A DNA stretch of 43,987 nucleotides, from IMG/VR virus record IMGVR_UViG_3300041411_000128, positions 1-43,987 of that record. The stretch is one strand, 5' to 3'. The notes under the pieces are model-generated. The model was not told the origin of the DNA and did no database searches. It saw nothing but the letters and a program-made list of their open reading frames with translations. The translations under genes and the position numbers were made by a program. This document shows, in pieces, positions 1 through 43,987 of the stretch. Every line of letters begins with the position of its first letter. The stretch's first letter is position 1. This stretch comes from a virus.

Positions 1-660
1 ATTAATCATTTCAATTGTGGCTGCATAATCGTCGGGGATATCCCTTCGATTTCGCGGTGCGAAGAACACGGCGGTTCCATCGTCGGTTTCCACAATCAGA
101 ATGTGCCGTTCCGTCGCTGGTCAAATGAGGATGGCGACCTCAACGTCTGGCAGGGTACGTTGCTGCACAACCTGCGCAAAATCAAAGACGGATGTTTTTC
201 ATTTATTTTCGCGTATCCAGAACTCAACGCGTTAGGCCCCATGAATTGGCTACGGCCTGAAGCGTGGCGGAATGCTGATATGGAAATGATGGCCCACCTG
301 AAACGTATTTTGAAACCGGGCGGGTACATTTCTTTCGTCGTCGATCCAAGCGTGCTGCACACCGTGACTTATCAAGTCAGCAAATTGAAAATGAAAATCG
401 ACGTGCGTGGTTGCATTCTGGATCGGTTCGAACCTTCGCCATCCAGTACGCTCGCCTATTCTTTGGCTGACGCGAAAGTCCACCTGATCGTGTACAACGA
501 ATACCGGGATAAACTCCCTGAAAAAGGCAGCCGCATTCTGGACTTGAGCGGGTTGAAACTGCCGTATGTTTTGAAGCGAAAGAAGGAAAACAAATTACTG
601 GTTTTAACCGGGCACCCGTACCATTTCGATAAGGTAACGGCGCGCCTAGAGGACGCCTAA
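1..660 (+). CDS. Methyltransferase-like protein, 5'-truncated
   Basis: The reading frame is open from base 1, so the true start lies upstream of the window; a GTG at 103 is only an internal candidate. The C-terminal half has the arrangement of a class I SAM-dependent methyltransferase: a helix with HLKRILKPGGYISFVVDPS, typical of the strand after motif IV/VI ('LKPGG'), and a preceding acidic/aromatic strand FSFIFAYPEL. The SAM-binding glycine loop would be in the missing N-terminus, so substrate (DNA, protein or small molecule) cannot be read. The stop overlaps the next ATG by one base (taATG), so the two are probably translated together. The family call is inference from one motif region. 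Confidence 0.45.
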   Translation: MNHFNCGCIIVGDIPSISRCEEHGGSIVGFHNQNVPFRRWSNEDGDLNVWQGTLLHNLRKIKDGCFSFIFAYPELNALGPMNWLRPEAWRNADMEMMAHLKRILKPGGYISFVVDPSVLHTVTYQVSKLKMKIDVRGCILDRFEPSPSSTLAYSLADAKVHLIVYNEYRDKLPEKGSRILDLSGLKLPYVLKRKKENKLLVLTGHPYHFDKVTARLEDA

Positions 661-1322
661 TGGCAGTCAAAACTAAAAAGGTGAAGGTGCAGACCGTAAA
701 GAAAAAACGCATCGTCACCAAGCCCAAGAAAACACAGGCCAAGCGTGAAGCTGAAAAGACCACCGAGCGAAAGCGTAAGTCTACCGCTGCCCCGGTGCGT
801 TCCGCAGGCCAAGTGAAAGTGCGGGGTATCCCGTACAAGCTGCGCAAATTCGAAAACTTGGGCGCTCGCCCAATGCCCGAAACATTCTTCACACGTCAGG
901 GCAAAAGTCTCAAGGAACTAATCCGAAATACGTTCCGCATTTGCATAAACAATGCAGTGGACGTTGAGGCGCACCGTTATCGCAGTGCGAAAACCAAAGC
1001 AGGCCGTAAAGCCGTCAAAGGCATTATGTGGACGAACGATCCGTTCCGCCCGGATAAAGTTCGACGCTACCACGAAACGTATATCGTGGGCCTCGACAAA
1101 AATGGCGAAGACAAACCACTATACAAACACAAAAAAGTGCTTGTGCAATGCACGTGTGAAAACTATGTGTACTGGTGGGAATATGCGAACGCCCGTTGCG
1201 GTGCTGCATACCTGATTTATTCCAACGGCGAACCGCCAGTGTGGACAAACCCCGGAATGTCCGTGGGCCTCTGCAAACATTTGGTGGCTCTGTCAAAAAT
1301 CGTTATCGAAGAAAACCTCTGA
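660..1322 (+). CDS. SWIM-type zinc-finger protein with a basic N-terminus
   Basis: 220 residues. The first ~55 are almost pure Lys/Arg/Thr/Ala and probably disordered and nucleic-acid binding. The C-terminus carries CTCENY (residues ~160-165) and LCKHLVAL (~207-214), giving the CxC...CxH spacing of a SWIM zinc finger; a Trp/Tyr-rich segment (YVYWWEYANARCG) lies between. SWIM fingers bind DNA or protein partners in many contexts; a role in this phage is not known to me. Start ATG overlaps the upstream stop by one base. Family call rests on visible Cys/His spacing; function is open. Confidence 0.55.
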   Translation: MAVKTKKVKVQTVKKKRIVTKPKKTQAKREAEKTTERKRKSTAAPVRSAGQVKVRGIPYKLRKFENLGARPMPETFFTRQGKSLKELIRNTFRICINNAVDVEAHRYRSAKTKAGRKAVKGIMWTNDPFRPDKVRRYHETYIVGLDKNGEDKPLYKHKKVLVQCTCENYVYWWEYANARCGAAYLIYSNGEPPVWTNPGMSVGLCKHLVALSKIVIEENL

Positions 1323-1330
1323 GTGGAAAA

Positions 1331-2044
1331 ATGATTTCTCTGAACCTGCTGAACCTAACCACACCAGAACCCAAATTTCCGGGCAGCAATGTCAGTATCA
1401 TTTACCCGCCCGGATCTTTTCCACAAAACGCATTCTTTTCCGTGCTTCCAAACGGCGACCTGAAACTGTGGGCACCCACCAAAGGTGTGTCCTCGAAATC
1501 GACCAGCCGAACCCGCACCGAACTGCGCGAATGCAACGAACAGGGTATCGTTTACAACTGGCGTTACCCGACGTTCAATCACCACTGGCTGCAAGCGGCA
1601 ATGACCGTTTTGCAAGTTCCGAAAAAAGGCGAAACCGTTATCGGGCAAATCCACGTACATGGCAATACGCGCCCGCCCGTGAAACTTTCGTTCGACAAAG
1701 CGGCGGACGGTGTAGGCCAATTGACCGTGGGTTTCCGCGAAGAATTTGATCAGCCTAATCCGGTTGATTTCGTGTTGCTGGATGGTATCCCACTGGGCAC
1801 CCGATTCACGTACAACATCCATGTAACCTCACGCGGCGCAGTTTTGTTTTCCGCAGGCTTTACCGATGTAAACGGCGAACGTCGCACCGGAAATCTCACG
1901 CTGCAATTTAAAGACAGCTGGGCTAAACAGAGTCTGTATTTCAAGGCTGGCGTTTACAATCAGGAAGATCCGACCGACACAACCCTCGACACGGAAGGTA
2001 GCGCGGCGCTTATCCATAAGCTGGAAATCTCCCACGAAGTTTAA
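1331..2044 (+). CDS. Alginate lyase, polysaccharide lyase family 7 (candidate depolymerase)
   Basis: 237 residues, the size of a lone PL7 catalytic domain. All three PL7 signature blocks are visible in order: RTELR (residues 62-66), QIH (106-108) and YFKAGVYNQ (203-211). In this family they line the beta-jelly-roll cleft and supply Arg, Gln, His and Tyr for beta-elimination of alginate (mannuronate/guluronate polymer). The ATG at 1331 was chosen because it follows 'gagtggaaaa' just after the upstream stop and begins right before the domain; an ORF from 1175 would overlap the previous gene. No signal peptide is visible, so it would act from the virion or after lysis. It sits among small possibly structural genes. 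Alternative: a related jelly-roll glucuronan or polymannuronate lyase. Confidence 0.85.
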   Translation: MISLNLLNLTTPEPKFPGSNVSIIYPPGSFPQNAFFSVLPNGDLKLWAPTKGVSSKSTSRTRTELRECNEQGIVYNWRYPTFNHHWLQAAMTVLQVPKKGETVIGQIHVHGNTRPPVKLSFDKAADGVGQLTVGFREEFDQPNPVDFVLLDGIPLGTRFTYNIHVTSRGAVLFSAGFTDVNGERRTGNLTLQFKDSWAKQSLYFKAGVYNQEDPTDTTLDTEGSAALIHKLEISHEV

Positions 2045-2054
2045 GGAATTTTTC

Positions 2055-2459
2055 ATGAACGATTCGCACGGTATTCAACTCGAAGAACTCGCGAAACTTA
2101 TCGCCAGTTTGAACATCGGCCCGAACAGCCCGTACCCGTTGATCGACACGCAGGATCTTTCGTTCGATTTGCTGAACAACATCCGCAATCATTCGAGCGC
2201 CAGCGTGTTTGTATTCGGCACCGACCTTGCTGATCACGTTCGCTATATCAACACCGAAGCATATTTCGCAGAACACGGCGAAAACGTGCTGTATCCGTGG
2301 GCCGATATCTCGACTCTCAAATCCGGTCGCGAAGCTGGTTACGTCGGCATGATTATGGGCTTGGAAGTTTATTCCAGTCCTGACATTCCACCGAACATGA
2401 TTCTCGGTGTGAACAAAGGCAACATCAAACAGGCCGCAATCGGCTACGTCAAAATTTAA
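2055..2459 (+). CDS. Unknown phage protein, possibly virion-associated
   Basis: 134 residues, no recognised domain. It ends with a segment (GYVGMIMGLEVYSSPDIPP, then NMILGVNKGNIKQA) whose pattern, a 'G-x-x-G-x-x-x-G-hydrophobic-x-V-S-x-x-x-P' strand, resembles the C-terminal part of some HK97-fold capsid-type proteins. The protein is far too short to be a capsid protein. Good RBS (aaggaa) upstream of ATG 2055. It lies directly after the alginate lyase and before the YqeY-like gene. The structural suggestion is weak inference. Confidence 0.6.
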   Translation: MNDSHGIQLEELAKLIASLNIGPNSPYPLIDTQDLSFDLLNNIRNHSSASVFVFGTDLADHVRYINTEAYFAEHGENVLYPWADISTLKSGREAGYVGMIMGLEVYSSPDIPPNMILGVNKGNIKQAAIGYVKI

Positions 2460-2475
2460 CGTGAAGGAAAACAGC

Positions 2476-2934
2476 ATGAGCATTCTTGCACAAATCACCG
2501 GCGACCGTGATACCGCACGCCTGCAAAGCCCGAAAGAAACCTACCCGATTCTGACTCGCGTACTGGGCGATTACGAACTCGGTGCCAAGTCCAAAAAGCC
2601 ACGCACTGGCGACGACGCACTGCTGCTGATTCTGAAAGGTCTGATCGCAGGCAATACCGAAACCATCGGCCTGCTGCGTAAATCGCAGGGTGGCGAAAAA
2701 GAACATGCCGCTGAAATCCAGCGTCTGGAAACTCAAACCCGTCTGCTGTCGAAATACATTCCGGAAAAAGAAGAAAAAGTTGTGGACGCATCCATGGACG
2801 CCTCCGCACTTCGCGCCGTTCTGGAAGCTGGTGAATTCACCGCTGTCGGCCTGTTTCACAAACACCTGAAAGACAATTTCGCAGGCCAGTACGATCCGAA
2901 AGTTGCCACCGCCGTGTTCACCGGTAAAGCGTAA
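2476..2934 (+). CDS. YqeY/GatB-tail-like protein
   Basis: 152 residues. The layout matches the YqeY family: an N-terminal helical part with ILTRVLGDYELGAK, a middle helix (ALLLILKGLIAGN...GLLRKS), the block KEHAAEIQRLETQTRLLSKYIP, which corresponds to the YqeY 'E...L..YLP' segment, and a C-terminal helix ending FHKHLKDNFAGQYDPKVATAVF, like the family's 'L...G..D......V'. YqeY resembles the GatB tail of amidotransferases and binds RNA or tRNA; its role in phages is not established. ATG at 2476 is preceded by 'gaaggaaa'; an upstream GTG at 2461 is less likely. The stop overlaps the next ATG by one base. Confidence 0.7.
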   Translation: MSILAQITGDRDTARLQSPKETYPILTRVLGDYELGAKSKKPRTGDDALLLILKGLIAGNTETIGLLRKSQGGEKEHAAEIQRLETQTRLLSKYIPEKEEKVVDASMDASALRAVLEAGEFTAVGLFHKHLKDNFAGQYDPKVATAVFTGKA

Positions 2935-3392
2935 TGGGGCGCATGACACTCGAAGAGTGCTACGCAATGCCCGCGCCGATGCTGGATGACAATTTCGACC
3001 TGCACGCTATCGGTGGTTGCCCTGTTGCTCTGGTTTCAATGCCGGATTTCTTTCTGAATAACGGTGATGCATTTTTGCATTTGCATCGTACCTGCATCGG
3101 CGCTCATTGGCGTCAGGCGGCGGAAGGCAAAACCCATACGCTGCACCTGTCGTTCCATGATATTCAGGGCGATCAGGAATACTTGGATGCGATGGCCGCA
3201 TTCAACGCTGATTTGGGCACGCTGACACTGCAACAGTACGATCAGCCGGGTAACGCAGTTCGTCACGTCGTGTTTTCCAATCTGGAATTCTTCAGCGCGA
3301 TTCAAACTCGCAATGCCGCTGGTGGACAACCTGCTGAACGCGTGGTTACGTTCAACTTCGAATCCGTAAAAGAAATCTCTCTGGTCGCGTGA
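2934..3392 (+). CDS. Unknown protein, possibly beta-rich
   Basis: 152 residues, no recognised domain. Alternating hydrophobic strands (e.g. THTLHLSFHDIQ, RHVVFSNLEFFSA) and a last strand ERVVTFNFESVKEI suggest a beta-sandwich such as seen in tail-tube or Hcp-like proteins; this is only a pattern impression. Starts ATG 2934 within the stop of the YqeY-like gene and itself overlaps the following GTG start by four bases, so the three are translationally coupled. Confidence 0.55.
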   Translation: MGRMTLEECYAMPAPMLDDNFDLHAIGGCPVALVSMPDFFLNNGDAFLHLHRTCIGAHWRQAAEGKTHTLHLSFHDIQGDQEYLDAMAAFNADLGTLTLQQYDQPGNAVRHVVFSNLEFFSAIQTRNAAGGQPAERVVTFNFESVKEISLVA

Positions 3393-3595
3393 GCATAACC
3401 CGTCCGCGTAGCACTCCTTGCATTGGCAAATGTTCTCACAATGTTGGTGACGCCATTTGCAAGGGGTGCAAACGCACCATCGCAGAAGTTCGGGATTGGA
3501 ATCGGTTTTCTCCCGACGAAAAACTGCAACGGATGGAAGAATTAAAGGTTCGCGATATTACAACCTTCGTGATACCCGTCGAAATATTAGACTGA
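3389..3595 (+). CDS. DUF1289-like cysteine protein
   Basis: 68 residues. The N-terminal block is the DUF1289 pattern: PCIGKCSHNVGDAICKGCKR, with four cysteines (CxxxC...CxxC), then T-x-x-E-V/I-x-x-W. Such proteins are small probable metal or Fe-S binders of unknown function. The GTG start overlaps the upstream stop (GTGA). Confidence 0.7.
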   Translation: MSITRPRSTPCIGKCSHNVGDAICKGCKRTIAEVRDWNRFSPDEKLQRMEELKVRDITTFVIPVEILD

Positions 3596-3607
3596 CAGGA
3601 AATATTT

Positions 3608-4054
3608 ATGAGCATGTGGCAGCAGTGGTCAGGTCAGCACAAGAAAGTGCGTGATCTTTTTACCGGCGTGGACGTTCCAACTTTCAATGCCGAAGAAATC
3701 CGCAATTATCTCGGCAAGATTCCAGAAGAATTTCGCGGCCTTGATATGGGTCTGGATGCGAACGCCAACGTCGCGGCGGAATCCTTCAAAGAATTTTGCC
3801 GCTTCCTGCCTCTGTTGAAACATAGCGGTGGCTACACCCTGCACATTGCGGAGAATGAAGTTGTCGTGATTTTGTTTTCACAAGATCACAAAATGCGTTT
3901 CACGTTCTCCAAAAGCGGCGGGTTGTCCTACACAATGTTCACCAAATACGGCGGACATTCTCTGTACCGCAAACGTCTGGAAGGCGAATTGGATATCATC
4001 GACGATGCAGACCTCTACATCATCGAGAAAGTCTTGAAATTCATGCTGCCTTGA
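3608..4054 (+). CDS. Unknown protein
   Basis: 148 residues, no recognised domain. Mixed alpha/beta composition with an N-terminal aromatic segment (MSMWQQWSGQHKKV) and two beta strands (YTLHIAE, EVVVILFSQD) followed by a Lys-rich loop. RBS 'caggaa' upstream of the ATG. It follows the DUF1289-like gene and precedes a small membrane protein, but neither gives a functional clue. Confidence 0.55.
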   Translation: MSMWQQWSGQHKKVRDLFTGVDVPTFNAEEIRNYLGKIPEEFRGLDMGLDANANVAAESFKEFCRFLPLLKHSGGYTLHIAENEVVVILFSQDHKMRFTFSKSGGLSYTMFTKYGGHSLYRKRLEGELDIIDDADLYIIEKVLKFMLP

Positions 4055-4062
4055 GGTGACAT

Positions 4063-4230
4063 GTGAAAAGCAAAAATAAGCAACGCGGGTTCATCGACTT
4101 CAAAGGTATCGGCACATTCCTGATTGGCTTGGGAATCGCGGCTGGCATTGTGATCGGTGGAGTTATTTTCGTCGTGATTCCGTGGGCGTGGCAATACGTC
4201 AAACCATGGATTCACCAAATCACAGGATAA
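4063..4230 (+). CDS. Small single-helix membrane protein
   Basis: 55 residues from GTG 4063, with 'gaggtgac' as RBS. The sequence is MKSKNKQRGFIDFKG, then a hydrophobic stretch of about 25 residues rich in Gly/Ile/Val (FLIGLGIAAGIVIGGVIFVV), then a Trp/Lys/His end. The charge pattern predicts N-terminus in the cytoplasm. Possible roles are holin-like or superinfection-exclusion protein, neither provable here. Ends five bases before the next start. Confidence 0.6.
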   Translation: MKSKNKQRGFIDFKGIGTFLIGLGIAAGIVIGGVIFVVIPWAWQYVKPWIHQITG

Positions 4231-4235
4231 AAAAC

Positions 4236-4739
4236 ATGTCTGTTCGTTCTCTGACTGAATTGGAAATCCGCAACGTAATCGAAGGTCAGGTAGTGATCGT
4301 TCCGCAGGGCCAAGTGCCTCGCAACGGTGACATTCTGCTTTTCGAAAAAGAATACACCGGGCGCGCTGTATCGAGTCCCGAGGAAGCATTGCGTATCGCA
4401 GTCGAAGTTTTCGAAAAAGATCGTCGCGGTGAAAAAGCCTACGTGCGTTCCGTCACTATCTTTTCCGACAGCATCGGCCATGTTGCCGTTGTCGCCGCTG
4501 CCCTGCGTGTAACCCCGCTAGACTTCGCGCAAGCCTTTAACGCCCTGAAGAAAGGCGCACAAGTTCGCCGCTTCGGTTGGAACGGTGCGGGCCAGTGCGT
4601 TTATCTGGAACGCTTTGCAGATTTCGACGTGAGTTTCGAACCGTGCTTCGTGCTGCTGAACGCACAGGGTAAATTGCAACCGGGTTGGGTTCCGTCCATG
4701 GGTGACATGATGGCGGAAGACTGGGAAATTCTCCCATGA
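4236..4739 (+). CDS. DUF2829-domain protein with an extra N-terminal part
   Basis: 167 residues from ATG 4236. The C-terminal ~70 residues match the DUF2829 layout: DFAQAFNALKKGAQVRRFGWNG, then aromatic VYLERF, then a final PGWVPSMGDMMAEDWEIL, corresponding to the family's 'W.PS..DmlAeDWe'. The N-terminal ~95 residues (IEGQVVIVPQGQVPRNGD..., then a regular helix EEALRIAVEVFEKD) are not part of that domain and unrecognised. DUF2829 is common in phages and of unknown function. Stop overlaps the next ATG (ATGA). Confidence 0.7.
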   Translation: MSVRSLTELEIRNVIEGQVVIVPQGQVPRNGDILLFEKEYTGRAVSSPEEALRIAVEVFEKDRRGEKAYVRSVTIFSDSIGHVAVVAAALRVTPLDFAQAFNALKKGAQVRRFGWNGAGQCVYLERFADFDVSFEPCFVLLNAQGKLQPGWVPSMGDMMAEDWEILP

Positions 4740-4978
4740 TCAAAATCACCGAGTTGCCCGCTTCGGAATTAAATGCACACATTTCAGAAATGGATAAAGC
4801 TACACGCGCATGGACAGACCAAGCGGCACGCGGTGAATGCGGTTGGGTTTGCTCTGATTGCTGCTACACGTTCAAGGACGGCATGCCCGACCAGTGCGAG
4901 CATGGGAACCAGTGGTGTACGGATATCATCAAGCGGGACAAGCTGCGCGCCATGCGTGACGGAAACGAGCCATCATAA
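4736..4978 (+). CDS. Small zinc-ribbon-like protein
   Basis: 80 residues. The centre is Cys/His rich: CGWVCSDCCYTFKDGMPDQC then EHGNQWC, with a CxxCC and later C/H/C residues that could hold a zinc ion. The C-terminal helix is basic. The start lies in the stop of the preceding gene (ATGA overlap). Role unknown; the position before a sigma-like factor may be coincidental. Confidence 0.6.
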   Translation: MIKITELPASELNAHISEMDKATRAWTDQAARGECGWVCSDCCYTFKDGMPDQCEHGNQWCTDIIKRDKLRAMRDGNEPS

Positions 4979-4991
4979 CTAGGAGGAAAGA

Positions 4992-6005
4992 ATGTCTGCT
5001 GATAAAAATATGACCGGTGAACAAATTCAGCAGATTATGGATATGTTTTTGTACAAGGCATTGGAGCCGCTTGTTTTGTACACGAACATTTTCGATCCGC
5101 AGGTCGAGTACCTGTTGTTGCTGGTGGCGACGAACCGCAAGCGCAAACTGAGTTCGTTAGATCGAGGGGAAGCCGTGGCAAAACTTGCGGCGTACCTGAG
5201 CGTTCCTGATCGTCGCCTGAAATTTGATTTCATTCGGGCGGCCCGAGTGGAGCGCTTTTTCATCCACAAGTTTCTGGTTTCGTTCACCGAACAAAATGTT
5301 GGCTACGTCAAACAGTACAAAGACTTCCTGTTGAATCCTACCAAGGAAAAACAAATCGCTCTGGACAAATATGCGGTACAGGTCGGGATGTGTGAACGCT
5401 CTGCGCTCTACAACACAATCAAGATTTGCACGGCGTATCTGAAGCGGTTTTATGTGTATCGAAATTCCGTTGTTGATCATTACGTGAAGAGCGCCAACAA
5501 GTGGGCCAAGGCTCACGTGATCGGGGCACAAGGCCGGTCGAGTTTCAAAGACCTTGTGCAGTCGATTATCAAGGCTGTGATCACGGCGATGGATAAATAC
5601 GACAGTCGCAAAGGTGCGCTGACTTCCTACGTTACGTTTTGGACAAAAAACGCAATGAAGGCGTCGAAAGAACATGAATATGGCGTGGCTTACACTGTGC
5701 CACAAGCGCAGAAGAAAAAGCTATTCGAGGGGACTAGCCACCACGTCAATTTCAGCGTTAGCCTCGACACCATTTACGGTGACGATGACGACGAAGGTTC
5801 GAGCATGGCCCTGCATTCTATTCTGGCACCGGGTCACACTTTGGAAAAAGGAATCGAGGTGGAGCAAAGCCGCACACTTGTGCAGATGCTCGCGAAAAAA
5901 GTAGATCCTATGGGCATCGCTCGTTTAAGTCTGGATATTGGCGAGCATTTTACGCCAGAAGAACAGGCAATTATGCGTCAGCACATGCTCGAAGAAAAAC
6001 TGTAA
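4992..6005 (+). CDS. Sigma-70-like factor (candidate phage late/middle sigma)
   Basis: 337 residues with the strongest RBS of the region (aggagg, 4981-4986). Residues ~187-240 read like sigma-70 region 2: DLVQSIIKAVITAMDKYDSR, GALTSYVTFWTKNAMKA, then YTVPQAQKKKL, corresponding to 'DL.Q.g..gl..A..kyD..kG..F.tYa..wir.ai', and the VPQ at the start of region 3. The first ~185 residues are helical and not recognisable. The C-terminus could be a reduced region 4, though no clear helix-turn-helix is seen. Large phages often carry such divergent sigma factors that redirect host or phage RNA polymerase. Alternative: a sigma-like protein without promoter specificity. Confidence 0.65.
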   Translation: MSADKNMTGEQIQQIMDMFLYKALEPLVLYTNIFDPQVEYLLLLVATNRKRKLSSLDRGEAVAKLAAYLSVPDRRLKFDFIRAARVERFFIHKFLVSFTEQNVGYVKQYKDFLLNPTKEKQIALDKYAVQVGMCERSALYNTIKICTAYLKRFYVYRNSVVDHYVKSANKWAKAHVIGAQGRSSFKDLVQSIIKAVITAMDKYDSRKGALTSYVTFWTKNAMKASKEHEYGVAYTVPQAQKKKLFEGTSHHVNFSVSLDTIYGDDDDEGSSMALHSILAPGHTLEKGIEVEQSRTLVQMLAKKVDPMGIARLSLDIGEHFTPEEQAIMRQHMLEEKL

Positions 6006-6023
6006 ATAAACAGAGTGATGTTC

Positions 6024-6200
6024 ATGAAAGAAAAAAGCAAAGTCGCAGTTGTCGATTTCAAAAACCCGCGTGACGCACAGGGCAATATCGTGCTGCATCC
6101 GTCGATCAAAGACCGGGCCAAGGAAATCGCTGACGCAGAATATAACGCCGCCCTGAAGAAAGTTCTGGAGCGAGCGGAAAAGGTTATCTGGCCCGACTGA
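6024..6200 (+). CDS. Small unknown protein
   Basis: 58 residues from ATG 6024, chosen because 'agag' at 6012-6015 gives a workable spacing; in-frame GTG 6015 and ATG 6018 are alternatives. A short beta segment (KVAVVDF) is followed by a long charged helix. No domain recognised. It starts 18 bases after the sigma-like gene, whose stop lies inside an ACTGTAAATA motif copy. Confidence 0.5.
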   Translation: MKEKSKVAVVDFKNPRDAQGNIVLHPSIKDRAKEIADAEYNAALKKVLERAEKVIWPD

Positions 6201-6224
6201 TCCAGACCATAAAGGGATACGACA

Positions 6225-6848
6225 ATGAGCAATTTGCTAGCCCACGCTGACCGTGAATTCGCGATCATAATCCGGAACATGAAAGCCGATCCGGAAAACG
6301 ATGCGAACGCATTCGAAATGCAGGAACACATGCACCAAAACGTGCGTGAAATTCTGGAAGTTGTTTCGAAGCAAGGGCACTCCGGTTTCAGCATCAACTT
6401 TCTGTTTCAGATGGTTCAGAAAGTGGGGATGTTCGAACCGCTTTCACCGATCCTCGGCACCGACGACGAATGGACTGATGTTGCCAATATCAGCGGCGGG
6501 CAACCGCTGTTGCAGAACAAGCGTTGCGGCCACCTTTTCCGCGATGGGGATGAACAGGCTTACGATTCCACCGGTCGCATTGTCGTCTGTGAAGACGGCC
6601 AGACCGTGACGAATTTCCAAAGCCGTATGCCCATCACTTTCCCGTATGTGCCGACGCGGGTTTATGCACCACATGACGACGACCGTAGTCGGTTCGAATC
6701 TGCTGGCATCGTGACCGGTGATTACGCCACTGCCGGGGAAGTCCGCGAATTGTACAAAGTGCTAAAACGCACCGAAGAATTACGCGTAGCTGGGCAGGCA
6801 TTTGTTGCCGAAACCGAAGCAACTGGCCTACCAAACGTAGACGAATAA
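6225..6848 (+). CDS. Conserved phage protein of unknown function
   Basis: 207 residues. The pattern MSNLLAHADREFAI, ...ILEVVSKQGHSGFS..., FEPLSPILGTDDEW, LLQNKRCGHLFRDGD, AYDSTGRIVV and ITFPYVPTR matches from memory a protein carried by many tailed phages (HA.RE..., 'QGHSG.S', 'FePL.PLtG.ddEW', 'QNkRCsh.F', 'FPY.P'). Its biochemical role is unknown to me. Here it has an extra C-terminal helical extension (~40 residues). RBS 'aaaggga'. Confidence 0.75.
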   Translation: MSNLLAHADREFAIIIRNMKADPENDANAFEMQEHMHQNVREILEVVSKQGHSGFSINFLFQMVQKVGMFEPLSPILGTDDEWTDVANISGGQPLLQNKRCGHLFRDGDEQAYDSTGRIVVCEDGQTVTNFQSRMPITFPYVPTRVYAPHDDDRSRFESAGIVTGDYATAGEVRELYKVLKRTEELRVAGQAFVAETEATGLPNVDE

Positions 6849-6849
6849 A

Positions 6850-6859
6850 ACTGTAAATG
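6850..6859 (+). promoter_or_regulatory. ACTGTAAAT motif, candidate phage promoter
   Basis: Intergenic ACTGTAAATG between the conserved phage gene and the ssDNA-binding-like gene. Related copies are at 5999-6008 and 24362-24371, the latter also intergenic and followed like this one by a TAC a few bases on. It resembles the -10-like T4 late promoter box (TATAAATA). Promoter role is inference. Confidence 0.3.
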
Positions 6860-6874
6860 ATACTCAGGAGAGAA

Positions 6875-6898
6875 ATGCTTTCCGGGTATTCGACTTGA
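6875..6898 (+). CDS. Seven-codon leader ORF with a good RBS
   Basis: ATG CTT TCC GGG TAT TCG ACT TGA, with AGGAG at 6866-6870 at a usable distance. It lies in the 66-base leader of the ssDNA-binding-like gene, 16 bases before that gene. Could be a regulatory leader peptide or chance. Confidence 0.2.
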   Translation: MLSGYST

Positions 6899-6914
6899 AT
6901 TGAGAGGAAGACAC

Positions 6915-8123
6915 ATGGCCGCCGTTTTTAAAGGCATGGGAAGTATTCGTACCAACGCAGGTAAAGGTGATTCGCTTCGCTTGGATGAAGTTGTAGATAT
7001 CATCCAGTGGCCGAAGAACAAGTATTTCCTGTTCCGCATTCTGCCAATCATGCCGCTGCAAGTGCGTCAGGTCTGGATCAAGCTGTGGGCTGGCGGCAAG
7101 GGCAAAGAAAAGCGCGAAGTAAACATTCCGCGTTACGCAATCGACTTCGACCCGAACGATCCGGAAACTCCGAAAAAAGGCGTGAAGTGCCCGTACATGG
7201 CACTCGCTGAAAAATTCAAAGGCGAGAAAGAAAAACCAGTTCGTGCTGGTGACTTCTGGCTGTTCAACGTGATCGACCGCGACATGCAGGAAGAAGGCCC
7301 GCCGCGTAAAGCGTCGAAGGCAACCAAAGAAGAAAAGGCAACCGGTTTCAAGGATATCAATTCCGAAACTTGGACTCCGGTTCGCGTTGCGCGCCTGACC
7401 ATGACTTCGATCAACCGACTGCAAGAACTGTCGGAAGAAAACAAGATCAAGTCAAAGAAAACCGGCAAGACCGCGCAGTACGACGTATCCGATGCGAAGT
7501 TCGGTTTCGATACCAAACTGAAATTCAAACCGGACGCAGCGGGCACCGACAAATACACCATCGACAAAGCGGACGGCCCTACCCCGCTGACCGACGAAGA
7601 ACAAGGCTATCTGACGTGGAACCTCACCGAAGAACTGCTGGACGCGACCGGTCGCCTGTCTGAAAAGGCAGCGAAAGAAGACGTGAAGCGCATGGAAATT
7701 ATCGGCGCTGAAGAAATCGACGACGAAGAGGAAGAAGAGGAAGACCGTCCGAAGAAGAAAAAAGGCAAGTCCACTTCGCTCGACGACGAAGAAGAAGAAA
7801 AGCCGAAGAAAAAGAAAAAGTCGAAGCCGAAATTCGACGAAGATGAAGAAGAGGAAGAGGAAGAGAAGCCGAAGAAGAAAAAGGCTTCCAAGGCCAAGGC
7901 TGAAGAAAAGCCGAAGAAAAAGGCGAAGGCTGAAGAAAAGCCGAAAAAGAAATCTTCCAAGGCCAAGGAAGAAGAAGCGCCGAAGAAGAAAAAGAAAGTG
8001 AAGGAAGAAGAAGCTCCGAAGAAGAAAAAGAAATCTTCGGACAAGGAAGAGAAAGGCGGCGCGAAAAAGAAGCTGAAAACCAAAGCAAAATCCGGTAAGA
8101 AAAAGTCGTCTTGGGATGACTGA
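6915..8123 (+). CDS. Probable single-stranded DNA-binding protein with long Lys/Glu tail
   Basis: 402 residues from ATG 6915 (RBS gagaggaag). Residues 1-~265 form a globular core with alternating strands (KYFLFRILPIMP, REVNIPRYAIDF, FWLFNVIDRDM, TPVRVARLTMTSINRL) and KKGVKCPYMALAEKFKGE. This arrangement fits the gp32-like SSBs of large phages, but the gp32 zinc residues are not all present. Residues ~270-402 are low-complexity repeats of (D/E)EEEE and PKKKKK. In phage SSBs the C-terminal tail recruits replication partners. The gene directly precedes the recombinase, as expected for a gp32/UvsX pair. Family call is by context plus core pattern. Confidence 0.55.
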   Translation: MAAVFKGMGSIRTNAGKGDSLRLDEVVDIIQWPKNKYFLFRILPIMPLQVRQVWIKLWAGGKGKEKREVNIPRYAIDFDPNDPETPKKGVKCPYMALAEKFKGEKEKPVRAGDFWLFNVIDRDMQEEGPPRKASKATKEEKATGFKDINSETWTPVRVARLTMTSINRLQELSEENKIKSKKTGKTAQYDVSDAKFGFDTKLKFKPDAAGTDKYTIDKADGPTPLTDEEQGYLTWNLTEELLDATGRLSEKAAKEDVKRMEIIGAEEIDDEEEEEEDRPKKKKGKSTSLDDEEEEKPKKKKKSKPKFDEDEEEEEEEKPKKKKASKAKAEEKPKKKAKAEEKPKKKSSKAKEEEAPKKKKKVKEEEAPKKKKKSSDKEEKGGAKKKLKTKAKSGKKKSSWDD

Positions 8124-8139
8124 TCGGTAATCGCTTCGG

Positions 8140-8159
8140 GGGCCTAGATGCTTAGGCCC
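8140..8159 (+). terminator. Hairpin between SSB-like and recombinase genes
   Basis: GGGCCTA - 6-base loop - TAGGCCC, a perfect 7-bp stem in the 64-base gap. Only a short TATT follows, so it may be a weak terminator, a processing site or an mRNA 3'-end stabiliser for the abundant SSB-like transcript. Confidence 0.4.
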
Positions 8160-8187
8160 TATTCCAGATTAATGCTGTGGAGAATGC

Positions 8188-9717
8188 ATGGCAAAACCCG
8201 CCGTCAAGACCAAAAAGCTCGACCTTAACGAAAAGGTTCTGAAGACCTCCAAGTCGAAAGTTCCAGCAGTGAAAGGCTCTAAGAGCAAGAAAGAAGTTTC
8301 CGTCGTGGCTGAAAAGCCCGGCAAATTTGTCTTCAACCCTTACGCAACATTCGAAGACGAAATCGACAACATGGAAAAAAAGGTCGGCCTGACCTCCATG
8401 TCTGTCAACGAAAAAGAAGACCGCTTGGGAACGGGCAGTCTTTGTGTGGATTTGCAAATGGCTGGCGGCCTTCTGGCTGGTGGCTGGTACACATTCTACG
8501 GTGCGGAACAGTCGTGTAAAACCACGCTCGCCACAACCGTTATGGGTGCCATTATCCGTAAAGCTGATTTCCTCGGTAAAGCGTTTTTCTTCGACTACGA
8601 AGGTTCGTTCTCCGCTGAATACGCTAACGCCATGTGGAAATACAACGGCGGCGGATCGACCGGTACTGTTGAACAGGTTTTCGGCCTGCAAGGTAAAGAT
8701 GGCGAGTGGATTATCCGCCCGCGTATCCGCAACTATGCACCGGCAGTTGGTGAAGACTTCTTCGATGCTCTGGCCTCGACTCTGAAAAAACTTCCGTCGG
8801 TTCTGAAACTCGATGGCGACTTCTTCTACATTTACGAAAACAACAAAGTAAATCAGAAGTTGTGCAAAGGCCATTACGACACGAAGTATTTCAAGAAATT
8901 CAACAAGTTCAAAGTCCCGGCGCCACACGGTTTGCCGCAGGCTGTGTTCCTTGTGGATTCCTACCCGGCAATGCTTTCGCGTCGTGTTGACGAAAACGAA
9001 GAAGGCAAAGACGGTCTGGCCTCGCAAGCGCGTATGTTCTCTGACGGGATCAAACGTGTTAAAGGCCGCATGAAAGAAAAACGCGTTCTGGTTCTAGGCA
9101 TTAACCAGCTGCGTTCGATTCCGATGGCGATGTACGGCCCAACGGAACAGGAACCTTGCGGTCAGGCACTGCGTTATTTCTCCGACGCACGTTTCCGCAT
9201 GTCGCCAATCGCAATTCCTCACGGCGGCAAAGGCCCGCTGGAAGAAGAACCGTCGATCAGCGGCGAAGGTGTAGATAACTATCGCTACATCAAATGCCAC
9301 GCCTTCAAAAACAAATTGGGCGGCCCACAAAAATCCAACATGATTTTGCGTCTGTACGTCGCGAACGAAAACGGCGAAGGCCTCGGCTTCGACCGCGTGT
9401 GGGATACGTGGATGTACCTGAAAGAAACCGGTCAAATTTCCGGCCAGCGTAACAAGATCAAATTCGGTGAAGGTACTCCATTCGCCGGTCAAGTAGTGTC
9501 GTGGATGGACATGAAAAAATTGGTCGATGGCAAAAAGGAATTGATCAAAGCCTGCTGCGAGAAAATGAAGGTCAAGCCTGTTCGTATTTACGAATGGTGC
9601 CGCAAGCAAATCGAATCCGGCAAGGGTTACGATTTGTACCTTGATCAAATCAAAGCGACCCACACCAAAAAGGCTCTCAAGGCCGCCGCTAAACCGGATG
9701 GGGAAGACGAAGAATGA
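8188..9717 (+). CDS. RecA/UvsX-like recombinase
   Basis: 509 residues, ATG 8188 after 'gtggag'. After a Lys-rich ~45-residue N-terminus comes a RecA-fold ATPase: Walker A GAEQSCKTT (residues 105-113), acidic FFFDYEGSF (position of the RecA catalytic Glu), Walker B AVFLVDSYPAML, and VLGINQLR matching the RecA 'INQ.R' strand before loop 2, followed by CGQALRYFSDARFRM, as in the RecA 'G..ALkf...R'. It would form filaments on ssDNA for strand exchange and recombination-dependent replication. The Walker A Gly normally before Lys is Cys110 here (from memory, T4 UvsX also deviates at this position). The Lys-rich N-terminus is shared in style with the SSB-like protein and helicase. Stop overlaps the next ATG. 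Confidence 0.8.
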   Translation: MAKPAVKTKKLDLNEKVLKTSKSKVPAVKGSKSKKEVSVVAEKPGKFVFNPYATFEDEIDNMEKKVGLTSMSVNEKEDRLGTGSLCVDLQMAGGLLAGGWYTFYGAEQSCKTTLATTVMGAIIRKADFLGKAFFFDYEGSFSAEYANAMWKYNGGGSTGTVEQVFGLQGKDGEWIIRPRIRNYAPAVGEDFFDALASTLKKLPSVLKLDGDFFYIYENNKVNQKLCKGHYDTKYFKKFNKFKVPAPHGLPQAVFLVDSYPAMLSRRVDENEEGKDGLASQARMFSDGIKRVKGRMKEKRVLVLGINQLRSIPMAMYGPTEQEPCGQALRYFSDARFRMSPIAIPHGGKGPLEEEPSISGEGVDNYRYIKCHAFKNKLGGPQKSNMILRLYVANENGEGLGFDRVWDTWMYLKETGQISGQRNKIKFGEGTPFAGQVVSWMDMKKLVDGKKELIKACCEKMKVKPVRIYEWCRKQIESGKGYDLYLDQIKATHTKKALKAAAKPDGEDEE

Positions 9718-9932
9718 AACCCGACGACACTGACGAAGACACCGGCCAGCACGATCACACCGTTGCGCTGCTTGCCTTGAAACGTCACGCAGAAGAAACG
9801 CTGCGTAACCTCAAACATCACAGCGACAAACAACGCGAAAATCGTTTCGGCGGTGGTCGTGAGTTGTCGTTGGCAATCACCAATATCGAGCAAGGGATTC
9901 ACTGGCTCGAAGCGTCAATCCAAAACGTGTGA
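9714..9932 (+). CDS. Acb2/Tad1-like helical hairpin protein (candidate anti-CBASS/anti-Thoeris sponge)
   Basis: 72 residues: an acidic N-terminus (MKPDDTDEDTGQHDHT), then helix VALLALKRHAEETLRNLKHH, a short turn, then GRELSLAITNIEQGIHWLEA. The second half fits the pattern I recall for the Acb2/Tad1 hairpin family ('sRE.SLAlTkleeA.mWa.aaI'). Acb2 binds cyclic oligonucleotides and Tad1 binds cyclic ADP-ribose signals, blocking CBASS or Thoeris immunity. ATG overlaps the recombinase stop (ATGA); a terminator follows. Length and predicted two-helix shape fit; ligand specificity cannot be read. Alternative: an unrelated small helical protein. Confidence 0.5.
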   Translation: MKPDDTDEDTGQHDHTVALLALKRHAEETLRNLKHHSDKQRENRFGGGRELSLAITNIEQGIHWLEASIQNV

Positions 9933-9946
9933 GTGAAAAAGAGACG

Positions 9947-9968
9947 GGGGCCTTTGTGGCCCCTTTCT
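9947..9968 (+). terminator. Rho-independent terminator after the recombinase operon
   Basis: GGGGCC - TTTGT - GGCCCC followed by TTTCT. The stem is GC-only, 6 bp, with one further G.T pair possible. It closes the SSB/recombinase/Acb2-like block. Confidence 0.7.
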
Positions 9969-10016
9969 CCATTCTTGGGCCTGTAACTCAATCCGATTTT
10001 AATCGTGGAGTAGGAC

Positions 10017-10502
10017 GTGCAACCGAAAACTAAATCCAAAGAAATCATGATTGTGCTGCGAGCCAATTCTGGTTTCGTGCTGAAGGCGTATCGTGTGATG
10101 GTGCCCGATCACCATGAACAGGGTTTCTATCGTGACGCTCTCACACGTGAAGGTTTTTCGAATCGCGAACACAAGCGCCGGGAAAAGAAAAAGGCGAGTG
10201 CAACTTACATCGTGCATCACGACCTGCGTGATTACGATTCTTTCCAAGGTGGCTGGGAGCGCGTTTGCCAATCCATCGACGGATATCCGCCACCACGTAG
10301 CAACGATCCAAATTTTATTCGGATTCACAATGCACTGATTCCGTACCCAACTTTCCAAGGCATGTTGGAGTTCTACAAAGAAATCGGATTCGACCATACG
10401 CGAAATAAATACGCAGCGGATTCCTATGTGATGCGCTTGGAAAACGACAAGGAATTTCAGAGCATAGAAATGCATCGTGCAGCATTTAATGCCCGAGCGT
10501 GA
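10017..10502 (+). CDS. Unknown protein
   Basis: 161 residues from GTG 10017 with 'gtggagtagg' upstream. No domain recognised. N-terminal strand EIMIVLRANS, then a very basic stretch (SNREHKRREKKKASA), then C-terminal helices. It stands alone between a terminator and the non-coding stretch beginning at 10503, so it may have its own promoter within 9969-10010. Confidence 0.5.
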   Translation: MQPKTKSKEIMIVLRANSGFVLKAYRVMVPDHHEQGFYRDALTREGFSNREHKRREKKKASATYIVHHDLRDYDSFQGGWERVCQSIDGYPPPRSNDPNFIRIHNALIPYPTFQGMLEFYKEIGFDHTRNKYAADSYVMRLENDKEFQSIEMHRAAFNARA

Positions 10503-10548
10503 CCCGTGGCGTTCGTCGGAACCTCGGTGCCACCTACGAGGCCCCTAC

Positions 10549-10578
10549 TTGACACACGCTGACACACTGTGCTAGGGC
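10549..10578 (+). promoter_or_regulatory. Possible sigma-70 promoter with perfect -35
   Basis: TTGACA (10549-10554), an 18-base spacer ending TGC, then TAGGGC. The -35 is perfect and an extended -10 TGn is present, but the -10 hexamer is poor. The overlapping TGACACAC tandem repeat could instead be an operator. Confidence 0.25.
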
Positions 10579-10644
10579 CAGATGGTGCCCCAGCGGCCCC
10601 GGCCCGCGTGCGTCCTAGAGGGTAACTTCCGATATATCGTAACC

Positions 10645-10673
10645 TTGCCTAAGTCATTGATTTTCAGTAGAAT
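10645..10673 (+). promoter_or_regulatory. Probable sigma-70 promoter upstream of the GNAT gene
   Basis: TTGCCT, 17-base spacer, TAGAAT (5 of 6 match to TATAAT). About 100 bases upstream of the acetyltransferase start; a small GGGCG/CGTCC hairpin follows at 10683-10696 in the leader. Confidence 0.4.
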
Positions 10674-10777
10674 AGGTCGCTTGGGCGTGATCGTCCAAGG
10701 ATCGACACTAACGGAATATGGGAAGTTTCATTTCCCTGAACGCCATGCAATCAACCAGCAGTTTGAAGGATCGGTAT

Positions 10778-11251
10778 ATGGATATCGACTATCAGTCATT
10801 CGAAGCGGGGGATTTTTCTTGCCTGCTCGTAATGTCTAACGGATGCGCAGATTCAATCGGTTATATTGCAGACCACATCCCACGCAAAGATAGCGTGCTT
10901 GTGGTTGCGTCTCATAAGAATGATGAGTCGCAGGAAAAGGAAGTGGCCGGGTACATCATGGCTACCGCTAATAAGCAGGGCATTTATATTCACAATGTTC
11001 TGGTGCTGGAAAAGTTCCAACGCAAAGGCATCGCCACCAAGATGCTGGTGGAAATCGAAAAACTTATTTGGAATGGTAAGGCAGCTTTCCCGATTATGCT
11101 TTTCACAGGCGAAGAAAACGTAGCGGCAATGAATTGTTATGCGAAGGCGGATTTCTCTATTGCCCTTCGCATTCCTAATTGTCGAAACTCAGGTGAAGCA
11201 CGAATAGCTCTGCGTAAAGACAGCAGCATTGGCTATCATCTGGCGTCTTGA
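10778..11251 (+). CDS. GNAT-family N-acetyltransferase
   Basis: 157 residues from ATG 10778, chosen because GAAGGA (10765-10770) is well spaced; ATG 10718 and 10745 lack an RBS. The acetyl-CoA motif A is visible: IYIHNVLVLEKFQRKGIATK, with the beta-strand then (Q/R)-x-x-G-x-(G/A), followed by helix MLVEIEKLI, and the downstream motif B region ENVAAMNCYAKADF ('N..A...Y.k.GF'). Acceptor substrate unknown. It is one of two GNATs in the window (the other at 37644 carries the N-terminal tag). Probably early, given its own sigma-70-like promoter. Confidence 0.75.
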   Translation: MDIDYQSFEAGDFSCLLVMSNGCADSIGYIADHIPRKDSVLVVASHKNDESQEKEVAGYIMATANKQGIYIHNVLVLEKFQRKGIATKMLVEIEKLIWNGKAAFPIMLFTGEENVAAMNCYAKADFSIALRIPNCRNSGEARIALRKDSSIGYHLAS

Positions 11252-11269
11252 AAAGCTGTAGGAGCGAAT

Positions 11270-11286
11270 GGTAATTTTATATTACC
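11270..11286. repeat. Inverted repeat GGTAAT-N5-ATTACC
   Basis: Perfect 6-bp inverted repeat around TTTAT in the 83-base gap before the 11335 gene. The block GGTAATTTTATA recurs at 43622-43633 in the only comparable gap near the right end. Could be an operator or AT-rich promoter part. Confidence 0.4.
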
Positions 11287-11314
11287 GGGGCAGTTTCTAG
11301 GCCCTTGCTACGTC

Positions 11315-11320
11315 TATAAT
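11315..11320 (+). promoter_or_regulatory. Candidate -10 box TATAAT
   Basis: Perfect TATAAT 15 bases before the GTG start at 11335, without a good -35 at the right spacing. A GGGC/GCCC mini-hairpin lies just upstream. Confidence 0.25.
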
Positions 11321-11334
11321 CGGGGATTTACATA

Positions 11335-12624
11335 GTGGCTCATTCTAAATTTGACGACCTGATCAAAGCGCTGAATTTCTTTGAACAGGGCATGGCTGAA
11401 AACACGCTTACACGAAAATCTGAAATTGCCAAACGGCTTGATGATATTTCAAACCAAGCCACCATCCTGTTGAATCAGGGTGGCCTCCCTACGGGCAGCA
11501 AATCCACACTTCTGAAGATCCGGAAACTGGTCAAAGAAACTGCGGAAGGCCTGCGCACCGATGTGTTCAGCTCTTTGGGGCCGATCCGTCGTATTTCCCG
11601 TGATCATTTGGGCACGCTTCACGCTGCATTAAATGCGCAGCTTGGCGGCGGTCTGACTGCTGACGAGAAAACTCAAATCCGCGAAAACTATTCTTCCGAC
11701 GAAGACACCACGTTCGAAATCAATCGCCTCCTTGAAGCGTTTGATCCGGGTTCGCTCACCGTTGGCGGCAACAAACGCCCGCTCAATGACGCACTCGACG
11801 ACGTTGCATCTTTTCTGGATCAGAATTTTACCCTTTCGCAACTCCGCTCTATCCAACCCTATACCGGCGAAGTAACACCCGGTGGCAAGCCTGTCAAAAA
11901 CCCTGACAGCGTTTGGAATGACCTCACGTATTCCGAAGTTCTGGCCGCCACCGAAAACACACCGAAAGGCAAAACCAAACTGGCCGCGCTCAAGCGTGAA
12001 CTGGTCAAGAAACACGACGATGATTTGGCTTCCCTTTCCGAATCGTACAAAGAACTTTCGCGTCGTTTGCCGCGTACTCTGAAACACGCATTCGCCCCGA
12101 TCTACTATCCGGTTGTTCCGGTCTTTCAGGACATTGGCGTTTACAAAAATCCAACCCGTTTGGAAAACGCCGGGCTTAAAGTGACTCGCGTAGGTGATCA
12201 CTTTATCGTTCTGGAAAACCAATTGCTGCTGTGCATTGACCTCGACCGCGTTGGCGTTAAAGGTTCGATTCGACTGACCCGTGACGGCCAGAAGATGAAA
12301 ACTGTAAATAACAATAACGAACTCGAAGCAAAGATCCATGAGATTGTTGGGCACATTAACGAAACGGCGCGCCATTCTGGCACGGCATTCGCGGTTGCTT
12401 CTGATACCGTTGTGCGTAATCCAAACAATCAGCACATCGCGCTCGTTTGGCTGGTTGAGGAAAAAGTTCGTAAGAAACTTGCCAACACCCTGACCAACAC
12501 GAAAGTGCAATGGGATATTCCGCGCCACAACATCGAAGCACCGAAGTTGTCTCACGGCAAAACCCCGGCTGCTACGCAAAAGTTGATTGACGCGTCAATC
12601 CTCAAACACCGTGGCGGTAAGTGA
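11335..12624 (+). CDS. Unknown large protein
   Basis: 429 residues from GTG 11335 ('cgggga' RBS). Helical N-terminal half (e.g. FDDLIKALNFFEQGMAE, ELVKKHDDDLASLSESYKEL), then a beta-containing C-terminal part (DHFIVLENQLLLCIDLDRVG, GSIRLTRDG). No family recognised and no catalytic motif seen. Start overlaps nothing upstream; its stop overlaps the HNH gene by four bases, so both are probably cotranscribed. Confidence 0.6.
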   Translation: MAHSKFDDLIKALNFFEQGMAENTLTRKSEIAKRLDDISNQATILLNQGGLPTGSKSTLLKIRKLVKETAEGLRTDVFSSLGPIRRISRDHLGTLHAALNAQLGGGLTADEKTQIRENYSSDEDTTFEINRLLEAFDPGSLTVGGNKRPLNDALDDVASFLDQNFTLSQLRSIQPYTGEVTPGGKPVKNPDSVWNDLTYSEVLAATENTPKGKTKLAALKRELVKKHDDDLASLSESYKELSRRLPRTLKHAFAPIYYPVVPVFQDIGVYKNPTRLENAGLKVTRVGDHFIVLENQLLLCIDLDRVGVKGSIRLTRDGQKMKTVNNNNELEAKIHEIVGHINETARHSGTAFAVASDTVVRNPNNQHIALVWLVEEKVRKKLANTLTNTKVQWDIPRHNIEAPKLSHGKTPAATQKLIDASILKHRGGK

Positions 12625-13130
12625 CAGAAAAGTACAGTGAGGGAGATTGCACGATTTGCGAGAAGTACCAGTCGCTATTGCACTGGCACCATACGATTCC
12701 GCAATCAATGGGCGGCAAGAACAGCCTGCAAATTCCCTTATGTGCCCAATGTCACAACCTCCTGCACGCGCATGCGTTGGCTATCGTATGCAGGATAAAA
12801 ACAGGTCGAGTTAACCAGAAAAAATACTGGGCAACGCCGATCATGGAACACAATGCGGGCCAGTGGTTAAAAATACTGGTAGAGGCGATTCTGTCTGACG
12901 AAGCTGTTGTGGGTAAACAGTACGTCATGCAGTTTAAAGCGTCCCCTGCGTTGCACACAGCACTGCAACTGTTCAAATCGGACAGCAACGTATCATCGCT
13001 AGAGAAAGCGATGGTGCTAGCACTTAGTGAACTTTTAAGAAATAGGGGCTACTTGGATAATGAGCGTTCAATCAGGGATCAAAGCACGGGTAACAAAGGC
13101 ACTTCGCGAAGTAAGCCCGACCTGTGGTGA
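12621..13130 (+). CDS. HNH endonuclease
   Basis: 169 residues. The HNH core is in the first 55: CTICEKYQSLLHWHHTIPQS (zinc CxxC plus the catalytic HH), then GG-x-N-S (loop), then LCAQCHNLLHAH with the second CxxC and HN..H. Such nucleases nick or cut DNA; in phages they act as free-standing homing enzymes or in DNA packaging. The rest is helical and unrecognised. The GTG start overlaps the upstream stop (GTGA), and the last 71 bases overlap the next gene in another frame. Far from the terminase, so a packaging role is less likely. Confidence 0.75.
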   Translation: MTEKYSEGDCTICEKYQSLLHWHHTIPQSMGGKNSLQIPLCAQCHNLLHAHALAIVCRIKTGRVNQKKYWATPIMEHNAGQWLKILVEAILSDEAVVGKQYVMQFKASPALHTALQLFKSDSNVSSLEKAMVLALSELLRNRGYLDNERSIRDQSTGNKGTSRSKPDLW

Positions 13131-14025
13131 TTGCAGCGGCCTACAAGACGACGTACTGGTCGAAGGAAATACGGTTCCATGTGGGGTGGTTCCGAAGGGT
13201 AATCTGACCAAGAAAAGTGCGACGGAAAAAGGGAATGTATCGGCAAAGGAATCGGTAAAAAACCGGGAACCAAAAACCGAAGCATCCAGCATTTGTCCTA
13301 AGTTCTCGCCAAATACTCGCCCTGTCGGGGCGCTAGGCGATAGCAAGATTGCAGAACTCGCAAACCTGATCGGTAGCATCGACGCCAAAGCATTGCGTGC
13401 ATTGGGTGTGCTGATGTTTAACGAACCAGCAACCCGCGACCAAGGCATGGTTTTCATGCAGAAAGTTTATGTGCGTTTTCGCGGCGCAGCAAATCGCAAT
13501 TACATTTCCAATTTCATGCAAGCGTATGTCATGTACGCGACTTCACAGCAATACAAACTGATGAGCGCCGATGGCCGTTGCGTCCTGACTTACGGGCCGC
13601 ATTGCCGCCCGGTAATTCACACCGAAGCCGAATTTCAAACCATGTATGACAGCATGATGGCGAAAGGTGCATTGCTCGACCCTGATGCAACTACTCTGAT
13701 TTCTCGGCGCTGGCGTCACGAAGAGGAATTCAATCTCGGGATTTCTGATATTGCCGATAAAATGGCAAAAGACGGAATCGGCGTTTCGACGATTGACGAT
13801 GTGTTCTCTTCGAATGGTGTTCGCAAAGGCCGCTCTAAAGGCCTGCCTGATCTTATTACACTGGTGGCTGATGCAGCTGCCGGGTACGACGTGGACGGTC
13901 AAGCCGCAAACTTTGTGGAGCGCGATGTTAAGCGTGACAAAGGCGGCGATGACGACGAAGCGCCGAAGAAGAAATCGCGTAATTCCGGGGTTAAAGTTCG
14001 TAACGTGCGTGGGGGTGCAGAATAA
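13060..14025 (+). CDS. Unknown protein with linker-rich N-terminus
   Basis: 321 residues from ATG 13060, inside the end of the HNH gene. The first ~90 residues are low-complexity (Lys/Glu/Ser, with CGDCSGL and a later Cys) and the fold probably begins near residue 95 (KIAELANLIGSIDAKALRALG). The C-terminus ends in acidic then basic DDDEAPKKKSRNSGVKVRNV, the same style as the replication proteins' tails. The long overlap makes the start uncertain; a GTG near 13187 is an alternative. Ends one base into the next gene. Confidence 0.55.
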   Translation: MSVQSGIKARVTKALREVSPTCGDCSGLQDDVLVEGNTVPCGVVPKGNLTKKSATEKGNVSAKESVKNREPKTEASSICPKFSPNTRPVGALGDSKIAELANLIGSIDAKALRALGVLMFNEPATRDQGMVFMQKVYVRFRGAANRNYISNFMQAYVMYATSQQYKLMSADGRCVLTYGPHCRPVIHTEAEFQTMYDSMMAKGALLDPDATTLISRRWRHEEEFNLGISDIADKMAKDGIGVSTIDDVFSSNGVRKGRSKGLPDLITLVADAAAGYDVDGQAANFVERDVKRDKGGDDDEAPKKKSRNSGVKVRNVRGGAE

Positions 14026-15131
14026 TGCTGGGCAAATACATCACTCAAATCGGAATTGATCCTCAGTCCCATGACGGGCAACGTTTGATCGAGGAATGTA
14101 TTCTCTGTTTGTCCGGCGTGAACTCTGCTTTCGATTTCCAGCGCAATGTCAAAACCATCGACCTGACCCCTACGGGTATGAGCGGAAAAGACGTGCGACT
14201 CGGCCTCATGGAGAAAAGCTATCTCACGGTCAACGTGAAGTATGCGGCTTTGTTTCTCGCCCTTGTTCCAAATAATGCTGATGCGTACAACAAGCTCCAA
14301 GCGTATTTGAACGCGGAAGACATTGCGATATTCCGTAACTTCTTTTCGCGCCGCTCTGCCAAAGCAAACGTGAAGGCCTACGCGATTAGCCGTGGCCTGT
14401 GTGCCCGTGACGTTTCGATTCAGTCGATGCGCCGGGACAAGAAAGCCTTTGATGACCTGCTGGATAAAGCGACCCGTCACATTAAATCCCGTGTGCGGAA
14501 AAAGTTGAGTTTCGTGGTGAAGTCCGACAACGGATCGAACAACGATTTCAACGGCGACCTGACTTGCAAAGTCCTGCGCGCTTACCACTCGCTGATTCCG
14601 ACAAAGCAGCCAGAAGCCTACATCGTCAATTACCTGCGCCGCTCGGCGTCGAACGAAACGCTGAACATGGTCGAGAAACACACGACCGGCAAACGTGGCC
14701 GTATGGTCGCAGCGGGTAGCGATGGTTTCGGCGGCACGAAGTATGAAGTTATTTGTCGTTCGGAAAATCAGACTCACACTGGTGAAGAGGGTGAATCCGA
14801 ATACGACATGCTGATGGGTTCTCAAACCGAGGACTCTACGCCTAATATTGAATCGTCGATTTTGATGAGCCGCCTGATGGCAAAATTCAGTGGCCGCAAA
14901 TTGAAAACTCTCGAAATCTTGAGCGGCGCAATCGACGACAATTTTACGCGGTTCCTGAAGCGCAATAATAAACTTGGGCGTGGCACAGACCATACCGACT
15001 ACCAACGTCGTGTGCCGCACCAGACGTTCCTGAATACACTCGCTCAATACGTGGGCGTTTACCGGGAAGCGTTTATGCGCTTTGTTCAATACATCGGTGG
15101 TGTACTGACAGCACATAAGGAGTTGGCTTAA
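14025..15131 (+). CDS. Possible second sigma-like protein
   Basis: 368 residues. A stretch around residues 150-225 has the shape of sigma region 2: a helix with Arg/Lys (HIKSRVRKKLSFVVKS), DLTCKVLRAYHSL (178-190, like 'DL.Q...kA...f'), then PEAYIVNYLRRSASNETL ('f..Yl...irr...n') and Lys/Arg. The C-terminus has a helical segment (LKTLEILSGAID, then FTRFLKRNNKL) that could be a region-4-like part. The match is weaker than for the gene at 4992 and rests on pattern only. Neighbours: helicase and a possible winged-helix protein. Alternative: an unknown DNA-binding helical protein. Confidence 0.35.
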   Translation: MLGKYITQIGIDPQSHDGQRLIEECILCLSGVNSAFDFQRNVKTIDLTPTGMSGKDVRLGLMEKSYLTVNVKYAALFLALVPNNADAYNKLQAYLNAEDIAIFRNFFSRRSAKANVKAYAISRGLCARDVSIQSMRRDKKAFDDLLDKATRHIKSRVRKKLSFVVKSDNGSNNDFNGDLTCKVLRAYHSLIPTKQPEAYIVNYLRRSASNETLNMVEKHTTGKRGRMVAAGSDGFGGTKYEVICRSENQTHTGEEGESEYDMLMGSQTEDSTPNIESSILMSRLMAKFSGRKLKTLEILSGAIDDNFTRFLKRNNKLGRGTDHTDYQRRVPHQTFLNTLAQYVGVYREAFMRFVQYIGGVLTAHKELA

Positions 15132-15484
15132 TGGATGTTAAAGTCCACCTCAAGGACATGGAAGCAGATGCGCTGACCCTGTGGAAAGTGGATGCTCCGA
15201 TTACTTATAAGCGCTTGATCATGAAAGAGCTTTACAACTTGATCAAGCTGCAACCAAACCAAACAGACGTGCGCCTTTTTAATGATCTGAAGCGCACGTG
15301 CTACAACGTGACACGCGTCGAGTTTGACTGTGCATTGGCCTCGCTGAAATATTTCGATGTGATCGGGATTCATCCCGTACCACAAGCCGAGGGTGATGTA
15401 TTCCACGTCAATCGTAAGCGCCGTAGTGTCCCGCTATGGAGAAAATACTTAAAACAACTTGGGGCCGTCGCCGTGGCGTCGTAG
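15131..15484 (+). CDS. Unknown protein, possibly winged-helix-like
   Basis: 117 residues. Helices followed by TRVEFDCALASLKYFDVIGI, like the recognition helix and wing of a winged-helix domain, then a basic C-terminus (RKRRSVPLWRKYLKQL). ATG overlaps the upstream stop by one base; 10 bases separate it from the helicase gene, so it could be a helicase accessory or loader. This is weak inference. Confidence 0.5.
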   Translation: MDVKVHLKDMEADALTLWKVDAPITYKRLIMKELYNLIKLQPNQTDVRLFNDLKRTCYNVTRVEFDCALASLKYFDVIGIHPVPQAEGDVFHVNRKRRSVPLWRKYLKQLGAVAVAS

Positions 15485-15494
15485 TAGGTAAACT

Positions 15495-17009
15495 ATGCAG
15501 ATTCACAGTCAAACCGCTGAACTCCGGGCGTTGCTAACGGTAACGACCAAAAAGTTAAATGAAGAACAGCGAACACTGTGGCTCGGCAAACTCAACAAAG
15601 ATCATTTCCACACGCCGGTGATGCGACAAGCCTTCGAGCGAATCACATCACTGGCCCGGAAGCGTTTCCAAATTGTCAGCTGGAAAAGTCTGGTAGAAGA
15701 CCCAAGCCTTGACGAAGACATTCGCGATATCTTGGCAGAAACCAAGGAAAAACCTTGCGCCAAGAAATCGCAGATGCGGGAGACGTTCGAGACTCTTGAA
15801 GAGTTCCGAAAAATTCGAGTCATGCGAGACGTTGCGAATCTTATTTATGAATCGCTGGAAGGTACAGCAGTTGATGCCGACAACCTTCTAAACCACGTCC
15901 AGCAGAACATTACGAAAGCCACCGCCGCAAAACACCAAGACGTTTCTTTCCTGCGTTTTGGTAAAGATGCAAACAGTAGAGAAGTAACCGACCGGATTTG
16001 TCGTAACGAAACCATGCCCCGAATTAAAACGGGCATGACTGCATACGACGTAGCCAACGGCGGATTTCCGGATAGTGGTGTGGTGTTTCTGGCCGCTACA
16101 ACTTCCGGTGGTAAATCGACTGTAGCGATGAACATTGCGCTGCACATGTTTTTGAATGAGCGGCTTAGCGTTTTCCGTGTCTCCCTCGAAATGCAGGAGA
16201 TTCAAGAAACGCAGCGGATGTATTCCCACCTAACGGGTATTCCGCTCAAACGGTTCAAGCATGCAATCTTGACCGAGGACGACAAACGCAAAATTCGCAA
16301 GGTAGAAAAGAACCTCGCGAAGCACGGCGAAAAGCATGGTATCCACCAGACGATCCACTGCCCGAAAGGCGGTTTGTCCATGGCGGAAACTTTGCAACTT
16401 GCGAAGCCGTTCGGCTACAAAGTAATCGTGATCGACTACATCGGTTTGCTTAACGAAGACTCCGGCAAAGATCAGTGGAAATCGCTGATGGATGCTGCGC
16501 GGATCGCGAAGAATTACACGCAGGAAACCGGTGCCCTCGTTATCCTGCTCGCACAGTTGGATGATGAAAAAGAAAGCATGCGTTATTCGAAAGGTATGAA
16601 GGAACACGCGGACGTTGTTATCCAGTGGAACTACAGCCGACCAGAACAACGCGAAGTGCGTTTGATTCCAATGTTCGTATCGAAAGACCGGGACGGCGAA
16701 ACAAACTTCGGGTACGACCTCGAAGAGCGGTTCGACATTATGACCGTCTTTAACCCCGGCCAACAGAACGGCGGCACGGGTGGAGGAAACCTTGAGTTTG
16801 AAGAAGACGACAAACCGAAAAAGAAACTCGGAGACGGGAAAAAGAAACTCAAATCCAAGTCCAAAGACGACTCCGAAGAAAAGCCCAAAAAGCTCAAGAA
16901 GAAAGGAACCAAGTCTCTCAAAGAAGAACTCAACCCAAGCAAAAAGAAAAAACTTAAATCCGGAACCAAACTTGTCCGGTATGATGATGGGCCTGCCGCG
17001 CTCTCTTGA
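15495..17009 (+). CDS. DnaB/gp41-like replicative helicase
   Basis: 504 residues. The N-terminal ~150 residues match the DnaB N-terminal helical domain in style. The RecA-like motor shows Walker A ATTSGGKST (Lys207), the H1a/H2 region VFRVSLEMQ, and Walker B VIVIDYIGLL (Asp314), matching 'IVIDYLQLM' of DnaB, then GALVILLAQLD ('l.vp.i.lsQL') and HADVVIQW (motif H4 region, 'DaD.v'). It would unwind DNA at the replication fork as a hexamer. The C-terminal ~75 residues are Lys/Glu repeats (KPKKK, EEKPKKLKKKG) like the SSB-like protein. The last 29 bases overlap the next gene. Confidence 0.85.
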   Translation: MQIHSQTAELRALLTVTTKKLNEEQRTLWLGKLNKDHFHTPVMRQAFERITSLARKRFQIVSWKSLVEDPSLDEDIRDILAETKEKPCAKKSQMRETFETLEEFRKIRVMRDVANLIYESLEGTAVDADNLLNHVQQNITKATAAKHQDVSFLRFGKDANSREVTDRICRNETMPRIKTGMTAYDVANGGFPDSGVVFLAATTSGGKSTVAMNIALHMFLNERLSVFRVSLEMQEIQETQRMYSHLTGIPLKRFKHAILTEDDKRKIRKVEKNLAKHGEKHGIHQTIHCPKGGLSMAETLQLAKPFGYKVIVIDYIGLLNEDSGKDQWKSLMDAARIAKNYTQETGALVILLAQLDDEKESMRYSKGMKEHADVVIQWNYSRPEQREVRLIPMFVSKDRDGETNFGYDLEERFDIMTVFNPGQQNGGTGGGNLEFEEDDKPKKKLGDGKKKLKSKSKDDSEEKPKKLKKKGTKSLKEELNPSKKKKLKSGTKLVRYDDGPAALS

Positions 17010-17742
17010 TAAACTGACGCGCAGCGAACACATCGACATTGTTGCAGGCAATACCCGCGTGGGGCAGAACGACGCATTTCCAACGAAGCGCGTTTTCCAC
17101 GTCGAACATCGCCCGGTGCCTAACGGAGTTTTCCGTGCAGACCCGACCATCCCGCCATGGCGTTATGCAGACGCAATTGCCATGGACGTTCCCCAAGATT
17201 TTCCCCGCACCAAACACGAAAATATCCACTACTACGAAGACAAAGAATCTCCGCTCGCAATGAACGAGTTCGAGGTTCCCGATTCTGAATTAGTGGATTT
17301 CAACGCGGAAACTTCGCGGGAACTGGAACGCTACAAAAAACTCTTCTATAAAAACGCCGCGTCTCTTAGTGCTTTGCACGATGCGGCGGAATATGTTGAG
17401 GCCGCGTTAAGCACCGGCCTCGATATCGAACTCGACATGGACTTGGCGCTTCTACAGGCCTTTGTTCCACTGTCGCGTCTCGACGCTCTTTCAACTATGG
17501 TGCGCGCCACTTCTTTAACGAGTGCGCAGCAAGAATCTTATATCGAAAAAGTCACTGCATTCCTTGCTGAAAAAACTGTCCACGCGCTCGATAAGCACGA
17601 CGCGGGTGTGGCTGCACGCAAGGGATTTGAACAGGCTAAGGAACTTTATGCACGCGTACTCACAAAAGAGCAACAGACTTCGCAAAACCCCGCCGAACAT
17701 CCGTCAACGATGTGGGGCGTTAGAGGAACACGCCGACAATGA
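16981..17742 (+). CDS. Unknown protein upstream of terminase
   Basis: 253 residues from ATG 16981 (three ATG codons in a row). The longer frame from 16780 would mostly cover the helicase tail and is a shadow there. No domain recognised: an N-terminal Pro/Arg-rich part (FRADPTIPPWRYADAIAMDV) and two long helical parts (SRELERYKKLFYKN, SAQQESYIEKVTAFLAEK). Position just before the large terminase makes a small-terminase or packaging role possible, but no DNA-binding motif was seen. ATGA overlap with the terminase start. Confidence 0.5.
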   Translation: MMMGLPRSLDKLTRSEHIDIVAGNTRVGQNDAFPTKRVFHVEHRPVPNGVFRADPTIPPWRYADAIAMDVPQDFPRTKHENIHYYEDKESPLAMNEFEVPDSELVDFNAETSRELERYKKLFYKNAASLSALHDAAEYVEAALSTGLDIELDMDLALLQAFVPLSRLDALSTMVRATSLTSAQQESYIEKVTAFLAEKTVHALDKHDAGVAARKGFEQAKELYARVLTKEQQTSQNPAEHPSTMWGVRGTRRQ

Positions 17743-20639
17743 AAATGAAGAAGTCGAAAGGGGGCGTATTAGTCCCTGACAAACGCATTGTCGTCCAGCA
17801 GGAAAACCCGTTCGATTACCTTCTGAATTTGAAGGAACACGGACGGGTGCCCGCCCACGACGATATCGAACACATGGGCAAGTCCGCTGCATCCATGATC
17901 ACAAGTCTGGATGTGGATTCGGAAATCAATATTTCGAAAACCATTCGCGAATTGATGGATTCGAAAGTTGTAATCCCGAAGGACATGAAAATCGACGACG
18001 GGGATTTGCCTGTCGCCAAAAACTTTTACGAGTGGGTCACACAAGATCAATTCGGCACCATCGGTGATGAGCGTCCGTTCCTAGAACAGTTGATTTGGGG
18101 CCTGATCGGATTTAACGATGTGTGTTATTCGTGTTCGGATATGCAGTGGTTGTTGCATGACCACAAAGTTGACGACACGTATTCGAAGCTCGAACGGAAA
18201 GTCGCGATTCTGGAAGAGGGCGTGTGTCCTCATTGCCACCGTGGACGCTCCGAAGCAGTCACCGCAGGGCTGATGCCGTATTACAACGAACTGGCGATCA
18301 ACGCCGGGCAACGTTGTGTGATTGGATCGACGCCGGTTCTGTCACAGCATGGCTTGCTGCATATCGACGAAGTTTATCCGGATGCGCCAATCGGATTTAC
18401 CAAGTTCGAAACACCGATTCACAACGGCTCTAAATTCGAAACCACGTCGCATTATTTTGCTGCTGAGCCAGAAATGGTTTATTCGGTAAATACTGCACGT
18501 GGTTTCTGTGTTACTGGCACAAACGACCATCCGATCATGACCGAAAACGGTTTCGAGCGGATCGAGGATTTGGAGCCGGGAACGAAACTCGAAATGCACT
18601 ACGGCCAGCGATGTTTCGGCCAAGGTGTTTTGCCCAACGCCTACGCAGCGGGTTGCAATTTCTTCAATACGGTTCTTCCTCTGCAAGTTCGCACAGCACG
18701 CGAACAGGATGTAATCGGATTTCTGCAAGGCCTCTTCCGCGAAGCGCGGCGCGTACTTGTGGGCACCAGTGCCCTACGCGACGTTAGCGCACTTCTTCTG
18801 AATGCTGGTTATCCTCACTCGATTGACGGCCCAGCAATTCAACTCGAAACCACCACGTTCGAAAATCTGAAAAAAGATTCTTGGGCCGCTGGTACATTTA
18901 CCGATAGCATCACCGATGTAACAGAATTCGGTTCGATGCCAACCTACGACTTTACCCTTCCCGAAACCCACCAGTTCATCACGGCGGGTTTTCTGTCGCA
19001 CAACTCCGGCAAATCTCACACCGTGGGCACGTATCTAGCGCCCTACCACCTGCACCGATTGCTGAAGCTGCAAAAACCTGCGCAGTTCTACGGCCTGTCG
19101 CGTACCACGATGCTGCAAGGGACGTTTGCGGCCCTGACCTACACGCAGGCAAAGGATACTTTGTGGACGCCGTTCTATGGCGCTCTCATTGAGTCCAATT
19201 GGTTCAAGCAATACCACGGCATGCTCAAGCATTACGAAAACGTTTACGGCGAACGTCTGTTCAAACTCACAGATACGTTTGTCGATTACCGTGTTCGTGG
19301 TTTGCAGTATCACCCGATGGGGCCAGACAAGCGGGTAATGCGTGGACGGACACGCGTATTTTTCTCGATAGATGAAATCGCTTACTTCGATGCCGAAAAG
19401 GATTCGGGGAAAGTGAAAATCAACGCCTACGAAGTTTACGACGCATTGGCGAACAGTTTGCTTACCGTGCGCGGTGCAGCTGATGCGCTTATTAGTCGTG
19501 GCTTCGACGACGTGCTGTCTGCCTATGCAATGAACGTAAGTTCTCCGACTGCAAAAAACGATATGATCCACGTGCTGCTGGAACGTGCAAAAGAATCCCA
19601 ATCCATTTACGGGATTCACCGGCCAACGTGGGAAGTAAACCCGAACTTCAAACGTGATTCCAAAGTAATTATTGATGCGTACCGCAAAGATCCGGAATCT
19701 GCTGAAAAGAACTTCGGAGCCAACCCACCGTTGATTGCAAACCCGTTTCTCGCGAACCACAAGTTCATCATGGATTGCGAAGATCCGACAAAGAAAAACC
19801 CGATTCGTTTGGTTACTCGTTTTACGAATAGCAAACGTCTCGGCCAGTCGCAGATGTATGCGCAGATTCAGAAAATCAAGAAGAGCGGCAAGCCGTCTAT
19901 TCTGGCAATCGACGCCGGGGAAAAAGATAACAGCTTTTCCATGTGCGGCGGAACAATCGACGAAGACTTTAATTTATGTGTAGACCTAGTGTGCGAGATT
20001 ATTCCGCTGCCGGGCTATCGCATTAACTTCTCGAAGGTTTATTCGGAAGTCATACTGCCGATTATGCAGGCGCGAAACGTGAAAGTGTTGCTGGCTGACC
20101 GCTGGAACTCACGCACGTTTTTGAGTGATGCAGAACTCGACATGGGCGATCCGGAAGCGAGCGACGACACGCCGAGTTTTGTCGCAAAGCAATACAGTTT
20201 GAAATACGTGGACATGGTGGGCGTGCGGACGCGAATGGAACAGGGCCAGATTATTATGCCCAAGTCCGAAATCAAGGTGAATACTTTGATCGACGCACTC
20301 GATTCGAACTATCGTGATTTCTACCACGAAAAACCTGTAGCGCATTTGTTTAAACAGATGTTCACCATTCGCGACCAGCTTAAAGGCGTTGGTAAAGGCG
20401 ACGGGTATACCGATGATAACTGGCGCGCCATGGCCCTGCTGTTGTGGGGATTAATGGAAGAGGAATATGTCGGAATGCTTATGGCAGAACCGATGAATAT
20501 GACTCTCGCACGACCGAATGCTTTGGCTGCTTCGAAGCTCGGCGCTGGCGGTGGTGGATCGGTTGGTAATGGTGGCGGGGGCCTGACCACACAAAACGGC
20601 GCACCACTCATGATTATGAGTTCTGGTCGCGGTCGTTAA
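17739..20639 (+). CDS. terL: Terminase large subunit with intein in the P-loop
   Basis: 966 residues; 736 after removal of the intein (residues 193-422). It powers DNA translocation and cuts the concatemer. The spliced product restores the Walker A AGQR-SGKS, split exactly by the intein (Arg192 | Ser423). Walker B is FFSIDEIAYF (Asp545-Glu546). The nuclease domain begins at LAIDAGEKDNSF (Asp725) with VLLADRW and DDNWRAMALLLW further on. Two Cys pairs before the P-loop (CYSC, CPHC) form a likely zinc site. The C-terminus is Gly-rich, probably flexible. The gene ends at a terminator; portal follows two genes later, the usual order. Confidence 0.9.
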   Translation: MKMKKSKGGVLVPDKRIVVQQENPFDYLLNLKEHGRVPAHDDIEHMGKSAASMITSLDVDSEINISKTIRELMDSKVVIPKDMKIDDGDLPVAKNFYEWVTQDQFGTIGDERPFLEQLIWGLIGFNDVCYSCSDMQWLLHDHKVDDTYSKLERKVAILEEGVCPHCHRGRSEAVTAGLMPYYNELAINAGQRCVIGSTPVLSQHGLLHIDEVYPDAPIGFTKFETPIHNGSKFETTSHYFAAEPEMVYSVNTARGFCVTGTNDHPIMTENGFERIEDLEPGTKLEMHYGQRCFGQGVLPNAYAAGCNFFNTVLPLQVRTAREQDVIGFLQGLFREARRVLVGTSALRDVSALLLNAGYPHSIDGPAIQLETTTFENLKKDSWAAGTFTDSITDVTEFGSMPTYDFTLPETHQFITAGFLSHNSGKSHTVGTYLAPYHLHRLLKLQKPAQFYGLSRTTMLQGTFAALTYTQAKDTLWTPFYGALIESNWFKQYHGMLKHYENVYGERLFKLTDTFVDYRVRGLQYHPMGPDKRVMRGRTRVFFSIDEIAYFDAEKDSGKVKINAYEVYDALANSLLTVRGAADALISRGFDDVLSAYAMNVSSPTAKNDMIHVLLERAKESQSIYGIHRPTWEVNPNFKRDSKVIIDAYRKDPESAEKNFGANPPLIANPFLANHKFIMDCEDPTKKNPIRLVTRFTNSKRLGQSQMYAQIQKIKKSGKPSILAIDAGEKDNSFSMCGGTIDEDFNLCVDLVCEIIPLPGYRINFSKVYSEVILPIMQARNVKVLLADRWNSRTFLSDAELDMGDPEASDDTPSFVAKQYSLKYVDMVGVRTRMEQGQIIMPKSEIKVNTLIDALDSNYRDFYHEKPVAHLFKQMFTIRDQLKGVGKGDGYTDDNWRAMALLLWGLMEEEYVGMLMAEPMNMTLARPNALAASKLGAGGGGSVGNGGGGLTTQNGAPLMIMSSGRGR
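18315..19004 (+). mobile_element. Intein of TerL (230 residues) with a decayed homing-endonuclease-like middle
   Basis: Residues 193-422. Block A: CVIGSTPVLSQHGLLHIDEV (Cys1). Block B: TGTNDHPIMT (TxxH). Blocks F/G: MPTYDFTLPETHQFITAGFL then SHN with terminal Asn422, followed by Ser423 (+1). All splicing residues are present, so it should be active. Between blocks B and F the region FLQGLFREARRVLV...RDVSALLLNAGYPHSI resembles a LAGLIDADG motif and its follow-on helix, but the acidic residue is replaced (FREA for FDAD), and a second motif is not evident. The likely reading is a homing endonuclease in decay. Splicing is inferred, not shown. Confidence 0.85.
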
Positions 20640-20646
20640 AAAAAAA

Positions 20647-20683
20647 AGCGGCGCTCTATTTAGGGCGCTGTTCACTTCTTTTT
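20647..20683 (+). terminator. Terminator after the terminase
   Basis: AGCGGCGCTC - TATTTA - GGGCGCTGTT, a 10-bp stem with three G.T pairs, then CACTTCTTTTT. An A-run lies upstream, so it may work in both directions. It fills most of the 99-base gap before the 20739 gene. Confidence 0.75.
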
Positions 20684-20738
20684 GCTGGTGACGATATGAT
20701 TAAAACTCTGCATCCAAAGTTTTTCGAGGAATCCCCCA

Positions 20739-21755
20739 ATGTCGCTAATCCTGACCCAGTTCAAATGGTTTCAGTATGACGAAAAAGCGGCGGAACTGGT
20801 TTTCGATCAGGATCGCCACAACGAAGATTACGTGCTGGAACTTCACCCCGGAAATATTTACGGCGTAAAGAAACGTGCCCACGGTATTTTCGTCGTACAC
20901 AAAAACAGTCCTGAAATTCAGTTCTCTCTGAATGAACAGGAATACATGCGGATCGTTACGCATTCCAAAGGCTGGTCTGGAAAGATCAAGCGCGTGGAAG
21001 TCAAAGCGGGCGTCGGTGGTATGGATAAACCCGTAACCGAATTGCCCGATGGTTGGGTTCGGATGCAGGTTGATAGTTCCAACCTCAACACCGTTATCTA
21101 TGACAAAAAACGAAAAGTTCTGTACGTTGCATTCCACAACGGGGCTTCGTGGGCCTACGAGAATGTGACCAAGCGCGAATACGAAGAAATGGAAGCCGCT
21201 GAATCACGTGGCCGTTTCTTTATCTACCGAATTAAATACGTGAAGCCTCAATACAAACTGGGGAACAACTTCGATCAGCCGCCGTATGACGTGGAGAAAA
21301 CCAGCCCAAGCGTTATGCTGGAAAATCCGGCTGAGAAAAATAAACCGGTCGCTGAGAAATCTGTAAAGAAACCTAAAGCAGCAGCGAAAAAACCGGCTGC
21401 AAAACCGGGCGTTGTTCAGCTGAAAGTTCCACGTGGCGCACTCGATAACTGGATGGGTTCGGAGGAAGGTTCGTTCGAGGATCACCACGTCGATAACAAA
21501 CCACCGGCTACCCACGTTTACAACATCCTCAAGTCTGGCAAAATCAACAGTGAAGCAGATGTGTTTGCGCTGCTGAAATCGTTGAAAAACAATTCGTTGG
21601 TATCCTACGACAAGCGTTCGTTTAACACCGCCGCGAAATCGTTCCTGTCCATTGCCGACGAATATCCGTTCTCGGAAAAAGGTTTGAAGGATTACAAGCA
21701 CGACCGTGAACTGATCATGGATATGATCAAGAAATCCGCACTTCATTTTATGTAG
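20739..21755 (+). CDS. KTSC-domain protein
   Basis: 338 residues, ATG 20739 after 'cgaggaa'. Residues ~110-165 match the KTSC domain: SSNLNTVIYDKKRKVLYVAF, ...HNGASWAYENVTKREYEEME, ...AAESRGRFFIYRIK, corresponding to 'S.....igYd...L.v.F..G..Y.Y..Vp...y..l..A.S.G.yf...I'. KTSC often occurs in phage proteins and in lysyl-tRNA synthetase tails; its role is unknown. A Lys/Ala/Pro linker follows (~200-220), then a helical C-terminus. The N-terminal ~90 residues are beta-rich and unrecognised. It lies between terminase and portal. Confidence 0.7.
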   Translation: MSLILTQFKWFQYDEKAAELVFDQDRHNEDYVLELHPGNIYGVKKRAHGIFVVHKNSPEIQFSLNEQEYMRIVTHSKGWSGKIKRVEVKAGVGGMDKPVTELPDGWVRMQVDSSNLNTVIYDKKRKVLYVAFHNGASWAYENVTKREYEEMEAAESRGRFFIYRIKYVKPQYKLGNNFDQPPYDVEKTSPSVMLENPAEKNKPVAEKSVKKPKAAAKKPAAKPGVVQLKVPRGALDNWMGSEEGSFEDHHVDNKPPATHVYNILKSGKINSEADVFALLKSLKNNSLVSYDKRSFNTAAKSFLSIADEYPFSEKGLKDYKHDRELIMDMIKKSALHFM

Positions 21756-21762
21756 GAAGAAA

Positions 21763-22401
21763 ATGCCAATCCTAGCCGATGCACTGGTCGAACCGATCAA
21801 AGAAGACGAAGGTCGTTATTTGCAGATGATTGCAGACGGCGACCTTCAGGAAAATGGCCCGTTTGTTTATGAGGGGATCGGGTACAAACTTTATGTGGGC
21901 ACAGACCGTTATATTGCGGGCCTGTCCGGCTGTCGTTTGGTTGTCCTGTTCAAAGGCGATGATTGCGTTTATTCCTGCTATTACAAACTGGCGGAAAATC
22001 AATACTTCGGAAATCGTGTGGTGCAGGTTGAGGTTCGACAGTCTCCAAAGTTGTCGGGCCTTGCACGTCACGTGATGCGCCATTACTTCCTGCGTCATTA
22101 CGATTCAATCCGTACCGATCTTTCCAGCACGCCACAAGGCCGCAGCATGTGGCAGCAGTTCTACATTGATCACCGGAAAGAAAAAGAACTGTTCTTTTAT
22201 CGGGGGCTGGTAAACATCGACCTTCGGAAATCGGATGGCTCGAATAATCAGGATGCTTCCTGTCCAGAGTGGGTGATTGACCTGCGCCCAATGCGCAACG
22301 CATGCACCGTACTGCGTGAAGGGATGTGGCACGATAATAAGCAGGATAACGTCGTTGTTATCTACGCATCCAATAAACCTCTATGGACAAAAGAAAAATG
22401 A
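21763..22401 (+). CDS. Unknown protein, GNAT-like features
   Basis: 212 residues. A beta-rich N-terminus, then strand VVQVEVRQSPKLSGLARHVM, which has a distant likeness to the GNAT motif A strand plus helix, then SIRTDLSSTPQGRSMWQQFY ('S..TD...T..G..mW'). No clear acetyl-CoA loop (RGxG) is seen, so the GNAT reading is weak. The end overlaps the portal start. It lies between terminase and portal, where small accessory genes are common. Confidence 0.5.
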   Translation: MPILADALVEPIKEDEGRYLQMIADGDLQENGPFVYEGIGYKLYVGTDRYIAGLSGCRLVVLFKGDDCVYSCYYKLAENQYFGNRVVQVEVRQSPKLSGLARHVMRHYFLRHYDSIRTDLSSTPQGRSMWQQFYIDHRKEKELFFYRGLVNIDLRKSDGSNNQDASCPEWVIDLRPMRNACTVLREGMWHDNKQDNVVVIYASNKPLWTKEK

Positions 22402-24341
22402 AGCTGAGAAAAACGAATCGCGCACCGATTGCGCAGTCGCCACAAAATCGCAGTCCGCAGTCCATGGGTACGTCGAAGCAATATTACCCAAAAACTGATC
22501 AGCAAAAGATCGACGATTATCTGGCAACCGCAGGCTCGGGCGGCAACGCTCAAATGTCGCAGATGCCGATTGAAATCGACATTGATCCGATGCTGAAAGA
22601 TATCGTGTTTTCCGAAGACCTTGAACAGAAAAAACTGGTCATGCGGATTTACACGGACATGTATTACAACGATTCCATCGGCGGTTCGATTGTCGATATC
22701 AAATCGCAGCTGATGTTCTCCGACTTCACCATTTCCGGAATCATGGATCGCAAGGTCATGGATGATTTCATGGAAAACGTGGATCGTCTGGATATCCGCA
22801 ACCTGATGCCTGACGTGGCAATCGACTACAACGTAAAAGGCGGTTTCATCGGATCGCTTTTGTACAACGAAAAATCGCAAGTGTTCTCGCGCATCATGCC
22901 GCACGCTTACGAAAACACAAAGATCGACATGTTGCCTTTCCACGGCACCGATCCGCTGATCACCGTAGCGTTTCCCGAATACATCCGGGCGACCATGGCT
23001 TCCGACAGTCCACGCGTAAAAGCACTGCGTGAATTCCTCGGTGCCGACGTAATGAAACAGCTTTCGAACGAAGCGCTGGAACTCGATCAGAAATCCACCG
23101 TTTATGTTCCGCGTCGTTCAGGTTCTTCTTCGACCGGCACCAGTTATTACCGCCGAATCATGCCGTGGTATTTGCTGGAGAAAAACCTTTTCCGTGGCAC
23201 GTTGGTTCGAAGTGCAATGCGTCAAAAAGGTATTCTCCACGTAACGCTTGACGGTGCTGGCGAATGGGAACCAACACTGGCCGACATGCAGGCCGTGATG
23301 GATATGTTTATGAACGCCGACGCTGACCCAGTTGGCGCAGTGGTTGCGACACGTGGTGGTATTTCCACGGAAGAAATTCGCGATCCACAAGGCGGTTGGA
23401 CAATCTTCGATAACAAAGACGCAATCGACTCGATTAAAATGAAAGCACTCGGTATTTCCGATGCCTTCCTTTCGGGTGACGCGACTTATGCGAATGGTGA
23501 TACTTCGACCAGTTTCTTTATCGACGCAATTCGTACCGAACGTGATTGGCTGACTCGCAAGACTTTGTACAGCCGCATTTTCCCCATGATTTCCGCGTTG
23601 AAAGGCTACACCCTGAACCGCGACGGGAAATTGATTACTCGCGGTAACTCGCTGGATAAACTCGATCCGATGGGCAGTTTCGAACGACTCAACGACGGCA
23701 CCCGTCTTTTGATTCCGACGATCCATTGGGAAAAGACTTTGCAGCCTGAAGGCGATCAGCAATACATGGATATGCTGCAAGCAATGTCCGATAAAGGCGT
23801 ACCGGTTCCACTGCGCGTTATGGCAGCGGCTGGCGGCCTGAACCTCGACCGTTTGTTGGCCGGGCAAGATTCGGATTTGTTGGCGCAAGAATCGCTTTAT
23901 CAATACCAGAAGAAAATCAAAGACCTGAAAAAGAAATACGGCATTGATGACGCTGGTGATATGGGCGGCGGTGGCGGCATGGGTGGTGGCGGTTTCGCTT
24001 CTACTGCATCCAGCTACGACCAGCAATTGATGCATATGGCGCGCACTAATCCCGGTTTGTTTGAAGCATTCCGTGCGCAGGCGCAATCCATTTACAACCA
24101 CAATCTCGATAATACCCATTCCGATGTATTGGCCCGTAATAACGGTCAAATCGTTGGTTTGGCGAATCGCGAATTTGGCGAAATGTCCGAAGCCTATGGT
24201 TATACGCACGACGGCAAGAAACGCCATCTGCCAAACCAAAAGCTGGCGAACGAACGTCAAAACGAAAAGATCGTTAAAATGCTTCGAGGGCGTGACGCCA
24301 AAACCGGCGCTGGCGCAAAGCGTTCGCGCACTCGTTTGTAA
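22398..24341 (+). CDS. Portal protein
   Basis: 647 residues from ATG 22398, which overlaps the previous stop as ATGA; ATG 22383 is an alternative and would add five residues. Central region shows typical portal elements: VMRIYTDMYYNDSIGGSIVD (clip/stem helix start), WYLLEKNLFRGTLVRSAMRQ, ALGISDAFLSGDATYANGD, and SFFIDAIRTERDWLTRKTLY, which resembles 'f...i......f...' of myovirus portals. A Gly-rich loop (~GGGGGMGGGG) separates a basic C-terminal extension of about 115 residues. It forms the dodecameric ring at the capsid vertex; gene order after terminase supports this. Confidence 0.8.
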   Translation: MKLRKTNRAPIAQSPQNRSPQSMGTSKQYYPKTDQQKIDDYLATAGSGGNAQMSQMPIEIDIDPMLKDIVFSEDLEQKKLVMRIYTDMYYNDSIGGSIVDIKSQLMFSDFTISGIMDRKVMDDFMENVDRLDIRNLMPDVAIDYNVKGGFIGSLLYNEKSQVFSRIMPHAYENTKIDMLPFHGTDPLITVAFPEYIRATMASDSPRVKALREFLGADVMKQLSNEALELDQKSTVYVPRRSGSSSTGTSYYRRIMPWYLLEKNLFRGTLVRSAMRQKGILHVTLDGAGEWEPTLADMQAVMDMFMNADADPVGAVVATRGGISTEEIRDPQGGWTIFDNKDAIDSIKMKALGISDAFLSGDATYANGDTSTSFFIDAIRTERDWLTRKTLYSRIFPMISALKGYTLNRDGKLITRGNSLDKLDPMGSFERLNDGTRLLIPTIHWEKTLQPEGDQQYMDMLQAMSDKGVPVPLRVMAAAGGLNLDRLLAGQDSDLLAQESLYQYQKKIKDLKKKYGIDDAGDMGGGGGMGGGGFASTASSYDQQLMHMARTNPGLFEAFRAQAQSIYNHNLDNTHSDVLARNNGQIVGLANREFGEMSEAYGYTHDGKKRHLPNQKLANERQNEKIVKMLRGRDAKTGAGAKRSRTRL

Positions 24342-24361
24342 TTTAGGGATAGCAGTCAAAA

Positions 24362-24371
24362 ACTGTAAATA
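24362..24371 (+). promoter_or_regulatory. ACTGTAAATA motif, candidate promoter
   Basis: Intergenic, 20 bases after the portal stop, identical over 9 of 10 bases to the one at 6850-6859 and followed by a TAC a few bases on in both. See finding on this motif. Confidence 0.35.
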
Positions 24372-24545
24372 CAGTACAAGGAACCGAGGAAAGTTCGACA
24401 CTAGCCAGACCGAATGGTTGGGGATCGGGTGATGGCTCTAAGGCTTAGCTGGCCGGTACATGATAGCCATTGCCCACTTGACCAATAATGATATGTGGAA
24501 CTTTCCCTCGATTCTCCCTTCGCTTAGGCAAAGGTGGTACAACCC

Positions 24546-24588
24546 AACCGCGCCCTGTGAGCAATTGCACGGCGCGGTTTTTTCGTTT
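24546..24588 (+). terminator. Strong rho-independent terminator
   Basis: AACCGCGCC - 16-base loop - GGCGCGGTT followed by TTTTCGTTT. Perfect 9-bp stem. Lies 12 bases before the ATG at 24601, so transcription of that gene may depend on read-through or antitermination. Confidence 0.85.
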
Positions 24589-24600
24589 CTGGAGCCGAAT

Positions 24601-24900
24601 ATGTGGGACGAATACTCTTCTGAAGAAAAGCTGAAATTCCTGACGGATTTGTGTGGTGTTTCCAACAGCTATCCGATGGTCGATCACGAACTGGCTTATC
24701 TCTGTGAAGCTGCGCTGAATAACAAACAGCGTCGTGAATATGTGGATTACATGAGCGGCACAATTGCCGACCTCACTTATCGCCGTATTGATCCTGAACA
24801 CCCGGACGCGGCCACGCATTATTACTACAACATGATGCACGCACCAATTGAATTGCGCGTCAAAATGATTTGGTGTGCAGCAACCGGGAATCAACCGTAA
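24601..24900 (+). CDS. Unknown small protein
   Basis: 99 residues from ATG 24601 with 'ctggag' as RBS. Helical: EEKLKFLTDLCGVSNSYPMV, EAALNNKQRREYVDYMSG. No domain recognised. Its stop overlaps the spike gene ATG by one base, which suggests a role linked to the baseplate, such as a chaperone or T4 gp26-like assembly protein; this is inference only. Confidence 0.55.
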   Translation: MWDEYSSEEKLKFLTDLCGVSNSYPMVDHELAYLCEAALNNKQRREYVDYMSGTIADLTYRRIDPEHPDAATHYYYNMMHAPIELRVKMIWCAATGNQP

Positions 24901-25676
24901 TGGCAGGTTCACCGCTTAACTCGACAAAGCATTTGCAACGTCAGGGCCTTGATTCGAAAATCATCCACGCGGGCGTTGTGGTTGATAACGACGATCCTCG
25001 ACAGGCCAGCCGTGTGCGTGTGCGTGTTCCCGGTATATTTCCGGACGTAATTCCTGATACGCATTTGCCGTGGGCATTGCCGATGAATCAGGACTACACA
25101 ACGAACGACGATCAGCCTACGCGTTCCGGTTTCGTGAGCATTCCGCCAATCGGTGCAAAGGTTGGGATTCGCTTTCCAAAAGGTGATCCACACAAGCCAG
25201 AACTGGCCCCTTATCCCGGTGACAAAAAGACCGTTTCCTCATTGGCGAAAGTCAATTATCCGTTCCGCGTTGTAATGGAATTGGAGAATGGTTGCGCCAT
25301 TATTGCCGACAAGAAAACCAACGAAGTATTTGTGACCAATCCGGGCGATGCGCACTTTGTTTTCCTCGGTGATTACAGCAAAACGATTGTGGGTTCCTGC
25401 ACCGAAATCATTACCGGATCGAAAGGTGATGTACCCGGCTATTTGACGAATGCTTCCAACAGCAAAATCAACGAAGTGCAGGCCAAGTCTGCTGGCGGTG
25501 TGAGCAAAGGGGCAGGCAATAAGTTCGAAAAGATTACGGGTAATTACACACTGGAAATCGGCGGCAATCGCACCGTTAAAGTCATGGGCAATGACCAGCT
25601 AACAGTCGGTCGCAACCGTGATGAAAAAGTCGGCGGCAACCACAAAATTCAATCCTCCCGTTCCGATACGAACTGA
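24900..25676 (+). CDS. Baseplate central spike / gp5-VgrG-like protein
   Basis: 258 residues from ATG 24900. N-terminal OB-fold: IHAGVVVDNDDPRQASRVRV, ...PGIFPD...LPWALPMNQ, then ...GFVSIPPIGAKVGIRFPKGD, matching the gp5/VgrG OB fold ('G.V....DP....gRv.V..p......lPWa', 'P.vG..V.v.F..Gd...P'). The C-terminus has the spike's beta-helix repeats, YTLEIGGNRTVKVMGNDQLT then VGRNRDEKVGGNHKI ('GN....V.GN....V'). There is no lysozyme domain between them, unlike T4 gp5. It is the needle at the tip of a contractile tail; this is the clearest evidence for a myovirus. Confidence 0.85.
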   Translation: MAGSPLNSTKHLQRQGLDSKIIHAGVVVDNDDPRQASRVRVRVPGIFPDVIPDTHLPWALPMNQDYTTNDDQPTRSGFVSIPPIGAKVGIRFPKGDPHKPELAPYPGDKKTVSSLAKVNYPFRVVMELENGCAIIADKKTNEVFVTNPGDAHFVFLGDYSKTIVGSCTEIITGSKGDVPGYLTNASNSKINEVQAKSAGGVSKGAGNKFEKITGNYTLEIGGNRTVKVMGNDQLTVGRNRDEKVGGNHKIQSSRSDTN

Positions 25677-25687
25677 GGTCTACCCAA

Positions 25688-26308
25688 ATGCCAACACCAA
25701 TTGCTTCACGGTTTACGCGCACGGGCGATACTTATCTGCTGGAAGATACCGATCTAGCCGGCGGTTATCGCAGCGTTTCAACCCTCGCCGCTCGCAACAA
25801 TATTCCGCTTAGTGCCCGCCGTATCGGTATGGCCGTTTATTGCCAAGCGGATAAAACCGAATATCAGTTACTGAATGCGCTGACCAATGCCAGTTGGGCA
25901 CAACGTCCGCTCTTCAGTGGCAAGGCTCATGCAATCGCGCAGATTGTGGCGGTTAATCCATTGCAGCAGTACACGCCGCAGACATTCGAGCAATACGCAA
26001 TGGCAAAGGTGCGCGAATGGTTTAACGGATTACCTCCTGAAAATCGCGTACTGGACAAACCGATCTATTACTTCAAAATCGTGTGTGGTTCTGGCACCGA
26101 TAGTCTTGCGGCAGGAACCATTCTCCCGCCCCCGGCTGAATACATCGGTGACGCGACATTCATTTACGATAACGCCACTGATGCGTCGTCGGTAATCCTC
26201 GATAGTTCCGCATTGGTTTGCATTGCAAAAACATTGGTTCCGTTAGGTGACGCGGTAATCAAAGCAATGGACGAATACGCGGATCGCAAAGCAGCGGAGA
26301 TTCCGTAA
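25688..26308 (+). CDS. Fibre/baseplate protein with 'GGYRSV' module
   Basis: 206 residues. The N-terminal ~75 residues (RFTRTGDTYLLEDTDLAGGY, then RSVSTLAARNNIPLSARRIG, then MAVY...YQLLNALTNASW) are homologous to the start of the 26846 gene. I recall this module from fibre and baseplate proteins of many phages. The rest is alpha/beta, ending with a helix (LGDAVIKAMDEYADRKAAE). It follows the spike gene with its own RBS (gaggt) and likely contributes to the baseplate wedge or fibre attachment. Confidence 0.65.
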   Translation: MPTPIASRFTRTGDTYLLEDTDLAGGYRSVSTLAARNNIPLSARRIGMAVYCQADKTEYQLLNALTNASWAQRPLFSGKAHAIAQIVAVNPLQQYTPQTFEQYAMAKVREWFNGLPPENRVLDKPIYYFKIVCGSGTDSLAAGTILPPPAEYIGDATFIYDNATDASSVILDSSALVCIAKTLVPLGDAVIKAMDEYADRKAAEIP

Positions 26309-26487
26309 TGGCCTCGACTGAATATACGCGCACATTCCTTTCCGGTGAATTGCTGGCCGGGAATCGCCGTGGTGATCCGCATGGCATTCGTTGGATCAAA
26401 GAACCAATACCACCAGAGAATAAAAAGAAAATGACGCGTGCAGTTGGGCGTTACCTTTCTGATGATCCATCGACCTATATGAAATAA
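26308..26487 (+). CDS. Small unknown protein
   Basis: 59 residues, MASTEYTRTFLSGELLAGNR..., charged and Pro-rich (WIKEPIPPENKKK), with no transmembrane segment. ATG overlaps the previous stop by one base (taATG). Its own stop is the 5' arm of a terminator. Probably virion-related by position; no domain recognised. Confidence 0.55.
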   Translation: MASTEYTRTFLSGELLAGNRRGDPHGIRWIKEPIPPENKKKMTRAVGRYLSDDPSTYMK

Positions 26488-26515
26488 CCCACTTAATCGT
26501 GGGTTTTTGTGTTTT
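26486..26515 (+). terminator. Rho-independent terminator
   Basis: AACCCAC - TTAATC - GTGGGTT followed by TTTGTGTTTT. Perfect 7-bp stem that overlaps the stop codon of the 26308 gene. Confidence 0.85.
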
Positions 26516-26538
26516 CCCGCTAATTTAATGGTAAGTTT

Positions 26539-26856
26539 ATGACTAAACTATTCGAACCACGTGTGCTTGGGGCAGGCATTACAATTGAGGAAAAGCCAAC
26601 GCAGCCAAACCATGGCGCTCGGCTGGTGGACGTTCAGAGCTACGCCACGATTACGAAGGCGCAAATAACCGACGTATTGGAAGTGTTGATCCCTGTTCGT
26701 TCTCCTGATTACATTGTTCAATGTTTCGATCAAACGAAGCAAATCATTTATCCGGATAGCATCCAAGAAGTCGGGGAGAATATCGAGATTAAATTCCTCG
26801 AACCTCAATCCGGCGAAGTAAGGGTGTTGTTCATTGGAGGCGACAGTGGCGACTAA
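26539..26856 (+). CDS. Unknown small protein, virion-associated by context
   Basis: 105 residues, mostly beta: ARLVDVQSYATITKAQITDV, DVLEVLIPVRSPDYIVQCFD, EIKFLEPQSGEVRVLFIGGD. Between the terminator and the S74 fibre gene. A small beta-sandwich such as a fibre or baseplate connector would fit. The last 11 bases overlap the fibre gene start. Confidence 0.55.
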   Translation: MTKLFEPRVLGAGITIEEKPTQPNHGARLVDVQSYATITKAQITDVLEVLIPVRSPDYIVQCFDQTKQIIYPDSIQEVGENIEIKFLEPQSGEVRVLFIGGDSGD

Positions 26857-27673
26857 TATTTCGCAACGGTTTGCAAAAACCGGTGACTTTTTTCTGTTGG
26901 TGGACACTGACCTTCGCGGCGGTTTCCGAATTGTATCGAGTATCACAGAGCGGGACGCAATTCCGCTGCAAGCACGTAAACAGGGCATGATGGTTCGCGT
27001 AATTGAACCGTCTGGAATTACCAACTGGGAATTGGGCCACGGCCTGCCAATCACTAACGTCGGTTGGATTGAAGCCAGTCTTGGCGGCAAAGGGGATTAC
27101 ATTCCAATTGCTGGCGGCCCGCTGGAAGGCGAAATCAAAGCGAACGAATTCGGCACCATCAATTTCAACGACACGTTGAAAATGGAAACACACGACGGCA
27201 ATCTGCAAATGACACGCATGACTCCGCAAGCGCCGGATGACCCGGAACCGCGTGGCATGTTGACGTTTAACAACGGTACGGAAAACACCGTTGAAATCAA
27301 TACTGAAATCGGTCAAATGGTTTGCAAAACCGAAGTGGCGCTGTCGTCTGATCGCACACTGAAAACCGAAATCACACGTATTGAAGGCGCGTTGAAAATC
27401 ATTCGCCGCATGTATGGTTATCGTTTCAAGAAAGTGGGCACTGGCAGTCGCCTGTTCACCGGCCTGATTGCGCAGGAAGTAAAACAGGTTCTGCCCGAAT
27501 CTGTCACCAACACATCGGATGGCAAACTGGCCGTGTTCTATGGCTCGATGGCTGGCGTATTTGTCGAAGCGTTTCACGAAATCGACGACCGCCTAAAAGC
27601 AATGGAAAAATCCGTTGCAGAAATTCGATTGCATATCGGCCTCGACGAAGAAGAAAAAGTCGATGGGGTGTGA
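26846..27673 (+). CDS. Tail fibre protein with C-terminal S74 autoprocessing chaperone
   Basis: 275 residues from GTG 26846 (GGAGG at 26836-26840). TTG 26834 is less likely, and the 26846 start aligns with the paralogue at 25688. N-terminal module: RFAKTGDFFLLVDTDLRGGF, RIVSSITERDAIPLQARKQG, MMVRV. Middle: a beta-rich shaft. C-terminus: SSDRTLKTEITRIEGALKII, RRMYGYRFKKV, FTGLIAQEVKQVLPESV, VFYGSMAGVFVEAFHEIDD, the peptidase S74 / intramolecular chaperone pattern ('SDrrlK..I..i..aL..i..l.gv.f', 'GliAQEv..v.Pe.V', 'v.y..l...l..A'). The chaperone trimerises the fibre and cuts itself off at Ser168-Asp169 in this family. Confidence 0.85.
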   Translation: MATNISQRFAKTGDFFLLVDTDLRGGFRIVSSITERDAIPLQARKQGMMVRVIEPSGITNWELGHGLPITNVGWIEASLGGKGDYIPIAGGPLEGEIKANEFGTINFNDTLKMETHDGNLQMTRMTPQAPDDPEPRGMLTFNNGTENTVEINTEIGQMVCKTEVALSSDRTLKTEITRIEGALKIIRRMYGYRFKKVGTGSRLFTGLIAQEVKQVLPESVTNTSDGKLAVFYGSMAGVFVEAFHEIDDRLKAMEKSVAEIRLHIGLDEEEKVDGV

Positions 27674-28121
27674 ATACGGCCCCAGCCCAATATTTACGGT
27701 CGTGTCCTCGGATATTCCCAATGCAGGCAAACGACCAGATACACCAAAGCCAGAAATAAACGAAGTAGGAGAATCCGCGTGCGTTACCGGACTTTCCAGT
27801 TTGGCGCAGCGCCTGACCCAAGATATTTTGGTGGCCCATGAGCGGGTGCATTACGGATTCCCAATGCCGCAGTTTCTTTTGCTGGCACACGATTACGAAT
27901 TCGCGCATCCCGACCTAACAATCGGTCAGCAGCTGCACCAGTACGTGGAATTTCGCGATATCACAATCGGTTATCCGCTGTCGATCAATGCGTATTTGTA
28001 TATCACTGATCCAGCGGCCTACGGATTGCCACGCGGCCTAACCGAGGAAGAGGTTTTGAATAGTTTTCTTCGGAATTCTGTTCGGATTACCTACATCGTC
28101 AAAAACACGGATTTAAAATAA
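27663..28121 (+). CDS. Unknown protein
   Basis: 152 residues from ATG 27663, overlapping the fibre stop by 11 bases. The longer frame from 27615 is not needed. The N-terminus is MGCEYGPSPIFTVVSSDIPN, Pro-rich; the middle is helical (LSSLAQRLTQDILVAHERVH); the end is beta-like. No domain recognised. It might be a fibre chaperone or adhesin accessory by position, as commonly found downstream of fibres. Followed without gap by the metalloprotease gene. Confidence 0.5.
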   Translation: MGCEYGPSPIFTVVSSDIPNAGKRPDTPKPEINEVGESACVTGLSSLAQRLTQDILVAHERVHYGFPMPQFLLLAHDYEFAHPDLTIGQQLHQYVEFRDITIGYPLSINAYLYITDPAAYGLPRGLTEEEVLNSFLRNSVRITYIVKNTDLK

Positions 28122-29447
28122 ATGGCCAACTATCGCTATATGGCTGAGCGTGATATCGAATACGGCGCAGCCAACGACGAATACGATTTGCATCTGGTAC
28201 AGGGTGATCGGTTTACCATGTACCGCCACGGTGAAGTTTATGTGGTGCAGCACGAAGCAGAACCAGAAATCATTTTCAAACTGACCTTGAAAGAAGGCAA
28301 CGCGCTGCACAATATGAGCGATGAGCTTTTGAGCGTCGAAGTCGATCCGGATAACCCGCCGTATCTGCTGTTCAAACCGAAGTTCGAAATGGTGCCGTTG
28401 CTTTACGATTATTTGAACAACACCTATTTCAACAACGAATGCCCGGTTGTGAAATTCCGCAAGACCACGAAAAGTTCTGTGTGGGGAATGGCGCAACTTG
28501 AATGGCTGAAAGGGAAACCGGTTTACACGTTCCTGATCAACGAAAGCTCGATGGTTGACCGTGTGCTTTTCACGAACACCGTCGCGCACGAAATGATTCA
28601 CCTGAAAAACTTTGCGAAGGGTTACAAACTTCACAAGGTCGATCCGAAATCTGCAAAGGATCATTTGCACGACGACCACGGCCCAATCTTCCAAGAAGAA
28701 ATGCGCCGCATGAACGCGAAAGGTTTCCACATTCTGCTGGCCGCAACACACGAAGAATTCCAACGTCACGCGACCGAGGAATTTTACGCGATTGTGGCGC
28801 TGGAAATGCAGGGCCAACGCGTTGCATCGTGGAATTCGTGGTACACAGCCAGCACACTTAACGAGGACGACACAGAGCGTCTGGCGGCCCAGCTGAAAGA
28901 CCTGAACCCTCATTCAGAGTACACAATCAAGCTGATCCACACCAAAGACCGGAACGTCACACACGGCAATCACATCAAATCCACGAAAACATTCACGGAT
29001 TCGACGTTGAAAAAGAAATTCTCGGGTGATATCGACCTGAAGAATGCCGAGGTTCTGTACACCACTTATTTGCGTCCGTCGATTCACGTTGAATTGCCAG
29101 ATTACAAAGAAGTGCCGGATCTTTACGCGTTGCCACTCGACACGTTCTACAAATCCATGCGCAGTTACACCGACGACCGAATGGTGCTGCGTGCGAAATG
29201 GATGAAATTTCCGGGCAAGATGTTGAGTTCGCAAATCGACAAGAAGTTCTCGGCGCTGGTTGGCCGCATGAACCGTAACGCGATTGACGACGCCGACGTG
29301 GTGAATTATTTGAACGATATTCGCGCAGCGTATGCGGATCGTTTCACGTACCAACAATATGTGGATGCGATGATGGCATTCATCAAGAAATACGATCACA
29401 AAGGCGTGCTTGCAGAATACGCCAAGATCATGAAACTTATTGCGTGA
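28122..29447 (+). CDS. SprT-like zinc metalloprotease
   Basis: 441 residues. VAHEMIHL gives HExxH (His156-Glu157-...-His160), followed by a basic helix and DDHGPIFQEEMRRMNAKGF, the third zinc ligand 'HG..F......in' typical of SprT/Spartan proteases. The family cleaves DNA-protein crosslinks or acts as a host-takeover protease. The C-terminal ~200 residues are not part of the domain; a fragment repeats the SprT-type basic pattern but is otherwise unrecognised. Starts immediately after the previous stop. Cellular target unknown. Confidence 0.75.
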   Translation: MANYRYMAERDIEYGAANDEYDLHLVQGDRFTMYRHGEVYVVQHEAEPEIIFKLTLKEGNALHNMSDELLSVEVDPDNPPYLLFKPKFEMVPLLYDYLNNTYFNNECPVVKFRKTTKSSVWGMAQLEWLKGKPVYTFLINESSMVDRVLFTNTVAHEMIHLKNFAKGYKLHKVDPKSAKDHLHDDHGPIFQEEMRRMNAKGFHILLAATHEEFQRHATEEFYAIVALEMQGQRVASWNSWYTASTLNEDDTERLAAQLKDLNPHSEYTIKLIHTKDRNVTHGNHIKSTKTFTDSTLKKKFSGDIDLKNAEVLYTTYLRPSIHVELPDYKEVPDLYALPLDTFYKSMRSYTDDRMVLRAKWMKFPGKMLSSQIDKKFSALVGRMNRNAIDDADVVNYLNDIRAAYADRFTYQQYVDAMMAFIKKYDHKGVLAEYAKIMKLIA

Positions 29448-29462
29448 CCAAGGGGATTGACG

Positions 29463-30041
29463 GTGGCTTACACAAAGCGCAAACGACGTACCAGTACGAA
29501 ACAATCACGTGCGAAAAAAGCATATGATAAATCGGTGGAAAGCAAAGAGACTTCGGTAAAAATGTCACGCGGCGATATCACCAGCGCGCTTATGCAGGCA
29601 CTGACTTATTACTACGTGAAGAAGACTTGCAGCGTTCACAAAGAAGTGGGCGTAGTGCCGTGGGGCCGGTCGCGACTGGATGCATTGGTTATCGACTATC
29701 CCGGCAATTTCCATGGGGTTGAAATCAAAAGCTGCTTGGCTGATTTCCGTGCTGATAAGAAATGGCGCGACTATCTGCCACACGTGAACAAGATGTACTT
29801 TTTGTTTGCACCGTCAATTACCCAATCGCGTTGCTATCCGGAAATTCGCGCAGAACTGAAAGCAGAGGGTGTGGGCATTTACGTTCTGAGCGAAACCACC
29901 GGGCGCATTTCCTGTAGCCAAAAGGCAAAGCATCGACAGGTTGCAATCACCGCAAAATATCGCATGTACCGTAAACTTGCTTGGCTCGCGGGTGACGCTA
30001 AGCACACCATTACCAGAACGCAGCGGGTGTTTTTGAAATGA
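29463..30041 (+). CDS. MmcB-like PD-(D/E)XK nuclease
   Basis: 192 residues from GTG 29463 (RBS aagggga). The N-terminus is Lys/Arg-rich. The core shows RLDALVIDY, ...GVEIKSCLADFRADKKWRDY, ...MYFLFAPSI, the MmcB pattern ('RaDv.....vEIKsS..DFr.D.KW..Y....D..yfa'), with the Asp and Glu-x-Lys of a PD-(D/E)XK nuclease. MmcB is linked to DNA repair/competence. The stop overlaps the thymidylate kinase start by four bases. Nuclease activity and specificity are inference. Confidence 0.7.
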   Translation: MAYTKRKRRTSTKQSRAKKAYDKSVESKETSVKMSRGDITSALMQALTYYYVKKTCSVHKEVGVVPWGRSRLDALVIDYPGNFHGVEIKSCLADFRADKKWRDYLPHVNKMYFLFAPSITQSRCYPEIRAELKAEGVGIYVLSETTGRISCSQKAKHRQVAITAKYRMYRKLAWLAGDAKHTITRTQRVFLK

Positions 30042-30694
30042 TCGGGAAATTCATCGTATTGGAATCAATCGAGGCCGCTGGTAAAGGGACTGCGACCACC
30101 TATATCACCGAGTACGTGCGACGGCGCAGCATACCGTTTGCATTTACGCGTGAGCCGGGCGGTACTGAATTTGCCGAACCGATTCGCGAACACATGTTGA
30201 AATGGGAAGGGAAAGTGCCGCCGATTTGTCAGGCGCTTCTGTCCTACGCGGCACGCTGTGAACACACGGAACAAATGATTATTCCAAAGCTCGAAAGCGG
30301 CATTAACGTTTTCAGCGAACGCTATTACGGATCGGCCCTTGCTTATCAGGGGCAGACATACGAACACACGAAAGCAGTGCATGAATTGGCACTGCCTCAT
30401 TTGCGTAAACCGGATTTGACGATCTTCCTCGACCTGCCGCCTGAAGTCAGCATGAAGCGTATGCACGATTCGCGCACGGCCCAAGGAATTGAACTCGATG
30501 AATTCGAAAAGAAACCAATCGAATATTTCCGTAATGTTCGGGACACGTATTACGATTTGATGGACGACACTTGGGCAATCGTTGACGCGGAAGCTCCGCT
30601 GTCCGAAGTGAAGAAAAACATCATCGCCCTTCTCGACAAAGTATTGGGAATTACACCTTATGAAAATGACGCTTGCATTGGCGGCCACCAGTAA
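30038..30694 (+). CDS. tmk: Thymidylate kinase
   Basis: 218 residues. P-loop FIVLESIEAAGKGTATT (GxxGxGK family; the usual Ser/Thr after Lys is Gly here, followed by Thr), REPGGT (substrate dTMP loop), and ERYYGSALAYQG (the 'DRY..S..AYQ' motif) followed by lid residues. It converts dTMP to dTDP for DNA synthesis. The last 35 bases overlap the next gene. Position next to a nuclease and the topoisomerase gene fits a nucleotide and DNA metabolism block. Confidence 0.85.
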   Translation: MIGKFIVLESIEAAGKGTATTYITEYVRRRSIPFAFTREPGGTEFAEPIREHMLKWEGKVPPICQALLSYAARCEHTEQMIIPKLESGINVFSERYYGSALAYQGQTYEHTKAVHELALPHLRKPDLTIFLDLPPEVSMKRMHDSRTAQGIELDEFEKKPIEYFRNVRDTYYDLMDDTWAIVDAEAPLSEVKKNIIALLDKVLGITPYENDACIGGHQ

Positions 30695-31085
30695 AAAATA
30701 TCTGAGTGGCGGCCTAATGATTCGGCTTGCGAAGAACTATCCGGATTTGCGTGAGTTGGGCAGCCGTCTGTTGCGCTTGCCGATTATCCCGCGTGGTAAC
30801 TTCGTTCCGAAATTGCCAACCAATGACGACCAACTGATCAAGTACGCGCAGCAGAATAAATTCACGCTCTATTACGGTTATCGGGTTTACAAAACCGAGG
30901 ACGGAAAAGATCAGCTGGAACCCCTGCTGATGTGCGTTGATGACAAGGGCCGGGTAGTTGAAACGGAAAAGAATCGTTTGGATAACACGTCGAGTTACGT
31001 GGGGATTCGTATCCCGGCAGACGATATCAAAAGCCGCCGCTACGCCAACAAATTCAACCGAATGGATTACCTGAAGGCCCACTGA
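30660..31085 (+). CDS. Tagged protein, unknown body (first of the tagged cluster)
   Basis: 141 residues beginning MKMTLALAATSKK, a member of the recurrent N-terminal peptide family. The ATG lies inside the end of tmk, 35 bases before its stop, and the tag confirms the start. The body is a mixed alpha/beta chain with LRELGSRLLRLPIIPRGNFV, no domain recognised. Stop overlaps the next ATG by one base. Confidence 0.6.
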   Translation: MKMTLALAATSKKYLSGGLMIRLAKNYPDLRELGSRLLRLPIIPRGNFVPKLPTNDDQLIKYAQQNKFTLYYGYRVYKTEDGKDQLEPLLMCVDDKGRVVETEKNRLDNTSSYVGIRIPADDIKSRRYANKFNRMDYLKAH

Positions 31086-32767
31086 TGGAAATGACAATTG
31101 CAGCCTCAACCGCGCCACCGGGCGCAGCGGATGCGTTCATTAAACTTCTGATCGCGATCTACAAGGCGAACGAATTCGACTACGGTACGAATTTCCAAAC
31201 CAAATTGAAGAAGTGGAACGAACAGGCGCAACCGTTCCTCGAACAGTACGCGATCAAGCGCACCTTTGCCAAAACTTTGACCATGTTGTGCAGTGGTGAA
31301 GACGTATCAGCCGACAAATATTCGATTGTTGTTGCTGGCTGCTTCGATTCACTGAAGAAGAAAAAGAAAGCATTCGACAAAGACAAAGGTTTGTCCAAGC
31401 TGCAATTGAGTTTCCTGAATGACGTGCGTCTGGCCTACAAAGGATCAGAGGGCGCGGGCAAGCGGATCATGCAGAATGTCGGCTACTTCAAAGATTCTCA
31501 TATCTCGAAAATGTTCTTGCACGAAGACGAACACGTAAACACTTCGGTGCAAAATACGCTGTACGATCGGTTGGCCCAACACGTGAAAACTCACGGCAAA
31601 GTTGACGGCCATGTGATGCCGAATACCACGCTTGAGAAATGGCGGGATAAAGCGAAAGAAGTTGGCGGCAATCTGACCGAACACCAAGACTATTTGGACA
31701 TGCGCCGCCAGCGCAAAGCGATTGCAGATAAAGCGATTGCAAACATTGTCCGGGCCAGCGGTGAACACATCGTGGACGTGGACGTAATCCGCGAACAAAT
31801 GAACGGTGTGCAGCACGATATCCCTGATTGGTTTGTCGGCAAGATCGACGACAAGGGGAATTACTTCACGACTGACGGTTTGCAACTGCTGAATAAACCG
31901 ATTGGCGAAGGTCACATGAACCCGAATTACAAAGCGGGATCAACGGTTTATTATTGCCAGTACAAAGCACCGTTCGCCGCCAACATGTCGAACGTCTACA
32001 CGATTGCAGCGCGCACCGAAGGCCGTGTGCAATCTTTCAATGTCGTGCAAAACATGCTGCCAGACGTGACGAAGTATGTGAAGAAATGGCTGCCTGATTT
32101 GGCGAAGGGGCCGGGTTCGTTGCGTGGTGTTGCGGCTGCTGTCTGTGAAACGATTTACCAGACAAGTGCGCGTATCGGTTCTACCCGTGGCAATACCGCA
32201 GGCGAAACCACCTACGGCATTTCTACACTGCTGCGAAAACACGCTCTGTTCAATGATCAGCGTGTGATTCTGAAATACTTGGGCAAGAAGGGCGGTGCGC
32301 AAAAGCACATTATCAAATTCGAAGATCAGCGGACGCAGATGCTGCATGCTGCACTCGACGAATTCCTGTACGAAAAGAAACCTACGGAATACATTTTCAC
32401 TTTCCGTGGCAAACCTTTGTCGAACTCCCAAGTAAACGGTTATCTGCGTGACCTCGGATTTCCTGAAGGATTCTCCATTCACAAATTCCGCAAATTGCGT
32501 GGTACTGCAATGGCGAAAACCTTGATGGATAAATGCCCGTTCGGTGCCCGCGCCCGTGATGCAGACGTAAACAAATGGATCGAGACTCAATGCCTACGCA
32601 TCGGTAAAGAACTAGGGCATTTGGCTGGCGAGAAAGTGACGGCCACCACGGCAATTGCAAACTATATAGACCCATCGGTGTTCCTGCCTGTTTACGAAAA
32701 AACGAACACGCGCCCAAACTCCAAAATCCAGAAAGCGATTGACCTCGCGACAAAGAGTGCAGAATAA
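31085..32767 (+). CDS. Type IB DNA topoisomerase, tagged N-terminus
   Basis: 560 residues, opening MEMTIAASTA (tag). The catalytic domain is in the C-terminal 200 residues: TSARIGSTRGNTAGETTYGI with Arg363, then YLGKKGGAQKH (Lys401, the beta-hairpin lysine), FSIHKFRKLRGTAMA (Arg469/Arg472, the second catalytic arginine site), GHLAGEKV (His512) and IANYIDPSVF with catalytic Tyr527. This is the poxvirus/bacterial TopIB arrangement, relaxing supercoils via a 3'-phosphotyrosyl link. The N-terminal 330 residues are a larger-than-usual helical and charged domain, unrecognised. Tyrosine recombinase is the alternative, but the KxxR/H and TopIB GTRxxxxGxTT-type block favours TopIB. Confidence 0.75.
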   Translation: MEMTIAASTAPPGAADAFIKLLIAIYKANEFDYGTNFQTKLKKWNEQAQPFLEQYAIKRTFAKTLTMLCSGEDVSADKYSIVVAGCFDSLKKKKKAFDKDKGLSKLQLSFLNDVRLAYKGSEGAGKRIMQNVGYFKDSHISKMFLHEDEHVNTSVQNTLYDRLAQHVKTHGKVDGHVMPNTTLEKWRDKAKEVGGNLTEHQDYLDMRRQRKAIADKAIANIVRASGEHIVDVDVIREQMNGVQHDIPDWFVGKIDDKGNYFTTDGLQLLNKPIGEGHMNPNYKAGSTVYYCQYKAPFAANMSNVYTIAARTEGRVQSFNVVQNMLPDVTKYVKKWLPDLAKGPGSLRGVAAAVCETIYQTSARIGSTRGNTAGETTYGISTLLRKHALFNDQRVILKYLGKKGGAQKHIIKFEDQRTQMLHAALDEFLYEKKPTEYIFTFRGKPLSNSQVNGYLRDLGFPEGFSIHKFRKLRGTAMAKTLMDKCPFGARARDADVNKWIETQCLRIGKELGHLAGEKVTATTAIANYIDPSVFLPVYEKTNTRPNSKIQKAIDLATKSAE

Positions 32768-32769
32768 AT

Positions 32770-33051
32770 ATGGAAATGCAAATTGCTTTGGCGGCAGAGC
32801 CTGTTTACCCGGTCGATAAGTTGCCTAAAGGTGCAAAAGTTATCGGCTACGAAGTCTATCACCAGAACACCAAGAAACTGTTGGGCCGTGGTGAAGCGTT
32901 CACCGTGAAACAGGCCATCAAACGTCTGGAATTTCACGCAGCATCCAACATGACCGTAGACCTTACGGTTCTCGCGATGGATGGTGAACACAAAATCAAA
33001 ATGACTGACGCTTACACTCTGAAATCCACCGGCCCGGTGAAGGTTGTTTAA
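32770..33051 (+). CDS. Tagged small protein, member of the 'GYE' paralogue set
   Basis: 93 residues: MEMQIALAAEP tag, then LPKGAKVIGYEVYHQNTKKL, then LGRGEAFTVKQAIKRLE and a beta strand (VDLTVLAMDGEHKIK). Paralogous to the genes at 33052 and 35939 (shared G-x-K-[VI]-x-[GA]-Y-[ES]-[VI], 'A..x.I..', and a C-terminal DG-x-x-x-x-K/R). Starts three bases after the topoisomerase stop. No known domain. Confidence 0.65.
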   Translation: MEMQIALAAEPVYPVDKLPKGAKVIGYEVYHQNTKKLLGRGEAFTVKQAIKRLEFHAASNMTVDLTVLAMDGEHKIKMTDAYTLKSTGPVKVV

Positions 33052-33423
33052 ATGGAATTGCTGATCGCTGTAGCCAGTAACAAAATCGACAAAGGCAATC
33101 TGATTCCGGAAGGCACGAAAATTCAAGCCTACTCGATTCACGATCAGCACACGAACAAGTATCTCGAAGCGGGTTCGCATGCGCCGTGTTCTGCTGCTGT
33201 CGCTCTGAAGAAAATCAAAGAATTCACCAAGCAACGCGGCTCGGTAAATGTGGAATTTGATTTGCTGGAACCAAGCGGGCGCACTATCCGCGCCAAGCGT
33301 TCGTATTCCATGAACTACGGCGATTTGATCCAACCGTACAAGGGATCTGAAAGCGTGTTGCAAGACGTGAAATCCCCAACACCGAAACCTACAAATCAGA
33401 CGAAGAAAATTCGCAACATCTAA
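33052..33423 (+). CDS. Tagged small protein, second 'GYE' paralogue with basic tail
   Basis: 123 residues: MELLIAVASNK tag, then IPEGTKIQAYSIHDQHTNKY, LEAGSHAPCSAAVALKKIKE, FDLLEPSGRTIRAKRSYSMN. The body aligns with the 32770 protein over ~80 residues; the last 35 residues (QDVKSPTPKPTNQTKKIRNI) are Lys/Pro-rich and additional. The one-base gap to the previous gene suggests they arose by tandem duplication. Function unknown. Confidence 0.6.
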   Translation: MELLIAVASNKIDKGNLIPEGTKIQAYSIHDQHTNKYLEAGSHAPCSAAVALKKIKEFTKQRGSVNVEFDLLEPSGRTIRAKRSYSMNYGDLIQPYKGSESVLQDVKSPTPKPTNQTKKIRNI

Positions 33424-33456
33424 CTGCGTATCCACCAGAAAGAAGAGCGCAAATAA

Positions 33457-33828
33457 ATGGGAACAGTAAGTGCAGGTGGTTCGATTGGCCCGGTGTATGT
33501 ACCGGATGCAAAAGCATTGCAGAAATTGGAAGGTTATCCGGAAACAATCCATGTCGATGATTTGGGTGAATTCGGTTTCCATCAAAGTGTGATCAATGAT
33601 TTGCGTGTGCATCAAATGCTTGTGTCGAATGCTCAAGTGCGTGCATGGATCGAGCGGGGCATTCCCGGTGGCTGTGTTGGTGCCTTCGCTGATATGCCGG
33701 GCGAGCAGCACAGCCACCGTGGCCCCATAGGGCCTTGTGGGCCTTCTATCACCGCTAGCAAAAGCGCTCTGCCTTGGTACGTCGAACATTTGATGCGTCA
33801 ACAACGACGCCAAAAAAGGACGGTCTAA
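33457..33828 (+). CDS. Unknown protein without the tag
   Basis: 123 residues. Helical body, followed by a collagen-like stretch (HRGPIGPCGPS) and a basic C-terminus (LMRQQRRQKRTV). There is a 33-base leader before it, whereas its tagged neighbours touch. The lack of the tag makes it a useful negative control for the tagged set. No domain recognised. Confidence 0.5.
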   Translation: MGTVSAGGSIGPVYVPDAKALQKLEGYPETIHVDDLGEFGFHQSVINDLRVHQMLVSNAQVRAWIERGIPGGCVGAFADMPGEQHSHRGPIGPCGPSITASKSALPWYVEHLMRQQRRQKRTV

Positions 33829-33831
33829 TAA

Positions 33832-34215
33832 ATGGAAGTTCTAATTGCGTTAGCCGCGAACCAGAATCAAGTTAAAAGATTCTTCGATAATCTGGAATCA
33901 CGTGGATTTAAAATCGTTGAAACGGAATATGGCACACCGTCTGCCACGCGGAATTACCGGGATGAAAGTTCAGGTAATCACAAATGCACGGTGAACGTAG
34001 GTTGCTCTGAATTCAATAACGGCGGCGAATCCTTTTACGAATATACCGCGTGGGTTGACACCGTGACCGAGGACGGTATCACGGGCGAGCCTGTTATGAC
34101 TCAAGCGTCGAACAGCTTTTCAATGACCACGCAAGACAACGAGCGCCTTACGCGTTTCGTTTATTTCATCGACTCAATCCTCACACAACGTGCATGCGTG
34201 GGGGATAGAGACTAA
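33832..34215 (+). CDS. Tagged protein, unknown body
   Basis: 127 residues: MEVLIALAANQNQ, then helix VKRFFDNLESRGFKIV, then beta strands ending in a helix (RLTRFVYFIDSILTQRACVG). ATG directly after the stop of the previous gene (taataaATG). No known domain; the body is unrelated to its tagged neighbours by eye. Confidence 0.6.
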   Translation: MEVLIALAANQNQVKRFFDNLESRGFKIVETEYGTPSATRNYRDESSGNHKCTVNVGCSEFNNGGESFYEYTAWVDTVTEDGITGEPVMTQASNSFSMTTQDNERLTRFVYFIDSILTQRACVGDRD

Positions 34216-34225
34216 AGGAAAACCA

Positions 34226-34957
34226 ATGAAAGTTAACGGCAATCTCATTTTGGTGGAAGGCGGGGTCATTGAAAATCTGACGTTGCCTTCTGGTGGTACA
34301 TTTCCAGCTAATAGCAATCTCGGGGAGCTTTATACGCTTTCTGAGTCTGAGCTTGAAGGCATGGCCGATGGGTTTTACCACCACGACGGTACAGCTTGGC
34401 AGAATTTGCCCACGTTGGTAGAAGTAACTGCATTGGTTGACGCAATTGTTGTCGGCCCATCGGAACCTTTTATTTCGTTCAAGCCTGTATTTAACACCCG
34501 TACAATGATCACAAGTTCCCTCGCTGCTGGTAGTTATTGGGCTTTGGAAAGTGTGGCTATGGTTGCCACTACGGTGGGCGTCGGTACACCTGTACTTCCC
34601 CTGTTTTACTATGATCCTGCCGATTATGCAGTCGGGACAAAATTCCGACTTGCTGTAAACATAAATCAAAACGAAACCGCTGGGTCTGCATCGAATAATA
34701 TCAGCGTGGGCGTGTGCGAAGTGTTGCGGCCTGCATCCGGTGGCGGTGGTACGAACGTCGTTATTTACGAAGCGGCCCCGGCTGACAAGGCGAATGTCCA
34801 GTTCACCGCACTCGCCAGTCGGGCCACGCTCAACATGGTTTCCACGGAAATCGAAATGCCTGTAACGGCTGGCTTCTACGCCTTCCGCGTCACAATGTCT
34901 GCTGCCAACAGTGCGTCTGCCACGCACCTAGACATTACTTTGCAGGCGGAATACTAA
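34226..34957 (+). CDS. Fibre-tip-like protein A (tandem paralogue)
   Basis: 243 residues from ATG 34226 (RBS aaagga). N-terminal strands VNGNLILVEGGVIENLTLPS, ...FPANSNLGELYTLSE, ...GFYHHDGTAWQNLP ('LGeLy......y..dGtaW..l') match the pattern of fibre and tail collar proteins with a small receptor-binding knob. The C-terminal ~140 residues form a beta-sandwich ending ...YAFRVTMSAANSASATHLD. It shares block after block with the next gene. No tag. Probably a virion surface protein. Confidence 0.55.
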   Translation: MKVNGNLILVEGGVIENLTLPSGGTFPANSNLGELYTLSESELEGMADGFYHHDGTAWQNLPTLVEVTALVDAIVVGPSEPFISFKPVFNTRTMITSSLAAGSYWALESVAMVATTVGVGTPVLPLFYYDPADYAVGTKFRLAVNINQNETAGSASNNISVGVCEVLRPASGGGGTNVVIYEAAPADKANVQFTALASRATLNMVSTEIEMPVTAGFYAFRVTMSAANSASATHLDITLQAEY

Positions 34958-35653
34958 ATGGAAATAAACAAACTCGCTCTAACCGAAGGTGGTGTTTTTA
35001 CCAACCTTACGCTGGCTCCGAATCCAACGTTTCCTGAAAATGGAAATCTCGGCCAGCTGACTTCGATAGATGGCAAGTTCTACCATCACGACGCTTCGAT
35101 GTGGCGAAATATTCCGTCCAAGCAAGACGTGTTGGATTTGATCAATGATCGTCTAACCAACGGCAAATTCATTTCGTTTAAAACACTCTTGAATTCTCGC
35201 GTGTGGATCAACGGCAGGGGCGGCGGAAACTTTTGGGCGCAGAATGGCTTTGCCCTAACTGCCGTCACGGTGGGCGTCGGTGTAAACACGCTGCCTATGC
35301 TCTACTACGACCCGGCTGATTATCCTGTCGGAACAAAATTCCGCGTGTCCATAAATACCAGCGTGAACGCTGCCAACACGTCTCCGACAACGGTCGTCAC
35401 AATCGGCTTTTGCAAAGTGCTACGACCCGCATCCGCAGGCGGTGCCGGTAACTTGGTTATCTACACACCAGAAAGCCCGGATGTAGTGAACATGGAATTT
35501 TTGTCGTTGCCTGCACGGTCGATGCAAAACCATGTGACCGAAGAATTTTTTATGCCGAACGAACCGGGGCTGTACGCATTCCGCATTCAACTTAGCACCA
35601 GTAACAATTCGTCCACGTGCCATTACGATATAAACCTTCAAGCGAAATACTGA
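34958..35653 (+). CDS. Fibre-tip-like protein B (tandem paralogue)
   Basis: 231 residues: MEINKLALTEGGVFTNLTLA, ...PTFPENGNLGQLTSIDG, FYHHDASMWRNIP, FISFKTLLNSRVWI, ...YYDPADYPVGTKFR, ...GFCKVLRPASAGGAGN, YAFRIQLSTSNNSS. Direct tandem duplicate of the 34226 protein (shared FYHHD, FISFK, YYDPADY-VGTKFR, VLRPAS, YAFR). MEINKLALTEGG looks like, but is not, the tag: Asn/Lys and the following TEGG match the paralogue, not the tag. Directly adjacent to the previous stop. Confidence 0.55.
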   Translation: MEINKLALTEGGVFTNLTLAPNPTFPENGNLGQLTSIDGKFYHHDASMWRNIPSKQDVLDLINDRLTNGKFISFKTLLNSRVWINGRGGGNFWAQNGFALTAVTVGVGVNTLPMLYYDPADYPVGTKFRVSINTSVNAANTSPTTVVTIGFCKVLRPASAGGAGNLVIYTPESPDVVNMEFLSLPARSMQNHVTEEFFMPNEPGLYAFRIQLSTSNNSSTCHYDINLQAKY

Positions 35654-35704
35654 GGGTCAAAGAATCAATCCCGAAACACAACTAAAAGAAATGGAGAAAC
35701 AACC

Positions 35705-35890
35705 ATGTCTATCTCAATCGTTGGTGTGCTGATTTTCGTACTGGTCGTCGCCCTTGTTTGGTGGATCATCGGTTTGATTCCGTTGCCACCAATGGGCCGT
35801 CGCGTGGTACTGATCATTTTCGGTATTGTGCTGATTCTTTTCCTGTTGCAGTTCGCTGGTTATGGCCCCGGCATTCGGATTACAGCCTGA
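35705..35890 (+). CDS. Small two-helix membrane protein (Thivi_2564-like)
   Basis: 61 residues: helix 1 ISIVGVLIFVLVVALVWWII, loop LIPLPPMGRR, helix 2 VVLIIFGIVLILFLLQF. This resembles the Thivi_2564-type small membrane proteins ('W.i..iPLP.p...i...l'). By size and shape it could be a class II holin, but no endolysin is next to it. RBS 'ggagaaac'. Confidence 0.65.
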   Translation: MSISIVGVLIFVLVVALVWWIIGLIPLPPMGRRVVLIIFGIVLILFLLQFAGYGPGIRITA

Positions 35891-35938
35891 TTCTCGCCCT
35901 ACGGCATAAATCTTCAGACAAAATATTGAGGGAAATAC

Positions 35939-36214
35939 ATGGAAATGCAACTGGCTTTGGCTGCTGCGAATATGGCACCACGCGGCTACAAAATCATCGG
36001 CTACGAAATCCGTGATGTTAAGCACGGCAATCCGCTGTTGAGCCGTGGCAAAGGTGACAAGCAAGAAGCCATCCGCAACAACATCAACCAGTACACCGAG
36101 CAACTGGATAAAATTGATTTCATCCTGTATCTCGAAGGCGCTGATGGCGACAAGCAAATTCACAAACGTTTCGAATGGGACTCCAACGAAGCTGTCGAAA
36201 TTCCGGTGAAATAA
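35939..36214 (+). CDS. Tagged small protein, third 'GYE' paralogue
   Basis: 91 residues: MEMQLALAAANMAPRGYKII, GYEIRDVKHGNPLLSRGKGD, ...FILYLEGADGDKQIHKRFEW. Aligns with the 32770 and 33052 proteins (G-x-K-I-I-GYE-I, C-terminal DG-x-x-x-x-K-R). Its nucleotide tag is MEMQLALAA in different codons from the others. It sits downstream of the membrane protein with 'gagggaaat' as RBS. Confidence 0.65.
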   Translation: MEMQLALAAANMAPRGYKIIGYEIRDVKHGNPLLSRGKGDKQEAIRNNINQYTEQLDKIDFILYLEGADGDKQIHKRFEWDSNEAVEIPVK

Positions 36215-36391
36215 ATGATCCGTGCATTTGATCTGAGCAAGCTGCATGAGCAGTACGCGAACGAGACGCCAGAACAACAGGCGAAACGCTACGCCGAAAA
36301 CAAAGAACGCACCGAACGCTTTCTGAACCGCTGGAAAGAGTTCGAAGCAAAACATCCAGAACTCGCAAAAACAATGGTGTGTGCCGCATGA
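36215..36391 (+). CDS. Small unknown protein without the tag
   Basis: 58 residues, MIRAFDLSKLHEQYANETPE then a charged helix. Starts at the base after the previous stop and ends with ATGA overlap with the next. A small helical adaptor or chaperone for its neighbours is conceivable. Confidence 0.45.
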   Translation: MIRAFDLSKLHEQYANETPEQQAKRYAENKERTERFLNRWKEFEAKHPELAKTMVCAA

Positions 36392-36819
36392 AAATGGAAA
36401 TCGCAACAGCAGCTGAACCTACCATGCTGCCAAGCCGTTACGCCATTGGCGAACCGGTTTACTTTCACCCGGCGATTCATGATTTCACGCCGGAACAAAT
36501 TCAGAAAAACGCACTGAAAGCCAAGATCATGGGCGTGCGTTTCACGAAGTCGAAAGTGCTGTACGAACTGGCGTTGGATACTGCCCTTGATCCGGGGCCT
36601 GCCGAGTATTACGAAGCAATCCCACTGGCCGATGTGGATTCGTATTTCGTCCTCAACGCAGCCGACGCAATGGACAGTGACCGTTTGCTGGCTGACGTTT
36701 CCTATCTGGCGACAGGCTCTAGTAAAACCCGCACGCCGCAGGAAATCCGGAAGTTCGCGCAATACTTCTTGGCGGTTGCTGCCGACCTTCCGGAACTGCG
36801 TAAAGAACAGGGCAAATAA
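36388..36819 (+). CDS. Tagged protein, unknown body
   Basis: 143 residues starting MKMEIATAAEPTMLPSRYAI, then GEPVYFHPAIHDFTPEQIQK, then helical C-terminus (PQEIRKFAQYFLAVAADLPE). The tag chooses the ATG at 36388 (ATGA overlap with the upstream stop) over the GTG at 36379. GEPVYFHP is a small-barrel-like opening (SH3-like) in style only. No domain recognised. Confidence 0.6.
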   Translation: MKMEIATAAEPTMLPSRYAIGEPVYFHPAIHDFTPEQIQKNALKAKIMGVRFTKSKVLYELALDTALDPGPAEYYEAIPLADVDSYFVLNAADAMDSDRLLADVSYLATGSSKTRTPQEIRKFAQYFLAVAADLPELRKEQGK

Positions 36820-36821
36820 AA

Positions 36822-37121
36822 ATGGCTAAGTCCCATTGGTTTCACGCGAAAGCCTCTAACGCTAAAAAGAAATACCTAAAGAAACATCCGGGTTCTATTT
36901 ACGCGGGTGCCCGTGGCGGTGCGACCAGTGGGAACGGTGCCGCTGCTTACCGGGCAACAGTCGAACACATGCGACAAGAAATTGCGCAGCTGAAAGAGCA
37001 ACTGCACAACAGCAAAGATGAATCTGCGAATGCCACAATCGTAAATCGCCTCATGTCCCTGCAACGAAAGCTCGCTATGTTTAAACGGGCAGCGATGGCG
37101 TCCGCCCGTTCGAGGAAATAA
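36822..37121 (+). CDS. Small basic coiled-coil protein without the tag
   Basis: 99 residues, very basic. The N-terminal SHWFHAKASNAKKKYLKKHP is followed by GARGGATSGNGAAAY and a coiled-coil helix (VEHMRQEIAQLKEQL...), ending SARSRK. Could bind DNA or a membrane; function unknown. It separates two tagged genes. Confidence 0.5.
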   Translation: MAKSHWFHAKASNAKKKYLKKHPGSIYAGARGGATSGNGAAAYRATVEHMRQEIAQLKEQLHNSKDESANATIVNRLMSLQRKLAMFKRAAMASARSRK

Positions 37122-37122
37122 A

Positions 37123-37644
37123 ATGGAAGTGATGATCGCACTGGCGTCCAACGTATCACCGGAAGTTTCGAAGCATATACAGAAAAAACTCAGTGCGTTG
37201 AATCTTGTGTTTCCGAAGGCTGGCAAGTTTCTGCAAGGGGTTGAATATACGGATAGGCTCACGTCTGAATTCGACCGGGCCACACGGAAAATTCGACTCA
37301 GCACCGCGTACACCCGTGGAACTGTTGCAGAGGCTCAATATGGATGCAGTAAATCCAATCCTCCGGGCTTCACCGTGCATGACGGCGAGCATGAATCTTT
37401 TGATGCACTAATCGTTCACGAATTTGCACATTGCATTCACGCGACAATTGCAGAAAGCACAGCAGACGAAGACGACTTCCGCGAATACATGGCTGCGTTG
37501 CGTACTCTGCAAAAAGCGCTGGGCAATCCGAGTGGCTATGCCGCCAAGAATATCAGTGAGTGGACAGCCGAGACATTCACCGCCGAATGGATGGGCAAAG
37601 GGAACGGGCCTCTCATAAAACTTTTCCTAGAAAGGCTAAAATAA
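37123..37644 (+). CDS. Tagged zinc metalloprotease (HExxH)
   Basis: 173 residues: MEVMIALASNVSPEVSKHIQ, then body. VHEFAHCIHATIAE gives HExxH (His99, Glu100, His103; the extra His at 106 may add). A downstream SEWTAETFTAEWMGKG supplies a plausible third ligand (Glu) and Met-turn-like part, as in gluzincin-type phage peptidases. The target is unknown. It is one of two metalloproteases in the window, and the only tagged one. The next gene overlaps by one base. Confidence 0.7.
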   Translation: MEVMIALASNVSPEVSKHIQKKLSALNLVFPKAGKFLQGVEYTDRLTSEFDRATRKIRLSTAYTRGTVAEAQYGCSKSNPPGFTVHDGEHESFDALIVHEFAHCIHATIAESTADEDDFREYMAALRTLQKALGNPSGYAAKNISEWTAETFTAEWMGKGNGPLIKLFLERLK

Positions 37645-38033
37645 TGGAAGTGATGATCGCCCTTGGGGCCAGTATTAAAATCAGTGACCGGGGCGAACAT
37701 TTCGGTAAAGAATTTCGTTCCGAACACGGTTACATCTGCGTGAAGACTGGCGGGCAATTCTCGCCATGCAAACACAGCGTTACTGATTACGTTGTCAACG
37801 AAGAATCTCGCGGACAGGGCCACGGTGATTTCCTGCTGAAGGGAATTGTCCGCACCTACAAATCCGATATCGGCGGGCAGGTCAGCAGCATTGCCAGCCT
37901 GCATGTGTTCTATAAAAACGGATTCCGTCCTGCGCTGAATCTCAATGCATCTTTGGAAGAAACGAAGAAACTTTTCAAAGATGAATGGGGCAGCCTGTTG
38001 ATGGTTTATAAACCGCCGAAGGATTTCACTTAA
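37644..38033 (+). CDS. Tagged GNAT acetyltransferase
   Basis: 129 residues from ATG 37644, MEVMIALGASIKISDRGEHF. VTDYVVNEESRGQGHGDFLL shows the motif A strand and the acetyl-CoA loop RGQGHG, followed by helix LLKGIVRTYK and then SSIASLHVFYKNGFRP, the 'a....Y.k.GF' motif. Short but complete. Acceptor unknown; phage GNATs may modify host proteins. The tag differs in one residue (ALGA rather than ALAA/ALAS). Confidence 0.75.
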   Translation: MEVMIALGASIKISDRGEHFGKEFRSEHGYICVKTGGQFSPCKHSVTDYVVNEESRGQGHGDFLLKGIVRTYKSDIGGQVSSIASLHVFYKNGFRPALNLNASLEETKKLFKDEWGSLLMVYKPPKDFT

Positions 38034-38950
38034 TGGAAATGCAATTGGCATTAGCGGGTAGTTCTATTCTGTATCATCTGATACCGATGGAATACGCAAT
38101 CGAGGCAATGCAAAAAGATCGCTTCCGCCTGATGCCAACCAACGAAGGCGTCGAGGCTGAATTCGGGACAGCGCAATATTTCTTGAGCCTTGCACGTTCG
38201 AAACTTTCCGATTATTTCATCAAGGAAGCTGGCGCCACGCACGTGATTTTCGTGCTGGACGGCCAGAAGATGAACGCGAATTACCAAATCAAAGCGGTCG
38301 ATTATTGGGCGAGCCAGAAGCACGTTTCCAATGACGAAAAGGAAGACCGCCTGTTCGCAAACAAAATGTACATTCCGTGCATTCGCTACATTAAAGAAAT
38401 CCACTTCATGAAAGAGAGCGGCAAGTACAAGGAAAACGAATCGTTGACCTTGGCGCTGCTGGCGAAACGCAACAAGATCGAACTGTTCCAGTACGACGAC
38501 CACAAAGCATTTATCAGACTTGATAAACGTAAGACGATCAAGCTGGAAGTATCGAACATAAAGAAAAAGAAATTCGGTAAGCACGATTGGACACCCGGCC
38601 CCGACTACACGCTCGAAGCATGGTATGTCGCATCGCAAATCGTGTTCAAGGGTGACACGCCGCATTACACGCAGTTCATGGCAGGCGCTAAGCACAAAGA
38701 AGAGCGCAAGGCCCGTGAACGTGTGGCCCGTGATATTCGCAACCTGATTAAATATCGGGATGTGGAAGCGGGGCCTGTACGTGATTTCAACCAGTTGACC
38801 GGGTTCCTCAAAGATCCCCACGACGCTGCCTTCTTGGAAAAGATCAAGCTCGTAAAACGTCGGCTGAAAACAGATACCAAAGGATTTCTTGATTTCGTGC
38901 GCAAGCGCTGGATGACTCAAGAAGAACGAGAAATGCACGGCTTGGAGTAA
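38033..38950 (+). CDS. Tagged protein with an ADP-ribosyltransferase-like N-terminal half
   Basis: 305 residues: MEMQLALAGSSILYHLIPME, ...AIEAMQKDRFRLMPT, ...AQYFLSLARSKLSDYFIK, ...HVIFVLDGQKMNANYQIKAV, DYWAS, ...EDRLFANKMYIPCIRYIKEI. The order 'lYH......a..al......L', 'f.SlaRs', 'v.fvLDg.kl...y.i..vdYw' and 'eDR......i....I..ih' recalls ADP-ribosyltransferase-fold families of the DarT/ART kind and an unnamed phage family. I do not see a complete catalytic triad. The C-terminal half is a basic helical region. T4 Alt, which is also an injected ADP-ribosyltransferase, is the functional comparison. Weak assignment. Confidence 0.4.
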   Translation: MEMQLALAGSSILYHLIPMEYAIEAMQKDRFRLMPTNEGVEAEFGTAQYFLSLARSKLSDYFIKEAGATHVIFVLDGQKMNANYQIKAVDYWASQKHVSNDEKEDRLFANKMYIPCIRYIKEIHFMKESGKYKENESLTLALLAKRNKIELFQYDDHKAFIRLDKRKTIKLEVSNIKKKKFGKHDWTPGPDYTLEAWYVASQIVFKGDTPHYTQFMAGAKHKEERKARERVARDIRNLIKYRDVEAGPVRDFNQLTGFLKDPHDAAFLEKIKLVKRRLKTDTKGFLDFVRKRWMTQEEREMHGLE

Positions 38951-38954
38951 CCGC

Positions 38955-40862
38955 ATGGAAATGCAATTGGCATTAGCCGCCGTAAAGCTGGGCGTTGCGC
39001 GTCCGCTTGTAAAAGGCTGGAATAAAAACGGTTTGGGCGCGCAAGTAATCAAACGCTTCCTGCCGAAGAACAAGAAACAAAAGAAAAATGCGTACCGTAT
39101 ATATCTACCGATCAAACCCACCAAGCAAGTGATCAAAGTTCCACAACCGATCCTGCATGCGCTGTCGGCCAAGGGTTATGCGGTGGACGATTACATTACC
39201 GGTATTGCAGTCGATCAGTCGGGCAAACGCCGGATGCGAATCGGCAAGCTGTTGAAAGATGCAACATTGCTCAAAGAATTCATGAACGATCCACAACGTG
39301 CCGCACACAAAGACGAATTCACGTGTGTTATTTCCTGTCACCCATACGACGTGTTGGCGATGAGTACAGGTCGCCGCTGGGATGAAACCAGTTGCATGCG
39401 TCTCGATCAACCGGGCGTCGGGCGTGGTGGTTCAAATCAGGCGATTGTTAAAAACGATATTGCAGAGGGCACGCTGGTTGCCTACGCGATTTCCCCGCAT
39501 GACACGAATATCAATAAGCCTCATGCACGCCTGTTGATCAAACCTTTTGTCGGCCCGAATGGCGGTATTCTTTTCCGCGTTGAAACTTCGATTTACGGCA
39601 CGCCTATTCCGGGTTTCCGCGAAACGATTTCCAAGTGGTTGCGCAAAGTGAATCAGGGCGCATCTGCTGGCCTGTATCATTTGCTCGATGGTCTGTACGA
39701 CGATGGCATGGGCACACAATACGCGCACGCAGACTACGATTCGACGGCGGATAAAATCGCTGCGTTGCGTAGTGTTTCTGGCAAGACGGAAAGCTCTGTT
39801 AAAGTGTTGTACGAATTGCTCATGAGCGATAAACGTTGGCTTGCTGAATGGCTCAAGCACGCCCTCGAAATTTATCACGGTGACGAATGGGAAGCGTGCT
39901 ATCAGGTCAGCACTTTCTACGGCACCATGCGCGCCACCAGCAACATGAAAGCCCGCGTAACTGCCAAGGCTTTCGGTAAGGCGCTGGACGAACATTTCGA
40001 CGAAAACCTTTTCCTCGATTTCAGTGAACAACTGGCCCCGTTGGAATGGCGCGATGAACTGGTTAAAGCCAGTAAAAAGCTCGCTGATTATGTTGAGCAA
40101 CTTTACGACTTCAAACACTTTGACGGCGAACCACAATCGCCCGATTTCGTGCTGAATCACATCGCTTATTACGATTCGCGCTGGCTCGCTACCATGGAAG
40201 GCCCGGTTGAACCTGCGAAGGTTGCTTCTGCATGGCGCGGGTTTCTGGCAGGCATGTACAAGTGGACTCCGGAACTCGCTAAATCAACCATGCCGGGTTC
40301 TGTGCAGTTGCGCGAACAGGTTGGTTTCTTGTGCGCCATGCTTTCCGTGGCCGACGACAAAACCCTGCGGGTGAATCGTGACACGCTTGCGAAATTGCTG
40401 AAGAAATTCCCGGTTGATTATTACTACACCGAGGAAATGGATAAATTCCTGCGCGCCGCCCGTTACCAAGGCATTTTCAAACGCTACATTAGCCAGCCAG
40501 CAGAAAGCCTTTTGTGTGCCCTCGATAAATCGTGGCCTGCGCAGAATCTGGAATTGATTTCGTTCAGCGACATTTCCATTTTCAGGAAGACAACTTTCGA
40601 AAGCCTGATGAAAGCGAACGTGGACGACATGAACGAGGCGCTGTTTGTCAAGCTGCGCGATGTGTGCCGTCGCCTCGGTTATACCACCACTGAATGGAAG
40701 AAACGTTACCCGTGGACAATGCCGCTGATCAATAAGATCGCACGCGGGCCGGGTGATGAACGTACCATGATGTGGGCCAAAACATTCTTGGACGAAATCC
40801 GTAAATCGGAAGACGAACTCGACGACATTTTCAAAGAACTCGACGGGTGGGACAAAACCTAA
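38955..40862 (+). CDS. Large tagged protein, first of the 'ISCHPYD' paralogue family
   Basis: 635 residues: MEMQLALAAVKLGVARPLVK, then a conserved core of ~260 residues: VISCHPYDVLAMSTGRRWDE, TSCMRLDQP, NDIAEGTLVAYAISPHDTNI, PHARLLIKPF, RVETSIYGTPIPGF, LYDDGMG. The same blocks recur in the 40862 and 43692 proteins. The last ~350 residues differ and are helical with no known domain. The family is unrecognised; conserved Cys, His, Arg and Asp in the SCHPYD/STGRxW/SCMRL blocks would suit an enzyme, but none is assigned. Start is four bases after the previous stop. Confidence 0.65.
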   Translation: MEMQLALAAVKLGVARPLVKGWNKNGLGAQVIKRFLPKNKKQKKNAYRIYLPIKPTKQVIKVPQPILHALSAKGYAVDDYITGIAVDQSGKRRMRIGKLLKDATLLKEFMNDPQRAAHKDEFTCVISCHPYDVLAMSTGRRWDETSCMRLDQPGVGRGGSNQAIVKNDIAEGTLVAYAISPHDTNINKPHARLLIKPFVGPNGGILFRVETSIYGTPIPGFRETISKWLRKVNQGASAGLYHLLDGLYDDGMGTQYAHADYDSTADKIAALRSVSGKTESSVKVLYELLMSDKRWLAEWLKHALEIYHGDEWEACYQVSTFYGTMRATSNMKARVTAKAFGKALDEHFDENLFLDFSEQLAPLEWRDELVKASKKLADYVEQLYDFKHFDGEPQSPDFVLNHIAYYDSRWLATMEGPVEPAKVASAWRGFLAGMYKWTPELAKSTMPGSVQLREQVGFLCAMLSVADDKTLRVNRDTLAKLLKKFPVDYYYTEEMDKFLRAARYQGIFKRYISQPAESLLCALDKSWPAQNLELISFSDISIFRKTTFESLMKANVDDMNEALFVKLRDVCRRLGYTTTEWKKRYPWTMPLINKIARGPGDERTMMWAKTFLDEIRKSEDELDDIFKELDGWDKT

Positions 40863-43618
40863 TGAAACTCGAATTGGCATTGGCCGCCGTGTCCATGAAA
40901 ACGGCACTGAAATACAGTCGTAAATGGAACCGCAATGCACCCATTGTAAAAGTGCTGCAAAACATGATGCCTGCGGGGCCGGGGAAGAAAGGTTTCCGCC
41001 TGTATTTCGATATCGGCACCAACCACAAAAACCATTACACCATTCCACCGGCTGTGCGTTCCGCTCTGCAAAAGGCCGGGTTTGTTGCCACCGATTATCT
41101 GGCGAAGAAGTGCGTCAAAATCGGTGACAAAGAACAGAAGAACGTTTTCAATATCGGTAAGGTAATCGGCAAAGACGCGCACGCGAAAATGGCGTTCGAT
41201 AATGATCCACAATTGCAGAACACCAAACAGGGTGCAATGCAGGTCGTGATCAGTTGTCACCCTTACGACATTATCGGCATGAGTACCGGGCGTGATTGGG
41301 ACAAAATGTCGTGCATGCGTCTCGCTGACGGTGAACATAAATTCAATCCCGGTTCGAATCAGCATTACGTGCGCAACGATGTATCGGAAGGTACGTTGGT
41401 TGCCTACGTTGTTTCGGCTGACGATCAGAATATTCAACGGCCCAAAGCGCGTTGCCTCCTGAAGCCGTTTTACAACGAAGAGGGCCAAGTGCTTTATCGT
41501 CGTGAAACCCGCGTGTACGGCAACCCGGTTCCCGGCTTCGACTTGATCCTTTCGCGTTTTCTGCGCAAGATCAATGCGAATATTCCGGAAGGCACTTTCA
41601 AAATGCCGCACAGCCTGTACGACGACGGTATGGGCAAAGATCATTATCACAACGCATCCAGCGACGACAACCTGACGGTCGAAGACGTGGTAAACGACAC
41701 GGCACACGCTGTGCAATTCATACACCAGCAACTCAAGGCAATGCCCGACAAAGAAACCCGCGATCAGCACGCGGAAAACATCATTGAATTCCTGAATAAC
41801 GAAACGGTAGAAACCCGTTTGAAGGAAACGCAAGTTGATGAAATTGTCGAGGCGCTGAAAGGCTCCAAGGCACTGGTCAACGGCATTCATTTGCTGGCCT
41901 ACAAAAACAAACCGCTCACTTCGGTACTCGCTGAAGTCGGTCGTCGCATTGGTTCTTTCGATAAAACCAAAGGATTTACTCCGGAAGTTTTGAAAGCGTT
42001 GGACGACGATAAAGTCCACGATCTTTCCTACGGTGGCGGCAACCCGGTAATGGAAGCGCTTAGCCGCGTGGAAAACCTGAGCGATCATGAATTGCGCGAA
42101 AATACCCGCATATTCAAAATGATCCTGACCGGCAAGACTCCACCACCTACAAAAGAAGAACTGGAAACATTGCCGAATTGCGCACGCATTTTGAATACTG
42201 CTGCGCACGCTGCCCGCCATATGACAATGTTCGGTGATGATTCGATGCAGAAGGGCGCTTACGCCATTCTCGACCTCGGAATCGACGTTGAAAACCCTAT
42301 CTGGTGGGGGCCTGATGCAGCTGACATGATGTATGCAACGGGCGGCGTGAATCTGTTCCTTAGCTACGTGATGGATAACCCCGGCAAATTGAGTTCTGAT
42401 GCGTTGTGGGCCTGCGATCCGGCAATAACCGCCGTGGCCTTGGCGAATCGCCGCGTATTCCGTTTCATCGACAAGATGGAAGATCGTCAGGTTGCGTACC
42501 TGATGGATCACGTGAAATTGGAACAAATCAAAACGGTTATTTCCAATCCGTATTCGGCGCAGGCGTACAAGGACAACCGCGTTGCACTCGTTAAATATCT
42601 CGACGAAAACACGGAAGTAATCAACACGCTGTTGAACAACTGGGAACCGAAGCACGTTAAAGCATTGGCCGAATACCATCTGCCAGCCGTAATGCATTTG
42701 ACAGACAACGGTATCATTTTCGGTTCGCAAATGGCTGATACCATTCAGGCGCTTATCCCGCCGACGATGGCATGGGAAGGCCCAAAACTGAGTCCTGAAA
42801 CGGTTGATATCGAGAACGCAATTCAGTACATGGTGCAGGCCGGTAATCTGTTGGATAAACCGCTGCATTTGGAACGGAAATTCGATGAGGATTATTTCGA
42901 ACTCCGCGACCTTACTGATGTGGCCGACCACTTCCGTGACACGTGGGCAAACAAGCGGCACAGCCGCACCGATTCGTTCCCGTCGCTGTTGTATAAAATG
43001 GACTTCGCGGGTCAGCGTCCGGACATTTCGCATTCCGATGAATTAATGGAACATTTAGGTGCCGATGCATTCGGTTGGGTTCCTACCGAGAAACTTCCGG
43101 GTGAAGTGCGTGGTTTCCTGAAAATGATTCGTGGCATGGAATTGGAGCCTGCAATTGATGCGCTCTACAACCTGATTAACGCCACGCGTTTGCTGCCACT
43201 CGAAGATATTAATAGTGGCGTTGAGCGCAAGATGGATGAATTGGAAATCATTTATCCTGATCAGGACGCGATGGATGACGACGATTACGAAGAGGCAATG
43301 TCTGTTTACGATGAACAGCGACAGGCATTCGAAGATGCAATTGTCGAAAGCAATTACAAAACTATTCGTCTCAATCAGAAGCTGGTTGATGCCCTCGAAA
43401 AGGTGAAAGATTTCGTAGGCTATGACGAAGACACGGACTACTGGGATGAGGATACCCCAGCAGAACCGTTTGAAGCGGAAATGGAATCCGTTGAGGAATC
43501 CGATTACGAAGACAACGCCAGCCGCGTGCGTGATTTGCGCGGTGAATTGAAATCCGAATGGGAATCCCGCCCGAACGAGCTTCAGGAAATGAAAGACGAC
43601 TCGGGTTTCAGTGAATAA
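40862..43618 (+). CDS. Very large tagged protein, second 'ISCHPYD' paralogue
   Basis: 918 residues: MKLELALAAVSMKTALKYSR, KWNRNAPIVKVLQNMMPAGP, then core VVISCHPYDIIGMSTGRDWD, KMSCMRLADG, NDVSEGTLVAYVVSADDQNI, PKARCLLKPFY, RETRVYGNPVPGFD, LYDDGMGKDHY, as in the 38955 gene. The remaining ~650 residues are helical, with an acidic C-terminus (DDDDYEEAMSVYDEQ, then DEDTDYWDEDTPAEPFEAEM). ATG 40862 overlaps the previous stop by one base; the GTG at 40847 is not preferred because it would not begin at the tag. Ends at a terminator-like hairpin. Confidence 0.65.
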   Translation: MKLELALAAVSMKTALKYSRKWNRNAPIVKVLQNMMPAGPGKKGFRLYFDIGTNHKNHYTIPPAVRSALQKAGFVATDYLAKKCVKIGDKEQKNVFNIGKVIGKDAHAKMAFDNDPQLQNTKQGAMQVVISCHPYDIIGMSTGRDWDKMSCMRLADGEHKFNPGSNQHYVRNDVSEGTLVAYVVSADDQNIQRPKARCLLKPFYNEEGQVLYRRETRVYGNPVPGFDLILSRFLRKINANIPEGTFKMPHSLYDDGMGKDHYHNASSDDNLTVEDVVNDTAHAVQFIHQQLKAMPDKETRDQHAENIIEFLNNETVETRLKETQVDEIVEALKGSKALVNGIHLLAYKNKPLTSVLAEVGRRIGSFDKTKGFTPEVLKALDDDKVHDLSYGGGNPVMEALSRVENLSDHELRENTRIFKMILTGKTPPPTKEELETLPNCARILNTAAHAARHMTMFGDDSMQKGAYAILDLGIDVENPIWWGPDAADMMYATGGVNLFLSYVMDNPGKLSSDALWACDPAITAVALANRRVFRFIDKMEDRQVAYLMDHVKLEQIKTVISNPYSAQAYKDNRVALVKYLDENTEVINTLLNNWEPKHVKALAEYHLPAVMHLTDNGIIFGSQMADTIQALIPPTMAWEGPKLSPETVDIENAIQYMVQAGNLLDKPLHLERKFDEDYFELRDLTDVADHFRDTWANKRHSRTDSFPSLLYKMDFAGQRPDISHSDELMEHLGADAFGWVPTEKLPGEVRGFLKMIRGMELEPAIDALYNLINATRLLPLEDINSGVERKMDELEIIYPDQDAMDDDDYEEAMSVYDEQRQAFEDAIVESNYKTIRLNQKLVDALEKVKDFVGYDEDTDYWDEDTPAEPFEAEMESVEESDYEDNASRVRDLRGELKSEWESRPNELQEMKDDSGFSE

Positions 43619-43621
43619 AAC

Positions 43622-43633
43622 GGTAATTTTATA
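43622..43633. promoter_or_regulatory. GGTAATTTTATA block, second copy
   Basis: Twelve bases identical to 11270-11281, here at the start of the gap between the second and third large paralogues. TATAGT (43630-43635) inside it is close to a -10 box. Confidence 0.3.
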
Positions 43634-43642
43634 GTATGTTAC

Positions 43643-43677
43643 GCTGGGCTGGTTTAGGCTGGCCCGGCTTTCTTTTT
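43643..43677 (+). terminator. Strong rho-independent terminator
   Basis: GCTGGGCTGG - TTTAGG - CTGGCCCGGC (10-bp stem with three G.T pairs) followed by TTTCTTTTT. It ends the tagged operon after the 40862 gene and precedes the third paralogue. Confidence 0.8.
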
Positions 43678-43691
43678 ATGGATCAAAAGAC

Positions 43692-43987
43692 ATGCTAATT
43701 GACTTGGCTTTTATCGGTACAGCAGCGGTTTCAATGCGCAGTGCTTTGAAATACCGCCGCAATTGGGATAAGAACGGCCCGACCGTTCAACTGCTTCGAA
43801 AGTTTATGCCGCGTGGCTCTAAAGGGTTCCGCGTTTACATGCCCATTGGGCACGCACACGCAATCGGCACGATCAACATTCCGTTGCCGGTTCGTTTGGC
43901 AGTTCGCAAAGCTGGTTTCCGTATCACGGATTATCTGGCGAAGAAATGCGTAAAGCTGAACGATAAAGATCAGAAAAACGTGTTCAA
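43692..43987 (+). CDS. Third 'ISCHPYD' paralogue, 3'-truncated by the window end
   Basis: At least 98 residues, frame open at the window end: MLIDLAFIGTAAVSMRSALK, YRRNWDKNGPTVQLLRKFMP, RGSKGFRVYMPIG, ...VRKAGFRITDYLAKKCVKLN, DKDQKNVF. It matches the start of the 40862 protein closely (KYxRxWxxNxP, KGFRxY, KAGFxxTDYLAKKCVK, QKNVF). Its N-terminus is a diverged tag (MLIDLAFIGTAAVS). RBS 'atggatcaaaaga'. Confidence 0.7.
   Translation, partial: MLIDLAFIGTAAVSMRSALKYRRNWDKNGPTVQLLRKFMPRGSKGFRVYMPIGHAHAIGTINIPLPVRLAVRKAGFRITDYLAKKCVKLNDKDQKNVF

Follow-up and report, generated by a model that had tools for sequence, protein, structure and literature searches.

Based on the analysis of a 43,987-nucleotide window, the whole stretch of DNA examined, which is part of the genome of a jumbo phage related to Pseudomonas phage Lu11, we propose that a short N-terminal peptide of 8-9 residues marks a set of phage proteins for the head. 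Twelve genes between 30660 and 43618 start with M-[EK]-h-x-h-A-x-A (Table 1), and each start reads as it was given in a preliminary description of this DNA. The peptide is probably a capsid-targeting sequence that the prohead protease removes; packaging, cleavage and injection of the tagged proteins are what the sequences lead us to predict. A removable head-packaging label is the most likely reading because the end of the tag matches a protease-site-like motif of the capsid and scaffold proteins. We see in the tag a variation on T4 capsid targeting, one that is undescribed in the open-access literature that was searched.

Table 1. Tagged genes of the window and a site-like sequence in the portal protein
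Feature	Positions	Strand	Protein	Remarks
Tag MKMTLALAA	30660-30686	+	141 aa, 30660-31085	Orthologues tagged in Lu11, HRDY3, G001, G002
Degenerate tag MEMTIAAST	31085-31111	+	Topoisomerase IB, 31085-32767	Pfam Topoisom_I
Tag MEMQIALAA	32770-32796	+	93 aa, 32770-33051	Read directly and start pattern
Tag MELLIAVAS	33052-33078	+	123 aa, 33052-33423	Read directly and start pattern
Tag MEVLIALAA	33832-33858	+	127 aa, 33832-34215	Read directly and start pattern
Tag MEMQLALAA	35939-35965	+	91 aa, 35939-36214	Read directly and start pattern
Tag MKMEIATAA	36388-36414	+	143 aa, 36388-36819	Read directly and start pattern
Tag MEVMIALAS	37123-37149	+	173 aa, HExxH metallopeptidase-like, 37123-37644	Weak sub-threshold Pfam metallopeptidase match
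Tag MEVMIALGA	37644-37670	+	129 aa, GNAT-acetyltransferase-like, 37644-38033	Sub-threshold GNAT match
Tag MEMQLALAG	38033-38059	+	305 aa, DarT/KptA-like ADP-ribosyltransferase fold, 38033-38950	
Tag MEMQLALAA	38955-38981	+	635 aa, 38955-40862	Read directly and start pattern
Tag MKLELALAA	40862-40888	+	918 aa, 40862-43618	Paralogue of 38955 over N-terminal ~270 aa
Site-like LATA|G near N-terminus	22521-22532	+	Portal protein, 22383-24341	Putative additional cleavage site

A scan of the window with the start pattern ATG RAR NTN NNN NTN RCN NYN GCN gave ten matches, all among the twelve tagged genes and none elsewhere, against a mean of 0.04 and a maximum of 1 in the dinucleotide-shuffled window; the two tags that the pattern missed (31085 and 37644) are degenerate copies. 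Identity among the tags falls to background directly past codon 9. Within the tag the AxA cleavage-like end is best conserved, and hydrophobic residues alternate with others over positions 2-5 (charged/polar-h-x-h). The bodies that follow are mostly unrelated, as had been claimed with slight overstatement: the twelve proteins amount to roughly nine families, because those of 38955 and 40862 have an N-terminal domain in common and those of 32770, 33052 and 35939 by eye resemble distant paralogues. The intervening genes at 33457, 34226, 35705, 36215 and 36822 do lack the tag, and so do such relatives of them as Lu11 and HRDY3 carry; a further untagged gene, absent from the earlier list, lies at 34958.

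Could the tag have been left behind passively when 5' ends were duplicated or converted between genes, or reflect how translation starts on the mRNA? Local copying is possible, as the identical DNA at the starts of the adjacent genes 38033 and 38955 shows. Otherwise, however, codons are randomised among the tags: the synonymous variation reported earlier is real, and Ala and Leu codons are shared at roughly the rate predicted from the gene bodies (same-codon rate among tag pairs vs body prediction, 0.27 vs 0.27 at codon 8, 0.25 vs 0.29 at codon 7 and 0.36 vs 0.27 at codon 6). The codon-level test that had been suggested gave a low dN/dS, ~0.13 for tag codons vs 0.22 for bodies, a rough figure from 14 orthologue pairs, not independent of each other, with three relatives. 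As the codons differ, the bodies are unrelated and the tags persist through cargo replacement, and as the tag is kept on orthologues across large divergence with amino acids that covary with head proteins (see below), we consider a passive origin or an mRNA effect highly improbable.

Start-pattern matches number 10 in Lu11, 10 in HRDY3 and 9, 8 and 10 in three metagenome contigs, with 0 in the reversed control. In Lu11, HRDY3 and the contigs nearly all tags lie in one gene block, joined by one gene beside the protease, scaffold and capsid genes. Absence of the peptide from orthologues in related phages, raised earlier as the main ground for doubt, is not what we find: orthologues keep the tag. 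Those of topoisomerase IB start with MNVHIAVAA (Lu11), MEMSIAAAA (HRDY3) and MKIDIATAA (G001), and the G001 orthologue of the 33832-34215 protein starts with MEVSIALGA at a body identity of only 36%. G001, a close relative, has different cargo with the tag kept, and 68 tagged ORFs, a list that includes one chance internal match (Alex_20072), fall into about 25 body families by BLAST. Cargo is exchanged between relatives, the tag being retained. An intracellular localisation signal, for instance for a replication compartment or a membrane and with no relation to the head, would suit a tag borne by a topoisomerase and by enzymes that may act on the host or on DNA. It would, however, leave the motif in capsid and scaffold and the joint change to SxS unexplained, and a whole-genome scan found the Lu11 gyrase, DNA polymerase and helicases, which lie outside the block, to be untagged; we think this reading very unlikely.

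The N-terminal region of the major capsid protein repeats the end of the tag, AxA|A/S, at one aligned site (VATA|S): the AxA group carries [VIM]A[TI]A|S at a single alignment position, and the Dickeya/Erwinia group SES/STS. The portal proteins of Lu11 and HRDY3 have ILATA|AGN and YLATA|ASG, respectively, near the place of LATA|G in the portal protein of the window. The motif of the tag end also occurs many times in a scaffold-like protein adjoining the major capsid protein; from position, acidity and site density we infer that this 'ATPase' protein is the scaffold. There, A.A[ASTG] is observed 20 vs 5.2 times in shuffles in Lu11, 25 vs 5.7 in HRDY3 and 17 vs 4.2 in PaBG, and SxS[AS], which has no occurrence in the Lu11 and HRDY3 proteins, is found 11 vs an expected 2.6 times in JA13 and 10 vs 2.0 in Alexandra; the motif for counting was picked after the tags had been seen, and as these scaffolds are alanine/serine-rich the counts depend on composition, for which the shuffles control. 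In an open scan of all XxY, AxA led in HRDY3 and PaBG and came only second in Lu11, and SxS led in JA13, Alexandra and Yersinia fHe-Yen9-02; NCTB has a mixed motif, and motifs with glutamate show no enrichment in the scaffold-like proteins. Lu11_0071 matches the PHROG head maturation protease (E 3e-112), with no Pfam match. The prohead protease gene lies beside the scaffold and capsid genes in Lu11, with the same order in HRDY3, JA13 and fHe-Yen9-02, and is located elsewhere in PaBG, away from them.

Might the tag be only a protease-removed leader, a maturation switch whose trimming activates a cargo that enters the head by other contacts? The AxA end is the best conserved part, and a motif common to capsid and scaffold argues directly for processing and only indirectly for targeting. 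However, the hydrophobic alternation at residues 2-5 is unneeded for an AxA site, each unrelated body would require its own packaging contact, and in T4 a short leader suffices for packaging (Mullaney and Black, as related in PMC9024508), so that we regard a leader without targeting as unlikely. What would a head-packaging label do? A disordered N-terminal label of ~8 residues (residues 1-9 of the 38033 protein have a pLDDT <50, i.e. are disordered, in the AlphaFold model) would bring cargo into the prohead during assembly, probably through contacts with core/scaffold or shell. The prohead protease would remove the label after residue 8 (AxA|A/S/G), using the same motif to remove the N-terminal propeptide of the major capsid protein and to shred the scaffold, and the trimmed mature proteins would stay in the head and then be injected along with the DNA.

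In relatives infecting Dickeya, Erwinia and Yersinia the motif is SxS instead of AxA. The S-start pattern matches seven genes in the JA13 block, and neither JA13 nor Alexandra has a match to the A pattern, S-type patterns being noisier than A-type, with up to 2 matches in reversed controls. Orthologues of the ART-PolyVal protein start with MEMLLALAT in G004 vs MELLISLSK in JA13, and in one orthologous cargo family the same aligned position reads AxA|A in Lu11, SxS|A in the phages of Dickeya/Erwinia and, in Agrobacterium phage Atu_ph07, LIE|A. A single tagged family was found in Atu_ph07, ending LIE|A in T4 style, and LxE-type tags occur only there and in one uncultured huge phage. Compared as sequences, tag, capsid site and scaffold motif covary across phage groups. 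Three endings on one family suggest divergence from a shared system, which speaks against the earlier suggestion of a solution independent of T4; the T4-like targeting or processing role proposed alongside it is the best-supported prediction, given the motif shared and covarying with capsid and scaffold and the presence of PaBG gp83 in virions. We lean towards a scenario in which the P1 preference of the prohead protease changed from glutamate to serine/alanine and dozens of sites (tags of a dozen cargo genes, capsid, scaffold) changed in concert, producing a lineage-specific head-packaging code readable from sequence. The AxA-like end also resembles a signal peptidase site, but a cellular Sec/Lep-type signal peptide is scarcely conceivable: a basic n-region and hydrophobic core are missing from these 8 residues, residue 2 is mostly Glu, and SxS and LIE versions on orthologues do not suit signal peptidase. 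In BcepSauron, Peetri and RHEph12, which are more distantly related, no clear tag of A- or S-type is seen, and the protein at the scaffold position gives no clear signal of AxA/SxS.

Virion evidence comes from PaBG, whose published table of 14 bands (PMC7412058) is the sole proteome found for this group. It lists gp83, which starts MLIKINLLEAVA|AK, as a virion protein (PMC7412058), and the mass of gp83 equals the table value exactly. Its tag is related but longer, and it is the only protein with such a tag among the 14 bands; the long pattern M-x-LIK[IL][NS]L picks out a single PaBG gene and three Alexandra genes. The topoisomerase, gp84, is not among the bands, and the virion proteins gp257, gp261 and gp263 are without the tag. 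In gp202, NSLS|AA lies close to the start, a likeness too faint to be included.

How does the tag compare with known systems? Like the T4 capsid-targeting sequence (CTS), carried by internal proteins and Alt and cut by gp21, it is a short N-terminal peptide on unrelated proteins, its end resembles the motif at which the prohead protease cuts capsid and scaffold, and its cargo includes apparent ADP-ribosyltransferases; T4 packages Alt. It differs in its sequence, in a P1 residue of Ala/Ser where T4 has Glu (AxA and SxS fall outside [LI]xE), and in having many cargo families within one block, with targeting and cleavage predicted from sequence. The herpesvirus assemblin maturation site, [VIL]xA|S, is cut after Ala before Ser in the scaffold by a protease of related fold, which is a resemblance only to the cleavage predicted here. 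Glu is the P1 residue for the prohead proteases of T4, the phiKZ group and SPN3US (PMC5694885, PMC10052503), and a cut after Ala/Ser would depart from this. SPN3US/phiKZ processing occurs at A-x-E or S-x-E, SPN3US favouring P4 Val and P1' Ser (PMC10052503); VATA|S of the Lu11 capsid protein comes near the P4-P1' pattern V-A-x-?|S, and several head proteins there have removable N-terminal propeptides, although P1 is Glu there rather than Ala/Ser and the propeptides are mostly long (>100 residues), with no common short tag. In bacteriophage P1, an N-terminal segment likewise sends the injected anti-restriction protein DarB into the head, the first 30 residues sufficing and 9 not, but no common sequence was found in the Dar proteins (PMC9024508).

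If the tag is a head label, the injected proteins of these phages become readable from sequence, and many of those of the whole giant-phage group could be listed in this way. The cargo list comprises ADP-ribosyltransferase-like proteins, topoisomerase IB, acetyltransferase-like and peptidase-like proteins and many unknowns, all candidates for early host takeover or anti-defence. The phages would also provide a candidate address label, and a very short one, with which proteins could be loaded into large phage heads, and a natural series of protease specificity changes (P1 E, S, A) with substrates in step. Most tagged proteins have no family in Pfam or PHROG, and the N-terminal domain of the 38955/40862 family gave no significant structural match with a low-confidence model (mean pLDDT 61). 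Two Atu_ph07 proteins, 303755 and 304780, look like ADP-ribosyltransferases by eye and were set aside, BLAST and Pfam giving no link. The 38955 family is found from residue 1 in Dickeya and Erwinia phages and in Atu_ph07. Some tagged cargo proteins do look like ADP-ribosyltransferases: the best Foldseek matches of the 38033 protein are DarT and tRNA 2'-phosphotransferase, at probability 1.00.

Based on sequence comparisons, we propose that the peptide heading twelve window genes appears to be a variant of the T4 capsid-targeting kind, with a putative targeting role. The tag would dock its cargo in the prohead core, the prohead protease would cut after residue 8, and the mature cargo would be injected. 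The targeting or processing role suggested in the preliminary description is partly supported: a shared tag, its conservation, its portability and its joint change with head proteins are shown; docking, cleavage and injection are steps that we infer. The tag of this group appears to work like the T4 sequence, but does not end in glutamate. Ala or Ser at P1 is the unusual part, because the proteases of T4, the phiKZ group and SPN3US cleave after Glu (PMC5694885, PMC10052503). No earlier description of the tag was found in the open-access literature searched, a scope that leaves out most subscription journals.

The window, an entire IMG/VR record of 43,987 bases, is a piece of a jumbo myovirus genome. 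Among annotated phages, those closest to it are Lu11 (280 kb) and HRDY3 (314 kb), both of Pseudomonas, with 77% identity over parts of the tagged block; PaBG, NCTB and jumbo phages of Dickeya, Erwinia and Yersinia are also related, and the metagenome contig G001 is close (topoisomerase 93% identical). All twelve gene starts read as first described. A degenerate start pattern matches 10 times in the window vs 0.04 in shuffles, and recurs in Lu11 (10), HRDY3 (10), G001 (9) and contigs G002 (8) and G004 (10), nearly always inside the orthologous block; the reversed pattern has no match in these five complete or large relatives. Tag flavour is phage-specific and mostly uniform within one phage (MKIQLAVA in Lu11, ME[ML]xLALA in HRDY3). 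The main tagged gene outside the block encodes a 120-aa protein directly adjoining the scaffold and capsid genes (MKVYLAIAAS in Lu11_0068, MEMMIALAAS in HRDY3, MDVQIALAAS in record L040). Within the block, short collagen-like Gly-rich proteins (GPAGVAGMPG, RGPIGPCGP) are untagged, as is a 58-aa protein ending in MVCAA in 3/3 phages, whose stop in the window overlaps the next tagged start (ATGA). A SprT-like protein starts with the tag-like MELAIAS in PaBG and is untagged in the window and Lu11, a possible tag gain or loss.

What does the tag head? Cargos include topoisomerase IB, weak acetyltransferase-like and HExxH peptidase-like matches and, in relatives, ART-PolyVal proteins. The 38033 protein is modelled with a DarT/KptA-like ADP-ribosyltransferase fold and a disordered tag; head packaging of ADP-ribosyltransferases has been argued for many myoviruses (PMC9503650).

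The tag is, judged from the sequences, not a copying artefact. Likeness among tagged genes stops at codon 9, and 68 tagged ORFs (one a chance match) form 26 body groups by BLAST. The synonymous variation reported earlier holds, same-residue codons differing among tags as codon usage predicts, and dN/dS is roughly 0.13 in tags vs 0.22 in bodies (14 orthologue pairs). Between the window and G001 several cargo genes are swapped and the tag is kept; at 38033 a DarT-like protein starting MEMQLALAGSSILYHL corresponds to a distant relative (24% identical) starting MKMFVALAKDFGSVFHG in G001. At tag codon 7 in the window, TTA makes up 3/9 Leu codons vs 2/282 in gene bodies, probably the usual A/T-rich gene start.

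Over 355 Lu11 ORFs, the tag-end motif is by far most frequent in Lu11_0067 (8 sites vs 0.5 expected). This very acidic protein is annotated solely as 'ATPase'; its gene has the tagged 120-aa gene on one side and the capsid genes on the other, near the prohead protease. From position, acidity and site density we regard it as the scaffold. In Lu11 and relatives, the phrog_20988 'ATPase' appears to be the acidic scaffold of this phage group; HRDY3 has it annotated as two adjoining ORFs. The Lu11 capsid protein carries VATA/S from residue 68 (slash, putative cut); the same alignment column reads IATAS, MATAS or MAIAS in the remaining Lu11-group capsids, VIAS in two more distant contigs, SES in Dickeya phage JA13, STS in Erwinia phage Alexandra and VTS in NCTB. 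A cut here would remove ~70 residues, in agreement with the published size decrease of about 20% in the PaBG capsid protein (PMC7412058). A small protein near the baseplate genes has two [ILM]ATAS/A motifs close to its N-terminus and is a possible further substrate.

The counterparts of the cargo block in JA13 and Alexandra have, for example, the tags MELLISLS/K and MELMVSLS/A. The AxA-type start pattern has no match in these two phages, and the SxS type none in the window. Their scaffolds are enriched in SxS far above AxA. When every XxY pair in the scaffolds was ranked without a preset motif, SxS came top in JA13, Alexandra and Yersinia fHe-Yen9-02; in HRDY3 and PaBG the top pair was AxA, which took second place in Lu11. 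An orthologous family of cargo proteins starts MEMQLALA/AVKLG in the window, MRIQLAVA/AVPLS in Lu11, MEIEVSLS/ALTPS in JA13, MELMVSLS/ALPPS in Alexandra and MQYTDLIE/ALKPS in Atu_ph07, with LLLE/KLKLS at the tag-end place in an uncultured 636-kb phage; the last two sites are glutamate-type, as in T4. ART-PolyVal cargo switches likewise (MEMLLALAT in G004 vs MELLISLSK in JA13). That tag, capsid and scaffold change in parallel would be difficult to account for if they were not all read by one enzyme, the prohead protease.

Scaffold-like gp82 is absent from the 14 published PaBG virion bands and its neighbours gp80, gp81 and gp83 are present, as expected of a degraded scaffold, by an argument from absence. 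PaBG gp83, one of these bands (PMC7412058), starts MLIKINLLEAVA/AK, a longer tag type common to three Alexandra proteins (ending SVS/A, SES/A, STS/A). Its monoisotopic mass, 35,127.30, is the value in the PaBG virion table.

Coordinates of additional features in the window and in records of relatives
Feature	Phage	Record	Positions	Strand
Untagged 58-aa protein	window		36215-36391	
Untagged 58-aa protein	Lu11	L002	12892-13068	
Untagged 58-aa protein	HRDY3	L003	30578-30754	
Collagen-like proteins	window		33457-33828	
Collagen-like proteins	Lu11	L002	11598-11984	
SprT-like protein	window		28122-29447	
SprT-like protein	PaBG	L018	11062-12408	
phrog_20988 'ATPase'	Lu11	L004	39347-41251	-
Small baseplate-adjacent protein	Lu11	L002	37132-37356	
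Small baseplate-adjacent protein	HRDY3	L003	7212-7460
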